Of a stretch of 64,000 nt of DNA, positions 1 to 64,000 are shown one piece after another. The position numbers and the translations under genes were made by a program. Below the pieces are notes generated by a model that saw only the letters and a list, made by a program, of their open reading frames with translations, searched no databases and was not told where the DNA came from. Origin of the DNA: Meandrina meandrites (lineage: Eukaryota > Cnidaria > Anthozoa > Scleractinia > Meandrinidae); contig OY855906.1 in the NCBI GenBank assembly GCA_963693305.1, positions 23,168,789 through 23,232,788 on the forward strand. Reading direction: 5' to 3'. Positions within the stretch are counted from its first letter, which is position 1, and each line of letters starts with the position of its first letter.

Positions 1-1378
1 CTGAAGCCGCTTCCGAATCTGTAGATCCCAGAAAATTTTTTGAGGATATGGAAAGGTAGGTTAATTGCCACTCAGCAGCACACATTTTTTTGGCAATTAA
101 CCGCCGCCTTTCCGAGGTAAATATTTCGCAAAAAGTGTTAAAAAATGCAAAGAGAAGTTTTGAAGTTTGCTTGCTGCAAATTGGTTTTTGTACTGAAAGT
201 TTAAAAATGCTTCAGAAAGGTCAATAATGGCTTATCACAAGTCTATATAAGTCCAGGTGATAGAATCTTAAAGATAGGAGCCTTCAAGGAGCGCGTTTAT
301 TCATAAAGCTTGTTTAATTGTTGAGTGTATTATTAAACGGCATTTTTTGAAATTAACGGTCATTTTTGGGGGGGTGGTCTGATCTCGAAAACGAAAAGCT
401 CTTGAAATCTAAGAATGCTGCCTTTCAACATCACTGATCGAATGTATAAAACAGCCAAAATATGGAAGGAATCGGCCGACCCCGATCCGTGGCTTCTGCC
501 CGGTTTTCTGTGACAATCACACTTAAGGGCATAATGATAAACGTGACCATAGTTAAATAACGAAGGTAGGTCCTGCGACGGGAATGCCTTCCAACCAGTC
601 TTCGGAATTAGTGGAACATCAGACACAACCTTAGAACTAGGTTGCAGACTTTCAGCATTCTTTTCTCACAAAATTTTAGTTTCCAGCCATTTCCCATTGT
701 CTATACAAGAATCGAGGATTTGATGGTTCCCGCTCTTTAGACTGTTGTTCACACGTGCGAGCAAGTCTTCTCTTTTCCCTGCCTGTTTAAGACCCCTACA
801 CTTCAATCAGCGCTTTAAGTGCTCAACGGTATAGTTTGCAGGTTCACACTCAAACGTACAGCCCGTCGTTTTCTGTAAGAATTGTCGCTTTCGCGCTTGA
901 AGGCAGCTTAAATTCAGTCAAATCTGATTTTAAATCTTCCGCCATTCCGATTTGTTTGTCTGAGTCTTGCGGGGGATCTAGATTTTAGTGACGTCACTCG
1001 CACGCTTCACTATTGGAAATGATGAGTTTGGTGACAGCAACTGCCCTGGAACTGGAAGTGAGTGGGAATCATTCACTTCCCACTTTACAGAAGAGTTTGA
1101 GATGCTAAAGTGCCTATCACCCTTACCCAGTTGTATTTAATTTCGAAAATTTATGTATGTTTAAAATGTTGTACGAATAAATGAAACGTGTTCTGCGTAT
1201 CTTTATTTTTTTATAAGCCGGACAAAATCGTCTTTTTGAGCCTATTTTCCGCCATATTGAACACAAAAAGGAGCAATTGAGAGCCTGGGTACTAACTAGC
1301 TTGTGACGTCAACCCGGTATCTCATTTACAGAGATACTCGATTCATCACCCGATTTACTGTAGTAAACACGGGAAAAT
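1..1378. other. Non-coding stretch, no gene recognised
   Basis: No open frame here has recognisable domains or convincing splice sites. Around 1093-1130 a short stretch is an inverted match to the start of the exon near 6097-6120 (it contains TAAAGTGCCTATCACCCTTA). This could be a shared repeat or an old duplicated fragment. Confidence 0.4.
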
Positions 1379-2035
1379 ATACCGGGTAGATGTGTAGTAG
1401 GTGGATGCTCCTCAGTTCCAGATGTTCAGAACGGTATAATTCTACAAGCCACTCCGTTTCTTGGCGATGAACGTGCCGAAGCAAGGAAACGAAGAAAGAA
1501 ATGGGTCGATTTTGTGAAGCAAAAGCGAGCAAAATGGGAGCCAACCCAAACTCTTCCATTTGCTCAAAGCACTTCACCGAAGATGACTATATGCGACGCT
1601 TCACCTTCGCCGATAGTTTAACAAACAAACCGATCATGCCAAGACTGTAACGGGACAAATTTGGTATAAATGTATTCCCGTCTGTTCATGCCGAAGCAGA
1701 GATAAATAAGCCAGTTGTGTCTGAATTTAGTGCCAAACGTCGTCTTTCGAAATTCTTGATTCATTGTACAGCCAAAGGAAATCTTCAGAAGAAATAAAGC
1801 AGAAAATTTTTTACTATTTTAGACGCTCAAGAATGTATAGAGGCACATGAAGAGTTTGACTACATCTGAGACTGCAACCTCCATGTGCAGCGAATTCCTG
1901 GAAATCCAACCAGAAGAGCCAGAGGTTTGCAGTCCAGCAGAACTGCCGCTAGAAGGACCATGAGCGCTGGCTGAGAACAGCTCCAAAGCAGTCGATCAGT
2001 ATGATTCAAATAGTCATACCGAATTCCATGATTCA
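1379..2035 (+). pseudogene. THAP-type zinc finger protein, decayed
   Basis: The forward strand encodes the C2CH zinc-binding module of THAP proteins, a DNA-binding domain often found in transposase-derived host factors. A C-x4-C pair (CVVGGC) starts near 1388. A basic helix region with KKWVDFVKQKRAKWEP follows, then SSICSKHF supplies the final C and H. The expected start codon reads ATA at 1379-1381. The frame is lost near 1540-1548, between KWEPT and NSSICS, consistent with a one-base deletion. A TAA at 1648-1650 stands where the reading continues as RDKFGINVFP. An intron-like gap ends with TTTTAG at 1822, and a second exon-like block (1823-2035) ends at GTAAGG and carries an in-frame TGA near 1961. 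The domain call is firm. The gene is dead, and its C-terminus and function are unknown. Confidence 0.7.
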
Positions 2036-3628
2036 GTAAGGAGCTTTCCGGTGTTTTAAAGTGTTAATGTTTCGAACGAAATGACATTTGACTCCTCATG
2101 TACATGTAGGCCAACCAAACGCTGTCTCCTTTGTATACAGTTGTATAGCAAACAGACTCCAGGCCAAGAGATCAGAATTGACGCTAGATACTCTATTTTT
2201 TTATGTCTATTTGGGAAAAAGAAATTAGTACATTATTTACACGTAAAGAGTTTTTGTTTTCACAGTCTGTTTTCTTAGTTAGCTTGTGTATGCAGATGTT
2301 TATTATGTAATTGAAAATTTTTTTGTGAAATTATACATTTAGAATCAAGAACAATCAACAATTAGAGCTGTCATGCCAGCGTGCCAAAGATCAGTTATAG
2401 TTAGCCAACCCTTGAACTGTAGCTCTAAATCTTGCTAATGGTGACAGGTGAATTATTTCCTAACTACTTCTACATATTCACTTATTTTTGCCATTTATAA
2501 AATAAAATACTGGTAAATACTTGTGCTGTTTTGTGAAAGACTGGGGCCTTATTTTATGCTTTCATACAGCAGTTTGGATGTGCCAAAACTGCAGTGGATT
2601 CTGGAATCCTGGGGAAGTGGAAAAGCTAATAACTGTTGACGAGGCATTACTTTTTTACTATCATAGTTTCCCCAGTGTATGAAAAAATGTGCTCCGCCGT
2701 AAACAATGCTGCTTTGGTCAGTGGTATAGAGCTCACCCAAGGCACAAACTAGCTGTCTGGAAGGTTTTTATTCTACCCTGAACCAGTTTGCACTGCAAAT
2801 GATAGCCTTCTCATTTGTAGGGATGTACTGTAGGTTGGTCATGGTGGTCCAGTGATTTACTACCTATATTTTTTCTTCAATGACAAGAATTTCACAAGAA
2901 GACATTCCAAAAATATGAACAAAATTATTGGATTTTTGGTACAGTTATTTTATTGTCCAGTCAGTGCTCTTCATATAAACAAAAAATACTGTATTAGGGG
3001 AGGGTATACCAGTCGGCAGAGAGTGGTATCCTAGACACAATGTTTACGTCAAGGAAAAGATTGGTCAGTGGTTCAGAAGTAAATTGAAATGTGTCCAGCA
3101 CTTGCTTTAGCATAAGATAGTCCAACTTTGCCCTCATGATCAACTTTTGTAATCCAATTTTTTTTTTGCCTTTGGGATTCTTATATGTTTTGCCTATTTT
3201 TCTCTTGAAAGGCACATCATCGCGGCTCTGTATTTCAATCTCAACTTACTAAGAGAAGGTAAAAAGAATGCTGATGGGACAGAAAATTATTTTAATATTG
3301 TTTCATTTTAGAAAAAAAAGGTCCATTGTTTTCTTATTTTCCTCTTTTTTCCAATGTACACATGACCCCATCACACAATCTATAGTTCATAACATATTGC
3401 ACTTGTTTAGAAATAAAAGGCTTTTCTTTGACCACAGTTAGAGCTATGGCCAATGACACAATCATCATTTGTTTTGCCAGGAACATCCACAGACCACAAA
3501 AGGAAAGCCTTGCTACTGTTTGGCATGCAAGCAGGCAATGAAAGGACACAAAAGCACTACAACATGTCCAAAAAATTAGTTGCGATCGAAACAAGTCTGA
3601 ACTGTATTCATCAGAATGTTGTCATTTA
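2036..3628. other. Non-coding; possible zinc-knuckle exon relic at 3482-3576 (+)
   Basis: Mostly AT-rich DNA without a supported gene. At 3482-3576, after an acceptor-like TTTTGCCAG, the forward strand reads a small cysteine-rich peptide (CYCLACKQAMKGHKSTTTC). It resembles the zinc knuckles seen next to P2X7-type domains in cnidarian gene models. No donor or partner exon could be matched, so this is only a possible exon relic. Confidence 0.25.
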
Positions 3629-3777
3629 GAAAATATCCATACTCACACCATGGAAGGTCACTAGAAATTCTGAGGGTGTGTAGAAAGGGGGGGGGGGGGG
3701 GGGGAAGAAGGTGCAGGGGTATTACAACCAAAGAAAAACCTTCCTTGGGGAGTCTGGATATTTTATGGAACAACACA
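3629..3777. mobile_element. Short MITE-like repeat, copy 1
   Basis: The unit begins AGAAAATATCCA and ends with the inverted TGGATATTTTATGGAAC. The interior carries GGAAGGTCACTAGAAATTCTGAGGG and a guanine run near 3687-3703. The layout matches the copies at 3973, 6355 and 41857. There is no coding capacity and the superfamily is unknown. Confidence 0.55.
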
Positions 3778-3972
3778 ATGAGTTTACATGACCAATCAAC
3801 AACACTAGATACATTGCTAGAATTGTATTGTAAACTGTAGAATTTGTTTTATTCATCCCTTGTGTCCTCTGCATTAATGACAGCATCACATCAGGGGCAG
3901 AGCAGAGGGGTAAAATGAATTAACAATACCAGACCAACTGGCTGCCTGGTCCAAAAAATGATCCGCTGTTAT

Positions 3973-4164
3973 TGTGTGGTTCCAGAAAATATCCTTGCCC
4001 TCCCAATGGAAGGTCATTGGAAATTCCAAAGGGATGGGTATCCCTGATGCCAAAGCCTTTTATAGAAAAGTATGGCGCTTAACTGGAATTTCAGGAAAGG
4101 TGGGGGATTCGAATCAAAAAGTCCTTGTTGAAAAAGGTATGGATATTTTCTGCAACAACACATG
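3973..4164. mobile_element. Short MITE-like repeat, copy 2
   Basis: This is the best preserved member: TGTGGTTCCAGAAAATATCC at the left and GGATATTTTCTGCAACAACA at the right form imperfect inverted ends. The interior GGAAGGTCATTGGAAATTCC is shared with copy 1. Confidence 0.6.
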
Positions 4165-5174
4165 TAACTTAATATTTAGAAGCTGCTCATTAGTCAGCAT
4201 CTTCAGTTTCAAATCCTGTATATGCAGACTCCTCAAGAAATGTTTTCCTTATGGCATGGTAGCTGCATGCAGGCAAAGGTATTCGTCTGCTTCCCAAACG
4301 TCCATGAACAAGGCAAGTGAATTCTTGATATGCAATACCACGCAGAAACCTATAATGGAAAAGAACAGGCAGTGTTGGCCACAAGGAAGTTTGCATATTG
4401 TAGTAATTTACATTCACCAAAAAGTGTTTTCACCTTTGATTTGTTATTGGATACTATAAAATGTATGAGACAGCAAAACTACATAACATTGAAAGTGTTG
4501 AAATAAACCCCTTTCTGGCTAGCTGCCATATTGATTGATAATGCCCTTGGCTGAAAGATTTTCCTCAAAGTTTCACAATTGCCCTTGAAGCTTTGCTTTT
4601 CGGCCAACTGTTCATTTTTCGACAATCAGCCTTGAGCATTATCTGTCATCCAATGTATCCGAAGGGCTTTATATTTTTACTAAATACACCAATAAATTGC
4701 TGTTTTTTAATTCCCATAAAAAGCACAATATTTTTTTTTATGGGAGAAATAATGTTCTCAAGCTGTGGGTGAATTTTGAGATCGCTTTAAATAAAAAGTA
4801 CACGAATATCCATAACAAAAACCAGGTGCATCCTTATGGAATTTTGAGGATTTCTAACTACCAAAAGTCTACTGAGCAAAAAAAATCGAAACATCACGGG
4901 GGTTTCGTTTTTTTATTTTTTCCAAAACATGGTTGTGAAATTATAATTATTGCGCAAAGCAAAAATCGACATAACCACAGTTCACAGGGGTGAGCAATTG
5001 TTTCAGTGATCTCCTATTGAACTAATGGGTTCAAAAAAGAGCGTTTGTTCACTCTCAAGTGAAAAATAGTTCATATCTAAGTGCAGAACCTGAAAAAAAA
5101 ACTTGTTCAGTGCGGGAAACTTAGAGACTGACTTTTAAAGCGAAATATTCTTTTGATTGCTTTGAACTAAATCT
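4165..5174. other. Non-coding, nothing recognised
   Basis: AT-rich sequence without a supported exon or repeat boundary. Confidence 0.35.
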
Positions 5175-5860
5175 TTACAAAGGCAGGCAAAAAATTACGA
5201 AAGCGGATAAAATTTTATACCCGTTTTCTGATCCAGTCTGACGATACTTGGCTTTGTCTTTAGTTTTATATTTGTCGGCAGCCAACCGCAAACTCCACCT
5301 ATGAAGGCAAACTTGGCTGAAGCCAGGATGTTGTGTCACACAGTTCGGCTTTGTGCCTACTTCTTGGAGTACAATTTCACTGGAAAGGGACTCAACACAC
5401 TCCTCGATCTCAAAACAACACATGAATTCGTTCAGGTTTTGTAATAATTCAGCATTACATCTGCCACATTTGCACCTATGAGAGATCCAGCCCGCGGTAA
5501 GTAATAAGCTCGCGTGTATTTTGTGATCAATGTAACAGCGCAACAATATGCAGCAAAGAATCGAGATCTGACTTACCACGAATTCACGACTTGTTTCCCA
5601 TCATAACGGTCCTGAAGCTTTCGTTTGAATTCGAGTTGTGTTTCTTGCTTCTTTTGATACTCTGAAACCCACTCTTCGGATGCTATGGGCTCGTCTTCGT
5701 AAGGCTTGTACGTGTCCGGATCAAGCTCTGTCTGCTCAGCGACATCCTCTTCACCTAACGTTGCTTCTTCCACTTCCATGTTTACAAACCCGGGGATGAA
5801 ATTAAGTTCTGAATCATCTGAATCATAGCTCGTCTCGGAATTAGAGTCACTTTTTGACAT
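5175..5860 (-). CDS. P2X7 C-terminal zinc-domain protein, two exons
   Basis: Exon 1 runs 5860-5577 and exon 2 runs 5475-5175 on the reverse strand. The donor GTAAGT (5576-5571) and acceptor CATAG join in phase to give WCKCGRC, the hallmark start of the zinc-binding cytoplasmic domain of P2X7 receptors. Next come a CC pair (FMCCFEIEEC) and the typical CVTQHPGFSQVCL block. The N-terminal ~70 residues are very acidic (runs of S, D and E). No transmembrane segment is present, so this is not a channel but one of the soluble P2X7-domain proteins abundant in cnidarians, whose function is unknown. I chose the ATG at 5860 over the one at 5878 because it directly precedes the acidic SKSDSNSE stretch. 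No disabling mutation is visible. A divergent gene starts within about 200 bases on the other strand. Confidence 0.75.
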
Positions 5861-6029
5861 TTTGATAATGATCAGCAACTACAATCCCAAAGCAAATGCG
5901 TGTGATCTACTCTATCTCGCTATTTGTTCGTTGTGTTGACGTCACAAATTTACTTGTGCCAGTCTCCCAAAGGCGCATTTTTGGCTTCGAGAACCGCGAT
6001 TTCGATCGCATTTTAAAAATCGGGAATAA
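5861..6029. promoter_or_regulatory. Shared head-to-head promoter interval
   Basis: This gap lies between the P2X7-domain start (-) and the first recognisable exon of the BEN-like gene (+). It contains a perfect palindromic CRE site, TGACGTCA, at 5937-5944. A bidirectional promoter is inferred from geometry only; no TATA box was seen. Confidence 0.35.
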
Positions 6030-6354
6030 CTTCAAATCCCATTCTGCTGCTTGCTTTTGCTTTCATTTTATGTCTACTTTCGAGAAAGGGATAAATCAGC
6101 TAAGGGTGATAGGCACTTTAAAGGAGAGCTAGACAACTTAAGAAGTGAAGTGAAAAATCTCAAAAGGAATGTCAGAGATTTTAAGGTAAGGAATTGTATA
6201 CCCTGAGTTTTAAATATTGCTGACTGTCATCAATAGTGCAAATTTTCCACCATGATTAAAGTCATTTAAGGGGCCTTGTCATGAGCAGGAGTAAAGTGAT
6301 GGATACTGAAACAGCTCGATGGACTCCCTTCTTTGTCTTAAACACCGCATAATT

Positions 6355-6492
6355 CCCCCCCCCCCCCCCCCCTCACAGAAAAGATTGGATATTCCTGGGG
6401 GTGTGGACGAGGGGTCAAACAAAGCCAAAAATTTAAAGGAAACGTATGAAGCTTAATTTGTTGGGGGTATGGATATTTTCTGGAACCACACA
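6355..6492. mobile_element. Short MITE-like repeat, copy 3 (partial)
   Basis: Its right half ends GGATATTTTCTGGAACCACA, like copies 1 and 2. The left end is replaced by a cytosine run. It lies in the intron between the first two recognised exons of the BEN-like gene. Confidence 0.45.
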
Positions 6493-6763
6493 TTCTAATG
6501 TAGCATGCATAATTGTCAACAAACCTTTTCACACTGGTGACAGAGATCACTGACCCTGGCTCATTTTGGCAGACACTATTCTCCAGCAAACAGCACTAGA
6601 AATCTGTATTCACGACAAAGGTTGTTAAGAAATCAATTTTTCCTTTGCTAGGCAAGTTTTAATGGACAGTCAGTGCTCCCGGGTACTTCCAGTGAGCAAC
6701 AGCAAGATCCACAGGTAATTAAAAACTATTTCTTTTCATTTTATTATTTGAATCATGCCTTAA

Positions 6764-7438
6764 GGAGGCTCACAATGGTTTCCAGCACTTTTCCAGTTCT
6801 TAAACTTTGATGGGTCATTACTACAAATTGTTATCAGTTGCTGCTACAATAATGATGTAAAACAAATGTCCAATCATTGCTGAACAAGTTGTAGCCATTT
6901 TCATGATGTCATTGGTTACCATAGCAACAGTTTAGGCTGTTAAAAACACCCTTAAATTTGCCTTTAAGTGCTTATAACTCAAAAACGAGCACGGTGACCC
7001 CCATTTTTTATTATTGAATAATGATTAGCATGTTAAGATGCAACTTTTCGCAAAGTTAAAAAACATTCTATCTAGCGGTTTCAGTGCCACCTTAAATTTC
7101 GGAAAATTTACGGTGGCTCTGAAACCACTAGATAGAATTTTTTTAACTTTGCAAAAAGTTGCATCTGAACATGCTAATCATTATTCAATAATAAAAAATG
7201 GGGGTCACTGTGCTCGTTTTTGAGTTATAAGCACTTAAAGGCAAATTTAAGGGTGTTTTTAACAGCCTAGACTGTTGCTATGGTAATCAATGACGTCATG
7301 CAAATGGCTACAACTTGTTCAGCAATGATTGCACATTTGTTTGATATCATTATTGTAGCAGCAACTAATAACAATTTGTAGTACTGACCCATCAAAGTTT
7401 AAAAACTGGAAAAGTGCTGGAAACCATTGTGAGCCTCC
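6764..7438. mobile_element. Palindromic TTAA-flanked foldback element
   Basis: Two arms of about 335 bp are near-perfect reverse complements. The left begins GGAGGCTCACAATGG and the right ends CCATTGTGAGCCTCC. Direct TTAA copies flank it at 6760-6763 and 7439-7442. There is no gene inside. A TTAA target duplication is known for piggyBac and Kolobok elements, so this is probably a non-autonomous member of one of those. The arms meet near 7099 with almost no loop. Confidence 0.8.
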
Positions 7439-7874
7439 TTAAGGTGGTACTTACCGGTCAGGGGTAAAAATACAACCTACCTTGATTTTCTGCTAAATTA
7501 ATTTTCGGTCATATCTTGGAACAGTGATAAAATTTGGAGCTTTTCTCTTCACTGGTTTCGGAGTAATGAAAGGATAGATTTCGTTGTTACGGGCGCCATT
7601 TTGAGCCGCCATTTTGAAATTTGCGCGTATACTCCCTTCCGGTCTCATGCACTGCAGGCTGCCATTGAAGCTACAGCAAACCAACAACACTGACAACAGA
7701 CATTGAAAGCATATTAAACTCCCAAAATGACCAGCTATAACAAAAGCGAATACCAACAGACTCTTTTGTAATATTCTAGTATTATTTATGTCTCAAACGG
7801 TGAAGAACCAAACTTAATTTAGCTAAATGTACACAATCACACAACAAAATGCGTATCACAAATCATAGAACCTG

Positions 7875-8585
7875 CAGGGCTCGACACTAACAGTAGCCAA
7901 CTAGCCACAGACTAGTAGAAATTCAGTTTTGGCTAGTAGGTTTCGATTTCCACTAGCCACTTTGGCTAGTAAACAAAATGAAAACTTGCCACTACAAAAA
8001 TAATTAGAGCAAGATTTATATCCTTCCAAATTTAAATCAGCCGTTTTTACCATTTGAATTTCGCCAACAACAGTTTGCAGTATTGTTCAGATAGTTGTTT
8101 TGCTTTTGAAACGTTTCTACCCTGGCGCCTGTTTGTAAAGAAGACCTGACAGTGTTTACAATTACATCTCAGTGTCTCGATATTTTTCCAAAGAAGTCTC
8201 ACAGAAAAAACAGAGTCCTAAAAGTCTTTACAGGAAAATCTCTGGATTTTCCTTTGTGAGCTGTCGGCCTGAGAGATTTGATGTAAGGAAAACACAAGGC
8301 CATTGAACAAAATTAAAACCAGCGCAATTCATTGAGATGATAAATTTGTTCGCTGCGTTTAAACCAGTCAAGCCTGACACAAGCTGTGCCAACTGTGTTA
8401 AGCGGTTTCAGACGTGAATATTGTTGCTTTTTCTTAAAATTCTATAATCCCGGGCATAATGGATATAAGAGGATATTTAACTGGAGACATCACCGCTTGG
8501 CTAGTAAAAATTTTTTTTGGCTAGTAACATCTAAGTTGCCACTAGCCACTAGGCTAGTAAGTTGAAAAGTTAGTGTCGAGCCCTG
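7875..8585. mobile_element. hAT-like MITE with 5 bp target duplication
   Basis: The terminal inverted repeats are CAGGGCTCGACACTAAC and GTTAGTGTCGAGCCCTG. The 5 bp ACCTG is duplicated at 7870-7874 and 8586-8590. Repeated GGCTAGTA motifs lie just inside both ends, as expected for subterminal transposase-binding sites. Nothing coding was seen. The CAGGG terminus suggests hAT, and a 5 bp duplication would fit the hAT5-type groups described in cnidarians. Confidence 0.65.
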
Positions 8586-9006
8586 ACCTGACAAGTCAAA
8601 TTCATAGTTGAGAAATGTAGGTTTAGACAAGTTTATATCACAACTACTCGCATGACCATTTCGGTGAATAAACATTCCGCTTGCATTAGGGTATCTTCAG
8701 AAGTATCAAAAGCGGCCAGATCAATCTTTGGTCTTTGCTTCCTCGACCGGGCAATTCACAACTTCTCAACATTTAATAGAAGCTATAATCAAATGCTGAT
8801 TACGCCACAACAGCAAAGAATAAACGACATATACTACTCGAAGCCGGTCAAAGAATCCCAAAATATCCAACTTTGAACTCTTTCCAGCGAATGAAGCATT
8901 CTTAAGCATTTGCCAGCCAGAATATTTTTCATGTCGTCGAGAACGATCGTACGAAAATAAACAAACGTGTTTGGTGCATTGAAATTGTGAGATGTAAACA
9001 CAAGAG

Positions 9007-9116
9007 AATTTAAAAATTAAACGAGACTTACCTGAAAGTTGAAGTTTGATTGTAATTCTACCGAGTTACAGAATGCTGAGAGATTACATGAGATAGCAAG
9101 CGCATGCGCCAATCAG
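9007..9116. repeat. DIRS right inverted terminal repeat
   Basis: The inner ~60 bp matches the opposite end (13692-13752) in inverted orientation. The outermost ~50 bp is unique to this end and is repeated, inverted, in the internal complementary region. Confidence 0.75.
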
Positions 9117-9176
9117 GCTTTAAAGAACTGAATGTGCGTGTTACCCAACAGCCAACGGGTGGGTAGGGAGCATGGG

Positions 9177-9299
9177 CATGTAATCTCTCAGCATTCTGTA
9201 ACTCGGTAGAATTACAATCAAACTTCAACTTTCAGGTAAGTCTCGTTTAATTTTTAAATTCTACCTCGTTACCATGCTGAGAGATTCCATGAGATTTCA
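9177..9299. repeat. DIRS internal complementary region
   Basis: 9177-9260 is the reverse complement of the right end (9007-9089). 9258-9299 is complementary to the outermost left end near 13711-13752. This side-by-side arrangement is the template proposed for making the circular DIRS intermediate. Confidence 0.75.
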
Positions 9300-9366
9300 A
9301 AGCAACACGGACATGAAGAATCAATAACAACATGCCACTTTAATGATCAGATGTAACTGTTTACAT

Positions 9367-10536
9367 TTACAAACATGTCAGCACCGATTTGGCATAACTT
9401 GAAGTCTTAGCTATAGGTTTGTTGTAATGTCGAGCAAAACAGTATGCAGATGACCATCCTGCAGTTCGGAGAATGTCATCTAGATTAACAGAAGCCCTGC
9501 TTGCTGCCGAGACAGATGCAGCTCTCGTACTATGTGCTGAATATTTTGTTACATCAATACCAGCTAAACTCATAGTAGATCGTACCCATCTAGTTACAGT
9601 ATCTCTGCTTACAGGCTTATAAGGTTTAACATAACTTATTAGCAGTCGTGACTGGCTGCTTTCTCTCAATGCTTTGGTTCTGGTAAGATATTCCTTAAGC
9701 GTAGTAACAATACAAATAGAGGGGTTATCAAAAGATTCCAGAACGACTTGAGGGTTAGATACTCCTGGTTTGCTTTGCTTAAGGTGGTTTGGGATAACAA
9801 ACGTGTATTTGTTATCACTCACAAACATATTGTTAGTGTCTAACAAATGAATAGTCTGGCCACGTTGGCCTGATACTAATAACAACAACATAACAAGTTT
9901 GAACGTCAATGCTTTAAGAGTCAATGATTCAACAGGGTGAAGAGTGGCCAGGTAAGTTAACACCACTTGGACATCCCAAACCTCGGCATACTTGGGCTTG
10001 GGTGGTCGTGACTGAAAAACGCCTTTCAACAGTCGGCAAACCAGTGGGTTCTGTCCAACCACGGAGCCATCATCCAAAGACACATATGAGGACAGTGCAC
10101 TTCTAGCACAGTTAATAGCACTGTATGTAAGTCCCTGGTCAAAAAGTTCAGAAAGAAAGTCCAAGACTGTTCCTATAGGTGGTTGAAGATGATTGACTTT
10201 CCTTTTGAGACAAAATGCTGTCCACTTTTTGATATACCCCGAGTACTGTTTCTTGGTACCTCCTCGCCAAGACGCCATGAGCAATCCGACAGCTGACTTC
10301 GATACTCCTCTTGCTTCAAAAGATTGCTTGACAACAGACATGCCATCATTCTCATTTGGTTTCTTAGAGGATGTTGAGCCCCTGAGTGTGGTAGCATAAG
10401 CAGGTCCTTGTTTTGCGGGAGCATCAACGGGGTTGCCACAAGAAGTCTTAGTAGTCGAGGCCACCAAACCTGAGTTGGCCAAATGGGAGCCACCAATAGT
10501 GCTAAAGTTTGATCTTTCTCCAATTTTTGTAGACAT
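9367..10536 (-). CDS. DIRS tyrosine recombinase (389 aa)
   Basis: This phage-integrase-family enzyme joins the circular cDNA into DNA. The N-terminal ~100 residues are Ser/Thr-rich. A core-binding region follows (SWRGGTKKQYSGYIKKW near residue 90), then the catalytic part. The arginine is in LLVSGQRGQTIHLLD, the H-x-x-R box is HSTRAAS, and the tyrosine nucleophile lies in ARHYNKP near the C-terminus. All four hallmark residues are visible. The ATG at 10536 lies inside the RT-RNase H frame, so the two ORFs overlap by about 360 bases, as in other DIRS elements. It has no stops or frameshifts and may still encode an active enzyme. Confidence 0.88.
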   Translation of the reverse strand: MSTKIGERSNFSTIGGSHLANSGLVASTTKTSCGNPVDAPAKQGPAYATTLRGSTSSKKPNENDGMSVVKQSFEARGVSKSAVGLLMASWRGGTKKQYSGYIKKWTAFCLKRKVNHLQPPIGTVLDFLSELFDQGLTYSAINCARSALSSYVSLDDGSVVGQNPLVCRLLKGVFQSRPPKPKYAEVWDVQVVLTYLATLHPVESLTLKALTFKLVMLLLLVSGQRGQTIHLLDTNNMFVSDNKYTFVIPNHLKQSKPGVSNPQVVLESFDNPSICIVTTLKEYLTRTKALRESSQSRLLISYVKPYKPVSRDTVTRWVRSTMSLAGIDVTKYSAHSTRAASVSAASRASVNLDDILRTAGWSSAYCFARHYNKPIAKTSSYAKSVLTCL

Positions 10537-12257
10537 CTGTTGAGCAGGGAAAATGGAGGAAAAATGTAAACGAAACTATCACTCCAGGAGAAAGAGAATG
10601 CATCTACATGGGTAGCCCCAGGGTCAGGCTTCCAAGAAACATATTTTGGAAGCTGGTTGTTCAATCGGGAAGCAAACAAATCGATTTCAGGGGTACCCAG
10701 TATGTCTGTAATCTTATGAAAAATTTTTGGTTGGAGCTGCCACTCAGTTCTCTCATTAAACTGTCTGGAGTGTTTATCTGCCTCAACATTGAGAACACCA
10801 GGCAAATGACATGCAGTCAACCAAGTATCATTTTCCATACAGCACAGCCAAATCTTTTTGGCAAGTGTGTTACAAGGAGGAGATTTTGTGCCCCCCATTG
10901 CATTTAGGTAGCAGACAGTTGTGGAGTTATCGCTTTTTATGCACACATGCTTCCCTTTCAATAAAGGGAGAAACGATTTAATACCAAAATGCACTGCCAG
11001 TAATTCAAGCTCATTGATGTGCTTTTGTTTTTCAACAGGGGACCACATGCCTTGGGCTGACTGTCCATTACATACTGCCCCCCAGCCCAATAATGAAGCA
11101 TCAGTTTCCATTTCTATATCTGGGTTGACTGTGACGATATTCTTGCATGCTGTAGGTAGATTAGCTACCCACCAGCGAAGATCGCTTATAGATTCTGGGG
11201 AGAGTGTCATACTAGCTTCATAATTGCCTTTATTTTGTTGCAAGGCAGTATTCTTGTCAATTTCGATACTCCTATAAAAGAGAGGTCCAAACTGGACAGC
11301 TGGCAGAGCAGATACCAATAGACCAATAACTTGGGCAACCTCTCTTATGGAGGTTGGTTTTCCCTTCAACAGTTGTTGGCAAGCTAAAATTATTTTCTCT
11401 GTTTTTTCTGTAGTGAGAAATACTTTCATCTCAATAGAATCCAGAATGAAGCCAAGAAATGCTAATTTTTGACAAGGTTGCAACACTGACTTGTCATAGT
11501 TCATAAGGAAACCTAAAGACTCAAACAGAGTTTGGGTGGCTAGAACATTGTTTTTACAGTCAGTCTTAGAGTCCCCTTGTAGATAGGAATCATCAATGTA
11601 TCCAACATTCAAGTAGCCTTGGCTACGCAATGTGCTATATACTGGTTTTAACAGTTTGGTAAAACATCTTGGTGCAGATGCTAGGCCATTGGGTAGACAT
11701 GTGTATTGAAACAAGGTATTTCTCCAGAAAAACCGTAAATATTTCCTGTGCTCAACAGCCACAGGAACTGTATAGTAAGCATCTGTCAGATCTATAGAGG
11801 CCATATAACAATTTTTCTTCATTAATTGTATAGCACATGTCAAACTTTCCATTTTAAAATGTTGATACTCTATTGAGGCATTCAATCCTTTCAGATTCAA
11901 GATCAATCTGTAAGAACCATTTTTCTTTTTCCTGAGAAAAATGGTAGAGATGTACTGACCATAACTGGGAACAGCTTCCTCAAGAACCCCTTTACAGAGC
12001 AATTTTTGTATTTCAGCATCAATAATTGCAGCCTCATGACGATTAAATTTAATTGGAGGCATAGGATACTGTTGGAAGGGGTTTTCAATAAACTCGAGGT
12101 GGCAGTGTTCAACCATGTCAAGAATATGACTGTCAGAGGTAATGGCTTGCCAAGCAGAGAGAAAATATTTGAGCCTGCCAGCAACTTGCAATTTTATGTC
12201 CCTTACCTCAATATTTTGGTCATTGCTCAGTTCTGGTTCTTCTGAGCACTCTTTTTT
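10173..12257 (-). CDS. DIRS reverse transcriptase-RNase H
   Basis: The RT fingers and palm are recognisable: RLILNLKGLNASIEYQHF, the first aspartate in SIDLTDAYYTVPV, GLASAPRCFTKLL, and the active-site box GYIDDSYLQGD (a YxDD box reading YIDD). RNase H follows with METDASLLGWGAV, INELELLAVHFG and SDNSTTVCYLN. The C-terminal ~180 residues cover the DIRS-specific tail that overlaps the recombinase. The first in-frame start-like codon is only a TTG (12191). The frame stays open upstream into the 3' end of the gag ORF, so translation probably depends on a -1 frameshift near 12251. No disabling mutation was seen. Confidence 0.85.
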   Translation of the reverse strand, partial: KKECSEEPELSNDQNIEVRDIKLQVAGRLKYFLSAWQAITSDSHILDMVEHCHLEFIENPFQQYPMPPIKFNRHEAAIIDAEIQKLLCKGVLEEAVPSYGQYISTIFLRKKKNGSYRLILNLKGLNASIEYQHFKMESLTCAIQLMKKNCYMASIDLTDAYYTVPVAVEHRKYLRFFWRNTLFQYTCLPNGLASAPRCFTKLLKPVYSTLRSQGYLNVGYIDDSYLQGDSKTDCKNNVLATQTLFESLGFLMNYDKSVLQPCQKLAFLGFILDSIEMKVFLTTEKTEKIILACQQLLKGKPTSIREVAQVIGLLVSALPAVQFGPLFYRSIEIDKNTALQQNKGNYEASMTLSPESISDLRWWVANLPTACKNIVTVNPDIEMETDASLLGWGAVCNGQSAQGMWSPVEKQKHINELELLAVHFGIKSFLPLLKGKHVCIKSDNSTTVCYLNAMGGTKSPPCNTLAKKIWLCCMENDTWLTACHLPGVLNVEADKHSRQFNERTEWQLQPKIFHKITDILGTPEIDLFASRLNNQLPKYVSWKPDPGATHVDAFSFSWSDSFVYIFPPFSLLNRCLQKLEKDQTLALLVAPIWPTQVWWPRLLRLLVATPLMLPQNKDLLMLPHSGAQHPLRNQMRMMACLLSSNLLKQEEYRSQLSDCSWRLGEEVPRNSTRGISKSGQHFVSKGKSIIFNHL

Positions 12258-13615
12258 CCCCCCTCCTTCTTGTTGAAGAAGGGGCGACGGTAGTTTTTTG
12301 ACGGCCCAGAGTAGTTGTTTTTATACCTGCTTTGGTATCTGTCTGAGTGGCCATCATTCCTAGATCTTTTGAAGCTTTGCTTCATCTCCCTGCTAATCTT
12401 TGAAGTAATTCGATTAGTGTCAGTGATGTCTTTTACCGCTTTGGGTAGGTCGTCTCCAAATAGCTCCGTTGTTATTGGGTTTGATGGAGCACAGAGATAG
12501 CGGTAGCTAGTATGGAGCTCTGGTTTGAGGGCTTCTCTGCGCCTGATGTTTAGTTCTATGTTAGCATTAGCCATCAGTAGAACACCATCCATGAGTCTAC
12601 TGACTATTTGGTCCTTTGGTAACATATCTGGTGTGCTGATTAGGTCATTTACAACCTGAACCACAGATGTTGTTCCCTTTATAAGAGACTTCTGTACCTT
12701 CTGGAGTTTGATGTCCGAGGTACGTGCTCTATCTGAAAGATTATTCCAGATAGCTAAATTAACTCTGGTTTCAGCCAGGGTTGCACAGTTCTTTGGCCTG
12801 AGGTAGCGTTTTTTGATCTCATTCAGCTTATCTTCCTCAGGTTTTTCTTTCAGCAACTTTTGGACAATAACAGCCAAGTTTTCGTTAATTTCAGCGCCAT
12901 CTTGTTCAGACACATTGAACTCTTTTTCGAGTTGGCTAAGTATGGCACTATTATCCTTGCTTAGAACAGTGTTATCGTCAGTTTTTTGTTTCTTTGGAGC
13001 AGGCTCCTCGGGTTCAATGTCCGACCCGCCATCAGTGTCATCCGACTCGGAGAGTGCGGATGCATTGTCGTCGCCTTTGGCGTCGTCGTTTTTAGCTTGT
13101 AGCAGTTTATTTAAACTGCTGAATCCTTTGTTCATCTGTACAGCAAAGCCTGAAAAAGCCTCTTTCAAAACAACAGCCATATCTGTGGATGAACTTTGGT
13201 CCGAGGCAGCAGATTTTCGTGCAGTGCTTAGACGCTCTTTTGGCGCGCTTTCTCCCTTTGAATGAGTCGAAGAACTGCTGGGCTCTGCCGCCGTAGTTTT
13301 TCCCGCGGCCTTCTTGCGAAGTTTAGAGCCACCAGAGGGTGTTTTACTACCCTTCGTTTGCAATTGAGCATCACTTTTGAGTGATTTAGTGGGATCTTTG
13401 GTCCCAGAATTAGGATTTGTGCCCTCTTTTGGAGTCGAATCGATGTGCTTCTCGGCACGTGCTTTGCTTCGTCTTTGGTTAATTCCGCCATTGTTTACCG
13501 GCGGTGTCGCGTCAATTCCTTCGGTCCAGTTCGCTAAAACTGCGTCTGAGTCTGAGCTCACTCGGAGCCGAGTCTCTGCGGTAGGTTTGTTGTCAATTTC
13601 CGATGGTTCATCCAT
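12227..13615 (-). CDS. DIRS gag-like protein (462 aa)
   Basis: It starts with ATG (13615) a little inside the left terminal repeat and ends just before the RT region. The N-terminal half is low in complexity and rich in S, T, K and acidic residues (about residues 1-215). The middle is helical and charged. The last ~60 residues are strongly basic and aromatic (SFKRSRNDGHSDRYQSRYK, NYRRPFF), a likely RNA-binding tail. No CCHC knuckle is present, which is usual for DIRS gag. It ends in a lysine-rich run over the slippery sequence. The role is inferred from position and composition. Confidence 0.7.
   Translation of the reverse strand: MDEPSEIDNKPTAETRLRVSSDSDAVLANWTEGIDATPPVNNGGINQRRSKARAEKHIDSTPKEGTNPNSGTKDPTKSLKSDAQLQTKGSKTPSGGSKLRKKAAGKTTAAEPSSSSTHSKGESAPKERLSTARKSAASDQSSSTDMAVVLKEAFSGFAVQMNKGFSSLNKLLQAKNDDAKGDDNASALSESDDTDGGSDIEPEEPAPKKQKTDDNTVLSKDNSAILSQLEKEFNVSEQDGAEINENLAVIVQKLLKEKPEEDKLNEIKKRYLRPKNCATLAETRVNLAIWNNLSDRARTSDIKLQKVQKSLIKGTTSVVQVVNDLISTPDMLPKDQIVSRLMDGVLLMANANIELNIRRREALKPELHTSYRYLCAPSNPITTELFGDDLPKAVKDITDTNRITSKISREMKQSFKRSRNDGHSDRYQSRYKNNYSGPSKNYRRPFFNKKEGGKKSAQKNQN
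12251..12257 (-). promoter_or_regulatory. Candidate -1 ribosomal frameshift site
   Basis: In the gag frame the codons read GGA AAA AAG, so A AAA AAG is placed exactly as an X XXY YYZ slippery heptamer. A -1 slip leads straight into the open RT frame, which has no ATG of its own nearby. A run of Gs lies just upstream. No downstream stem-loop was modelled. Confidence 0.5.
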
Positions 13616-13691
13616 GCTTATCGTTCAGAAAAACAGCTGTGATATGAAGAGTAAAATTTTCACAGCCAACCTGATCGGCGACAAGCGTTGC

Positions 13692-13752
13692 ACTGATTGG
13701 CGCATGCGCTTGCTATCTCATGGAATCTCTCAGCATGGTAACGAGGTAGAAT
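13692..13752. repeat. DIRS left inverted terminal repeat
   Basis: On the reverse strand it begins ATTCTACCTCGTTACC and includes GCTGAGAGATTCCATGAG and GCGCATGCGCC. It pairs with 9056-9116. Confidence 0.75.
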
Positions 13753-16640
13753 CACTGTTGTCACTGGATATTTCTTTTATCCTTCATAGTCTATTTCCAA
13801 TAAAATACAAGATTATAAGCTGAATGACAGCAGAACTTGAATCTTCACGACGAAGCATCAAAAATCCCCGCGTGTATACTCGATACGTTATTCGAACACG
13901 CGCAATACTTATGCGTAATGGCGAGTGCGCATTGTTGCCGCTGACAAAAGGATCGCAGTGCCATTGTTTATGGCGGTTGCTGGGGACTCCCGTTTTGATT
14001 CTTTTGAGGACACCTAGCACACTAGAAATACGTCATTTTCCTCGTTTCTTCCACGAAATACGTGTCCCAGAAGCCAATGCAACGTAGACAACAGAAAACA
14101 AACATGGCGGACAAGAATTGTGCGTACGAGGACGCAACAACAAGCAAAATTTGACGGATTCTCGGCACGTGTGGCGCGAAAATAAAAATACTTCCACGGG
14201 TTTTATTGAATTCTTCTGAAATTTGGCAGAGTTAACAAACACAAATGAAGCTATGTTCCCTGACTTAGCCGCCATGTATCGTTGCTTCGGATCGATATTA
14301 CGGTATGTCACTTGTTTGGTTTAGAAAGGTTCAATTATTTTTTGTTTGATTAACATTTGGATGGCGGCTAACTAAGACAAGAATCCTTTTTTACAAGTAT
14401 TAAATGCTACAAAGCAGAAAGGTTTTAAAAGAAAAGCTACGGAGAAAATCACATAAGTATTTATTTGCGTGACATTTTTAGGTATTAATTTTCACACCTT
14501 TCTGATGAGAAATTGACATTTCTGACTTCAAATTCGGATTCTACTGTAAAAATTACCTTGGGGTAGTGTTACCAGGAACTCACACAAAGTTGATAAATTA
14601 TTTTAAAATGGCCTCATTTTACACCCATCTGACAAGTAAGTACCACCTTAAGATTGATTGGAAACCCTGTGCCAGTATCCACCCGAGGCTCCAAGGCAGT
14701 CACACCTTTTTTAATATAATCTATCAACTAGTGAGTATAACTTACAGGTATTAATACTAAATTTACTTCTTTTTCTTTATAGAGCATTTTATACCAAATG
14801 GTGGAAAACACCAATAAAGGGGTGGCGAATGGCGTTTCAAAAATGTTGAGTCTCGGCAAATTTACGCCGAGTCTCGGAATCTCGGCGCTTGAAAATAGGG
14901 TCTCGGAATCTCGGATTTCTAGAAATATGATGGTCTCGGAGTCTCGGATTTTGAAAATTTGGATCTCAAACTCTCGCCAATGGACTTCAACTGTTTTATC
15001 TGCAAGCTTATCCGAAACGAGAAATTAAGAGCGAATGTCTGTAAGAATCAAACAAAATCGGAAAAAGCGGCAAAAGTGTGAAAACTCAAAATTGTTCAAA
15101 CTCTGACTGTAAGTAGTCCATAATGAGTTATTCATCACCATGCAATTTATTTGTCAAATAACTCTTTCTTTCAGCAGGAAATGACAATCATAAATTTCAT
15201 GGCCACACACGGGAAAACTCGACTTGAAAATTAGCGATTTTAAAGCAAACCACTTGCCTGTACTATAACACCTAAAGACATCCACTTGTTATCAGCTTAT
15301 TCTACATCTTTTCCAGATTTTATTCTATAATTTCTATGAAGAGATCTGAAAGAAATCCCACTCTTTCTCTATGGAAATGACAAGGTAAATTTAAGAGATT
15401 ATTCACCATACTACCTTTATCTCAAATAAACTGATATTTTGGAAATATAGTCAAGAAGAAATGGCCTTTCAATTGATGTTACTTTTTGTCTGGGGAAATT
15501 AAATCGTTCTCTCTGAGAAAGCGCTAAAAATCACGAAATCAAGCAAATAAGAGATTGCGTGACAGACGTGACAAAGGTGGAAAATGTGATTTTCAGATAT
15601 TTTAGCCCAAACTCGATAAAAACAAACTGATTTCAGTCTTTGCTGTTCATACAACAACAACATTTTATTTTGAGAATCTACGTTTTTTGCTTATTATATC
15701 AATCTACCGACCGTACCGACTATATATGTATGTCGATTCATATGGTAGAGAAAACCCTACAACTGAAGTTTGAGAGCAAAGATGGATTTTTCCATCTGAC
15801 TGTAACTATGAGACATCTTTTGATATGGCAGATTTATCCCAAACCTGCAAAAATCAAATCACCTTCCAATCTGCCGAAGCCCCTCTTGGAATTTATGTAA
15901 GAATTTTTGGGAAGCCCCCTTTGTGTTGCGTTATCTTTGGTTTCCAACTGATTAATATGATTGTCACTGAAAAGTATTCTGTGGTTTTTGCCCTACAGAA
16001 AATTATTTTTCGCTCAAAATGGACCAAACAGTTGTGGATCAAACATTTGCTTATTAATTTATTCATGTTACCCAAGTGTCAGGCGAAATAATATAGAAAT
16101 AATAAGATTAGTTTATTTATAGTTTATTCATGTTATGAGTGACACACAAAATACTTACATAGCCAGCTTTTTCAAAGTTGTAGACCCGTTTAACCGAGCC
16201 TCCTTTCGGGGATCCGGGAGTATGCTTCCTCGAGGAAGGTCTTTTTTCTTCATATAAAGACCGCTGAAAACGTGACTGTTTTCCTTCACTTTTGTCGATT
16301 TTTATTGTATTTTGACATCACCTAAATTCTAACATTTCACAATAGAGAATGGCACTAATTCTCACTCATTCCTAAATTAATGAACCATTGTGCATTAGAC
16401 GGCTGTCACTTCGCTTCCGAGTTTTCACCCGTGAGAAAAGCCTTGATCTCATCACGAAAGGGTAGTTGTGAGATATATTACCTGTAAGCGATATGTTAAA
16501 ACTACATTGATTTCCATTTCATCTTTCTTAAAAGTGCTCAACCTGAAATGTTTTACTTGCACATTTTAAAAATACGTTGCTGAAAATATTGCCGGCCAGC
16601 CCTGGCTAATTTTTGTACTGGCCTGTACGTTAGCTATATA

Positions 16641-16678
16641 TTAAACAAGGGCTACGCCGCAAGTGAGCCCTTGTTTAA
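16641..16678. repeat. Short perfect hairpin
   Basis: TTAAACAAGGGCT and AGCCCTTGTTTAA flank a 12-base loop. Its function is unknown; it may be a terminus of an older foldback repeat. Confidence 0.45.
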
Positions 16679-16824
16679 AAACAGTCTACTAGGTATACCA
16701 TGTCCACGTATCATAATGGCTGTTAAGAATTAAGCGGAAGGTTGGACAAGCAGCTTCCTCCAATCCATCCTCGGAGACCCAGGGGCAGTTAGTGGGGGTG
16801 AAACGAGTAAGCCGGGCAGAAATC

Positions 16825-16953
16825 TGTGGAGTCCTGGGACTAGTAGAGTCGTCACATGACAAGAAGGCCGTCTTGATCGAGTTAGTTGAGTTCTTGCCAT
16901 GTGTGTGTTGTAACTCGGAGTTTGCACACTGTTTATGTATTAAATACACTACA
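16825..16953 (+). repeat. Gypsy 5' LTR (129 bp)
   Basis: It runs from TGTGGAGTCCTGGGACT to ATACACTACA. It differs from the 3' LTR at only a couple of positions (for example CACATGAC against CACGTGAC). Confidence 0.88.
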
Positions 16954-17026
16954 TTTTTGGCGACGAGGAACGTGATCGAACGACCACGACCAGGTAGACT
17001 AGAGTGAAGCGAAGTCTGCACGGAAA

Positions 17027-19358
17027 ATGCCTACATTTGGGAAATTAGACGAATACAACGAAACGGAAGATTGGCGCCATTACATTGAGCGTGTTAACCA
17101 CTTCTTTGAAGCCAACGAGATTACGGATCCTGGCAAGAAAAGATCCATTTTCCTGGTTAGTGTGGGAGCCAAAACCTACAAGCTTATACGAAGTCTGGTT
17201 GCTCCGGAAGAACCGAAGGATAAAAGCTATGAGGACTTAGCGAAACTCGCCCAGGAACATTTCATGCCCAAGCCTTCCGCTATTGTTCAACGATTCAAGT
17301 TTAACACTCGCTCTCAACAACCAGGTGAGACCATTGCCATGTTTTTAGCTGAGTTGAGGCACCTGACCGAACACTGTGAATTTGGGACAACATTAGATGA
17401 AATGCTACGTGATCGGCTTGTGTGTGGTGTTCACGACATCAGAATACAGCGTCGTTTACTAGCCGAACCGAAATTAACCCTGAAGCGAGCGCTCAATCTG
17501 GCTCTCGCAATTGAGGCCGCAGATAAGGATGCCTCGGAGATACAAAAGGGGGACTCTCAGGAAGGGGATACCCCGGTCAACAAAGTCGATTTTAAAGTGG
17601 AAAAGGGTGGCGAAATTAGTTGTTATCGCTGTGGCGGTAATCACTACCCCAAAAGCTGTCATTTTAAGGATGCGAAATGTTATGCTTGTGGAAAGTTAGG
17701 TCACCTATCTCGAGTGTGCCAGGCCAAAAAGAAGGGGAAACTTCCACCTCCCAGTAATAATAAGAAGACGGACACCCCACAGGATACCCATCTCCTAGAG
17801 GGAGGAGAGGAGGCAATGGAGAGAGAACAGGGTGTGGGTGCATTTTCGTTGTTTACCCTTGGCAGTAAACGACCCTCACCGTACAAAGTGCAACTGAGTG
17901 TTGGTGGGCAAGCACTAGAAATGGAAGTTGACACAGGGGCTTCATTGTCAGTGATTAGAGAGGGCACCTACAAAAACCTTGTCTCAGAAAACAGGGCACC
18001 CCCATTAGAGAAATCAGGAATTGTCCTTCGCACATACACTGGGGAAGAGGTCAAGCCTGAGGGGGTGTGTACAGTTGACGTGGATGATGAAGGGGGCAAA
18101 TACTCCCTGCCATTGTTAGTTGTAAGTGGAGAAGGCCTAGCTCTGTTAGGAAGGAATTGGCTGGAAGAAATTAAGCTAAATTGGCCAAGGATTAAGCAAC
18201 TTACTTCGCATGACAAGCGACTCGGAGAGATTTTGCAGAAACATGCACAGCTATTTGGGAAGAGTCTGGGGACCCTACAGGGGACAAAGGCCAAAATCCA
18301 TGTGGATCTCACAGCCACCCCCATTTTCCATAAAGCCAGACCAGTGCCATATGCTCTCAGGGAGAAAATTGAGCAAGACCTGGAAAGACTTGAGAAGGCA
18401 GGGACCATTGAACCCGTCCAATATTCAGAGTGGGCCACACCCATTGTCCCAGTCATGAAGAGTGATGGCACAGTAAGAGTCTGTGGAGATTACAAGCTTA
18501 CTGTTAATAAGGTCTCCAAATTGGATGGCTACCCTATTCCCAAGCTTGATGATCTATACACAAAGTTGGCTGGAGGTCAAATGTTTACTGAGTTAGACTT
18601 GAGCCATGCTTATGAGCAGATGCTTGTGCACGAGAATTCAAGGGAATTTTTGACAATTAACACCCATAAAGGCCTTTTTAGATATAACCGCCTTCCGTAT
18701 GGGGTCTCTTCAGCGCCCGGCATCTTCCAGAGAACCATGGAGGGTTTGCTGCAAGGAATCCCTTCGACAGGAGTTTTGCTAGATAATATTCTCATCACAG
18801 GGCCCAGCACAGACGAGCACCTAGACAACATCGAGAAAGTTTTAGGACGCCTTTCTGATGCCGGGTTGCGGCTCAAAGCTGAAAAGTGCCAATTTATGAA
18901 GCCCGTTTTGGAGTGCCTGGGGCACCGCATTGACGCAGAAGGGTTCCATCCTGTTGATGCAAAGGTGAAGGCCATCAAGGAGGCCCCAACCCCAACTAAT
19001 CCCTCTGAGCTGAAGTCTTTTCTAGGGATGCTTAACTTCTATGGCAAGTTCATGCCCGACCTATCGTCCCACCTGGAGCCACTGCACGAGCTTCTGAGGA
19101 AAGATATCTGTTGGAAATGGGGTGCAGAGCAACAAGAGGCATTTGATAAGGCCAAGAATCGACTTCGATCATCAGATGTACTAGTGCATTATGATCCTGA
19201 GAAAGAGTTGGTGGTATCTTGTGATGCTTCACCCTATGGTATTGGGGCAGTCCTAGCCCATGTTATGAAAGATGGCTCAGAGAAACCAGTTGCATATGCC
19301 TCACAAACACTCTTCACAGCGGAGAGGAACTATGGCCACCTAGATAAAGAGGCACTAG
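17027..19358 (+). pseudogene. Gypsy gag-pol, first part, broken
   Basis: Starting at ATG 17027, the gag region is followed by two zinc knuckles (CYRCGGNHYPKSC and CYACGKLGHLSRVC near residues 199-231). Then come an aspartic protease motif (VDTGASLSVI), RT (VCGDYKLTVNK, ELDLSHAYEQM) and the start of RNase H (VSCDASPYGIGAVL). The RT catalytic box reads LLDNILITG where Gypsy elements carry YxDD. The second aspartate is Asn and the Tyr is Leu, so the polymerase should be dead. The frame is cut by a LINE within RNase H at the GCACTAG duplication (19352-19358). Confidence 0.85.
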
Positions 19359-20588
19359 ATAGATAGAGATAGATGCTTTAATAGATAGATGCTTTATTAA
19401 AACTAAATTGCAACCCGAGGGTTGAATTATATAGTTTTTTACAAAAAAATTACAATGGTTAAAAAAGGTTAAAATTACATATACAAAAAAATATACAACT
19501 ATGAAATGTCAAATATTTAAAATTTGAGCGCATTGCTAAGAATGAATGAGTTCTTCAATCTATTTGTCTTAAAATTAGCATTAAATTTTCGTTTCTTCCT
19601 CAAATTGTAATGACAGGTGTTCCTCTCTGGGAGTAAATTATGGAGTTTGTTATTCGTGTCTTCTGCAATCTTTGAAAAAAGCTTGTTCGTTAGGGACTGT
19701 CTTCTTGCTGAAAGAGTTTCAAGACCAGCCTGAGCCAAAGCTTCTTGGTAGGGCTTGAAAGGAAAAATGATGCGCATTGCCCTCCTTTGGATCCTCTCTA
19801 ACTCTTCTGAAAGGTACTTTGGAAGACTATCATGGAATACTGGACAAGCATATTCAGTAAGAGGACGAATACAAGTTCGATAAAATTGAATTAGCTCCTG
19901 TGTTCCGAGACCAGAGTGTTTGAGCTGCGACAGACAATACATTCGTTTCCTAGATTTCTTTCCGATTTCTTCAATGTGACAATTCCATTTAAGGTTACAT
20001 GTAATGTGCATACCTAGAATCTTAGCCTTGGGAACGCATTCGATTTCACTACCATTAATTACAATGGGGTCAAAGGAATTGTTTGCTGTACTAAAAGTTA
20101 TTCGAAGTTCCTTGCACTTTGCCTCATTGAGCTGGAACTTGTCTTCAGCTGCTCTGGTTACGAAGGTATCAACGGCGGTTTGGATGGTACTTGGCCGGTT
20201 CTTGGCTACGGTTTCTGAGATGGTGGTGTCGTCAACGTATTTCCATAGCTTGTTATCAGGAATGTCGAGTTCATTAATCATAATGATGAACAGCCACGGG
20301 CCAAGCTTAGTCCCTTGGGGGACCCCTGCTGGGATTGCCCCCCACTCAGAGAAGCAGTCGGAGCCGAGCTTCACTCGTTGCTTGCGGTCGGTAAGAAAAT
20401 CGATAATCCAGAACAGAATAGCCTCAGGGAGATCATAGTTGTGCAGTTTATTGGTCAATATGTGATGATCAATAAGATCAAAGGCTTTCTTGAAGTCGAA
20501 CAGGACCGCCCTTACTGTGGCCCCATCACCGTCGGTTGCACTGTTCCATTCGTGAATCATGCTGATAAGCGCTTCAGTTGTACTTACA
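19359..20588 (-). mobile_element. 5'-truncated LINE inserted in Gypsy pol
   Basis: It is flanked by the 7 bp duplication GCACTAG (19352-19358 and 20589-20595). Its 3' end is at the low-coordinate side and finishes in a short ATAGATAG-type microsatellite with AAAGCATCTAT repeats. This is typical of CR1/L2/Rex-like non-LTR elements, which lack a poly(A) tail. The 5' end is missing, so it was dead on arrival. Confidence 0.82.
19517..20588 (-). pseudogene. LINE reverse transcriptase, C-terminal part
   Basis: It is open from the truncated 5' edge to the stop at 19517. RT motifs in order are LFDFKKAFDLIDHHIL, PAGVPQGTKLGPWLF and the catalytic KYVDDTTISE. The thumb and C-terminal region follow (RKRMYCLSQLKHSGLG, RIQRRAMRIIFP). 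The endonuclease domain and N-terminal RT are absent because of 5' truncation. The clade is probably CR1/L2/Rex-like, judged from the GVPQGT context and the microsatellite tail. Confidence 0.75.
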
Positions 20589-20595
20589 GCACTAG

Positions 20596-22102
20596 CTGTA
20601 GTTTTTGCCGTGAAGAAGTTTCATCAATTTCTTTTTGGACGTCATTTCAAGATCTACACAGATCACAAACCACTTTTGGGGCTGCTTAACCCTGAACGGG
20701 CCACACCTCTAATGGCCTCAAGTAGGATGCAACGATGGGCATTGACTTTGCTTGCATATGAGTGTGAGCTTATTTATCGCCCTGGTGAACAGAATGGAAA
20801 TGCAGACGCCCTCAGTCGTCTACCCCTTCCAGTTGTTCCAGAGACCACGCCCATCCCAGGGGACATTGTTCATCTTCTAGAGACCATCAATACCAGCCCA
20901 GTGGATGCCACTAAAGTGAAGCTGTGGACAAGCCATGATCCAGTACTTTCTCAAGTTCTTCAGTTCGTCCTTCACGGATGGCCCATGGCAGTCGACGAAG
21001 AAGCCCTAAAGCCTTATTTTGCTAGAAGAGAGGAATTGAGTGTACATGCTGGCTGCCTACTTTGGGGATCCCGTGTCGTGATACCCCCACAAGGGAGAGA
21101 GGAAGTGTTGAGCATACTGCATGAGTCCCACCCTGGAATTGTTAGGATGAAAAGCCTAGCTAGGAGCTATGTGTGGTGGCCGAAAATGGATTCACGTTTG
21201 GAAGAAAAGGTGAAAAGCTGTGTTACCTGCCAAAGTCAACAAAAGAAGCCACCCAGTTCGCCATTGCACCCTTGGGAATGGCCAGGCCGCCCTTGGTCTC
21301 GAGTACATGTAGATTATGCCGGTCCTTTTATGGGCAAGATGTTTCTCCTAATTATTGATGCGCATTCTAAATGGCTGGATATCCATTGTGTGAATTCTGC
21401 CACTTCCAGCGCAACCATTGAAAAGCTGAGGACAACCTTTGCTTCACACGGCCTACCAGAGATTGTAGTGTCAGACAATGGGTCCAATTTTGTGAGCAGC
21501 GAGTTCAAGTCATTTCTACAGAAAAATGGCATCAAACACATTACCTCTGCTCCTTATCACCCATCATCAAATGGCCTCGTAGAGCGAGCCGTGCAGACTT
21601 TTAAACAAGGAATGAAGAAGCAAGGTGATGGTACTGTCGAGACCAAGTTAGCTCGATTCCTATTGAGTTATCGCATTACCCCCCAGAGCACCACGGGTGA
21701 GTCTCCTGCTCAGTTACGCTGGGGACGAAGTCTGAGGTCACATCTCGATCTGCTGCGACCAGATGTAGCGGCAAAGGTACATACAGCACAGTCAAGACAG
21801 AAGATGCAGCATGATCAGCATAGCCGAATGCGTCAAGTGGAAGTCGGGAATGTAGTGAATGTTCGAAACTACTCCCGAGGCCCCAAGTGGATTCCAGGGA
21901 CTATCATCCAGGAAACTGGTCCTGTGGCTTCGAAAATCGAGTTGGAAGATGAACTGTGGTTCGAAGACACCACGATCAACTAGTTGCCCGACCCACAGAA
22001 AGTTTCAACCCCGGTGTTACTAGCCCATTGCAGCAGGAAGTTGTGGATCCGGAGATAATCGTGCCTGATGTAAATGACCCCGAAGTTGCCCACGGAGACT
22101 GA
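20596..22102 (+). pseudogene. Gypsy pol, RNase H end and integrase, frameshifted tail
   Basis: The frame resumes after the LINE with AVKKFHQFLFGRHF and TDHKPLLGLL (RNase H). The integrase zinc domain follows (HPGIVRMKSL, CVTCQ). Then the catalytic core: aspartates in HVDYAGPF and VVSDNGSNF and the glutamate in NGLVERAVQ. All D, D and E are present. The frame ends at 21983, but the expected RRHHDQL tail is read in another frame to a TGA at 22100-22102. A small indel near 21955 therefore truncates the C-terminus. Confidence 0.82.
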
Positions 22103-22314
22103 GAGCCACCCAGTACAACAATGGTTCAGGAGTCAGGGCCAACTACCCCTATCAGGCGGTACCCAGCGAGGAATAGAAACCCTCCACAGCGTTTTTACTA
22201 ATGGACTCATTCCCTCCCCGTGAACAGTTTTAAGTTTTAGGGCAGAGATGTTAACTTTTTTTTTTCTCGTTGTCGTTTATTTTCTTGCTTGTTTAAGAAC
22301 TTGGGGGGGAGGAA

Positions 22315-22443
22315 TGTGGAGTCCTGGGACTAGTAGAGTCGTCACGTGACAAGAAGGCCGTCTTGATCGAGTTAGTTGAGTTCTTGCCATGTGTGTGTTG
22401 TAACTCGGAGTTTGCACACTGTTTATGTATTAAATACGCTACA
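22315..22443 (+). repeat. Gypsy 3' LTR (129 bp)
   Basis: It is the partner of 16825-16953, preceded by the polypurine tract and followed by the AAATC target duplication. Confidence 0.88.
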
Positions 22444-22465
22444 AAATCGCAGCGGCAAAAGTTTT

Positions 22466-23602
22466 CTATAAAAGTGTGAGAGTCCCTGGGAAACGAGTCT
22501 CCCCAGACCACTTCCAAGCAGCTCTGCGATTGCTGGCTCCTGATTGAGCAAAAAAAATCCTTTGTATTATTTTACCCAATCAGCGAATAGTAACTTCAGA
22601 GTCACTTTCGTGTGTTCTTACACGGCGGTTATTGTATTGGCCATATTTTATTTTAATTAACATAAGATAGCCGAGAAATGTCGGAAGTCATTTCGGATGT
22701 CAGAAAGAAAAATATATCAACACATCTACCAGCAATTTTAGTTTGGACCGATCAGATGTATTGTAAATATAAATTGTGTCTTGTTTACCTGTGCAGTGCA
22801 TTGAGAGCAGTTCGGCATACTCGTCTGGCCTGCAGCACAGGAATATTCCAGTTGGCTGAAGTATCCGAAAATAGAAAGTATAAAAAATAAATTAAATGAG
22901 TGATTGATGTAAGATTGATGTAAGGTCTCAATTTTCTGAAATTTACTAGTACTGGCTTGTACGTTTGATTTTACATTTTTCTGACTTTATCTCAATATTT
23001 TTTGGCCGACTGCAATTTGTCCGTGCTGCGAACATTGTCGCACGTACCAGACGAGATAAGACGAGCGTGCGGGACGGCCGCCAATGTGTCGCATACAGGT
23101 AAACAAGCCACTATTTCCTCTGATCAGTCGATATGACAATATCCGGGCAGATCTTGAAATATATTTCTTTCTGACATCCGAAATGATTTCCCGACTTTTT
23201 GTGGTTCTCTAATGTAAATTGAAATAGATTGCCGTGTAAGAACATACGAAAGTGACTCTGAAGTACCTGTTCGCCGATTGGGCAAAATAATACAAAGGAT
23301 TTTTTTGCTCAATCAGGAGCCAGCATTCGCAGAGTCGCTTAGAACTTCATAGTAAGTCAACATGGCCGCCAACAATGAAAAACATATAGTCGCCCAACCA
23401 CAAGATGAATGCTAACTGCAAGCAAATTGCAGTAAATAAATGTTAACTGCAAGCAAACTACAGGGTAAAATGCTAACCGCAAGCAAACAGCAGTAAATAA
23501 ATGTTAACTGCAAGCAAAGCTGCAGGGCGACTATATTGTGTCTTAACATGAATTATATACCGTCTGGAGAGACTCGTTTCCCAGGGGCTTATACTTTTAT
23601 AG
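22466..23602. mobile_element. Foldback repeat with diverged arms
   Basis: The left tip CTATAAAAGT with GGGAAACGAGTCTC recurs inverted at the right tip (GAGACTCGTTTCCC, ACTTTTATAG). Inner matches such as AATCCTTTGTATTATTTT and its complement extend the arms to about 250 bp. It contains no gene and no clear target duplication. It predates the Gypsy insertion, which lies 23 bp outside its left tip. Confidence 0.55.
23406..23527. repeat. Small tandem repeat in a foldback arm
   Basis: About three to four imperfect units contain TGCTAACCGCAAGCAAAC or TGTTAACTGCAAGCAAAC with CAGTAAATAAA spacers. Confidence 0.6.
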
Positions 23603-25953
23603 ATTTAGGGTACCCTTTGTTACTCTTCAAAACATGTCGTTCAGTAAATTTGTTGCATTGGCGGTGATACCCAAATCAGTGGAATCAACACGAGATACAT
23701 TCGAGTCACGCTTTGCCTTTTGTTTTTTCTTTGGTGCAAAAAAGAGTGGAATAAAGGTAAAAGGTTGAGGTAATTCTACCATTTTTTGTGTAAAATAAAT
23801 AACGTCAGTACAAATTATTTGCAAGCGGACTATATGCTGCATCATTCCACAGACTGAACCTTTTCAGGCAGTGTTCTGAAATAACAATTTACACACAACT
23901 TACCTGATCTAACTCAGGAATAAAATTGTGTCCAGAGTCCGTGTTCTAAAAGCACCCAATCTAGCCAGCTAAGCATGAGTTCACTTTCTGTGGTTGAATA
24001 TGTCAGGAGAAAATGACCCGCCAAAAGAAGTCATTCGAAATATCCTTTGCCAGTTGCGCAAAGTAATTTAAGACTCTAGCTTTTATCTCACCTATTACAG
24101 GAGCAGTCTGTTTTCATTATACTCTGAAAAGAGCACAATAACAACATTGCAGCCATTACACAGTGCGTGAGATATGCGGCAAGGCCATGGGAAAATCCAA
24201 AAATCAGGAGGAAAACTTGTTTAGAATTAGCAACCATAACAACGATGACAAGTTGTTCAGTTTTAGTAATAAATATATATTAAGAACTAGGAACTAGAAT
24301 TAGCATTAACAATTTACTTATTAGCTCACAAAGGTATCCACATAACACAACATCCAAGTGAAAGAAATGATATAAACTGGGTACACTTTGCACGCAAAAC
24401 GGAGGGAAAGCTTAAATAGAAATCAAACGCTGTTTTTTTTTTTCACAAAAAGTTAATGAATGGCAAATTCATGCGTAGCAATAAGATCTTTTTATCTTTG
24501 TGGAGTTTATAGGGCCAAAATATTTGAAAATCGCAATTTCCACCTTTGTCACGTCTGTCACGCAATCTCTTATTTGCTTGATTTCGAGATTTTTAGCGCT
24601 TTCTCAGAGAGAACGATTTAATTTCCCCAAACAAAAAGTGACATCAATTGAAAGGCCATTTCTAGCTGACTTTATTTCCAAAACATCAGTTTATTTGAGA
24701 TAAAGGTAGTATGGTAAATAATCTCTTAAATTTACCTTGTCATTTCCATAGAGAAAGAGTGGGATTTCTTTCAGATCTCTCTTAGTGTCATGAATTTATT
24801 TAAACTTCATAGAAATTATAGAATAAAATCTGGAAAAGATGTAGAATAAGCTGATAACAAGTGGATGTCTTCAGGTTTTATAGTAAAGGTAAGTGGTTTG
24901 CTTTAAAACCGCTTATTTTCATGTCGAATTTTCCCGCGTCTGGCCGTGAAATTTATGATCGTCATTTCCTGCTGAAAGAAAAAGTTATTTGAGATATGAA
25001 TTGCATGGCGATGAATAACTCATTATGGATTACTGACAGCCAAAGTTTGAGCGATTTTGAAATTTTGAAGTTTGCCACTCAATGTTTGATTTTTGTGGAC
25101 ACCTGCTCTTAAGAAATTTACCCCTGCCTGAATCTGCATTTACAATTGTTATGTCAAATATATATAGGAAACCGTAATTTCCACTTTATAGTGGAAGTCA
25201 TGTCATGATAATAGTACATGGGTACCCAACGACAATCGTTTGAGAATTGAACTGTTTCTCGTATTTTCTGATCAAGTGCGTCTCGGGCTCGGATTTTTGT
25301 AGCGCTAAGTCTTGGGCTCGGATTTTACAAACAAATTCAAGTCTTGGGCTCGGATTTTCAAACTAGGGTCTCGGCGTCTCGGCAAGGCTCGGATTTTACC
25401 ATTCGCCACCCCTAATAAACCCCTTGAGGGATTGAAAGTCTTGCTCTATCATTTATTTACACATGATGAAGTAAGACTCTCATCCCTCAAGGGCTGTACT
25501 ACACGAAAAGTGCCTGGGGGAAAGAGTTGTGGTCAAGGGCTTCAAAGGCAGAAGCTTGACCTTATTTACTGTAAGTGGTTATACTTTTTCATAACATTTA
25601 TATCATGAATGAGAAGTGTCAATTATTATGCAAACTATTCCATAGCTCAGCTGACTCTTAGTAAGCTGGATTTGTTTTTTATTTGTTTTCAGGTGTTATG
25701 GAAAAGAAATATCAAAGTAAGAACAGCAAGGTGGATGATTTCATCCATGGACAGCAAAGGAAACTGCGAGAGCAAGCAAAAATGCAGAACAGCAGCTAAG
25801 TCTGCTTTGTTACAGAACAGTCTTGACTTGTGACTTTCCTTTCTTTTCACACCAGACCAATTTTGTTCTTACATAATTTCTATGTTACTTTAAGCAAAGA
25901 AAGTTTTCAGTTACAAGTTGTCTTTCAAGAATTCGTGAAGTTCTGGTTGAAAA

Positions 25954-25959
25954 AATAAA
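25954..25959 (+). terminator. Polyadenylation signal AATAAA
   Basis: It lies about 155 bases past the stop codon of the BEN-like gene, a normal distance for its cleavage signal. Confidence 0.5.
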
Positions 25960-26429
25960 GCAACAATGAGTATAAATCCACAAAAACCTAGTTGAAACAA
26001 TTTCCTATTATCTTTTTTTTTTTCATTATTGTATGAACATGCAGTTTCAAGACCTTTTTTTCTCAGATTTAAAAATTTATACAAATATTTTTCTATTTTG
26101 TGAATATTTCAATACACAAGACAAGCTTAAGGTATGTGTATTCATAAAAATTCATTTCCTCCTGTTTGGCAGGATGAATAACTTTTGATACATTGATTTA
26201 AAAATGTATTTTTCATTATTTTACCAAATCCAAGAAGAATATTGTTCTTGGCTTTTTAGAAAAATGGATTCTTAGGAATTTGATTGGTATTTCTCAATTA
26301 AAAAAAGTGTTGATTAAATTTGTAAATGTACATAATCAGCATTCTGATGTTCAAAATATCGATAACTGAATAAAGTGATTTTACCCTAAGTTGTCTTCTG
26401 ATCCAGTTGCAGTGTTTAGTGAGTTGAAA
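25960..26429. other. Non-coding, nothing recognised
   Basis: Very AT-rich sequence downstream of the BEN-like gene, with no supported exon. Confidence 0.35.
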
Positions 26430-26583
26430 AGCCCAATTTCGATATATTAAAATTCAGCCAAAAACAATAGACCTCACTACGAGGCTCTGGGGAATAACTA
26501 GAGTTTGTGGAATTTATAATTCCCCCTACCCAAAAAATTGGCTATTGTTTTAGGCTGAATATTAAAATATCGAAATTAGGCTA
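26430..26583. mobile_element. Short MITE with ~30 bp inverted ends
   Basis: AGCCCAATTTCGATATAT at the left pairs with the inverted ATATCGAAATTAGGCT at the right, extending into ATTCAGCC and GGCTGAAT. There is no coding capacity. The target duplication is uncertain. Confidence 0.6.
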
Positions 26584-26619
26584 TTGACCTTTTTTGGGTC
26601 ATAATAAATAGGGTCTTTT

Positions 26620-26975
26620 TATTTTCCTCAGTTATCCTAGAAATTCCTAATTAGTCTTAAAAATTCCTAATTATTCTTAAAAAAATCTTAGTTATTCTTA
26701 GGAATTCCTTGGAATTGTTGAGATTTCACTGGCCATCTTCATCGTCAGATTTTAAGAATTCCTAGGAAATCCTTGGAATTCCAAGCCTGGTTTCATTGCA
26801 AAAATCTAAGCTTGGAAATCCCAAGAATTCTTAGGAATTCCAAGTCCGAATTACCACCAAATGTCCCACCTTCTATTCTTAGGAATTCTTAAGAATTCTT
26901 AAGAGATCCTAAGAACAGAATCCCAGGATATCCTAGGATAGTACTAGGAATTCCTAGGAATTCTTAAGTGTATTT
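26620..26975. repeat. Field of overlapping AATTCCTAGGAATT-like palindromes
   Basis: More than twenty short, self-complementary words such as GGAATTCC, CCTAGGAATTCTTAAG and TTAAGAATTCTTAAG are packed into about 350 bp. It is not a simple tandem array, because units vary in length and order. The function is unknown. Confidence 0.6.
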
Positions 26976-27674
26976 CGCAAGGGTAGTGACCACTCAAACG
27001 CAAAAAGGCGTGAAATCACACTTTCTTTGTTCCTGAGGCTTAACAACAACAGCGTTGTTTCTTTTACATCCTTTGTGTCAGTCGTTGAATAAAGACAAAG
27101 TCTTTTTTCATTAAATAATTTCTAGGATCATTTTTGTTGCCCGCCCTCTGTTTATTTTAAAACGGCGTCGCATGGGCGGCAAATAAAACAAATGTAACCC
27201 TAATGAAAAAGTGATCGCTCCCAGCATTTCAAAAAGGCATCCTTGTAATATTAACATGACTGAATTAAATTACTTTTACTGATAGAATACGTATCAGGCT
27301 TTAAATTTCATGCATATTTTATCAAAAAAAGTTACGGGAGCAGTTTTCTAACTGTGCACTGAAGTGGAGCACTAAATGAGAGTGAGTAAGAGATGGGGAT
27401 TCGTTCAGTTTCCTTAGCCTTCCTTCGCTTTGTGCAATAATTTTTTTCCAATTTTCAACTCAGTAGGATTAGATTTCTAATTGAATTGGAAAATCAGAGA
27501 ACAAAGCACAACGCACCTTTCTTTGCAATGAATAGCTTTCTTATCGCTGCGTTTCTCTGCTGGAGCTCTCAGATTTTTACTGGCTAATAAAGGTGCTATA
27601 CAGAAATGACTTGTTTTTAGTTGAAATTTGTGGCATTAAAGCCTCAGCCACATCTGATCAGTGAGACTAACAAG
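26976..27674. other. Non-coding upstream region
   Basis: No supported exon or repeat. It may include the promoter of the Frizzled-CRD relic at 27675, but no TATA element was identified. Confidence 0.3.
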
Positions 27675-28443
27675 ATGTTCTCCATTGTTACGATTTTTTA
27701 CTGTGTTTTGGCGTTGTTCGTGGAGCCGGCGATCCTGACCATGCAAGATCTGACGTGCAGCAATGTGGAAATTTCATTCTGCAAAAATGTGCTACCATTG
27801 AACAAAACTTACAAGACGCCCCTATCCAAAGCACACTAAGAAGAGATGTATCTGCAATACTACAACCCTCTTGTAAATGTTAACTGTTCTTCATTCAGCC
27901 TTCTTTTCATTTGTGCTGCACATTTTCCGCTCTGCTCAAGCCATCGCGAACTACAACCACCTTTGCCTTGCCGCCCTGTTTGCTTAGACGTATATTCACG
28001 CTGCTTTAAACACTTCAATCGTTATCAACTGGCCTGGCCAAAGCATTTAAACTGTTCCTTTTTTCCGCAACAACCCGCTATTTGTATGAAACCGTCCACC
28101 ATATCATCATTCACCACATCACCACCTGCCACGTCTCCATCCAGTACCACATTGCCATCCGCCAAGTCTCCATCAGCCACTACTCTGCCACTTTCATCAA
28201 GATTGTTTCGAACCACACAGACCATGCCACAAGCCTCTACTTTTTATTTTACCACAACTCAAGCTACAGACACTGACTTTTCAAGTTTTATTTAGTTTAT
28301 TGGCGACTTTGTACCAAGACATTTATTATTTGACATTTGCGTTCGCTTTGATTAGTTTTGCTGTTTTATTGCCTTTTTTTCTGTTCATATTTTACTTTTG
28401 CTGGCTCAGGATCAGGGGTCAGCCTAACCAAGAGGAACGATGA
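27675..28443 (+). pseudogene. Frizzled-CRD single-pass membrane protein, decayed, intronless
   Basis: Starting at ATG 27675 there is a hydrophobic signal peptide (MFSIVTIFYCVLALFVEP). The cysteine-rich Frizzled domain follows: C..VEISFCKNVLPLNKTYK, then after the break YNPLVNVNCSS, LFICAAHFPLC, PCRPVCLDVYSRC and WPKHLNCSFFP. The cysteine spacing fits the Wnt-binding CRD. A Ser/Thr/Pro-rich stalk comes next. In another frame a strongly hydrophobic segment (FAFALISFAVLLPFFLFIF) and a short basic tail end at TGA 28441-28443. An in-frame TAA at 27837-27839 cuts the CRD, and a frame change occurs before the membrane segment. The whole gene is in one exon, so a processed or naturally intronless gene is possible. 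AATAAA is at 28688-28693. Confidence 0.7.
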
Positions 28444-29021
28444 CAAGAAATACCACTGCAGGAAAGACGTGGAACATTAGCCCCTGTTCCTGAGCCTTGA
28501 AGGACATTTCTCCATTTTTTTCTGTATTTTCATATTTTCATGTTCATATCATATTTTGCTGTAAATTAAGCTATTTCGTTGTTACTGTTGCTAAGATCGT
28601 CTTTTGCTGTTAATTTTTTCTGCTTTAAATATTGCTATTTGTTGAACTGCTTTTCTCTTCGCCGTATTTAATATATGTTTTTAATGTAATAAATGTTAAG
28701 CTAGCCACACTTGCAGGCTATTATGTTTGTTCTTGAGTGAAGTGCTTACGCAAGTGCATGTGAGATAAGGATTCTCTGCAAATTTTGCCGGTTTGCACAA
28801 GAAATTCATGCCGGAACGCTGCCTCCCCACACTCTGACCCGCTTCCCGCATTCGGAGGGGAGAGATGTCTGTGATTTACAAGCACAAATTCCATACTGAT
28901 GATGTAAATCTGTCCGGAATCTGGTCATGAGCGCTGATTGGTCCGCTATGGCATTTCACATAATTAAAAGTATAATTATTCATACGGTGAAAATTCTCAC
29001 CAAAATCAATATGCCGGCCTC
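28444..29021. other. 3' flank of the Frizzled-CRD relic
   Basis: AT-rich 3' untranslated-like sequence with AATAAA at 28688-28693, then non-coding DNA to the helicase relic. Confidence 0.35.
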
Positions 29022-29555
29022 TTGCGATGGGTTTCCTCTCAACCTTCTATGGAAGTTTTTCGACAGAGTGTTCAGTCTATTTGCCCTATGTTTCTTGTGC
29101 CATCATTGCATGAAAGCAAACTCCAGGCCCTGTACAGATTTATTTGCGGAGAAGACGTGTTTGTCAACTTACCAACAAGTTATGACAAATCGCTAATCTT
29201 TCAAATGGTGCCTCTTGTTCATGCGTGGATGCATGAAAATTTATCGACTTGCTGGAAGAAAGATCCCATAATCGTCATCAAAAGTCCGTTATTAACGTTG
29301 ATGCAAGACCAGGTCAAAAAATTGACTTCTCTCAACTTAAGAGCAGCCTTTGTGGGTGCAGAACAAGAACCAGCAGTTCTTCAAGGCATCAAAGATGAGG
29401 TACACTGTGTAACAGAATGGGGCACGTCATCACATCATCGGTCTGCTGTTATTACTCTTGAAGTAATCAATGAAATGTTTGGAGATATTCACATTCCTGA
29501 TGAACTTTATGCGCTTGTTTCTCAGAAGGAATATTTACACTTAGTAAGTAGATGA
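29022..29555 (+). pseudogene. RecQ-like DEAD-box helicase fragment
   Basis: It matches the N-terminal ATPase lobe of RecQ-like helicases often duplicated in cnidarians. Segments in order are SKLQALYRFICGEDVFVNLP, the Walker A region, MVPLVHAWMH, IIVIKSPLLTLMQDQVKKL and NLRAAFVGAEQEP. Walker A reads PTSYDKS where GxGKS is needed, so ATP binding is lost. The text then jumps from GIKDE straight to VHCVTEWGTSS: the part with the strand before motif II and most of the DEAH box is deleted. The second lobe is absent. The fragment ends at a stop at 29553-29555. Confidence 0.65.
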
Positions 29556-30009
29556 ACTGCTTCTCTGCCTACTGGCATGCCCATTTATGACAGCTGTGAA
29601 GATTTGGGAATGGATGATTTATGGCAAGACGATGCACAGTTGCAGTGGTGTATAATTATATCTAAAATCCTGGTGGCGTTATTTTTACCTTTTCATTGAC
29701 TTGTTACTGTTCAACTGACAAACAGGTAGTCCTTACACTCTATGTATTTTGTGTTTCATTTCAAGGTGGCTGAACTCAGTTCTCAAGCCCTCTTGAATAA
29801 AATATAATCCAGATTTATGGATCCCTCCTAGAGACAAAATTTTGCTTACAAGTGTACTGGAGTGGAATCTCTTGTGTGAGAGACACAATTTAGGTTACAA
29901 TGTATACAATATTACAAAGTTTATGTTGGTGCTGAAAAAAAAATGGCGAACTTCCTGTATTTTCGCTGTTGTTTGTCAAACTGTATTAAACTTGTCTGCA
30001 ATTTTGTAG
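29556..30009. other. Non-coding; intron-like upstream of 30010
   Basis: No supported exon; it ends in a pyrimidine-poor acceptor-like TTTTGTAG just before the ATG at 30010. Confidence 0.3.
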
Positions 30010-30895
30010 ATGAATCAGAGAACACAACACACCAGATTTGTATTTTCACAAAATGTAAATCTGATGATTAACAATCCATCAACTACACCTGCACTTCCTC
30101 TGACAACCACCGCCACTTTTACAAACACCACAGCCACTACACACACAGACCTGTCAACAAACACTACAAACATGACAACAACCAACTCCACAGCTGGCAT
30201 AGGTCCCATCACTAATGATGATGATGGTAAGTTATCATAGTAAATTACATTGACTGGTGTATATGTGAGTGTGTCCTTTCTCATTTAATAAGTCAGTATA
30301 AAAGAATAGACAATGAAGCTATTATGAAACATGGACTGCAGACAAAGGTCTATGTCAGCTCAACTAGTATAGAAATTGTAAGAGTTATTACTTTTTTCTT
30401 ATACCTGTTTTTCTTATTTATCTTAACAGTTACAAGGTTGCTAGATGTCATTGCCTTTGTCAGGCAGACAATAAACACACAAGAAAGGGAGGCAAACACA
30501 AGGTACTTGGAACCCAGAAATCGTACAAATGATATAATTTTTAAATTCCTAAGAAAGCCCATTGAAATTAAATAAAATTAAAAGAAAAAAAATCTGATCA
30601 AAGCTTGCTTTTTTCATTTACTATCCGGAGAGTAAAGCAACAGCAAAACAGGGACAATGAAGCTGATATGCTCCAACAACAAATGGACAGGGGAGAGGTA
30701 ACATTCTAGATTTATAATTAATAATAGGAAACATTTGAAATACACAGGAGCATATATTTTGCAATGTACTGCTGAAAACATGAAATTATAGAGCAAGTTT
30801 TGTATACACAAATCCAAAACTCTGCATTTTATTAATTTCAGTCTAACAAGCACGTGGTAGAGCTGCTGCAGAGGGATGAAACTGACAATGTGAGG
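30010..30895 (+). CDS. Four phased exons of an unrecognised gene (partial)
   Basis: The exons are 30010-30226, 30430-30502, 30631-30697 and 30842-30895. Every one is bounded by AG and GT, and the phases agree (1, then 2, then 0, then 0). The joined reading frame has no stop. The first exon is Thr-rich (TTTATFTNTTATTHTD and similar). The others are polar and helix-prone with heptad-like leucines and glutamines (LLDVIAFVRQTINTQERE, VKQQQNRDNEADMLQQQMD, HVVELLQRDETDNVR), suggesting a coiled coil. No 3' end was found; the next exon may lie beyond or have been lost to the 6 kb insertion at 31522. I do not recognise the family. It could belong with the helicase relic upstream. Confidence 0.45.
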
Positions 30896-31521
30896 GTATG
30901 TCACATTGCGTCTCATATCTACACAAATGTGTACAACATTACGCTAAAACCAGTGAAAAGCCAACATGAAAGACTCTGCCAAAGCGCATGTGCTTTGAAA
31001 CAGAGAAAAGAATAAATAAAACCACAGTCTTTCCTTTATTTACAGAATGAATACTTGAAGTAAATGAATACTTCAAGTAAACGTGCATGCTTCAATTAGC
31101 ACTGAAGCAACGCTGAAACAGAGAAAACAATAGAAACCTTGTAAAAATGCTTAAAACGCATGTTAATATATTACTTCTTACAGTGTAAAGGCACGAGTCA
31201 ATAGATGAAAATGATTCAATCTCACAATTGAGCATAACTTGCATGTTGATCTACAACTTGTAGAATGAACAGTTCACAAATGAATGCTTCCGAAGACGGG
31301 AATGAGTTCAATGAAGGCAACCGAAAAAGAAAATGACGTTGTCAAAAACTTAAAACAGTTTCTGATGAAAGTTTGCAAAAAATATTTACCAAAATCTACT
31401 CAGAGACCAGTCACATTAAGTATACTATTTGAACCATCTCACTGTAATTCATTTCTATAAGCGACCCTGCAGTTAAATTCAAAAGCATTCTCGAGAAAGT
31501 TAGGTGAAACCTTCTAAAAAT
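30896..31521. repeat. Intron-like DNA with a ~130 bp block repeated at 37702
   Basis: 31144-31275 is about 85-90 percent identical by eye to 37702-37835 in direct orientation (for example CTCACAATTGAGCATAACTTGCATGTT). The BEN transposon inserted into the second copy of this block, so the first copy shows the empty-site sequence. Confidence 0.6.
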
Positions 31522-31589
31522 GTGACCTCTCACGCGAAAACATACACTAACGGCTTTCCGTTTTTGAACGGAATTCCGTTCACAAGCCG

Positions 31590-31960
31590 TTTATCAGCCG
31601 TTCAGAAAAAATTTGCATCCGTTCGAACGGCTTCGGTCATCCGTTCAGAAAAAATTAGCATCCGTTCGAACGGCTCGGCTCATCCGTTCAAAAAATCTCT
31701 CGATCCGTTCGAACGGCTTGAGTCATCCGTTCAGAAAAAATTTGCATCCGTTCGAACGGCTTTGGTCATCCGTTCAGTAAAAATTAGCATCCGTTCGAAC
31801 GGCTCGGCTCATCCGTTCAAAAAATCTCTCGATCCGTTCGAACGGCTTGAGTCATCCGTTCAAAAAATCTCTCGATCCGTTTGAACGGCTCCGGTCATCC
31901 GCTCAGGAAAAAAACGAACGTGATCCGCTCGTTCGCTCGAACAGCTCAGTATCCGTTCAG
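31590..31960. repeat. Left subterminal palindrome array
   Basis: About nine units of roughly 40 bp carry ATCCGTTCGAACGGCT, alternating with half-sites CATCCGTTCA. A three-unit block of about 124 bp is itself duplicated. Confidence 0.85.
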
Positions 31961-32861
31961 AGGAAATCTTCACCCGTGCGGACGGCTACAGCTAGTCATC
32001 CGTTCGAAAGGCCAGAGATGTTTGTTTAGGATTCGGCAGGCGAAAGTTTTTTCTCTTATCAGCGACAAAGAATCTACGAAGGCGCCCTTGTGTAAATAAG
32101 AGTCACAAAGCCCGTCAAAGTCGTCAAATGCCGACGGATTCCTTTTGTTTTGTTTTTATCGGAGGCTAAAGTATCGCCAACTACTTTTCGAAATCTTACC
32201 CCGTGACTTGTTTGTAGTGTTAATATTTTGTATTCTATAAGTTTTATTAGACTTCCAAATCCTCGATTTACCATTTAAGATAATTTAACTTTCCAACAAC
32301 ACTATCAATTGAGGCGATTACGATTGTTTACATTTGGTCGCGGCGAAAAGAATGCACCAGTTTTTAATGCGGCAAAAATTATCATCTAGAGTCGTAACTT
32401 GTCACTCGTTTAATTAAACACCCCAGAATGAAGGTTGCGAAAAGTTTTGAACGGCGAAGCTATTATTCTATTGCCTTGTCATTTTATTTTGACAAAGCCG
32501 AAATCTTCGAAACCGTTGTAAACAAAACACGACCTGGTTCGGTTGTCGTCTCGATCGGTGCCGTGTAATCGAAAGCGATGCAGTTACAAATGAAGCCGCG
32601 TCCCCGTGTCTTGCTTCGCTAATGCTTTTATTGCGAGAAAAGGTATTAGTCATAACCAAAAAGTGATAAAGTTTTGGTCATAACAGCAGTTCAAAAGTCT
32701 ATTGATATTATAATTACGACTTGCGACCTGCGCTAATGAAGCTAATTATCAAGAGACACAAACTCGCGTGGCTATTCATATGTTAAGTTGAAAAACAATT
32801 GCACTTCATTTATCCAATGAAAGTACTGGATTTTCGATCCATGCGATTTGCAGGGCCACAT

Positions 32862-32870
32862 ATAAAAAGG
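32862..32870 (+). promoter_or_regulatory. TATA box of the BEN gene
   Basis: TATAAAAAG lies 92 bases upstream of the chosen ATG (32954), a suitable distance for a short 5' leader. Confidence 0.55.
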
Positions 32871-32953
32871 CATCGGCTACTAACATTTTTCACAACTGCA
32901 ATCTATCGCAGCTACAAAAAGTTCTAAGTACACTCACTTTGTATAGTCGCGTG

Positions 32954-35797
32954 ATGTCTTTTAGACAGCTGTGCAAACGAACAAGCAAACCTTTTTCAAA
33001 AGCACTGTTTCTTTTCCCGGAAGAACACAAAACTGGTATCGCGCCAACTCGTTTAATTATTGAGAAGGACCTCGATTTCACCGTGGGACAGTTTGTCTAC
33101 GTCAACTGGGAAGGAAAAAAAGTTCAAGCGGAGATCCTTGCTCTAAGCGGTAAGTTTTAATCTTTTCAGTTTTAACCTATTAAAACAAGTTTGGTAAAAA
33201 GTATGTTATTCACATTTGTAGATTACGTTCATGCCATCACTATTAATCCTCATTTATACTTACGATTCTTTCATTCTACACACGTTTTTTCTAGATAATG
33301 ATGAAGTCTTGGCCCAAAAAGACCTGGAGTGGTGCAAGGCAAACTACCCGGCAGAGTTCGACGTGATAGTTGAGAATTCAGAACCGCCAAGAAAAAAAGT
33401 TGCACGAAAGAAGGTAAGAGAGAGTTGATATTACGTACAACAATGTGATTGTTTGTTCAACGTTATCGAAAGAATTAGAACAAATATGATTATGATTAGA
33501 TGAAAATTGAATTTCGTGTTACATGCAACTGATTGAAAAAGACGAGTCCACTTTTAGCTAATATCCTGGCTTTTAGTCATGTTGATTCACATGTTGAATT
33601 TAATTTATCGGACTACATTGCAGAGTACCATGAAATTAACTTGTTGTTTGCTTTTTCGGGGAGTTTTATTGGATTTGCGACGGACATACAGCATTTAAAT
33701 CCGCGCAGAGAGCCTGCGAGCAGGCTAATATTCTTCAAGTAAAATTGTCCCTTTTAATAGAAATGAGTGCGCAGTCGTGATCAACGTGCGACTGACACTT
33801 CTTTTTAATTCAGAAATGGACATTTATCTGTGTTGATTAAAGTTCATAGTATATTAAGATATTAAGGAAAAACAAACTAACATGAAATTGGTGAAAGTTG
33901 TGTTTCTTGAAATAAAACTATAATTAGCATATGTTCGCACATTGCGCGTGGGTTTTAAAGGTGAGAAAAAAGTTAAGCCGCCAAGCCTTTCAAACATTTC
34001 AGTCACTAATTACCAATTGTATTTTTTTGAAATTATTTTCTTTGACTCACTAGCCTGCTGATGAAAAAAATACCAACACCGGAGCCAGTCAAATTACACA
34101 GGGTGACCATCCGTACGACCACTTTTTGTCCGGTCAAAAGCAGCGGAAATTGGGCTGGAAGGAGAACCGAGAAACAGAACTGGCCAAAGTACAGTCCAAA
34201 ACACCGGTACCCTCAATGAGCCGCAGCGGTGACAATCAAGAAGATCTCGTCGCTTCATTGCGTCAGCAGCTGACTGCCAAGACGGAAGAGTGCCGTCAGC
34301 TAACGAGCAGATTGGACGCCATTGAAGCAGCAAACGACAAAATTCTCAGGAACCAGTTGCAAATGCAGGAAGATTTTGTTAAGGTAATGTTTCTACAAGT
34401 CGTTGTTTTTTTTTTCGAAAAAATTCTTTACACCGCCTTTCGGTTGGAAAAAAACGCTGATTGCAATCAACGTATGTAGGTTCAACTTATTAGAAAACAC
34501 CCTGTAAGAAAGTTTGCTCCACGCTACTTCTATTTACCAAATACAAGAATAGCTTATAAGTCAGACGAGTGTTGTACAAGAAATAAGTGTTCGTACTCAG
34601 TCAATTCATCCCAAAGTGTCATTATGCGCAAGTTCTCATTTGATCTCATTTAGGAACATTTAGCAGGGATAGAAACATATTCATGGGAAAGATGAAACTA
34701 ATTACACTATTCTTTTTTACTATTGCAGATGCTGGAGAAAATACAGGCCTCCGTGACAGCAATCGAAGATAATACGGCTGCCGCAGTTTCTGGCCTTGCA
34801 ACACGCCTCGACGTTATGGAGGAACACGGAGTAAATGAATATACCATGGTAAGCAATCGCGATAAATCGAAATCTACTTGGTTCGTGCATCTTCTGTAAA
34901 AAAAACACATAATTTTTCGTTCAGTTTGGAATACAACACAATGTCAATAGAATTGCGAATTGTTTTAAGTGGTCCAGGAAATATTTATTAATATGTGCAC
35001 GCTGATAATTAGTTTTGTAAGTTATCAAGGAGTGCAGTAACTCGTGATTGAACGTGGTTCGTATTTTAACCTTTAGGCTTGGTTTTTATGAACGGCAGTG
35101 AAACTGGAACAGTCGAATGTTCGACTGAACTCGCATTTAATTCAAATCTGCCGAGTTTAATTGTTTTAAACGTCGCATTTTACATGCATTTGATTCGGCG
35201 TATGTAAAATGCGACTTTTATAAACCAGGCCTTAGCACAGGCAAACGCAATGACAAAGGAGGTTTGACAACGTCTTTTTTTTTTCACCAGCTCCAAACCA
35301 CGGTCAACGAAACCCCGGTTACAGAGGAGACCGGAGTTACCAGCAATCAGGACCTGACCACCATCAACATCGAAGCCCTCAGCAGACTCAACGAGGAGGA
35401 ACCACTTGAGATAGGCAGTCCGGTCCTGCAAGCCGCTACCACCACACCAAACGGCGAGGAGCTTATTGGTACATGCGTGACGCCAACAAAAATTAAAACG
35501 GTCCAGCACACCCTTGGAAAAGAGAGTGAGCGACATCTGTGTGCTCTGAAGCTACTGCCCAATTTCTTCAGTAAGGAAGAGCTAGCCACAAGCAACACTG
35601 ACGGAACGTACGACAAAAAGTGCCTTGATAGCAACAAACTGAATTCACTGAAAATATTAGTATTTACTAAGTTTCCAGCCAGCACCAGCGACGAAAAAGA
35701 CAAAGCCTGGAGGTTCATCAAAAGCAAAATCAACTCGAAGTGTCGCACAACTCGCAAGCATTTAGCAAGAGAGTTTTCTCCGCCGCGTTTGTCGTGA
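32954..35797 (+). CDS. BEN-domain protein of the transposon, five exons
   Basis: The exons are 32954-33149, 33295-33413, 34054-34383, 34729-34848 and 35291-35797. All have GT-AG borders and compatible phases (1, 0, 0, 0). The predicted protein is about 423 aa with no stop. The N-terminus has a small beta-rich segment (FTVGQFVYVNWEGKKVQAEI) resembling Tudor/chromo-barrel folds. A basic linker follows (PPRKKVARKK), then a long coiled coil over exons 3-4 (LRQQLTAKTEECRQLTSRLD). The C-terminal ~100 residues form a BEN domain: LKLLPNFFSKEELATSNTDG, KKCLDSNKLNSLKILVFTKF and WRFIKSKINSKCRTTRKH. BEN domains bind DNA, often palindromes, and act in chromatin or viral and mobile-element proteins. The start is the first ATG after the TATA box. 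Intron 4 carries a small MITE. AATAAA is at 36117-36122. The domain call is by eye but strong. Confidence 0.72.
35076..35231. mobile_element. Small Harbinger-type MITE in BEN gene intron 4
   Basis: The inverted ends GGCTTGGTTTTTAT and ATAAACCAGGCC are flanked by TTA at 35073-35075 and 35232-35234, the 3 bp duplication usual for PIF/Harbinger MITEs. There is no gene. Confidence 0.6.
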
Positions 35798-36116
35798 AAA
35801 AAATAAGTTCAAATTCATGTAAACGTAACTTGTAGGCTAGGGAAAACCTTTCGTTAAAACTAGTTTCTTATATCCAGCTGTATATAGTCCACGTTTGTAG
35901 TAGTGAAATGAGCTGAAATTAAAGCAAGTGTCGGTTAGGGGAAATTTTTCTCTAGAAATAGTTTTTCAACCAGCTGTATTAACTGTTGTATTAGTTGTAT
36001 TAAAATAGTTGACTATTGCAAACTGACAATGGTACTTTGATGGTGTATTTATTATCTCCCATGGGTAGTCTAATGGCGAACACAGACCCAGTGTCAATTC
36101 GGAACCGGGCGAAAGA

Positions 36117-36122
36117 AATAAA
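36117..36122 (+). terminator. Polyadenylation signal AATAAA
   Basis: It lies about 320 bases after the stop codon of the BEN gene and is the first canonical signal found downstream. Confidence 0.4.
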
Positions 36123-36256
36123 GGTTTACCCAAGAAAAACGGACATGCCCGTTTTTCTTGTGCTTTTACTTAGATCGACTCATGCGGCGGCGACTCCCAG
36201 TACTAGTGAAAACAACATAGGAAAAACAAGCGTAGTTGTTCTCACTTTTGTTATGT

Positions 36257-36580
36257 TTATGTCGTTTTGCCGAAACATTGGAATAGGAGATTGGAGATTC
36301 CGTGTTCCTCGTAATGTTCCTTCAATCTACGAAACCGCGAGTAGCTAATACCGTAGAGGTTTAAAAACATATCCTTGCAGATTGGACGGTTGAGGTAAAT
36401 AAAACTGCATCGTGCACTGCGCTTTCTTTTCTCGCCGATGATGTCGATGCTTGTGAACGCTTGGATGTTCGCTAGAATAACAAGGTCGAGTTCCCCATGT
36501 GATAACTCCAAGCAGTTGTTTAAATTTGAAAGCACAGTAATCTCCTGGAACTGCCGCGGCCTTCTGTCGATTTGATTGAT
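36257..36580 (-). pseudogene. Transposase-like protein, N-terminal remnant
   Basis: The reverse strand reads SHGELDLVILANIQAF, then a basic patch (GEKRKRSARCSF), then NRPICKDMFLNLYGISYSRF and RRLKEHYEEHGIS. This is the block found near the N-terminus of a family of long uncharacterised transposase-like proteins in cnidarian and fish genomes, from my general knowledge. The usual basic PRxHGN continuation is missing; the frame runs into a stop at 36257 instead. No upstream ATG was confirmed in this frame. It probably marks the former transposase gene of the BEN transposon, convergent with the BEN gene. Confidence 0.45.
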
Positions 36581-36814
36581 ACAGATTGGCTGTTGCGTTA
36601 CCTGTCACGATGTTTCTTGTAACCCGTGTGCACGTATGCAAATATCGGGCCGACACATGCTTCAAAGAAACGGAGTTGCCTCGCTTTTCGCGCGCGTTTT
36701 GCTCTTCACAGTGAGCTCAGGCCAGAGTTTAATACCAGTTTGGAAAAGCATACTTATAACAAGCTAAGAAGATGGGACATATAAACACTCACGTATCTTT
36801 TATTTTGTAAAAAT

Positions 36815-37310
36815 AGCGGCAAATGACTCGATATTACAATTTGTTTTGTGCAAGTTTTGTTTACATTCCTCTTCGCAAACTCGGGAGCGAACCTCAAGTT
36901 TAATACTTTTCTTAAGTTATAGCGATCAATAAAGTAGAAGATTTTTCGAAACATCTGGCTGTTAGTTCAAAGTTTTATTTATTTTGCAGTGCAGACGAAG
37001 TTTACATTTGTCGTCAGCCGCGTGCTGCCATGAATATTTCTCGCGTTCGTTCTAATGACTCGGTATTGTGTTGGTTTTGTTTACGTTCCTCTTCACAAAC
37101 TCGGGAAAGAACCCTGATTCATCGCTCGATCAAGCGACCAAGTTATACTTTTCTTAAGTTAAAGCGATCAATAAAGTAGTGGATTTTTCGAAACATCTGG
37201 CTGCCAGTTCAAAGTTAATATATTTATTTTGCAGTGCATACGAAGTTTACATTTGCCGTCAGCCACATACCGTCGTGAATATTATTATTTTTCTCGCGTT
37301 CGGCGATTTA
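36815..37310. repeat. Tandem duplication of ~245 bp
   Basis: Two direct copies share TTCTTAAGTTA, GCGATCAATAAAGTAG, TTTTTCGAAACATCTGGCTG and ACGAAGTTTACATTTG. It lies upstream of the transposase-like remnant (-), so it may be its old promoter region. Confidence 0.65.
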
Positions 37311-37319
37311 CTTTCGGTG

Positions 37320-37650
37320 AGACATTCAGCCGTTCCTGGATATCCATTTATTTTCATAAGCCGTTCAGCCGTTCATAGCCACCCGTTCAAAATTTTACAC
37401 AAGCCGTTCAGCCGTTCGTGGCTATCCGTTCGGAATAATTAATAAGCCGTTCACTCGTTCACGACAACCCGTTCAAAATTTTTCGCAAGCCGTGCAGCCG
37501 TTCACGGCAACCCGTTCAAAATTTTTCGCAAGCCGTTCAGCCGTTCATGGCAATCCGTTCAGAATATTTAATAACCCGTTCAGCCGTTCAGTTTCACCCG
37601 TTCCAAACGGCTTAGTGAGCCGTTTCTTACCCGTTCGATAGCCGTGCGTT
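37320..37650. repeat. Right subterminal palindrome array
   Basis: About eight degenerate units contain AAGCCGTTCAGCCGTTCA and ACCCGTTCAAAATTTTT. They share the CCGTTC half-site with the left array, but with a different spacing and without perfect palindromes in most units. Confidence 0.75.
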
Positions 37651-37705
37651 TTACCCGTTCAACGGAAAGCCGTTAGTGTACGTTTTCGCGTGAGAGGTCA
37701 CAAAT

Positions 37706-38447
37706 GCTTAAAATGCATGCTAATATATTACTTTTTAGAGTGTAAAGGCAAGAGACAACAGTTTTAAAAGATTCATTCTCACAATTGAGCATAACTTGCA
37801 TGTTTATCTACAACTTGAAGAATGAGCAGTTCACGATCCCTGTAGAAGATGACATCATCCAACCAGCTCTATTAGGAGCACAACATGCCACGTGTGTACA
37901 GGAATAGTCAACATCCATGAAGCAATAGAGGCTGTGCAACTGGGGGGCTGAAAGTCCATAAACCATTGCAACATAGAAGTTACAGTGAAATGTGGGTCCA
38001 TTCAACAACTTGAGGCGGCATCGACATCCAGCATCTTCTTGGCTATGTCACAGTAAAAATGTCCACACACTACAGCAGCAGTTTTCTTGACCAGCTACCT
38101 AGAGAATTCAAAGATGTTAAGTTGGCAAATGCTCAAAAGATTTGGAATTAAGGTGGAAAACATGGATTTATGCTGCTACATTGGCCGTGTTTTCACAAGC
38201 GATTTTTCAGGTCGCTTAGCGAGTGACAACTGGAAAACTCGTGAAAACAGTTGTTTTTCCTACTCACTTAAAGTTAAGCCAGTCGGCAGACTTCAATGCA
38301 ATTCTCATTAAATTTAAGCCACCAAACCAGGTAGCTAAAGCGAGTCGGCAATTAATTTCCACCAATGGGAAGCAACTTGCGGTCATTCATCTGACAAGGC
38401 CGTCATATCGGAAATACATCAAGCGTGAAGGAAAAAAGTGAAGGAAG
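37706..38447. other. Non-coding flank
   Basis: The start (37706-37835) belongs to the duplicated target block. The rest has no supported exon. An inverted pair GTGTTTTCACAAG and ACTCGTGAAAACAG lies at about 38189-38253, and may be part of the Harbinger element that follows. Confidence 0.35.
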
Positions 38448-39408
38448 ATGGATAATTCCAGAAACGTTCCTTTAAGTGATGCACGGTCAAGCCATGCAAG
38501 GTAAGTTTCCTTCCTTTAAACAGTGGGGATGCAAAGCATTTCCCTAACATAACAAATTATTTTCTTCAGGTCTCCCTTCGTTATTCCTCAAGTCAGCAAT
38601 CACTTTCCCGATCCCGGATGTGGAGATTCAATTCCCCATAGCAATACGGAAGGATCACCATCCCATCAGCAAAAGATACAACTCAGCTGTTTGGGAATCC
38701 ATTGCCAAACAACTAAACAAGCTATTAAGAGAACAGGGCCTCACGTCCATCCGCACAGCATCCCAATGCAAAGCTAAAATAAAGACTCTAGAGGACGAAT
38801 ACAAACGTGTGAAAGATCACAACAACAAAAGTGGGAACGATCGAGAAACATTCACCTATTACGAAGATTTAAATGAAATACTGGGTTGCCGTGCCAAAAT
38901 TACGCCGAAAACTGTCGTTCAATGCGGTTTCGAAGATGACGCAGTAGATAAACGATCAGAGTCTAGTGACGCAGAGAGCGATGGGGACGGAGAGGATCAG
39001 TATCTTTCTGAAGCGCTTTTCAGATGAAATCCAACTGCCAACAAGGGCAAGAAAGCTGTGGCTGATACGCCAAATTCCTTCAAGCAAAAATCTGCCAAAT
39101 CTAGTAAAGCCAATGAAAACCTTGTTTTTTCTGAGTCACTTTTTTCCAAGAGTAAACCTGGAAGCAATGCCGGAAAGAGAGCTTCTAGTCCTGCACACCA
39201 GCCTCTCGCTAAAAGGTACAAAAAGGGAGAGTCCAGCGGCCAGGGATCCGGTAACAAGGAATATTTTGGCTTTCTAACTGAAAGCCAAAAATGCGATCAC
39301 GAATTTTTCGAACGCCTGGCTGAAAAGGACGCAGAGAGAGAGATTAAAAGCCAGGAAATGATGCTCTCCATGGTAAAAGAAGTTGCAAAGATTTTTAAGG
39401 GAGAATGA
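38448..39408 (+). pseudogene. Harbinger Myb/SANT-like DNA-binding protein, decayed
   Basis: Harbinger elements encode, besides the transposase, a Myb-like protein that helps it bind and enter the nucleus. The reading contains RYNSAVWESIAKQLNKLL, IRTASQCKAKIKTLEDEYK and VKDHNNKSGNDRETFTYYED, a trihelix/SANT-type domain. An acidic linker follows (SSDAESDGDGEDQ), then a Ser/Lys-rich part and a C-terminal helix (EFFERLAEKDAEREIK). A TGA at 39025-39027 interrupts the frame in the linker. A short first exon (38448-38500) and acceptor at 38569 can be seen, but their phases do not agree with the main frame, so a second lesion or another splice choice is likely. Confidence 0.6.
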
Positions 39409-39409
39409 A

Positions 39410-39855
39410 GTACATGTAAAAATATTACTCTGCATGGACAAGGAATAGATCAACAAAAGTCCACGAACAATAACGTTGTTTCTAATATTGTTTTGTTAAC
39501 AGTTAATTCATTTTAAAGTTCATGATTTTCTGACAAAATTGATTATACCAATTACTGTATTACCATGAAAACATGAACCATAGTCCTGAAGCTTGCATTT
39601 GTCGAGAATTGAAATGTTGATTATAATTTCCATTGGAGTCAACAAGTCTTTCGGTAGGATTTTAGATTGAAAAACAAAATTTTTCTTATAGGAGACATGT
39701 AGCTATGATTGAAAATATTGAACAATAGCAAAAAAAATTCTTTGCATTTAGCATTTTGTCTTAATTTGTTGAAAAAAAGGGTACTGAGACTACATTTTAT
39801 TTATTACAATGATTGTAAAATGTGCTCTTCACTGATAATGTTCATTAAATGTGCA
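39410..39855. other. Non-coding between the two Harbinger genes
   Basis: AT-rich sequence separating the convergent Myb-like gene and the transposase relic; nothing else recognised. Confidence 0.4.
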
Positions 39856-40128
39856 CTAATTTCCGAAAAAAGTCTCCTTTTTCTTGTTCCTTAGTCGGGA
39901 GCCTTCACGATTCACATGACCTGGGAGTGGGGGGAGCTCGTCTGGTTCATCATCATCCGGGTCCACATCCACATCATCACGAACTTCAATGCAGATATTA
40001 TGCAAAATACAGCAGGCTATAATTGTCAGAGGTATTTTGTCCATGGACTCGTCAAGTTTGACTAAGAGACAACGCAATCTCCCTTTCAACATCCCAGATA
40101 TCACAGGAAAACTTTTCCAAAAAAACAT
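39856..40128 (-). pseudogene. Harbinger (HARBI1-like) transposase, C-terminal piece
   Basis: The reverse strand ends like DDE_Tnp_4 transposases: MLKGRLRCLLVKLDESMDK, then PLTIIACCILHNICIEV and an acidic C-terminus (DVDPDDDEPDELPP). The catalytic N-terminal two thirds are missing; the sequence beyond 40128 is a repeat. It is convergent with the Myb-like gene, the usual Harbinger layout. Confidence 0.65.
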
Positions 40129-40129
40129 T

Positions 40130-40600
40130 CATGTCATTTTTAAAAACCATAATGTGAATTACCAAATTTCCATTTTTCCCTTTTTCCCATTAATGGGATT
40201 TTTCGTAGTAAAACTATTTATTCCCAATTCCCATTAATGTTTATTACTTGTTTAAATGTATTTTTATAAATTTCCATGAATGGAAATGAGCTTGATAGTT
40301 CCAGTAATGGTTATTTGAAATCCAATAATGGTTCTATATTAAAAACCATGAATGGGAAGGAATTGTAATCCATTCATGGAAATATATGAAGGAAAGTCCA
40401 TCATGTAAAATTTAAAACCATTAATGGGAAGGATTTTTTATCCATTCATGTAAATCTATGAAGGAAAGTCCATCATGTAAAATATATAAATTCCATGAAT
40501 GGAAATTCACTCAATAATAACAGTAATGGGTAAATGAAATCCAATAGTGGGTCCTCTCCTAAAAACCTTGAATGGGAAGGAATTATTGTAAATCGACCTG
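40130..40600. repeat. CCATTAATGGG-type palindrome repeat region
   Basis: Many variants of CCATTAATGGGAA and CCATTCATGGAAAT occur. One unit of about 72 bp with TGAAGGAAAGTCCATCATGT is present as two tandem copies (about 40370 and 40441). It borders and probably truncated the Harbinger transposase. Confidence 0.6.
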
Positions 40601-41590
40601 ATTAAAATCTGTTAAAATCTCAAGGCAAATTTACCCTTTGGTGATAATTTTAATAATTCTCATAACCTTTTCTCTTGATTATAAGAATTGATATTTTCTG
40701 GAAAAATTTGATGCTGGGCACTGTAAGGACTTAAAGGGTTAATGCATTTTATTAAATTCTCAACCTCGGATAATGCAATTCTAGCTTTCTGATTGGTTCA
40801 CTAGATCTCGGTTATCAGCCATTATACCTGCGTTTGACCTTATATGGGAAACGAGTGCGGCAAGTGCTGCTCAGTTTAAAAATTTTCCTGCGGGAAGCGA
40901 AAGTTCCATCAGAAAAATGTCAAATTTGGCGACAGTGCCTTCCCTAAAACCACACAAATACCACAAAATGCCATAGTTGATTCGACTAGGTAAAACTGAA
41001 AGGATTGATGCAAAATGTTTAATTAAAAATACTTGTAAATGTACAACAAGAGCGACTGAACGAAGAAGAAATTAAAGCAGAAAATAATGTACGGGAAGAC
41101 CAGAAAACTGACACAATTTCATTCAGTGTTAGACGTAAATGTGGCTCAGCACTTCAGTTAAGTTTGTTACCTTTCAATCTTGATCTTGTCCTTTTATACT
41201 TCAATAAACCTCATCGAATCTGAGTGCAATTTCGTTTCAGCATAATGTAGTAGTCTTGATGACAGCCGTGGAGCCGTAAACAAGTACAATATGTAAACAC
41301 TTGCTTCGCTTGTCTTGCACAAGGCGTATAATTTCCACAAAAGCTATTGCTTCGGATCTTCCCGTAAACCTTAATTGTTGTCACAATTTTCCAGGATGAA
41401 AAGACGATTTACGAGGAGATTTTCTGAGGAAAATCTTCAGAAGAAACTCTCTCGCTCGCTTTCGTCGCTTTTTTCATTCAACTCAAAAAGTTGACACCGC
41501 GCCACAAATTTTCCCGCCTCCTCATACTATCACTTTGTTTACATCAAAATGGAATGTCCAGTTGATTTATACCAAAGAAGAATTTAATAA
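40601..41590. other. Non-coding, nothing recognised
   Basis: No supported exon or boundary. It contains general repeat-like AT-rich DNA. Confidence 0.3.
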
Positions 41591-41704
41591 AACAATTTTT
41601 CCATTCGCCCTTGTTGGATACAAGTGGTTATAGCCAACTCGGCACTTCGCGCCTCGTTGGCTATTTACCACCTCGTATCCAACGCGGGCTCATGGAATAA
41701 TTGT
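41591..41704. repeat. 114 bp hairpin repeat
   Basis: AACAATTTTTCCATTCGCCC and TTGGATAC with GTGGTTATAGCCAAC pair with GTTGGCTATTTACCAC, GTATCCAA and GGAATAATTGTT around a short loop. It is likely a MITE or MITE tip. Confidence 0.6.
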
Positions 41705-41856
41705 TAATTAATTGATCACCATCATGTTATCTGTAGGATTGCTAGACATTTTTGAAAATACTTACTTACAGTTGTTTCTGCCTTTTTGCATGCAAATTGT
41801 CTAAGCTGTCCAATACATAATTTGATCCTTTCAATAAATTTGTGATAATTTCCAGA

Positions 41857-42031
41857 AAATGCTTATACCCTCCCTGTGGAGGGTCGTTCTGAAGGGTGGG
41901 GGTGGGGACATCTTAAAAGTTGTCTTATTATGAACCTATTCTAGAATTTCCAGAGGAGGAGGGGTTCAAATGAAAAACCCTCTACGGGGGAGATAATGAA
42001 TATTTTCTGGAGCAGCACAATATGAATTATT
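41857..42031. mobile_element. Short MITE-like repeat, copy 4
   Basis: The ends TTTCCAGAAAATGCTTATAC and GAATATTTTCTGGAGCAGCA match the copies at 3.6-6.5 kb. The interior carries CCTCCCTGTGGAGGGTCGTT. Confidence 0.55.
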
Positions 42032-42230
42032 CAAAAAACGCTTGGTTCTTTGATTAATGGTTTTTCATGCAAACTTGCTTCTCAAAAAACAATCATATTT
42101 ATAACCAGTAACAGCTTGAGTTAACAACAATGGTAAGCTACATACACTGTGTACATTGAGAGATCAACTTTAGGAATTTGATATCAGACCATCACAGTCA
42201 AATCCATGTAGCTTTCATATATGTACAAGT

Positions 42231-43127
42231 TCACCACATCAGTTCAAATGCATCTTCCTTCCATTCTCCATTGGCTAAACCCAAAATAGAATCCAATGAA
42301 ATAATGTCATGTGCAAGACGGGTGTTGTGGTAGGGAATGTAAAGCTCTTGCCCTGGCCTGTCGTCATCCTTCATATAGTACAGTACTCTGACAGTTTTTG
42401 CCCTTTCCTGAATTGTCAGTACCTTGGCCACCCAGGGATCAGGGTCGTCTCCTCTAATAAGTATCATATCATTTCTTTCAGGAAAGAATGGCACAGTGAT
42501 GCTCGCAAATGTTATGGGCATTTGATCCCTTTGAAAATGTATTACTGTTCTAGTATTTGGATTGCCACCTTGGTCATAGTTAAATAGCATGACCTTCCGA
42601 GAAATTGCTCCTACAGGGGCAATCAGATGTTCACTCACTGAAATATATCAACCAGAACACCTCCACTAAAAGGATCTGTCAAAGTGGCACCCTCATTACC
42701 CAGCAACTTTTCGTACTTCTGTAATTTTACAAGTTTGATGGTATTCTCTTCAACTTCTAGGCACAAAAATGTCTCAACTTGACAAAAAAGTTCACTGTCC
42801 TTGGTTTGGATAACAACATGTTCCTTCTCTCTAAATAACATTCCCACCAGGTGTCTGAAATGATTGGGCAATCTCAGGTATACTGGATTCTGAAGTGAAC
42901 AAGGAGCTTATGGCTTCAATCGATCTAATATCCTGCTCTGATAGATTCTTTATATTTCCCGCCATTCCACCAACAAGAACTCCCTCTTTGTAGCTCTCGG
43001 TATATTGGGGTGCATCGGCAATCATTTCTCCAATGTGTTGAGCACCTTTCAGAGATTTGGCACACATCTGAATGAAGGTAAAAGTAATAAAAGTGGGTCC
43101 GCAATGCGTACATATGTGGACTTTCAT
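42231..43127 (-). pseudogene. Probable 3' exons of the transposase-like gene at 52-64 kb
   Basis: Three overlapping frames on the reverse strand read as one protein with frame breaks. First comes an exon after an acceptor TTCATTCAG: MCAKSLKGAQHIGEMIADAP, then LSEQDIRSIEAISSLF. After a shift near 42850 it reads EKEHVVIQTKDSELFCQVE. After another shift near 42640 it reads SEHLIAPVGAISRKVMLF, then PFFPERNDMILIRGDDPDPW and a stop at 42231. The beta-rich second half resembles the small BAH-like module at the C-terminus of TNP2/CACTA-type transposase proteins. Linking it with the minus-strand exons at 51960-64000 rests on order, strand and style; an intermediate exon seems missing. Confidence 0.4.
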
Positions 43128-44000
43128 TTGTTTCTGTTAATGAATGATTGAATGAGCCAATGTTCAGTATCGGTTAGACCTTCTTAAAGTCGTTTGCTTC
43201 TCATTTCCAGTTTGGCAGTAGTCCCCGGCGCTCTCGCGCTTCGTGCTCTGTAAGCTGGACTGTAGGCAAGACTAAGTATCAGTCAATTATGAGATGGCAG
43301 TCACTTGAAACTCGAGATGATAAAAAAACTTATCAATCAAGTTTTCTTATGATCGTGAAAGAAAAACGTCCTTCTCGTTTTGAGGAACACACCTTGCAAT
43401 TTACCCTGAAGATCGCCTTAAACATTAAAATGCAGTCCAATTTATTTAAACTGTGTCAGAGAAGCAGAAAACCTGGGACAAGACCCGACAGTATCTCTAT
43501 ATGGTTACATGAAAAGGGCGGGGATGTTCGTCTGAAAATTTGATCTACTATTCTATTGCAGTCTCGTGAAGGATAACATCTCACACAATACAGCAAGGTT
43601 GATACTAGGTGAAAAAGTAGAAACTTTTCGGGACCGCAAAGCCATTTTTAGTTATCTGTGTCTTTAAAACAGAGAAGTGTTAGGCCTGAAACTTTGTTTG
43701 AAGAGCACTTCTTTTCACATTAAAAATATATCATGGAATTAAACAGCTCTATAATCATAAGGTTTGAGATTTTGCTATTTGCTGTTTTGAGTTTTACTTT
43801 TCCCGTAAAGGATGGCAATCTGGGCGCGGCTCAACTTTTTTTAGACCCCCACCATTTAAAAACACAGTCACTTTAAATGAATTAAAACATTGACAATCTG
43901 TCCTTAAAACCAAAAGAAGATGTCTGTTGGAAATCGAAATCCGTAATTTACACCTAAGGGACACGATGAGCATATCCGTTCCATATAAAGAACGTCATTA
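43128..44000. other. Non-coding; may include the LINE 5' UTR
   Basis: No supported exon. The last few hundred bases before 44001 could be the 5' untranslated region of the CR1 element, whose exact start I could not define. Confidence 0.3.
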
Positions 44001-45582
44001 ATGGCGGATGCACATGTTTTAGTGGAGGAGGAAACCGAGTGTGCGATAGAGGAATATGCGACAGAGGAACCAACCAATTCGTTGCTATTTATTAATGCTA
44101 AAAATCAGTTTAAATGGAATGGCTCGGTTGAGCTTTTTGAGTCATTTCTATACCAAAAACTTGGTTTATTAGCAGACGACGTAGCGAAGTCTAATAATGG
44201 AACGTGTACTGTGTGGAAGACTCCAAGTGTGACTTTCAATCTTTACATGAAGACCAAAACCCTTCTCGTACAAGGAAAAGCGGTGGATTATACTCGAGAT
44301 TTACTTCATCGGATTATACAAGCAGTTCAAAATCAAAACTCTGCCAAGTCACCAGACGAAACCAACAACACTCACTTCGCCGACGAATATTCAACAGGCG
44401 GTGAACATCAACAAGTGAGATTAATGTCAACAGCGACTGCCGACACCCGAAATGATCACTCGCTTGTGAGAGAAGATTTTGAAGTTGATGAAGTTGCTCT
44501 GGGCGAGAACGAGAACAAAAATGAAAGCGAAAGCGAATCATTCGAACACGCTCAACATGCCCTCAACACTGGCGAAGTACTAATTAACAACTTGGGTGAG
44601 AATTAAGTTCTCTAAAGAAATTGCAAAGGTCTGGTCCGAAATAAGTGGCATTAAATCCAGTCTAACTAACAGAGACGGATTACGGCCACTACAACAAGAA
44701 CTAGACGAACTGCGGCTCAAATGCACAACTTATGAATCTACTATTGACCATCTTGAGAAAGAAAAGGCTAGCCTCCTTGAAGTAATCAAAATACTTTCTT
44801 CAGATCAATCGTCAGGATCACACGACCCACAACCTGCTTCTGCCGATCAATCATCAGGATCTCACGATCCACAACCTGCTTCTGCCGAAGATTCGTTAGG
44901 ATCATACGATCAACAACCTGCTTCTGATGACTGGCAACCCGTTAAATCAAACAAGTCCAATAAACGAGGGAAGAAGAAAAAGAAAGGCAAAGATAGTTCC
45001 CAGAACCAGCAACTACAAACGGAAAACAACGATACTAGTGAGAACGGCCAAGGGGAGCAAAAACCCAATGAAGGCACAATCATTGTTGGAGATTCGATTG
45101 TCAAAGGTTTACGCAATGACTTATTAAGTCGGGCAGCTAAACGGCGCGTAACTGTGAGAAGTTTCCCTGGTGCTACAACCACAGACATGGAGCATTATCT
45201 GCAACCAAGCTTGGCTACAAAACCGAAGGCGATAATCCTCCATGTCGGAACAAATGATCTGAAAAATTCATCCTCTGCTCGGAATGTGGCGGAGAAAATC
45301 GTCGACCTGGGAAATATGATTGCTACAAACTCTCCTAACACTAGTGTAACCATTTCTGCAATCACACAAAGATCAGATGAACAATCGCTCAAGAAGAAAG
45401 TAAAGGAATGCAACAAAGTTTTAAAAACATTTTGTAATCAAAATGGCTGGGGCTTTGTCGAACACTTGAACATCGACGAAACATGTCTGAATAATTACAA
45501 ACTCCACCTTAACAAGAAAGGTATTTCTATTTTAGCGAGTAATTTTGTAAATAATATGTTCATTGATATAATTCTTACTTGA
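44001..45582 (+). pseudogene. CR1 ORF1 with SGNH esterase domain, frameshifted
   Basis: From ATG 44001 an acidic N-terminal region reads to a TAA at 44604-44606. The remainder continues from about 44596 in another frame (FSKEIAKVWSEISGIKSSLT), so one indel separates them. A coiled coil follows (LQQELDELRLKC). Then come three tandem ~15-residue repeats (SSGSHDPQPASAD, SSGSHDPQPASAE, SLGSYDQQPASDD), a lysine-rich patch and an SGNH/GDSL hydrolase domain. In that domain IIVGDSIVKG carries the serine and GTNDL the conserved block III; the final D-x-x-H region is around NNYKLHLN. CR1 ORF1 proteins are known to carry such an esterase. Confidence 0.75.
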
Positions 45583-45668
45583 CAACTGTGCCGACACACA
45601 ATCTCATTGCCACCTCCAGCGTCCGGATCAGGTCAAATACTCTAATGCCAAAGTGTTGTGGATTTAAA

Positions 45669-48461
45669 ATGGCTAGTTTGAATATTACCAGTCTTTTGAA
45701 ACATATTGATGAAGTTCACGTTTTTCTAACGTTCTAGCCTTAAATGAGACCAGGCTAAATGAGAGCATTTCTGATCAGGATGTGAAAGTCCAGGGTTATG
45801 ATATAATCCGCCGTGACAGGTCAACAAATGGCAGGTTTGGTGGTGGCGTATGTTTTTACATTCATTCAAACATAAGCTATTCTGTCCGTACAGATTTGGA
45901 CAGTCAGCTCTTGGAAATTATATCAATTGAAATTCGTAAACACAACTCAAAACCCTTTGTTATTACTTCATGGTACAGACCTCCAAATTCACCCCATGAA
46001 CTTTTCGCGCATGTAAACACATTATTAGGCAAATTAGATTCTGAAAACGTAGAACATTTTCTCTTGGGGGATCTAAATTGTGACATGCAATCCAAAGACA
46101 ATGCAAATGTGAAAGCTCTTCTAAACATAACAGATATTTATGGATTGGAACAACTCATTAATGAACCTACTACAAGTACTTTAATTGATCTGATTTTCAC
46201 AAATCGGGCAGAGAATGTGTATTTTTCAGGGGTGTCTCATGTCGCCATAAGTGATCACAGTTTAGTTTATGCATATTGAAAAATTTCAATTCCCACTTTC
46301 TCCAAAGGAGTTAACTTGATAACATATAGACAGTTTAAACATTTTAATATCGCAAATTTCTATGCGGATATTTTAGCCCAACCCTGGGATGATATAAAGA
46401 AATTGCATGATCCTAATGATATGTGGAGGAGGTGGAAAGAATTATTCCTGAATGTATGTGAAAAGCACGCACCGATGAAGACCAAACGGACATGAGATTC
46501 TAAATCACCATGGATAACCACTATTTTAAAAAAGCGGATGAATTTCAGAAACCGCCTCAAAAGAAAGGCTATTAAGACAAAGGTTCCATTTATTTGGAAC
46601 CAATTTCGAATGGTTAAAAATCAAGTGAATTGGGAAACCAATAGCGCTAAAAAAGCGTATTATGAAAATGCCTTCAACAATTGTTGTGGGGATCAAAGGA
46701 AAACATGGAAAACAATCAATGAACTGACCTCACGAAAATCCAATAAAACCATTATTAATGAGATGGAATATAGTGGGGTAAATTCTGAAGATCAAACAGA
46801 TATAGCAGAAATGCTGAACTCCTTTTTCACAGAAGTTGGGCCAAGCCTTAGTGGAGACGTAACAGAAGTTGATAAATCCTTCGACGAATTTCTTACCGCA
46901 ACTGATAAAAATTTTGTTTTTGAAAAAACAACACCTACACCTGTTTTTGCACTACTATCAAAGCTTTGTAGGTCAAAGGCAACAGGATTAGATAATATTT
47001 CAGCGAAACTTCTAAGGGAACATCCAGATTTACTGGCGGAATCTCTCACTCATATATACTCAATCCCTAATGACGGGTATCTTTCCCGACGAGTGGAAAT
47101 CTGCCAGAGTCACTCCATTGTATAAAAATTCTGGGAAGCGTTCTGATCCGACGAATTATCGGCCAATATCAGTAATTCCAGTTGTGGCCAAAGTCTTTGA
47201 ACGGATAATCTACGATCAACTTTATCATTATTTAACAAAAAACAACTTTCTCTCATGCCATCAATCTGGTTTTCGGTGTCTGCATTCCACGCTCACCGCA
47301 CTTATCGAAGCTACAGATAGCTGGGCCTTGGATATAGACCGTGGTCTTGTTAATGCCGTAGTCTTTTTAGATCTCAAAAAGGCATTTGATACAGTAGATC
47401 ACGATATTTTGTTGCGAAAATTGCAATACTATGGGATTTGTCGGACCAGTCATCAATGGTTTGCTTCTTATTTAGATAATCGAACACAGATTTGTCATAT
47501 TAATTCTTGTCAGTCAACTCCGAAATGTCTAAGATGTGGTGTTCCCCAGGGAACAATTTTGGGACCTCTTCTGTTTTTGATATATATTAACGACTTGCCA
47601 CACTGTCTGACATATTCGGAACCCAGAATGTACGCAGATGATACTAGCCTAACACTTGCTAGCACTGACATTGAGCACATAAATTATCGCCTTAATCACG
47701 ATCTGAGTAATGTGTATGAATGGCTGTCTGCTAACAAGCTTACTCTAAATATGACGAAAACTGAGTTTATGCTTATTGCATCAAGGCAGAAGTTATCACA
47801 ATTTACGGAAAGTCCCTCTCTTACTATAAATGAGAACACAATAGAACAAGTAACCTCCGCTAAATCTCTCGGAGTTTATGTTGATCAAAATATAAACTGG
47901 GAGTGTCATATTCAAAACATTTCTAAGAAGATAGCTTGTGCCATTGGTGCAATTAAACAAATTCGGCATCTCACTCCATTTAATATTTTGATCAAAGTTT
48001 ATAATAGCGTTATTCAACCACAATTTGATTATTGCAACGTAGTGTGGGGAAGCTGTAACAAGGGCCTTTCTGAAAAACTGCAAAGGCTTCAAAACCGCGC
48101 AGCTCGTACCCTAATGTCTGTGAGCTATGATAGTAATTTAGATGATTTGTTCCGGACACTGGGGTGGCGAAGACTCTATTATCAAAGATTGGAACAGAAG
48201 TCTATCCTAATGTATAAAACATTACATGGTATGACTCCTGATTATCTGAGATCAAGATTCGTATATCGTGACGATGTTAGTGCTTATCGTTTAAGGAATA
48301 CTGAAAGCAAATTAGTTCTTCCACAACCTCGAACTGATTATCTCAAGAAAAATTTTTCGTACAGCGGAGCTCAGTTGTGGAACAACTTACCTATAGACCT
48401 AAGACAAGCATCTTCACTGGCCGATTTCAAATCTAAATTAAGTCGGCACAGTTTGAAGTAA
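45669..48461 (+). pseudogene. CR1 ORF2 endonuclease-reverse transcriptase, broken
   Basis: From ATG 45669 the endonuclease begins MASLNITSLLKHIDEV, shifts frame near 45735, and continues with LNETRLNES, SWYRPPNS, LGDLNCDM and SDHSLVYAY. TGA codons at 46277-46279 and 46493-46495 interrupt the frame, and another shift occurs near 47075. RT is then complete: NYRPISVIPVVAKVFERI, FLDLKKAFDTVDHDIL, GVPQGTILGPLLF, catalytic MYADDTSLTL, and the C-terminal domain to the stop at 48459-48461. At least two frameshifts and two stops make it inactive. Confidence 0.82.
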
Positions 48462-48577
48462 CATCTTAATTTTAAGTAAATTTGAGACACGGCCTCCATG
48501 AAAAGCAGACTTTTCTCTTTTTTATTTGAATTTGTTGTTATTAAATTTTTGTAGTTAGTTAGATAGGTAGATAGTCC

Positions 48578-48624
<47 letters not shown>

Positions 48625-48659
48625 CTATCCTATCCTATTCATATTTGCAGTCTCTTGGC

Positions 48660-48685
48660 GGGGGGGGGGGGGGGGGGGGGGGGGG
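48660..48685 (+). repeat. Poly-G run of 26
   Basis: An uninterrupted guanine run directly after the CR1 3' flank. It could form a G-quadruplex, and assembly length may be unreliable. Confidence 0.8.
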
Positions 48686-49326
48686 TTCACGGGAAGTGGA
48701 CAAATTAGGTCTTTAAATGGAAATAAGGACAAGAAAATTATTTATACTGCTTTCAGTCCATTCATAAAGAAATATTTTGTGAAGTATGTAGATTGTCTTC
48801 GTTTGCCTGACATTTCATCTGAACGCTTGTGTAAACAACAGCTAAACTCATCAATTAACTCATTTTCTTTCATTGCGTTGTTTTCATATACAACTTTTCC
48901 GGAATGGCTTTTATCGCCTTTTAGCAAGATTTCACTAATAATCTCTTGATACAAGAAGGCAGATGAATACTTTTTTCAACCTAAACTTATCATCGTTCTT
49001 CAATTAATTTTCAAGTGGAGTCGGCGATTCGCGAATGACACATTTTCAATCAGTAATTTAGTTTTCACACGGTTTCAATACATACATTTTTCGGTTCAAA
49101 ATAAGTTTCATGCTATTCACACTATCTTTTTACCAACAGTTTTGAATTCAACATCAGTCAGATAGCGTTATTCAATTAAACTTGCGAGAAATCCAAGAAA
49201 ATAATAATTGCAGGAAAGCCCCGGGAAAACAACTTGATTAGTGAACTTGTTTTGTTTTGAGTCGTTGTGTATCCATTCTTCCATTCTAAAGATTCTGTGT
49301 GGCAAAGCTGAAACAAAACAACAAAT
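48686..49326. other. Non-coding, nothing recognised
   Basis: No supported exon; intron-like DNA of the decayed minus-strand gene. The last four bases are the AAAT flank of the next element. Confidence 0.3.
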
Positions 49327-51088
49327 GTGACCTCTCACGCGAAAACGTGCCTAATGGTATCCGTTCGAATGGCCGAACGCACGGCAAGCGAACGGATGAG
49401 AAACGGGTAGGCAAGCCGTTCGAAACGGATAAAGCGAACGGCTGAACGGATGCAGAAAATTTTCGAACGGATGAGGTTGAATGGCTGAACGGATGCAGAA
49501 AATTTTCGAACGGATGAGGTCGAACGGCTGAAGAAAATTTTCGAACGGATGAGGTCGAACGGCTGAACGGATGAAGAAAATTTTCGAACAGATAAGGTCG
49601 AATGGCTGAAGAAAATTTTCGAACGGATAGGGTCGAACGGATGAACGGCTAAAGGAAATTTTTAACCAGTTCATACATGGTAACGGCGCTCTGTTCCCGC
49701 TCTATTTACATTTGCAGTCGCCGCCGAGAATGTAACACCACTGGCTGTTAATGAAGTCAAAATCTTTCGAATTTGCTTGGTGCATTCCTGTTTTTTAAAA
49801 GAAAATAAACATCGAAGGGCAAAACAGCAGAAGCGTAAATAAAAAGTAAAATAACAATCGTGACAACGTGAGACAACTCGACGCGCGAAGGTCACACTTC
49901 AGTCGGAATGTGCTGTGTCAGCGACTGAGAACGTTGTTTAAAATTCACGTAATATGTATACTTGAAAGGTATTATTACACGACAAATGTCTGGATATCTA
50001 TTATTTCTTTCAACTTTGCCACACAGATCGGATATATAAGAAGCCAAATCAATGTTTTGATCATCGAGTTGTTTCCCCGCATACACATGTCTGGGACAGC
50101 AGGACGCACGTGCTTCATTTCTTAACTTTTCAATATTTACATGTAAGCCGCAAATATTAACACTGATCGTCCACCAAGCAATCTGAGCGTCCAATTTCGA
50201 ACTGACCGAAAAACGTTACAGTGGGATATAATGAATTATTCTTATCTGCAAAAGAAACAAAACTTCTACCCGAACAACAAAGTAAACAACTCGTGGGAAG
50301 AAGCCGACATTTGCATAATCAATGATGAACGTTTCCCGAAAGATAACACATTTCCTGCAAATGCCATTGATTCCCTGATCTTCCATAAAACTTAAATTCG
50401 ATCGTCGTGAGCGTTCACAAACTTACATAAGAAACAAACTTTTTATGTGTTTGTTTTCATGACTACATACATGTATTTCAACTTAGCCGCGAATATTATA
50501 ATCGCTGTCACGCTTGTTGTTGACAGCCGTATTACAACTTATGAAGTTTTCATCCCGGTAAAAGCCAACTTGATTGAATAAAACTCAAGTCTTGAATAAA
50601 ACGTTTATCGATAATCGAAAGATAGCTTAGGAGCAGAAAAAGAACCCGGATTATAATATTCCTGAGGTGTTTGGAAACAACACATATTTTCATTCGTAAC
50701 GCTACGAACGGCGAATACTACTATTTGACAAAGTTGTTCAACGCGAGCGGCTGAACGGATAGCGCTAGCCCGAACGGTTGCCCTTTTTTTCCGAACGGAT
50801 AGCTCAATCCGTTCGAACGGCTGACAATTTTTTCTGAACAGATAGCCCGAGCCGTTTCAACGGCTGGCAATTGTTTTTGAACGGATAGCTCGAGCCATTC
50901 GAACGGCTGGCAATTTTTTTGGAACGGATAGCTCGAACGGTTTGAACGGCTGACAATTTTTTCTGAACGGATAGCTCGACCCGTTCGAACGGCAACCCAT
51001 TCCGTTCGAATGGCTGACGAACGGCTAACGAACGGCTATCCGTTCAGAAACGGCTAGTCGTTAGGCACGTTTTCGCGTGAGAGGTAAC
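49327..51088. mobile_element. BEN-transposon family, 1.76 kb deletion derivative
   Basis: The inverted ends GTGACCTCTCACGCGAAAAC and GTTTTCGCGTGAGAGGTAAC match the 31522-37701 element. AAAT flanks both sides (49323-49326 and 51089-51092). The left array (about 49360-49660, units like GAACGGATGAGGTCGAACGG) and right array (about 50700-51060, units like GAACGGATAGCTCGA) flank about 1 kb of unique non-coding DNA. No BEN or transposase fragment remains. Confidence 0.82.
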
Positions 51089-51959
51089 AAATATCTAGAT
51101 ATCGGCTAAATAATGCTTTTCAACGATTTTCAATTATATGCGAATCAAGCGAACACAGCAACTGACGTCCAGTCGAACACAACAGACAGCGCGAAAAGTG
51201 TGAAAAATAGCGTGACCTTTGCCCACAGTTCAGTCGAACGCCCTGCAAAAATGAAAGCCGCCACCACTTTTTTCTTTTGATGTGCACGTATACCACTGGC
51301 ATCTTTGACGCTGCTCGTTGATGTACTGCACTTGACAAATTTTAGGGTTCGATTAATGAAATTCAAGTATTTAGCTTGTGTGATGCTTTCTTTGTGACGT
51401 CTCGCCAATTTTACATCGACTCTTGGCTCGAAAGCTTCCGAAAGGGCCGAGACGGGTTATCACGGAAAGTGCCGTCCCAATCAGGAAAACTGCATGATCA
51501 CAATATGTGGATTTTCACACTTCGTGTGAAAGTCCACATAAAAATTATTAAAACTTTCAGGATAAGGACAAACCCAGTGTACCAAAAAATTTACAACTTA
51601 CAACAGCAACCTGTGTAATTAAAATATTTTTGTTTTTTCAGCAATGAACATTTTATTGTGTTGAATGTCATCTACAGCCTGTACCTTATAACAACAGACC
51701 ATATTCATATTCTCGGTATTGAACTGAATGGTAATAAAATTTTATTCTTCAAGCTATTGTTCATCAATGAAACTACAACAACCTACACTTTGTTTTCCAT
51801 TTGGCAAAATTTTTGTTTTCTTTTGTCCCAGGTACAACTGCTAAAACCAGGTTTACAGGGTGTCGGTATTAACAGGCAACCTAGCTTTGTCTAGTGATAA
51901 ACATGGGACCTATTGAGGGAAAGTGTACATAATAAAAATTAATAGTAATTATGACCTAC
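51089..51959. other. Non-coding, nothing recognised
   Basis: Intron-like DNA downstream of the exon at 51960-52473 of the minus-strand pseudogene. Confidence 0.3.
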
Positions 51960-52693
51960 CTTTCAATATCTATTTTCAAGCAGTAGTTCTCCTTGGGTTC
52001 AAGTATAGACTGCACAAGTTTGAGCAGCTCCCAGTGTGATTCGCGGCTAGCAAATGAACATTCAGCATTTTTGAAGTTGTTGGATATTCCAATATAGCGT
52101 TTCACAGCTCTCTCAAATGGAAAACACCAGTAGCAGTCTGGTAGAGAAAATCAGAATGCATCATCTGCAATGTGCATGAGGTTATGCACTGTCACCCTAC
52201 ATGAAGTTAATCCCCAAAGTTCTTTTATAAGAATGTTGAACCGCTTTGCAAGTTTGTCAAACAACCAAACATCTTCAAATGACCAACCACTACACCTGTT
52301 AAAAACAAGTTCAGTCATTCGGGCAGTGAGTTGCCATATGTGATAATCCATTGGTTGTAGAAGTCCTGCAAGGATCAGTTCTGAGGTTGGATAGCAGAAT
52401 TTCTGAAATTCGTCTGTCTTCCAGTGATTAATCCTAGATGACGACCCATCTGGGATCCTTCCATCTCTAAGCTCTGTTTTGCATACAAAAAAAGAAACAT
52501 CACTCACTGGCATGAGCATACATGTAAATGGTTTTAACAACAAACACATACATGTATAATATTATAAAACAAGAAAGCCAAAAATCAAGAACAAATTACA
52601 TGTTGCACGCAGAATGGAATCATAACCATATGCAAAAAGACAGTCTTGGATTTTTGTGTGAACAATAAACCTCAACTAAGTACAGCACTCTCA

Positions 52694-53130
52694 AGTAGTC
52701 TTATGCGCCCACATGGGGCCTTAAACCTCGCTTTCATGTTAGGATGCTTTCGTGTCACACGATAGGGGAATGGAGGCTACCTACTTCTATCAGGTGTTTT
52801 CAAATCATTGCTTTAAGGTCTAAAATAAGATATTGAAGAGTATTACTGACGACAGGGGAAACGGAAGTGAAAACAACAAACTGGAAATAGTGTCCAAAAT
52901 ATTTATTTTTTTCCTAAAATGCTTACAATGCGGGACGTTTTTGCCTCGGGTCCTGGTGACCGGCGCCCGACTTACAGAAAAATGAACATGTCGGTGAAGA
53001 TCACGAGGGAGCAAAGTCTGTGTGTGTTGATGTGTGTTTTGTTAGGGGACTATAAGTCGCATAGGATTTCTAGCATCTCTTCATCTCGATAGTAGCCGTA
53101 GGGGTAGGTGAAGAATGAGGCAGGGTCGAT
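52694..53130. repeat. Polinton left terminal inverted repeat
   Basis: It is inverted and nearly identical to 59797-60243. Its inner ~100 bp is the reverse of the polymerase 3' end (GGTACCTAC-free, ending GCAGGGTCGAT). Confidence 0.8.
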
Positions 53131-53638
53131 AGAAAGGTAAAGTAACTACACACCAAAACATTTGTTCAAACATTTATTTATCAATGCGTATGAAGCTCAT
53201 AAACATTTTTCTTGAGAATAGCAAACATTACCAACTAGAAACAATAATTTAACCAAAGCAGAACGCTTCACTACGACTTTATAACGTGGACCACGTTACT
53301 TACAAACTGTCAATAAACAAAGCGTTGAGCACACGAACAGTTGTCTTTAAAAATATTGACTTACACTACATCGCGTAATTGCAGAGTGTAAAGTAAACTA
53401 AACGTTGCCGGAAATGTGACAATCTGCATCTGTCAGATTTCAAACGCTAAAGATAGTGCCGTAAGCGACCAAACAATTGCTCAATATTTTTCTCTGGTGT
53501 TTACATGCATGTTAACGAGGTGGCCTTATAAATAAACGGCACGCAATGCATGCAGAAGCGATGACGTTTCACAAGGGGTCTTTAAGAATTTTCAGGAAAT
53601 TTGACAGAAAATTTCAAGAAAGTTAATAAAAATAGCTG

Positions 53639-54260
53639 ACAACTTCTGTGTTGAACGATTGTTCAACAAAAGTTGCGTTATGTTGCAGGGAGATATCTGA
53701 TACTGACGACACATGATACGAGGTCAAACGCTGTCTTGAAATTGTTGAGCCCTTTTGTTTTAAAAAAACTTAAAGATTTCTGTTTACTAAATCTTATAAA
53801 ACACATCAAATATAATTAGTCTCTTTCACTTATACTTAGAATTAGTCCTTTCTAACTGCCCTGGAGTATTTTGCTTTAAGTTCTACGCAGTGCTTTCTTG
53901 TTGAGTTAAACTTGATTTCTTTTCTACTGACGTTTATTCCTGAACAACTTCTGTGTTGAATGACTGTTCGACAAAAGCTGTGTTATCTTGTAGCGCGACA
54001 TCCGATACTGACGACATACGATACAAGGTCAAACGCTGTCTTGAAAATGTTTAGCGCTTTTCTTTTAAAAAATGTAAAGATTTCTGTTTACTAAACCTAA
54101 TAACACACATCAAATATAATTTGTGTCTTTCGTTTATACATAGAATCGGTCCTTTCTAACTGCCTGGGAGTATTTTGCTTTGAGTTCTACGCCGTGATTT
54201 CTTGTTGAGTTTTACTTGAATTCTTTTCTACTGGACGTTTATCCCTGAAGTTAGTTCCAA
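53639..54260. repeat. Two ~308 bp tandem copies
   Basis: Copies start at about 53639 and 53947, both with CAACTTCTGTGTTGAA, AGGTCAAACGCTGTCTTGAA and TTAAAGATTTCTGTTTACTAA-like stretches. They are about 90 percent identical by eye and non-coding. Confidence 0.7.
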
Positions 54261-54460
54261 ATTCTATTCGGTTCTAGAAAGATCGGTCGATTGCAACAGA
54301 CAACAGATCCCGTCCACTCGCACGACGACAAGAACAAGAACACAAACCATGCACCTAGTTCCCAATGCTCTTCGGTTCAATTCAGGGAGTAATCGCGCTC
54401 ACACCGTAACACCAAAAATTCCATAAATTCCATCGCTTTTTCGCTTTACAGCATTAACCG

Positions 54461-54487
54461 ATGACGTCATTCTATGACGTCATCGCT
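54461..54487. promoter_or_regulatory. Double CRE palindrome
   Basis: CGATGACGTCAT, a 3-base spacer, then ATGACGTCATCG form a perfect inverted repeat holding two TGACGTCA sites. It lies about 730 bases upstream of the Polinton TATA box. Confidence 0.5.
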
Positions 54488-54516
54488 TAAAAACGGCACA
54501 CGTCAGTAAACAATAA

Positions 54517-55120
54517 ATATCGCGCAATTCAATCATCGGATTATGTTGGTAAAAGTAATTAGTTTCTGTTTACTTATCGACTTTCAAATCGCATAAACAA
54601 ATAGGCACGCGTTTTCATTTCATTATCTCGGCTAACAGCTCCCCTATTGGCTGCCGCCTCGAAGTGATAATTACATGTTGAAAAGCCACCAACAGCTTAT
54701 AACAAAGGCGTCCTCGGTGGGGTATGTTTTTTAATGTAATTCAATCACTGGATTATTTGGCAGAAGTAATTAGCTTCTGTTTACTTGTCGACTGTCTGTT
54801 TACAAGCTTGTTTAAGAAGTAGTCTGACTTCAAACAAAAGGGCACGCGTTTTGTATAAAAAGAATTTTAATTAACGTGGCTAACAGTTCTATGATTCGCT
54901 ACTACCTATAGTGTTAAGCCAGCAGCAGCTTATAACAAAGGCAACTTCAGTGGGGGTTGTTTATTGAGTTCCCGAGCTTTTTGGTAATCACCGGATTATT
55001 TGACAGCAGTAATTAGCTTTTGAAATATTCTGCTTACTAACCAACCGTACATTTCAATAGGTATCTGATTTAAGCCATCGTTTGCCTTTAAGTTCAATAG
55101 GTTTGCTGACTTCACGCGTC
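54517..55120. repeat. Three degenerate ~220 bp repeats upstream of the Polinton promoter
   Basis: Shared words are CGGATTATTTGGCAGAAGTAATTAG, GGCACGCGTTTT and CAGCTTATAACAAAGGC in the same order. They are possibly repeated promoter or replication sites. Confidence 0.5.
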
Positions 55121-55214
55121 AAAGCATTTCAGAAAGTTTCAACTAATGCACTGGTTTTAATTAGTACGCAATTAGTGCAAGAGAAACTATTATCTTCGGT
55201 GACACAGGCGCGTG

Positions 55215-55221
55215 TATAAAA
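55215..55221 (+). promoter_or_regulatory. TATA box in the Polinton
   Basis: TATAAAA is followed about 30 bases later by a likely start site, and by donor sites at 55289 (AAAGGTACGT), 55700 and 55855 (both GCAAGGTAAGTTATT). Splicing to the acceptor TTCATTAG at 56873 would place the ATPase ATG at 56921 in the second exon. Confidence 0.45.
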
Positions 55222-56167
55222 GGCAGAACCCGGGTACAATTGGATTCACAAGCTTCAAAGAGAATTGATCAAAGCGATCCAGCGTTTGAAAGGTACGTAT
55301 TTCTTTCCCGCGTATTTCGCTTCGCTTCGAGAAAGATAGCGGCAAAAAAGCAATCAGAGACGGAAATCTGGGCAGCCTTCAAAGAGAACTGGTATCAATT
55401 TGAAAGACAAACAAAATTGCCGCGGCTAAGAGATTGTTTTTCGTAGCGAATTTTAAAGCGAGGGCGAAGTCAATCAGTCTCGCACATTCGCGCGCTTTCG
55501 AACTTAGTTTTATACGTCCAGTAGAATCGACGTACGAACTCGAATTATAAGTTCCGTACGCAACTTATTCTAACTTTGATTTCTTTGAATTCCTTTCGCG
55601 CCCTTGATTGTATTTTTATACCTGCATCAAAGGAAGACGAATTCTAACAGAAAGACTGGGCTTTGCGACAGAGAAGGAACGAAAACATTTTATAGCAAGG
55701 TAAGTTATTCCTAATTAGTTGGCTGCAACTAATTCTTACTTTGATTTCACGCAATTTCGAACTGAGTTGATTGTATTTTTATGCTTGCATCAAAGATTCA
55801 CACAGTGAAGACTGAGCTTTTTGTCAGACGAGGAATAAAAGTATCTTGAAGCAAGGTAAGTTATTTTTAATTCAATCGAATAACTGAATTTATCTCTTTG
55901 CAAAAGTATATTTTTTTCTTGTCAAGGAGTGGTAGTTATTTTGCGAGTGAATCAAACCGATCGTATAATTATTACGTTTTTGTACACGTAAACAAAACAT
56001 GACCTGTGTAAAGACAACCTTAGAGAATCGAATAACTTGCGTTCTCAGTTTCAACTAAGCGATGAAATTTACTTTCTCCCTTTGTTTTTATTGAATTGGC
56101 GTTTACGTGACTACTCAGTGCAGACGGAAAACCATGACGTAAAACTAATTTATAATTTTTTCACACC

Positions 56168-56850
56168 TTATTGACAAACAAAGCATGCTTTAGTTCGCCA
56201 AAAACAACAGCCATAACCACCTATAACCACCAATAAACACCGATAATCACCAAATAACCACCAACAACCACACAAGAACACCAACAACCACCAATAAACA
56301 CCGATACCCACCAAAAAACCACCAAATGCCACCGATACCCTCCAAATAACCACCGATAACCACCAATAAGCACCGATACCCACCAACAACCATCAAAAAA
56401 CACCGATATCCACCAAATAACCACCGATAACCACAAAATAACCACCAATAACCACCAACAACCACCAATAACCACCGATAACCACACAAGACCACCGATA
56501 CCCACCAAATAACCACCGATACCCACCAATAAACACCGATACCCACCAAATAACCACCGATAACCACCAATACCTACCGATAACCACCAATACCCACCGA
56601 TAACCACCAATAACCACCAACAACCACCAATAAACACCGATATACACAAAAAAACACCAAATACCACCAATACTCACCAAATAACCACCGATAACCACCA
56701 ATAAATACCGATACCCACCAAATAACCACCGATACCCACCAGATAACCACCAAATAACCACCAATTACCACCAACAGCCACCAATAAACACCGATACCCA
56801 CCAAAAAACCACCAAGAACCACCGATAACCACCAAATTTCACCAGTCAAG
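56168..56850. repeat. ACCACCRATAACCACCAA minisatellite
   Basis: About 680 bp of short units mixing ACCACCGATAACCACCAA and AATAAACACCGATACCCACC. The forward strand is almost free of G and poor in T. The long open frames on the reverse strand (GGYRWLFGGY-like) are products of the repeat, not genes. Confidence 0.9.
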
Positions 56851-56920
56851 TATTAAAAATAATGCGCTATTTGATTTAATTCACTTTCATTAGGAGGAGG
56901 AAGGAGTCAGTAATAGAATC

Positions 56921-57730
56921 ATGTCCCTTTGGTGTCGTTATTGTCAAAGACTATTTACTCGTGCAGACAGTAGAAGCCGTCACGAGAAATATAGATGTCA
57001 AATGCGATTTGAGGTCCCCCCGAAGAAAATATTTCCCACTGAAACGTCAAATGGAAACCCAACAGGAATAGAAACAGGTGAAGCGTTTCGATTCAAGACA
57101 CCCTCTAGTATTCTGGTCGTGGGGCCCTCAGGCTGCGGCAAGTCTTGTTTTACGGAGTCGTTACTATTGGATCACTCAGACGAGTTGTTCCGTGAACCCC
57201 CCGAGACCATTCATTATTGCTACGGGGCCTGGCAAGATGGTTTCGTGGACATGAAAAGGCATGGAATACACTTTCACGAAGGGGTTCCTACGACCTCCCA
57301 ATTGCAAAAGTGGTTTCCGAACGGCGGACTTCTTGTGGTGGACGATCTCATGACAGAGGGAAGTGAAGACAAGGAGTTGCTGGATTTGTTCACCAAACAC
57401 TCTCATCATCAAAATATCACCGTCATGTTTTTGTGTCAAGACATGTTCCCACCCGGTAAATACGCCAAGACTATTTCCAGGAACGCTCACTACATCATAG
57501 CCTTCAAGAATCCTCGCGACCAAGTAGCCATGAAGAATTTACTACTGCAAGCTTTTCCCATCTACTGGCCAGACATAATGACGGTGTACCAAAAAGTGGC
57601 GAAACGACCATTCAGATACTTGGCTTTGGATCTGCATCCCGCCAGTGATGACAGGAGAAGGGTATTTAGTCACCTCTTGACGTACGAAGGATACCCACGC
57701 TGGTATCGAAGAAAGATAGAGGATGTTTGA
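56921..57730 (+). CDS. Polinton packaging-type ATPase with N-terminal zinc finger (269 aa)
   Basis: It belongs to the FtsK/HerA-like (A32-type) ATPases that Polintons and related DNA viruses use to pump DNA into capsids. A C2H2-like finger opens the protein (CRYCQRLFTRADSRSRHEKYRC, residues ~5-26 of the reading). Walker A is VVGPSGCGKS near residue 65 and Walker B LLVVDDLM near residue 143. The sensor-like ITVMFLCQDMFP and arginine-rich FRYLALDLHPASDDRRR follow. ATG 56921 lies shortly after a likely splice acceptor (56873). The frame is intact. An extra copy of its 3' end follows directly at 57773. Confidence 0.82.
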   Translation: MSLWCRYCQRLFTRADSRSRHEKYRCQMRFEVPPKKIFPTETSNGNPTGIETGEAFRFKTPSSILVVGPSGCGKSCFTESLLLDHSDELFREPPETIHYCYGAWQDGFVDMKRHGIHFHEGVPTTSQLQKWFPNGGLLVVDDLMTEGSEDKELLDLFTKHSHHQNITVMFLCQDMFPPGKYAKTISRNAHYIIAFKNPRDQVAMKNLLLQAFPIYWPDIMTVYQKVAKRPFRYLALDLHPASDDRRRVFSHLLTYEGYPRWYRRKIEDV

Positions 57731-57930
57731 ACTAATTGTATATTAAAAATCACCTCTAACGACTGCAGCTCGGTTACTTAGCTTTGGATCTGCATCCCGC
57801 TAGTGATGACAGGAGAAGGGTTTTTAGTCACCTCTTGACGTACGAAGGATACCCACGCTGGTATCAAAGAAAGAGAGAGGATGTTTGAACTAATTGTATA
57901 TTAAAAATCATCTCTAACGACTGCAGCTCA
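57615..57930. repeat. Tandem duplication of the ATPase 3' end (~157 bp)
   Basis: 57773-57930 repeats 57615-57772 (ACTTGGCTTTGGATCTGCATC region through GACTGCAGCTC) with about four base changes. The second copy is outside the coding frame. Confidence 0.8.
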
Positions 57931-57978
57931 TTTGAAGCACGCTGTCTTGGGTGAAACGTTGACGTGAAGAAAAAGACC

Positions 57979-58539
57979 ATGAGTGACCGCTCACCAGATA
58001 TCTTTGACACCGAGGAGGAAGGTGGAAGCCATGAAGAAGATGTAGCGGAGGAGCTCGAAGAGGAGCCTGAAGAGGAGGAGGAGAATAGTAGCAGCTCCGA
58101 AGAGGAAGGAGAAACGGACGATGATGAACCAGACTTTGATCCGTGGGATCCGTTACGTAAACAAGTGGGGGAAGATCTCAAAGAATCGTACATGGAGGAA
58201 GTCAAACGGTTCCTCGATAAGGGTAAAACCCAAGACTATGCCGAGAAGGCCGCTTTTAATGCCCTATTACCTCTTAGTAGAAGAAGGCTACGGAGGACCT
58301 ATTTACAGCGGTTAAAATGGACCCACCGTATCAAACGCGATGCACTCCATCGTAAAGTCATGAAAACTCTTCAGCGCTTTATTGACGAAGAGGAGATGGA
58401 CTTTGACGAAGCAGCCGAGTTGGCAGTGGCAAAATGGAAATTCCTGTTAAACCGAGTAATGAGAAAGCAATTACTCCCTAACGAGTCGGATGATGACGAC
58501 GACGAAGAAGAAGAAGAAATGGAAGCAGCCTCAGTGTGA
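57979..58539 (+). CDS. Acidic Polinton protein of unknown function
   Basis: ATG 57979 was chosen; the upstream GTG at 57964 is not a likely start. The first ~60 residues are extremely acidic (EELEEEPEEEEENSSSSEE). A helical middle (SYMEEVKRFLDKGKTQDYAE, LSRRRLRRTYLQRLKW, HRKVMKTLQRFIDEEEMD) is basic and helix-prone. The C-terminus is again acidic (SDDDDDEEEEEME). I recognise the pattern from coral Polinton-type gene clusters but know no function. It follows the ATPase on the same strand and has an intact frame. The charge pattern could suit a chaperone-like or DNA-mimic role, which is speculation. Confidence 0.6.
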   Translation: MSDRSPDIFDTEEEGGSHEEDVAEELEEEPEEEEENSSSSEEEGETDDDEPDFDPWDPLRKQVGEDLKESYMEEVKRFLDKGKTQDYAEKAAFNALLPLSRRRLRRTYLQRLKWTHRIKRDALHRKVMKTLQRFIDEEEMDFDEAAELAVAKWKFLLNRVMRKQLLPNESDDDDDEEEEEMEAASV

Positions 58540-58586
58540 TGCCCTCAATTAAACAATAACACTGACTCTTTTAAAACATTATTTCT

Positions 58587-59072
58587 ATGACGCCACACAA
58601 GATGAATTACTCCAATCAATCACCAGAGGGTGACCAGAAGGCTGTGAACAAGAGCGCCTATCATAAGAGATATTACACAGAGAACAGAGAGCGAATCCTG
58701 GCCCGGCAAAAATGATGGCGTACAGAAAATGCCGAAATCATCAAAGCCCGTCTTAAAGCAAAGCACGAACAAATCAAATGGACCCAGAGAGCATATCGTC
58801 AAAAGAACAAGGAGTGCGTCAACAGTTACCGACGAAAATATTATAAAAACAACAGGGAACGGATGAATGCATATTGGAGACGCTATTACGCAATGAACAA
58901 GGAACGGATTAATCAAAGACTTTGCATTAAAAAGAAAGAAGCAGAAACAGGACAGAATGTCACCACACTCTGTGGGTTATCAGCAGATGGGACCTGGGAC
59001 CAAGAGTCCGAGAAAGTGCAAGGGAACACAAACCCAGTTCCCAGTGATCATTCTATTAAACTATCAACGTAA
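58587..59072 (+). pseudogene. Basic YYxxNRER-repeat protein, stop codon inside
   Basis: From ATG 58587 the reading shows repeated basic units of about 20 residues: YHKRYYTENRERILARQ, AYRQKNKECVNSYRRKYY, NNRERMNAYWRRYYAMNKER. Such units form basic helices likely to bind nucleic acid. A TGA at 58713-58715 interrupts the first repeats, so the copy is damaged. The C-terminal ~45 residues are not repetitive. It follows the acidic protein on the same strand. Confidence 0.55.
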
Positions 59073-59134
59073 TTGTTATTCTGTCAATAGGTTGCGTCGC
59101 ATGGTTGGCTCACTGTGTTGCTCGCGTTTTGCTT

Positions 59135-59300
59135 TGGTTTAATAATTGTTTCTAGTTGGTAATGTGCACTTTACTCAAGAAAAATGTTAATGAGTTTCAT
59201 ACGCATTGATAAATAAATGTCATGGATAATTGAACCTACCCCTACGGCTACTATCGTTTGGATCCGGAAGATGAAGAGATTTTAGAAATCCTGCGCGACC
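59135..59300. repeat. Misplaced inner TIR segment with polymerase tail copy
   Basis: 59135-59228 is an inverted match to 53165-53255 (just inside the left TIR). 59238-59300 repeats the polymerase C-terminal codons found at 59820-59886 (YPYGYYRLDPEDEE). The right end therefore contains the polymerase tail twice. Confidence 0.65.
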
Positions 59301-59325
59301 AGTACAGGTCAATATCAATATCTTT

Positions 59326-59889
59326 GTGGCCTGTTTAACCACCTGTTGGGCACGGCTCAGACTCTACCAGGCACTCGACCTCCTCCAAGAACGGGTGCTG
59401 TACTTCGACACCGACAGCATTGTGTTTCGCAGTTTGCCCGATCAACCCGATCCGAGTTTAGGTGACTACCTGGGTGACTTTAAAGACGAGATCGGCCAGG
59501 GTGATTACATCATCGAGTTTGCCTCAGGGGGACCGAAGAATTACGGTTATCAGACAAACGAGGGCAAACAGGAATGTAAGGTGCGTAGGATTTCCCTTTA
59601 TAGCGAAGGGTCCAAGCAACTCAATTACGACGTGCTACGCCAGAATGTCTTGGACGACATCCAACAACCGCTAGAGTCTGGAATGCGTCAAACTGATGTG
59701 ACGAAAACCTACCACATCGTATGCAACGCCAAGCAATACGCCCTCGACACTGTCACGCAGGTCAAGAAGTACCAGCTGGTGTACAACAAGCGTGTGATCG
59801 ACCCTGCCTCCTTCTTCACCTACCCCTACGGCTACTATCGTTTGGATCCTGAAGATGAAGAGATGCTAGAAATCCTATGCGACTTATAG
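59326..59889 (+). pseudogene. Polinton DNA polymerase B, C-terminal fragment
   Basis: It is part of the protein-primed family B DNA polymerase of Polintons. The reading begins inside motif B/C: RLRLYQALDLLQERVLYFDT continues into DSIVF, giving the catalytic YxDTDS box. A thumb region follows (LGDYLGDFKDEIGQGDYI, FASGGPKNYGYQT) and the end YPYGYYRLDPEDEEMLEIL. The exonuclease, terminal-protein region and most of the palm are missing. No true start codon exists. Its last ~30 codons lie within the right TIR. Confidence 0.8.
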
Positions 59890-60243
59890 TCCCCTAACAA
59901 AACACACATCAACACACAGACTTTGCTCCCTCGTGATCTTCACCAACATGGTCATTTTTCTGTAAGTCGGGCGCCGGTCACCAGGACCCGAGGCAAAAAC
60001 GTCCCGCATTGTAAGCATTTTAGGAAAAAAATAAATATTTTGGACACTATTTCCGGTTTGTTGTTTTCACTTCCGTTTCCCCTGTCGTCAGTAATACTCT
60101 TCAATATCTTATTTTAGACCTTAAAGCAATGATTTGAAAACACCTGATAGAAGTAGGTAGCCTCCATTCCCCTATCGTGTGACACGAAAGCATCCTAACA
60201 TGAAAGCGAGGTTTAAGGCCCCATGTGGGCGCATAAGACTACT
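59797..60243. repeat. Polinton right terminal inverted repeat
   Basis: It pairs with 52694-53130 and is followed by CTCTCA (60244-60249). Confidence 0.8.
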
Positions 60244-60773
60244 CTCTCAGTACCATTTTTACAAGCTGTTATGCAAAATATCAATTTAGCCCCAAAGATA
60301 AACAAATTTTGCCCATAAAGAGACATGTTTACACAGTATCATGTCAGTGATGTAAAATAATACCTGCTGTCCAAGGGAACTTTTTAAGCCTGTCATCAGC
60401 TACTTTTGCATCAAGCTTTCCACTGGCAATTAACTCTTTGAGTAGGCTACCGACCACATTCCGTGGGATATTGTGCATAACATCAAACACAGAATCTTTT
60501 AAAACATCAAAACCATAAAGTTTATTGAGTCTATGCAAAATGCCAAGACCAGTATATCCAGATTCTCTGCTTAGTTGTTGGCAGACGGTAGGACGACATT
60601 CTTCAGCAATTTCATTCATCAACTGAACCTCTTCCAAAATTTTCCACTCAGGCCATAGAAAACGTGCATGATATCGGTTTTCTCCATAGTAGTATGTAGT
60701 ACTCTGTCCAATGGGATCTATACTTCCTACAATATAATATAGAAGTTGATAAAAATACTTTATTGTAATATTA

Positions 60774-61496
60774 CAGTGGAACCCCGTTAATACGGACACC
60801 AAGGGGACAGGCCAAATTGTCCGTATTAATGGGGTGTCTGTATTAAGCGGGGTCTCAAAAAAAAGTCACGGATACATGTTTTCTCGACACAAAGACGAAG
60901 GCAAACCTTTTTACGGCAACAAAACGTTGTTTAATTGTACTGTAACTGTAACAAATGCAAACTGTGAACTCTCTGACTAAAATTAATGGTTTTTACAAAA
61001 ACCTTACGATCTAGTCATACACTCGAACTAAACTTGAATAAACTCAACAGCGGAATTATTTGACCGACCCATTTGAAAAATTCGGTAACTTTACTTTGCA
61101 CAGAACCTTTTAGCTTGTGACACAAGCAGCGATACCTGCAGCAAAAAGGGTCAAACATCGAAGTCACGCTATTAAGCTTCTCTTTGTAATAAAATGGTTT
61201 TAACTCTTCGAATTCTGTCATTATTTGACCAGGGTCCAATGTCTTGAGTTAGAAAATAATCGTGACAATTAAAATTCACATTGCACAGATAAATAGTGTC
61301 TGTAAAATGGGGTTGACATGTATAAGAGTTTGTCACTCAAGACACGGAAAAGTGTCCGTTGTCCGTATTAACGGGTGTCCGTATTAAGCGGGTTAATTTA
61401 AGAGAAAATGTATGAGGTTTTCGTCGGGACCAACGAAACTGTCCGTAATACCGGGTGTCCGTATTAAGCGGGTGTCCGTAGAGTGGGGTTCCACTG
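60774..61496. mobile_element. Tigger/pogo-like MITE with TA duplication
   Basis: The ends CAGTGGAACCCCGTTAATAC and its inverted partner GGGGTTCCACTG lie between TA dinucleotides (60772-60773 and 61497-61498). Internal repeats of GTCCGTATTAAGCGGG occur at both sides. It has no transposase. It lies in an intron of the minus-strand pseudogene. Confidence 0.75.
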
Positions 61497-61921
61497 TACT
61501 ACATGTAGTGTATTAGCCTTTCTCCTTCACTAATTTAGCAGCACCACACTTTATCACCAATGACATATGGTACATGTATGGTATCATGTAATGAAAGACT
61601 GATTATCATTAACAAGAGATTCAGTCATTATCTTGGCAGCCAGCATCAGTTACCAAGGAAATGATAAAACTGTGGATTGGTAACATCTATAAGGATGCAC
61701 AAACATCCTTAACAGTTCTTCCTTCTTTAGCAATTAATTGGCAACAAACTATTTTGCTATACTGATTACTTAGATCAATGGAAGAATGAGATCACTGGGT
61801 CAGTTTCCAGGTTTACACATATTGATGTATTGGGCAACAAAAGTAATTTTTTTTTCTTACATCCTTTCCTATTATGAAGGTGTACATGTAACCTGACATC
61901 CAAAATTTTGTAACAACTCAC
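61497..61921. other. Intron of the minus-strand pseudogene
   Basis: Nothing recognised beyond intron-like AT-rich DNA. Confidence 0.35.
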
Positions 61922-62881
61922 CTTTCAGTTTGTCCCTTTGGCAAGGATATATCCCTCCATTGATAAACTTTCCAGTTTCACTCTGGGCTGGGTAATCAGC
62001 AGTCCATAACAAGATTAAAACTCTGACTATAAAATTTCCAAGATGGAGTCCAAGGCCAGGGAAATCACCAATATAATCAACTTCGTAACCTAAATTTGCC
62101 AAAACAAATTAAACACCTTTGACCATGCAATTCAGGAAAACTTGGCTGCCTCTGATCAGTCACTTACACTAACAGTGGCTGGAAGTACCGGTATAACGGT
62201 TACCACATTATGTAAATTGTTAACAAAAAAGGTTTTCGTTTCCATACAACCTTAAATTTAGCAGTTCAGTTGGGTTGCTCTTTACTCCAGGTAAGGAGAG
62301 TTTCATAATCCCAATTAATTGTAAAATCATTGAGATAAACAAGTGCTTTTTCTGCTTCATGGCAGTCCTGAAACAATAAACCACTTTTGAGTGGAGCAAT
62401 GATAACCTGCTAACTGTAAAGTTGTATGGGAACAAGAAATAGAAAGAAGTGAATCTGACCTTTTTTTGTTAAAGGGTGGTTACCCCGGTATGCACCAGCC
62501 CTTCAGTTATAGTATTAAAAGGAATCATCTTACCATTAATGAAAATCTCTTCCACTTCAGAGATGAGGGGATGGAGAAAGGGATCTAACGCACAGGGTCG
62601 TTTTTTTTGGGAGCAGGTAATTTGGGACAAATCCCACAACGTAAACTTCTCCTGTGGAACTCCTTTCCTCCTTGTACATGTTTCCAATGCTGACAGCTAT
62701 TGCACCTTTCAAAATACAAATACAAAAAATTACCATTTGACACACATGTCAAGTACTAATCAGTCATTAATTAATGTAAACATTACACCAGGTGTTCCTT
62801 TATCTTGATAAGTGTTATACAGTAGAACCCTCCTAACCCTAACTTTTCAAGGAAATGAATCTTAGTTTAAGAAAGTAAATG

Positions 62882-63196
62882 GGCTTACAGTACTTTGCGA
62901 AACGAAACGAAACGAAATGGTACTTTGCAAAATGGTACTTTGCGAAACGGTACTTTGCGAAACGGTACTATATTGAATGAGGCAAATAAACATTGATTGC
63001 AAAACAGGTATAAGTCTACCCAGGTTTGCGTGACGGATAAATGTGATGCCTGACAGGAAATGAAGAGTCTTTTCTAACACAGATCTCTCAAACAGACACC
63101 TGGAAAACGAAACGCAGATCACTCGAAAATGCTCGCAAAGTACCATTTCGCAAAGTACCGTTTCGTTTCGTTTCGTTTCGCAAAGTACCGTAAGCC
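62882..63196. mobile_element. 315 bp MITE with 9 bp target duplication
   Basis: The inverted ends GGCTTACAGTACTTTGCG and CGCAAAGTACCGTAAGCC are flanked by AAGTAAATG at 62873-62881 and 63197-63205. The ends consist of repeated GAAACG and TACTTTGC words. A 9 bp duplication would fit a MULE-like origin. It lies in an intron of the pseudogene. Confidence 0.75.
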
Positions 63197-64000
63197 AAGT
63201 AAATGCACCAAAGAGTGGCATAAGTGATAGTGGCAGGCTAGCAATGCATTATGGAGTAGTAAAGAGTTATCAAAACATTTGTGAGTTTGCTGAAGAAAAA
63301 TTAAAAGTACATTATAGGTTGAGAAAAGGTTTACATTTAAGTTAGCACTAGAAGAGTTGACGGCAAAATAAATAATTAAACAAAGTAGCACTTTTACAAT
63401 TAATTTGTTCCTTCCTACACTTGTCATGATGTGCACGTTGGCTAAATATTGGTTAACATGCCGGTAAACTGTGGGCCAAAGCCACAGATTTATATTTTTT
63501 TAAGAGCTGTTTTTAATTTTACCCAACTAAACATCAAACATTTACAGGGAGATTGGTTTTTAAACTTTCAGGAACAATCATGTTGTCTGTTTCACTTACC
63601 ACAACTGTGCCTCCCAGGAGAACCAAATGGCTTCCAGCCATCCCAATGACCAATCAGGGCAATGTTCCTCGGCTCACCACTCACAAAAACTGGCCTAACA
63701 ACCTGCCTTTCTCCGCATTCTTCACACTGTATCAAGTGATCCTGATCACTACATTTAGGAGATGCCCTAATTTGGGCAGCACCAACAATACTTCCACATA
63801 AATGACATTTGTGTGGCAACATCCACTTGGAATCTGGATCCCAGAACCATGCTAGTTCATTGAAATGGTAACCATCCCACAGTTCTTTCAGCACATCATT
63901 AGGTCCTTCACCACCAATCCAGGCTTCTTTGTTGATCCAGTGGGCTAACATTTTTTCACACATTGAAAAATCTGAAAACCATGTTCGAATTTTGTCAGAA

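What the first reader, a model, noticed from the sequence alone, without database searches (positions are those of the whole stretch)
31522..37701. Transposon carrying an intact BEN-domain gene
The sequence shows a 6.2 kb element with perfect inverted ends, AAAT flanks and a TATA-driven five-exon gene whose phases all agree. The encoded protein has a small beta-barrel-like N-terminus, a basic linker, a coiled coil and a BEN domain. BEN domains are known from chromatin factors and some viral proteins. I know of no well-described transposon superfamily built around one. The intact frame beside decayed neighbours suggests selection or a recent insertion. This is my best candidate for an undescribed mobile system.
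Basis: partly seen in the sequence, partly recalled or inferred. Interest (0 to 1): 0.85.

Follow-up and report, generated by a model that had tools for sequence, protein, structure and literature searches.

The report
Two-gene coral transposon with BEN partner
The piece is a jumping-gene copy from a stony-coral-like genome that kept a DNA-binding (BEN) gene and lost most of its likely transposase gene; sister copies carry both genes side by side, so the BEN protein looks like a standing partner in this family of mobile elements.

Summary
A 6,180-bp element (31522-37701) has 41-bp inverted ends, AAAT target duplications and an intact five-exon, 423-aa gene with a BEN domain (Pfam E 4.5e-8). 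In the window's own genome, 40 of 89 exact ends form 20 facing pairs; 16 of 20 have identical 4-bp flanks, 14 of the 16 AWWT. The longest copies carry both genes. One locus (L168) has both open, though its right end was not found; the window element matches it at 99-100% minus two internal deletions. A distant subfamily shows the pairing between intact ends. 25 of 49 BEN clusters lie within 6 kb of DUF7869 (chance about 0.1% each). BEN is under purifying selection between subfamilies. So this is a transposase-deleted copy of a two-gene cut-and-paste family: DUF7869 the likely transposase, BEN a standing partner that probably binds the phased CCGTTC arrays. AWWT fits Sola2; membership could not be tested. 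No held paper found describes such an element, but a bacterial Tn3 transposase reads its ends with a BEN-like domain.

The parts
31522..37701 (.). Element 1: non-autonomous (transposase-deleted) DNA transposon copy, 6,180 bp
   Evidence: G000:C4:23200310-23206489
31518..31521 (.). Target-site duplication AAAT, left
37702..37705 (.). Target-site duplication AAAT, right
31522..31562 (+). Left terminal inverted repeat, GTGACCTCTCACGCGAAAAC...
37661..37701 (-). Right terminal inverted repeat
31566..32005 (+). Left subterminal array: 14 CCGTTC in a row at 21-22 bp, 43-bp unit with CCGTTCGAACGG palindromes
37330..37660 (-). Right subterminal array: 19 GAACGG (read from the end inwards), many spacings of 8, 14 and 21-22 bp; polarity opposite to the left arm
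32861..32867 (+). TATA box, 93 bp before the start codon, at the same distance in L168
32954..33149 (+). BEN gene exon 1 (start codon)
33295..33413 (+). BEN gene exon 2
34054..34383 (+). BEN gene exon 3
34729..34848 (+). BEN gene exon 4
35291..35797 (+). BEN gene exon 5, stop included
35543..35749 (+). BEN domain (PF10523), residues 340-408 of 423
36293..36556 (-). Stump of the DUF7869 (likely transposase) gene, 88 aa, 98% identical to P0028; lies between two internal deletions
36286..36293 (.). Junction of internal deletion 1 (about 2.2 kb of L168 missing here)
36554..36555 (.). Junction of internal deletion 2 (176 bp of L168 missing here)
49327..51088 (-). Element 2: gene-less 1,762-bp copy of the same family, inverted relative to element 1, with flanks AAAT/AAAT at 49323-49326 and 51089-51092

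Best explanation
Element 1 is a recently moved, internally deleted copy of a cut-and-paste DNA transposon family whose fuller members carry two genes: a DUF7869 protein of about 580 aa (the likely transposase) and a BEN-domain protein of about 420 aa. Shown: the shared ends, the 4-bp mostly AWWT target duplications, the linkage of the two genes in at least three groups that differ in sequence (the window's, L178's, and the distant one on C5 and C6), the deletions in this copy, and purifying selection on both genes between groups. Inferred: the DUF7869 protein binds the terminal inverted repeats through its helix-turn-helix-like region and does the cutting and joining with an RNase H-like acidic centre (candidates D312, D391, D433). 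Also inferred: the BEN protein, held together by its coiled coil, binds cooperatively along the subterminal CCGTTC arrays, phased at 21-22 bp (two helical turns), and so marks, pairs or loads the ends, much as ORF1 does for PIF/Harbinger. Short gene-less copies keep the arrays and move in trans. The window copy could still supply BEN but no transposase. Confidence about 0.9 for the two-gene family and the deletion history, about 0.5 for the end-binding role of BEN.
For: Genome copies: 89 exact ends, reversed control 0; 40 of the 89 make 20 facing pairs (recount), 1.6-8.4 kb, with identical 4-bp flanks in 16 of 20 (AAAT 7, ATAT 5, ATTT 2, AGTT 1, ATCT 1). Both genes in one element: L155 (8,445 bp, 41-bp perfect ends, AAAT) has BEN exons and a nearly full DUF7869 gene on the other strand; L153 has an open DUF7869 frame plus BEN exon 1. 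L168 has a 423-aa BEN gene (6 of 1,272 nt and 3 aa differ) and an open 578-aa DUF7869 frame. Linkage: 7 of the 8 best DUF7869 places have BEN sequence within 1.5 kb and the eighth is L155; 25 of 49 BEN clusters lie within 6 kb of DUF7869, chance fraction 0.0013. Distant group (DUF7869 49-50% identical to P0155): two collinear 8.8-kb elements with 49-52-bp perfect ends GTGACCCTCCACGGGAAAAC and flanks AATT and AAAT, BEN match on the DUF7869 strand. Fusions: P0214 and P0020 run from DUF7869 into BEN in one protein, and at L177 BEN exon 5 follows DUF7869 residues 1-271 by 57 nt. Arrays: 771 motifs in 21 kb of arms against 10 in 40.6 kb of interiors; opposite majority polarity of the two arms in 21 of 21; 272 of 691 spacings are 21 or 22 bp. 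Selection: BEN exon 1 dN 0.146, dS 0.807; exon 2 0.325, 1.427; exon 3 pN 0.321, pS 0.766; exon 5 pN 0.229, pS 0.817 (L178 against the window). DUF7869 dN 0.19, dS saturated (L155 against L153). BEN fold matches DNA-bound BANP and insv BEN domains. [quoted passage not shown]
Confidence: 0.78

Rival explanations
1. Same two-gene family, but BEN is a regulator rather than part of the transposition complex: it binds the arrays or other sites to shape chromatin, drive or repress the element's promoters, or shield it from silencing.
For: Described BEN proteins are mostly chromatin and transcription factors (abstracts in the listing). The relative orientation of the two genes varies between groups, so they need not be one transcript.
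Against: The arrays sit at the ends, in opposite polarity, and are dense on both sides in 20 of 21 copies examined (the exception is L141's right arm), including copies with neither gene; that fits a role in mobility in cis. A BEN-like domain reads the ends in a Tn3-family transposase (passage).
Confidence: 0.35
2. BEN is a captured host gene carried as a passenger without a role in the element.
For: Sixteen of 20 paired elements lack any BEN match. Host BEN genes exist in animals; they were not searched for or compared here.
Against: BEN pairs with DUF7869 in diverged groups, including one with about 50% DUF7869 and 37% BEN identity, and is under purifying selection between groups.
Confidence: 0.05
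3. The DUF7869 stump in element 1 is part of an unrelated transposon that inserted into it.
For: DUF7869 sequences are abundant (81 matches in the genome).
Against: L168 and L155 are collinear with element 1 and have the DUF7869 gene at that place; the fragment P0111 runs from DUF7869 into the CCGTTC array.
Confidence: 0.01
4. The family is an ordinary member of a superfamily already in Repbase (Sola2 is the best guess), where a second BEN-type protein may already have been noted without a paper in the held library.
For: Passage in PMC3627910: Sola2 elements have AT-rich 4-bp duplications AWWT, with ATAT, AAAT and ATTT as examples; 15 of the 17 equal flanks here (16 of 20 pairs plus element 2) fit AWWT, as do both of the distant group.
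Against: No Sola transposase sequence could be compared. The searches showed no eukaryotic BEN transposon, and DUF7869 is in no held paper; Repbase itself was not searchable.
Confidence: 0.3

Closest known systems
Sola2 DNA transposons
   Same: Element with inverted ends and AT-rich 4-bp AWWT target duplications (passage of PMC3627910)
   Different: Homology of DUF7869 to Sola2 transposase not tested; the Sola2 examples in that passage carry Fanzor1 and have 12-21-bp ends, here the ends reach 41-52 bp with phased arrays and a BEN protein
PIF/Harbinger DNA transposons
   Different: ORF1 there is Myb-like and duplications are 3 bp (both recalled); here the partner is BEN and duplications are 4 bp
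Tn3-family transposase TnpA (bacteria)
   Different: There the BEN-like domain is part of a large bacterial transposase; here BEN is a separate eukaryotic-type protein beside a DUF7869 protein
En/Spm (CACTA) elements
   Same: Arrays of short subterminal motifs bound by a second element protein, TnpA (recalled)
   Different: Ends begin GTGACC, not CACTA; 4-bp duplications
BEN-domain chromatin factors BANP, insv, NACC1, BEND3
   Same: C-terminal BEN domain with the same fold; BEN domains bind short, at times palindromic DNA (abstracts in the listing)
   Different: Encoded by a transposon, with its own conserved N-terminal region and coiled coil, in many copies
Pfam DUF7869 (PF25273)
   Same: The about 580-aa partner protein carries it (E 2.6e-20)
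   Different: Pfam gives it no function; here it sits in elements with ends and target duplications, which points to a transposase

Membership tests
BEN domain proteins (PF10523) | Match above the curated cut-off and BEN fold | tested here: met
DUF7869 proteins (PF25273) | Match above the curated cut-off in full-length relatives of the stump | tested here: met
   P0150 73.2 bits against 26; the stump is 98% identical to P0028 and collinear with the whole gene in L168. The stump itself lies outside the Pfam domain
Cut-and-paste DNA transposon | Terminal inverted repeats plus fixed-length target duplications in many copies | tested here: met
   20 facing pairs, 16 of 20 with identical 4-bp flanks
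DDE/D transposase | RNase H-like fold with three acidic residues | tested here: inconclusive
Sola2 | AWWT 4-bp target duplications | tested here: met
   15 of the 17 equal flanks fit AWWT, and both of the distant group; definition from a passage of PMC3627910
Sola2 | Homology to Sola2 transposase | not testable with these tools
   No Sola sequence held; the paper I took to be the founding one is not held
PIF/Harbinger | 3-bp target duplications (recalled) | tested here: not met
   4-bp duplications
En/Spm (CACTA) | Ends begin with CACTA or a close variant (recalled) | tested here: not met
   Ends begin GTGACC
Ginger | Integrase-type (rve) transposase (recalled) | tested here: not met
   Pfam scans of P0150, P0152 and P0164 show DUF7869 and no rve match up to E 1

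The most novel reading that the evidence does not exclude
A separate lineage of eukaryotic cut-and-paste transposons with a two-subunit machine: a DUF7869 catalytic subunit that reads the conserved terminal repeat, and an obligate BEN subunit that reads a lineage-specific subterminal array. BEN and array then change together: the L178 group, with BEN exons 1 and 5 77% and 62% identical to the window's, keeps a CCGTTC/GAACGG array in its left arm, while the distant group with about 37% identical BEN keeps the terminal repeat but has other repeats (at one end a 16-bp array with CACGCG) instead.
Probability: 0.35. Interest if true: 0.8.

Novelty: new variant of a known kind. Interest (0 to 1): 0.62.

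Why it matters
It gives a likely function (transposase) to Pfam DUF7869, a family without an assigned function that has 81 matches in this genome, and it puts the BEN domain, known from chromatin factors and some viral proteins, into a eukaryotic transposon as a lasting partner gene. That makes two things testable: whether BEN works as a transposon end-binding protein here as a BEN-like domain does in Tn3, and whether some BEN genes of animals and their viruses came from, or went into, such elements. The array and BEN pair also offer a natural set for reading BEN specificity.

Tried and rejected
BEN and the stump family searched in viral contigs: no relatives. No tRNA or Rfam match in the window. 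Equal contig lengths between BEN and DUF7869 hits (1,689 bases for P0016 and P0058; 1,353,297 for P0009 and P0140) were considered as linkage and set aside: other equal lengths (999, 1,806) look like chance. A PDB sequence search with the DUF7869 profile gave nothing better than E 0.96. Alignment A4 was too gappy and was replaced by A5 for the fold. A captured host gene and a nested insertion were considered and rejected as told under rivals. An inexact search for the ends in the genome did not complete, so the copy number is a lower bound. Papers: passages of PMC4455052, PMC3627910, PMC5704228 and PMC9579193; PMC2836001 and the BEN structure papers only in search listings. PMC5704228 holds the words BEN domain only in its reference list.

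Rows left out before a count: 55 of the 81 DUF7869 matches were entered; the 26 left out are further pieces beside entered ones. All 75 BEN matches were entered. In one search the 8 best DUF7869 places were examined, of 81 matches. The 20 pairs are all facing exact pairs under 20 kb among the 89 ends; copies with inexact ends, such as element 2, are not in that set.

Full report
What is there. The window comes from a 551-Mb genome in 56 contigs; the named relatives of its BEN gene are stony corals (Oculina, Montipora, Acropora, Porites), so a stony-coral-like animal is inferred. Element 1 spans 31522-37701. Its ends are GTGACCTCTCACGCGAAAAC..., with 42-nt arms 98% complementary, and it is flanked by AAAT on both sides. 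A five-exon gene on the plus strand encodes 423 aa with a BEN domain at 340-408. Homologues with the same N-terminal region exist in other corals: P0001 from Oculina is 58% identical over 98% of the query, and three Montipora capricornis proteins are 47-49% identical over its whole length (27 proteins in all, some only of the C-terminal part).

The minus strand of the same element holds an 88-aa coding stump at 36556-36293. A search with its frame found 136 proteins (120 listed). A query joined from two coral proteins of this kind found 185 (120 listed), many of about 580 aa with Pfam DUF7869; P0150 scores 73.2 bits against a cut-off of 26. The window also holds a second element, 49327-51088, with the same ends (one mismatch in the right one) and AAAT flanks. 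It has no match to the 27 BEN proteins or the window protein, and the only matches there from the 120 listed stump relatives are the tail of P0111 in the array. It is inverted relative to element 1, and its two unlike arms match the corresponding arms of element 1.

The family in the genome. The exact 15-nt end occurs 89 times, the reversed control never. Twenty facing pairs were fetched. Sixteen of 20 have identical 4-bp flanks: AAAT 7, ATAT 5, ATTT 2, AGTT 1, ATCT 1; four do not. Sixteen of 20 are 1.6-3.7 kb long. Four of 20 have BEN matches (L141, L153, L155, L159) and four have DUF7869 matches (L145, L153, L155, L159, the last being element 1 itself); 15 have neither. L155, 8,445 bp with 41-bp perfect ends, has both genes facing each other; part of its BEN exon 5 is missing and its DUF7869 frame is broken near the end. 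L153 has an open DUF7869 frame, and only BEN exon 1 was found in it. Element 1 is collinear with L155 and L168 and lacks two internal pieces that hold most of DUF7869. L168 has the BEN gene whole (6 of 1,272 nt and 3 aa differ, splice sites kept) and an open 578-aa DUF7869 frame, but its right end was not found in the 2.4 kb beyond the last aligned base. L169 has an open DUF7869 frame, lacks both ends and the start of BEN exon 1.

Linkage. Of the 8 best DUF7869 places, 7 have BEN sequence within 1.5 kb (the match in L166 is weak, 29% identical) and the eighth is L155. In the genome, 75 BEN matches fall into 49 clusters; 25 of 49 lie within 6 kb of DUF7869, where an even spread gives 0.13% each, and 26 of 55 DUF7869 places have BEN within 6 kb. 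Of the other 24 BEN clusters, 3 are within 8 kb of an exact end. The genes face each other in element 1, L155, L168, L169 and L153, and lie on one strand in L163/L178, L165, L166 and L167. Five distant DUF7869 places have a BEN match on the same strand 3.9-4.3 kb away. Two of these, on C6 and C5, are collinear 8.8-kb elements with 49-52-bp perfect ends GTGACCCTCCACGGGAAAAC and flanks AATT and AAAT; their two outer parts were fetched, not the middle. The same-strand order explains two database proteins that run from DUF7869 into BEN, P0214 and P0020, and the place L177, where DUF7869 residues 1-271 are followed 57 nt later by BEN exon 5.

Selection and age. Element 1 and L155 differ by about 2% in BEN exons and introns alike, with 11 nonsynonymous and 4 synonymous changes in exons 1-4: young, and too few to show constraint. 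Between element 1 and L178, exon 1 gives dN 0.146 and dS 0.807, exon 2 dN 0.325 and dS 1.427, exon 3 pN 0.321 and pS 0.766, exon 5 pN 0.229 and pS 0.817: clear constraint. DUF7869 gives dN 0.19 with saturated dS between L155 and L153.

The arrays. Across the 20 pairs plus element 2, the outer 500 bp on each side hold 771 CCGTTC or GAACGG motifs (36.7 per kb) and the interiors 10 (0.25 per kb). The two arms have opposite majority polarity in 21 of 21. The commonest spacings are 21 and 22 bp (272 of 691). Each arm has 9 or more motifs except the right arm of L141, with 4. In element 1 the left arm runs 22, 21, 22, 21 for 14 motifs. Gene-less copies keep the arrays, so they are probably needed in cis. 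The distant group has no such array, but a 16-bp repeat with CACGCG at one end.

What it is called. The AWWT duplications are those given for Sola2 in PMC3627910 (passage); no Sola protein could be compared, so membership stays open. Searches of the held library for BEN domain together with transposon, transposase, Repbase, coral or Kyakuja terms, and for DUF7869, showed no account of a eukaryotic BEN transposon. One search lists 12 papers holding 'BEN domain' and 'transposase': two were looked at in passages, ten judged by title and start of abstract. Repbase was not searchable. I rate it a new variant of a known kind: a two-gene cut-and-paste transposon whose second protein is a BEN protein.

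Noticed in passing
window 9367-13615, minus strand: Large open frames that read like reverse transcriptase and tyrosine recombinase, a DIRS-type retroelement by eye
   Followed up: no
window 17027-21983: Gypsy-like gag-pol frames on the plus strand, with a minus-strand reverse-transcriptase-like frame at 19517-20560 between them; looks by eye like a non-LTR fragment inside a Gypsy element
   Followed up: no
window 38620-39027: Open frame of 135 aa that reads by eye like a Myb/SANT-type DNA-binding protein, 0.9 kb beyond the right end of element 1
   Followed up: no
window 56000-58000: Strong local GC skew (-0.248) and low-complexity frames beside a frame at 56921-57730 that reads by eye like a Polinton packaging ATPase
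   Followed up: no
L179 (G000:C8:21156500-21160900): BEN exons 1, 3 and 5 without DUF7869 within 135 kb and with one array motif in 4.4 kb; exon 5 close to L178 (dN 0.008, dS 0.028); a lone BEN copy
   Followed up: partly
L148 and L149 (G000:C5, about 123 kb apart): Two elements of about 2.6 kb with the same unequal flanks (ATAT and AAAT), as if the locus was duplicated after insertion
   Followed up: no
G000:C2:3917790-3928182: Three DUF7869 copies at even 4.35-kb steps, a tandem array of the gene or element
   Followed up: no
L181 (G000:C6:16132500-16137500): Frames that read by eye like a Polinton-type DNA polymerase in the same stretch as the distant-group element
   Followed up: no
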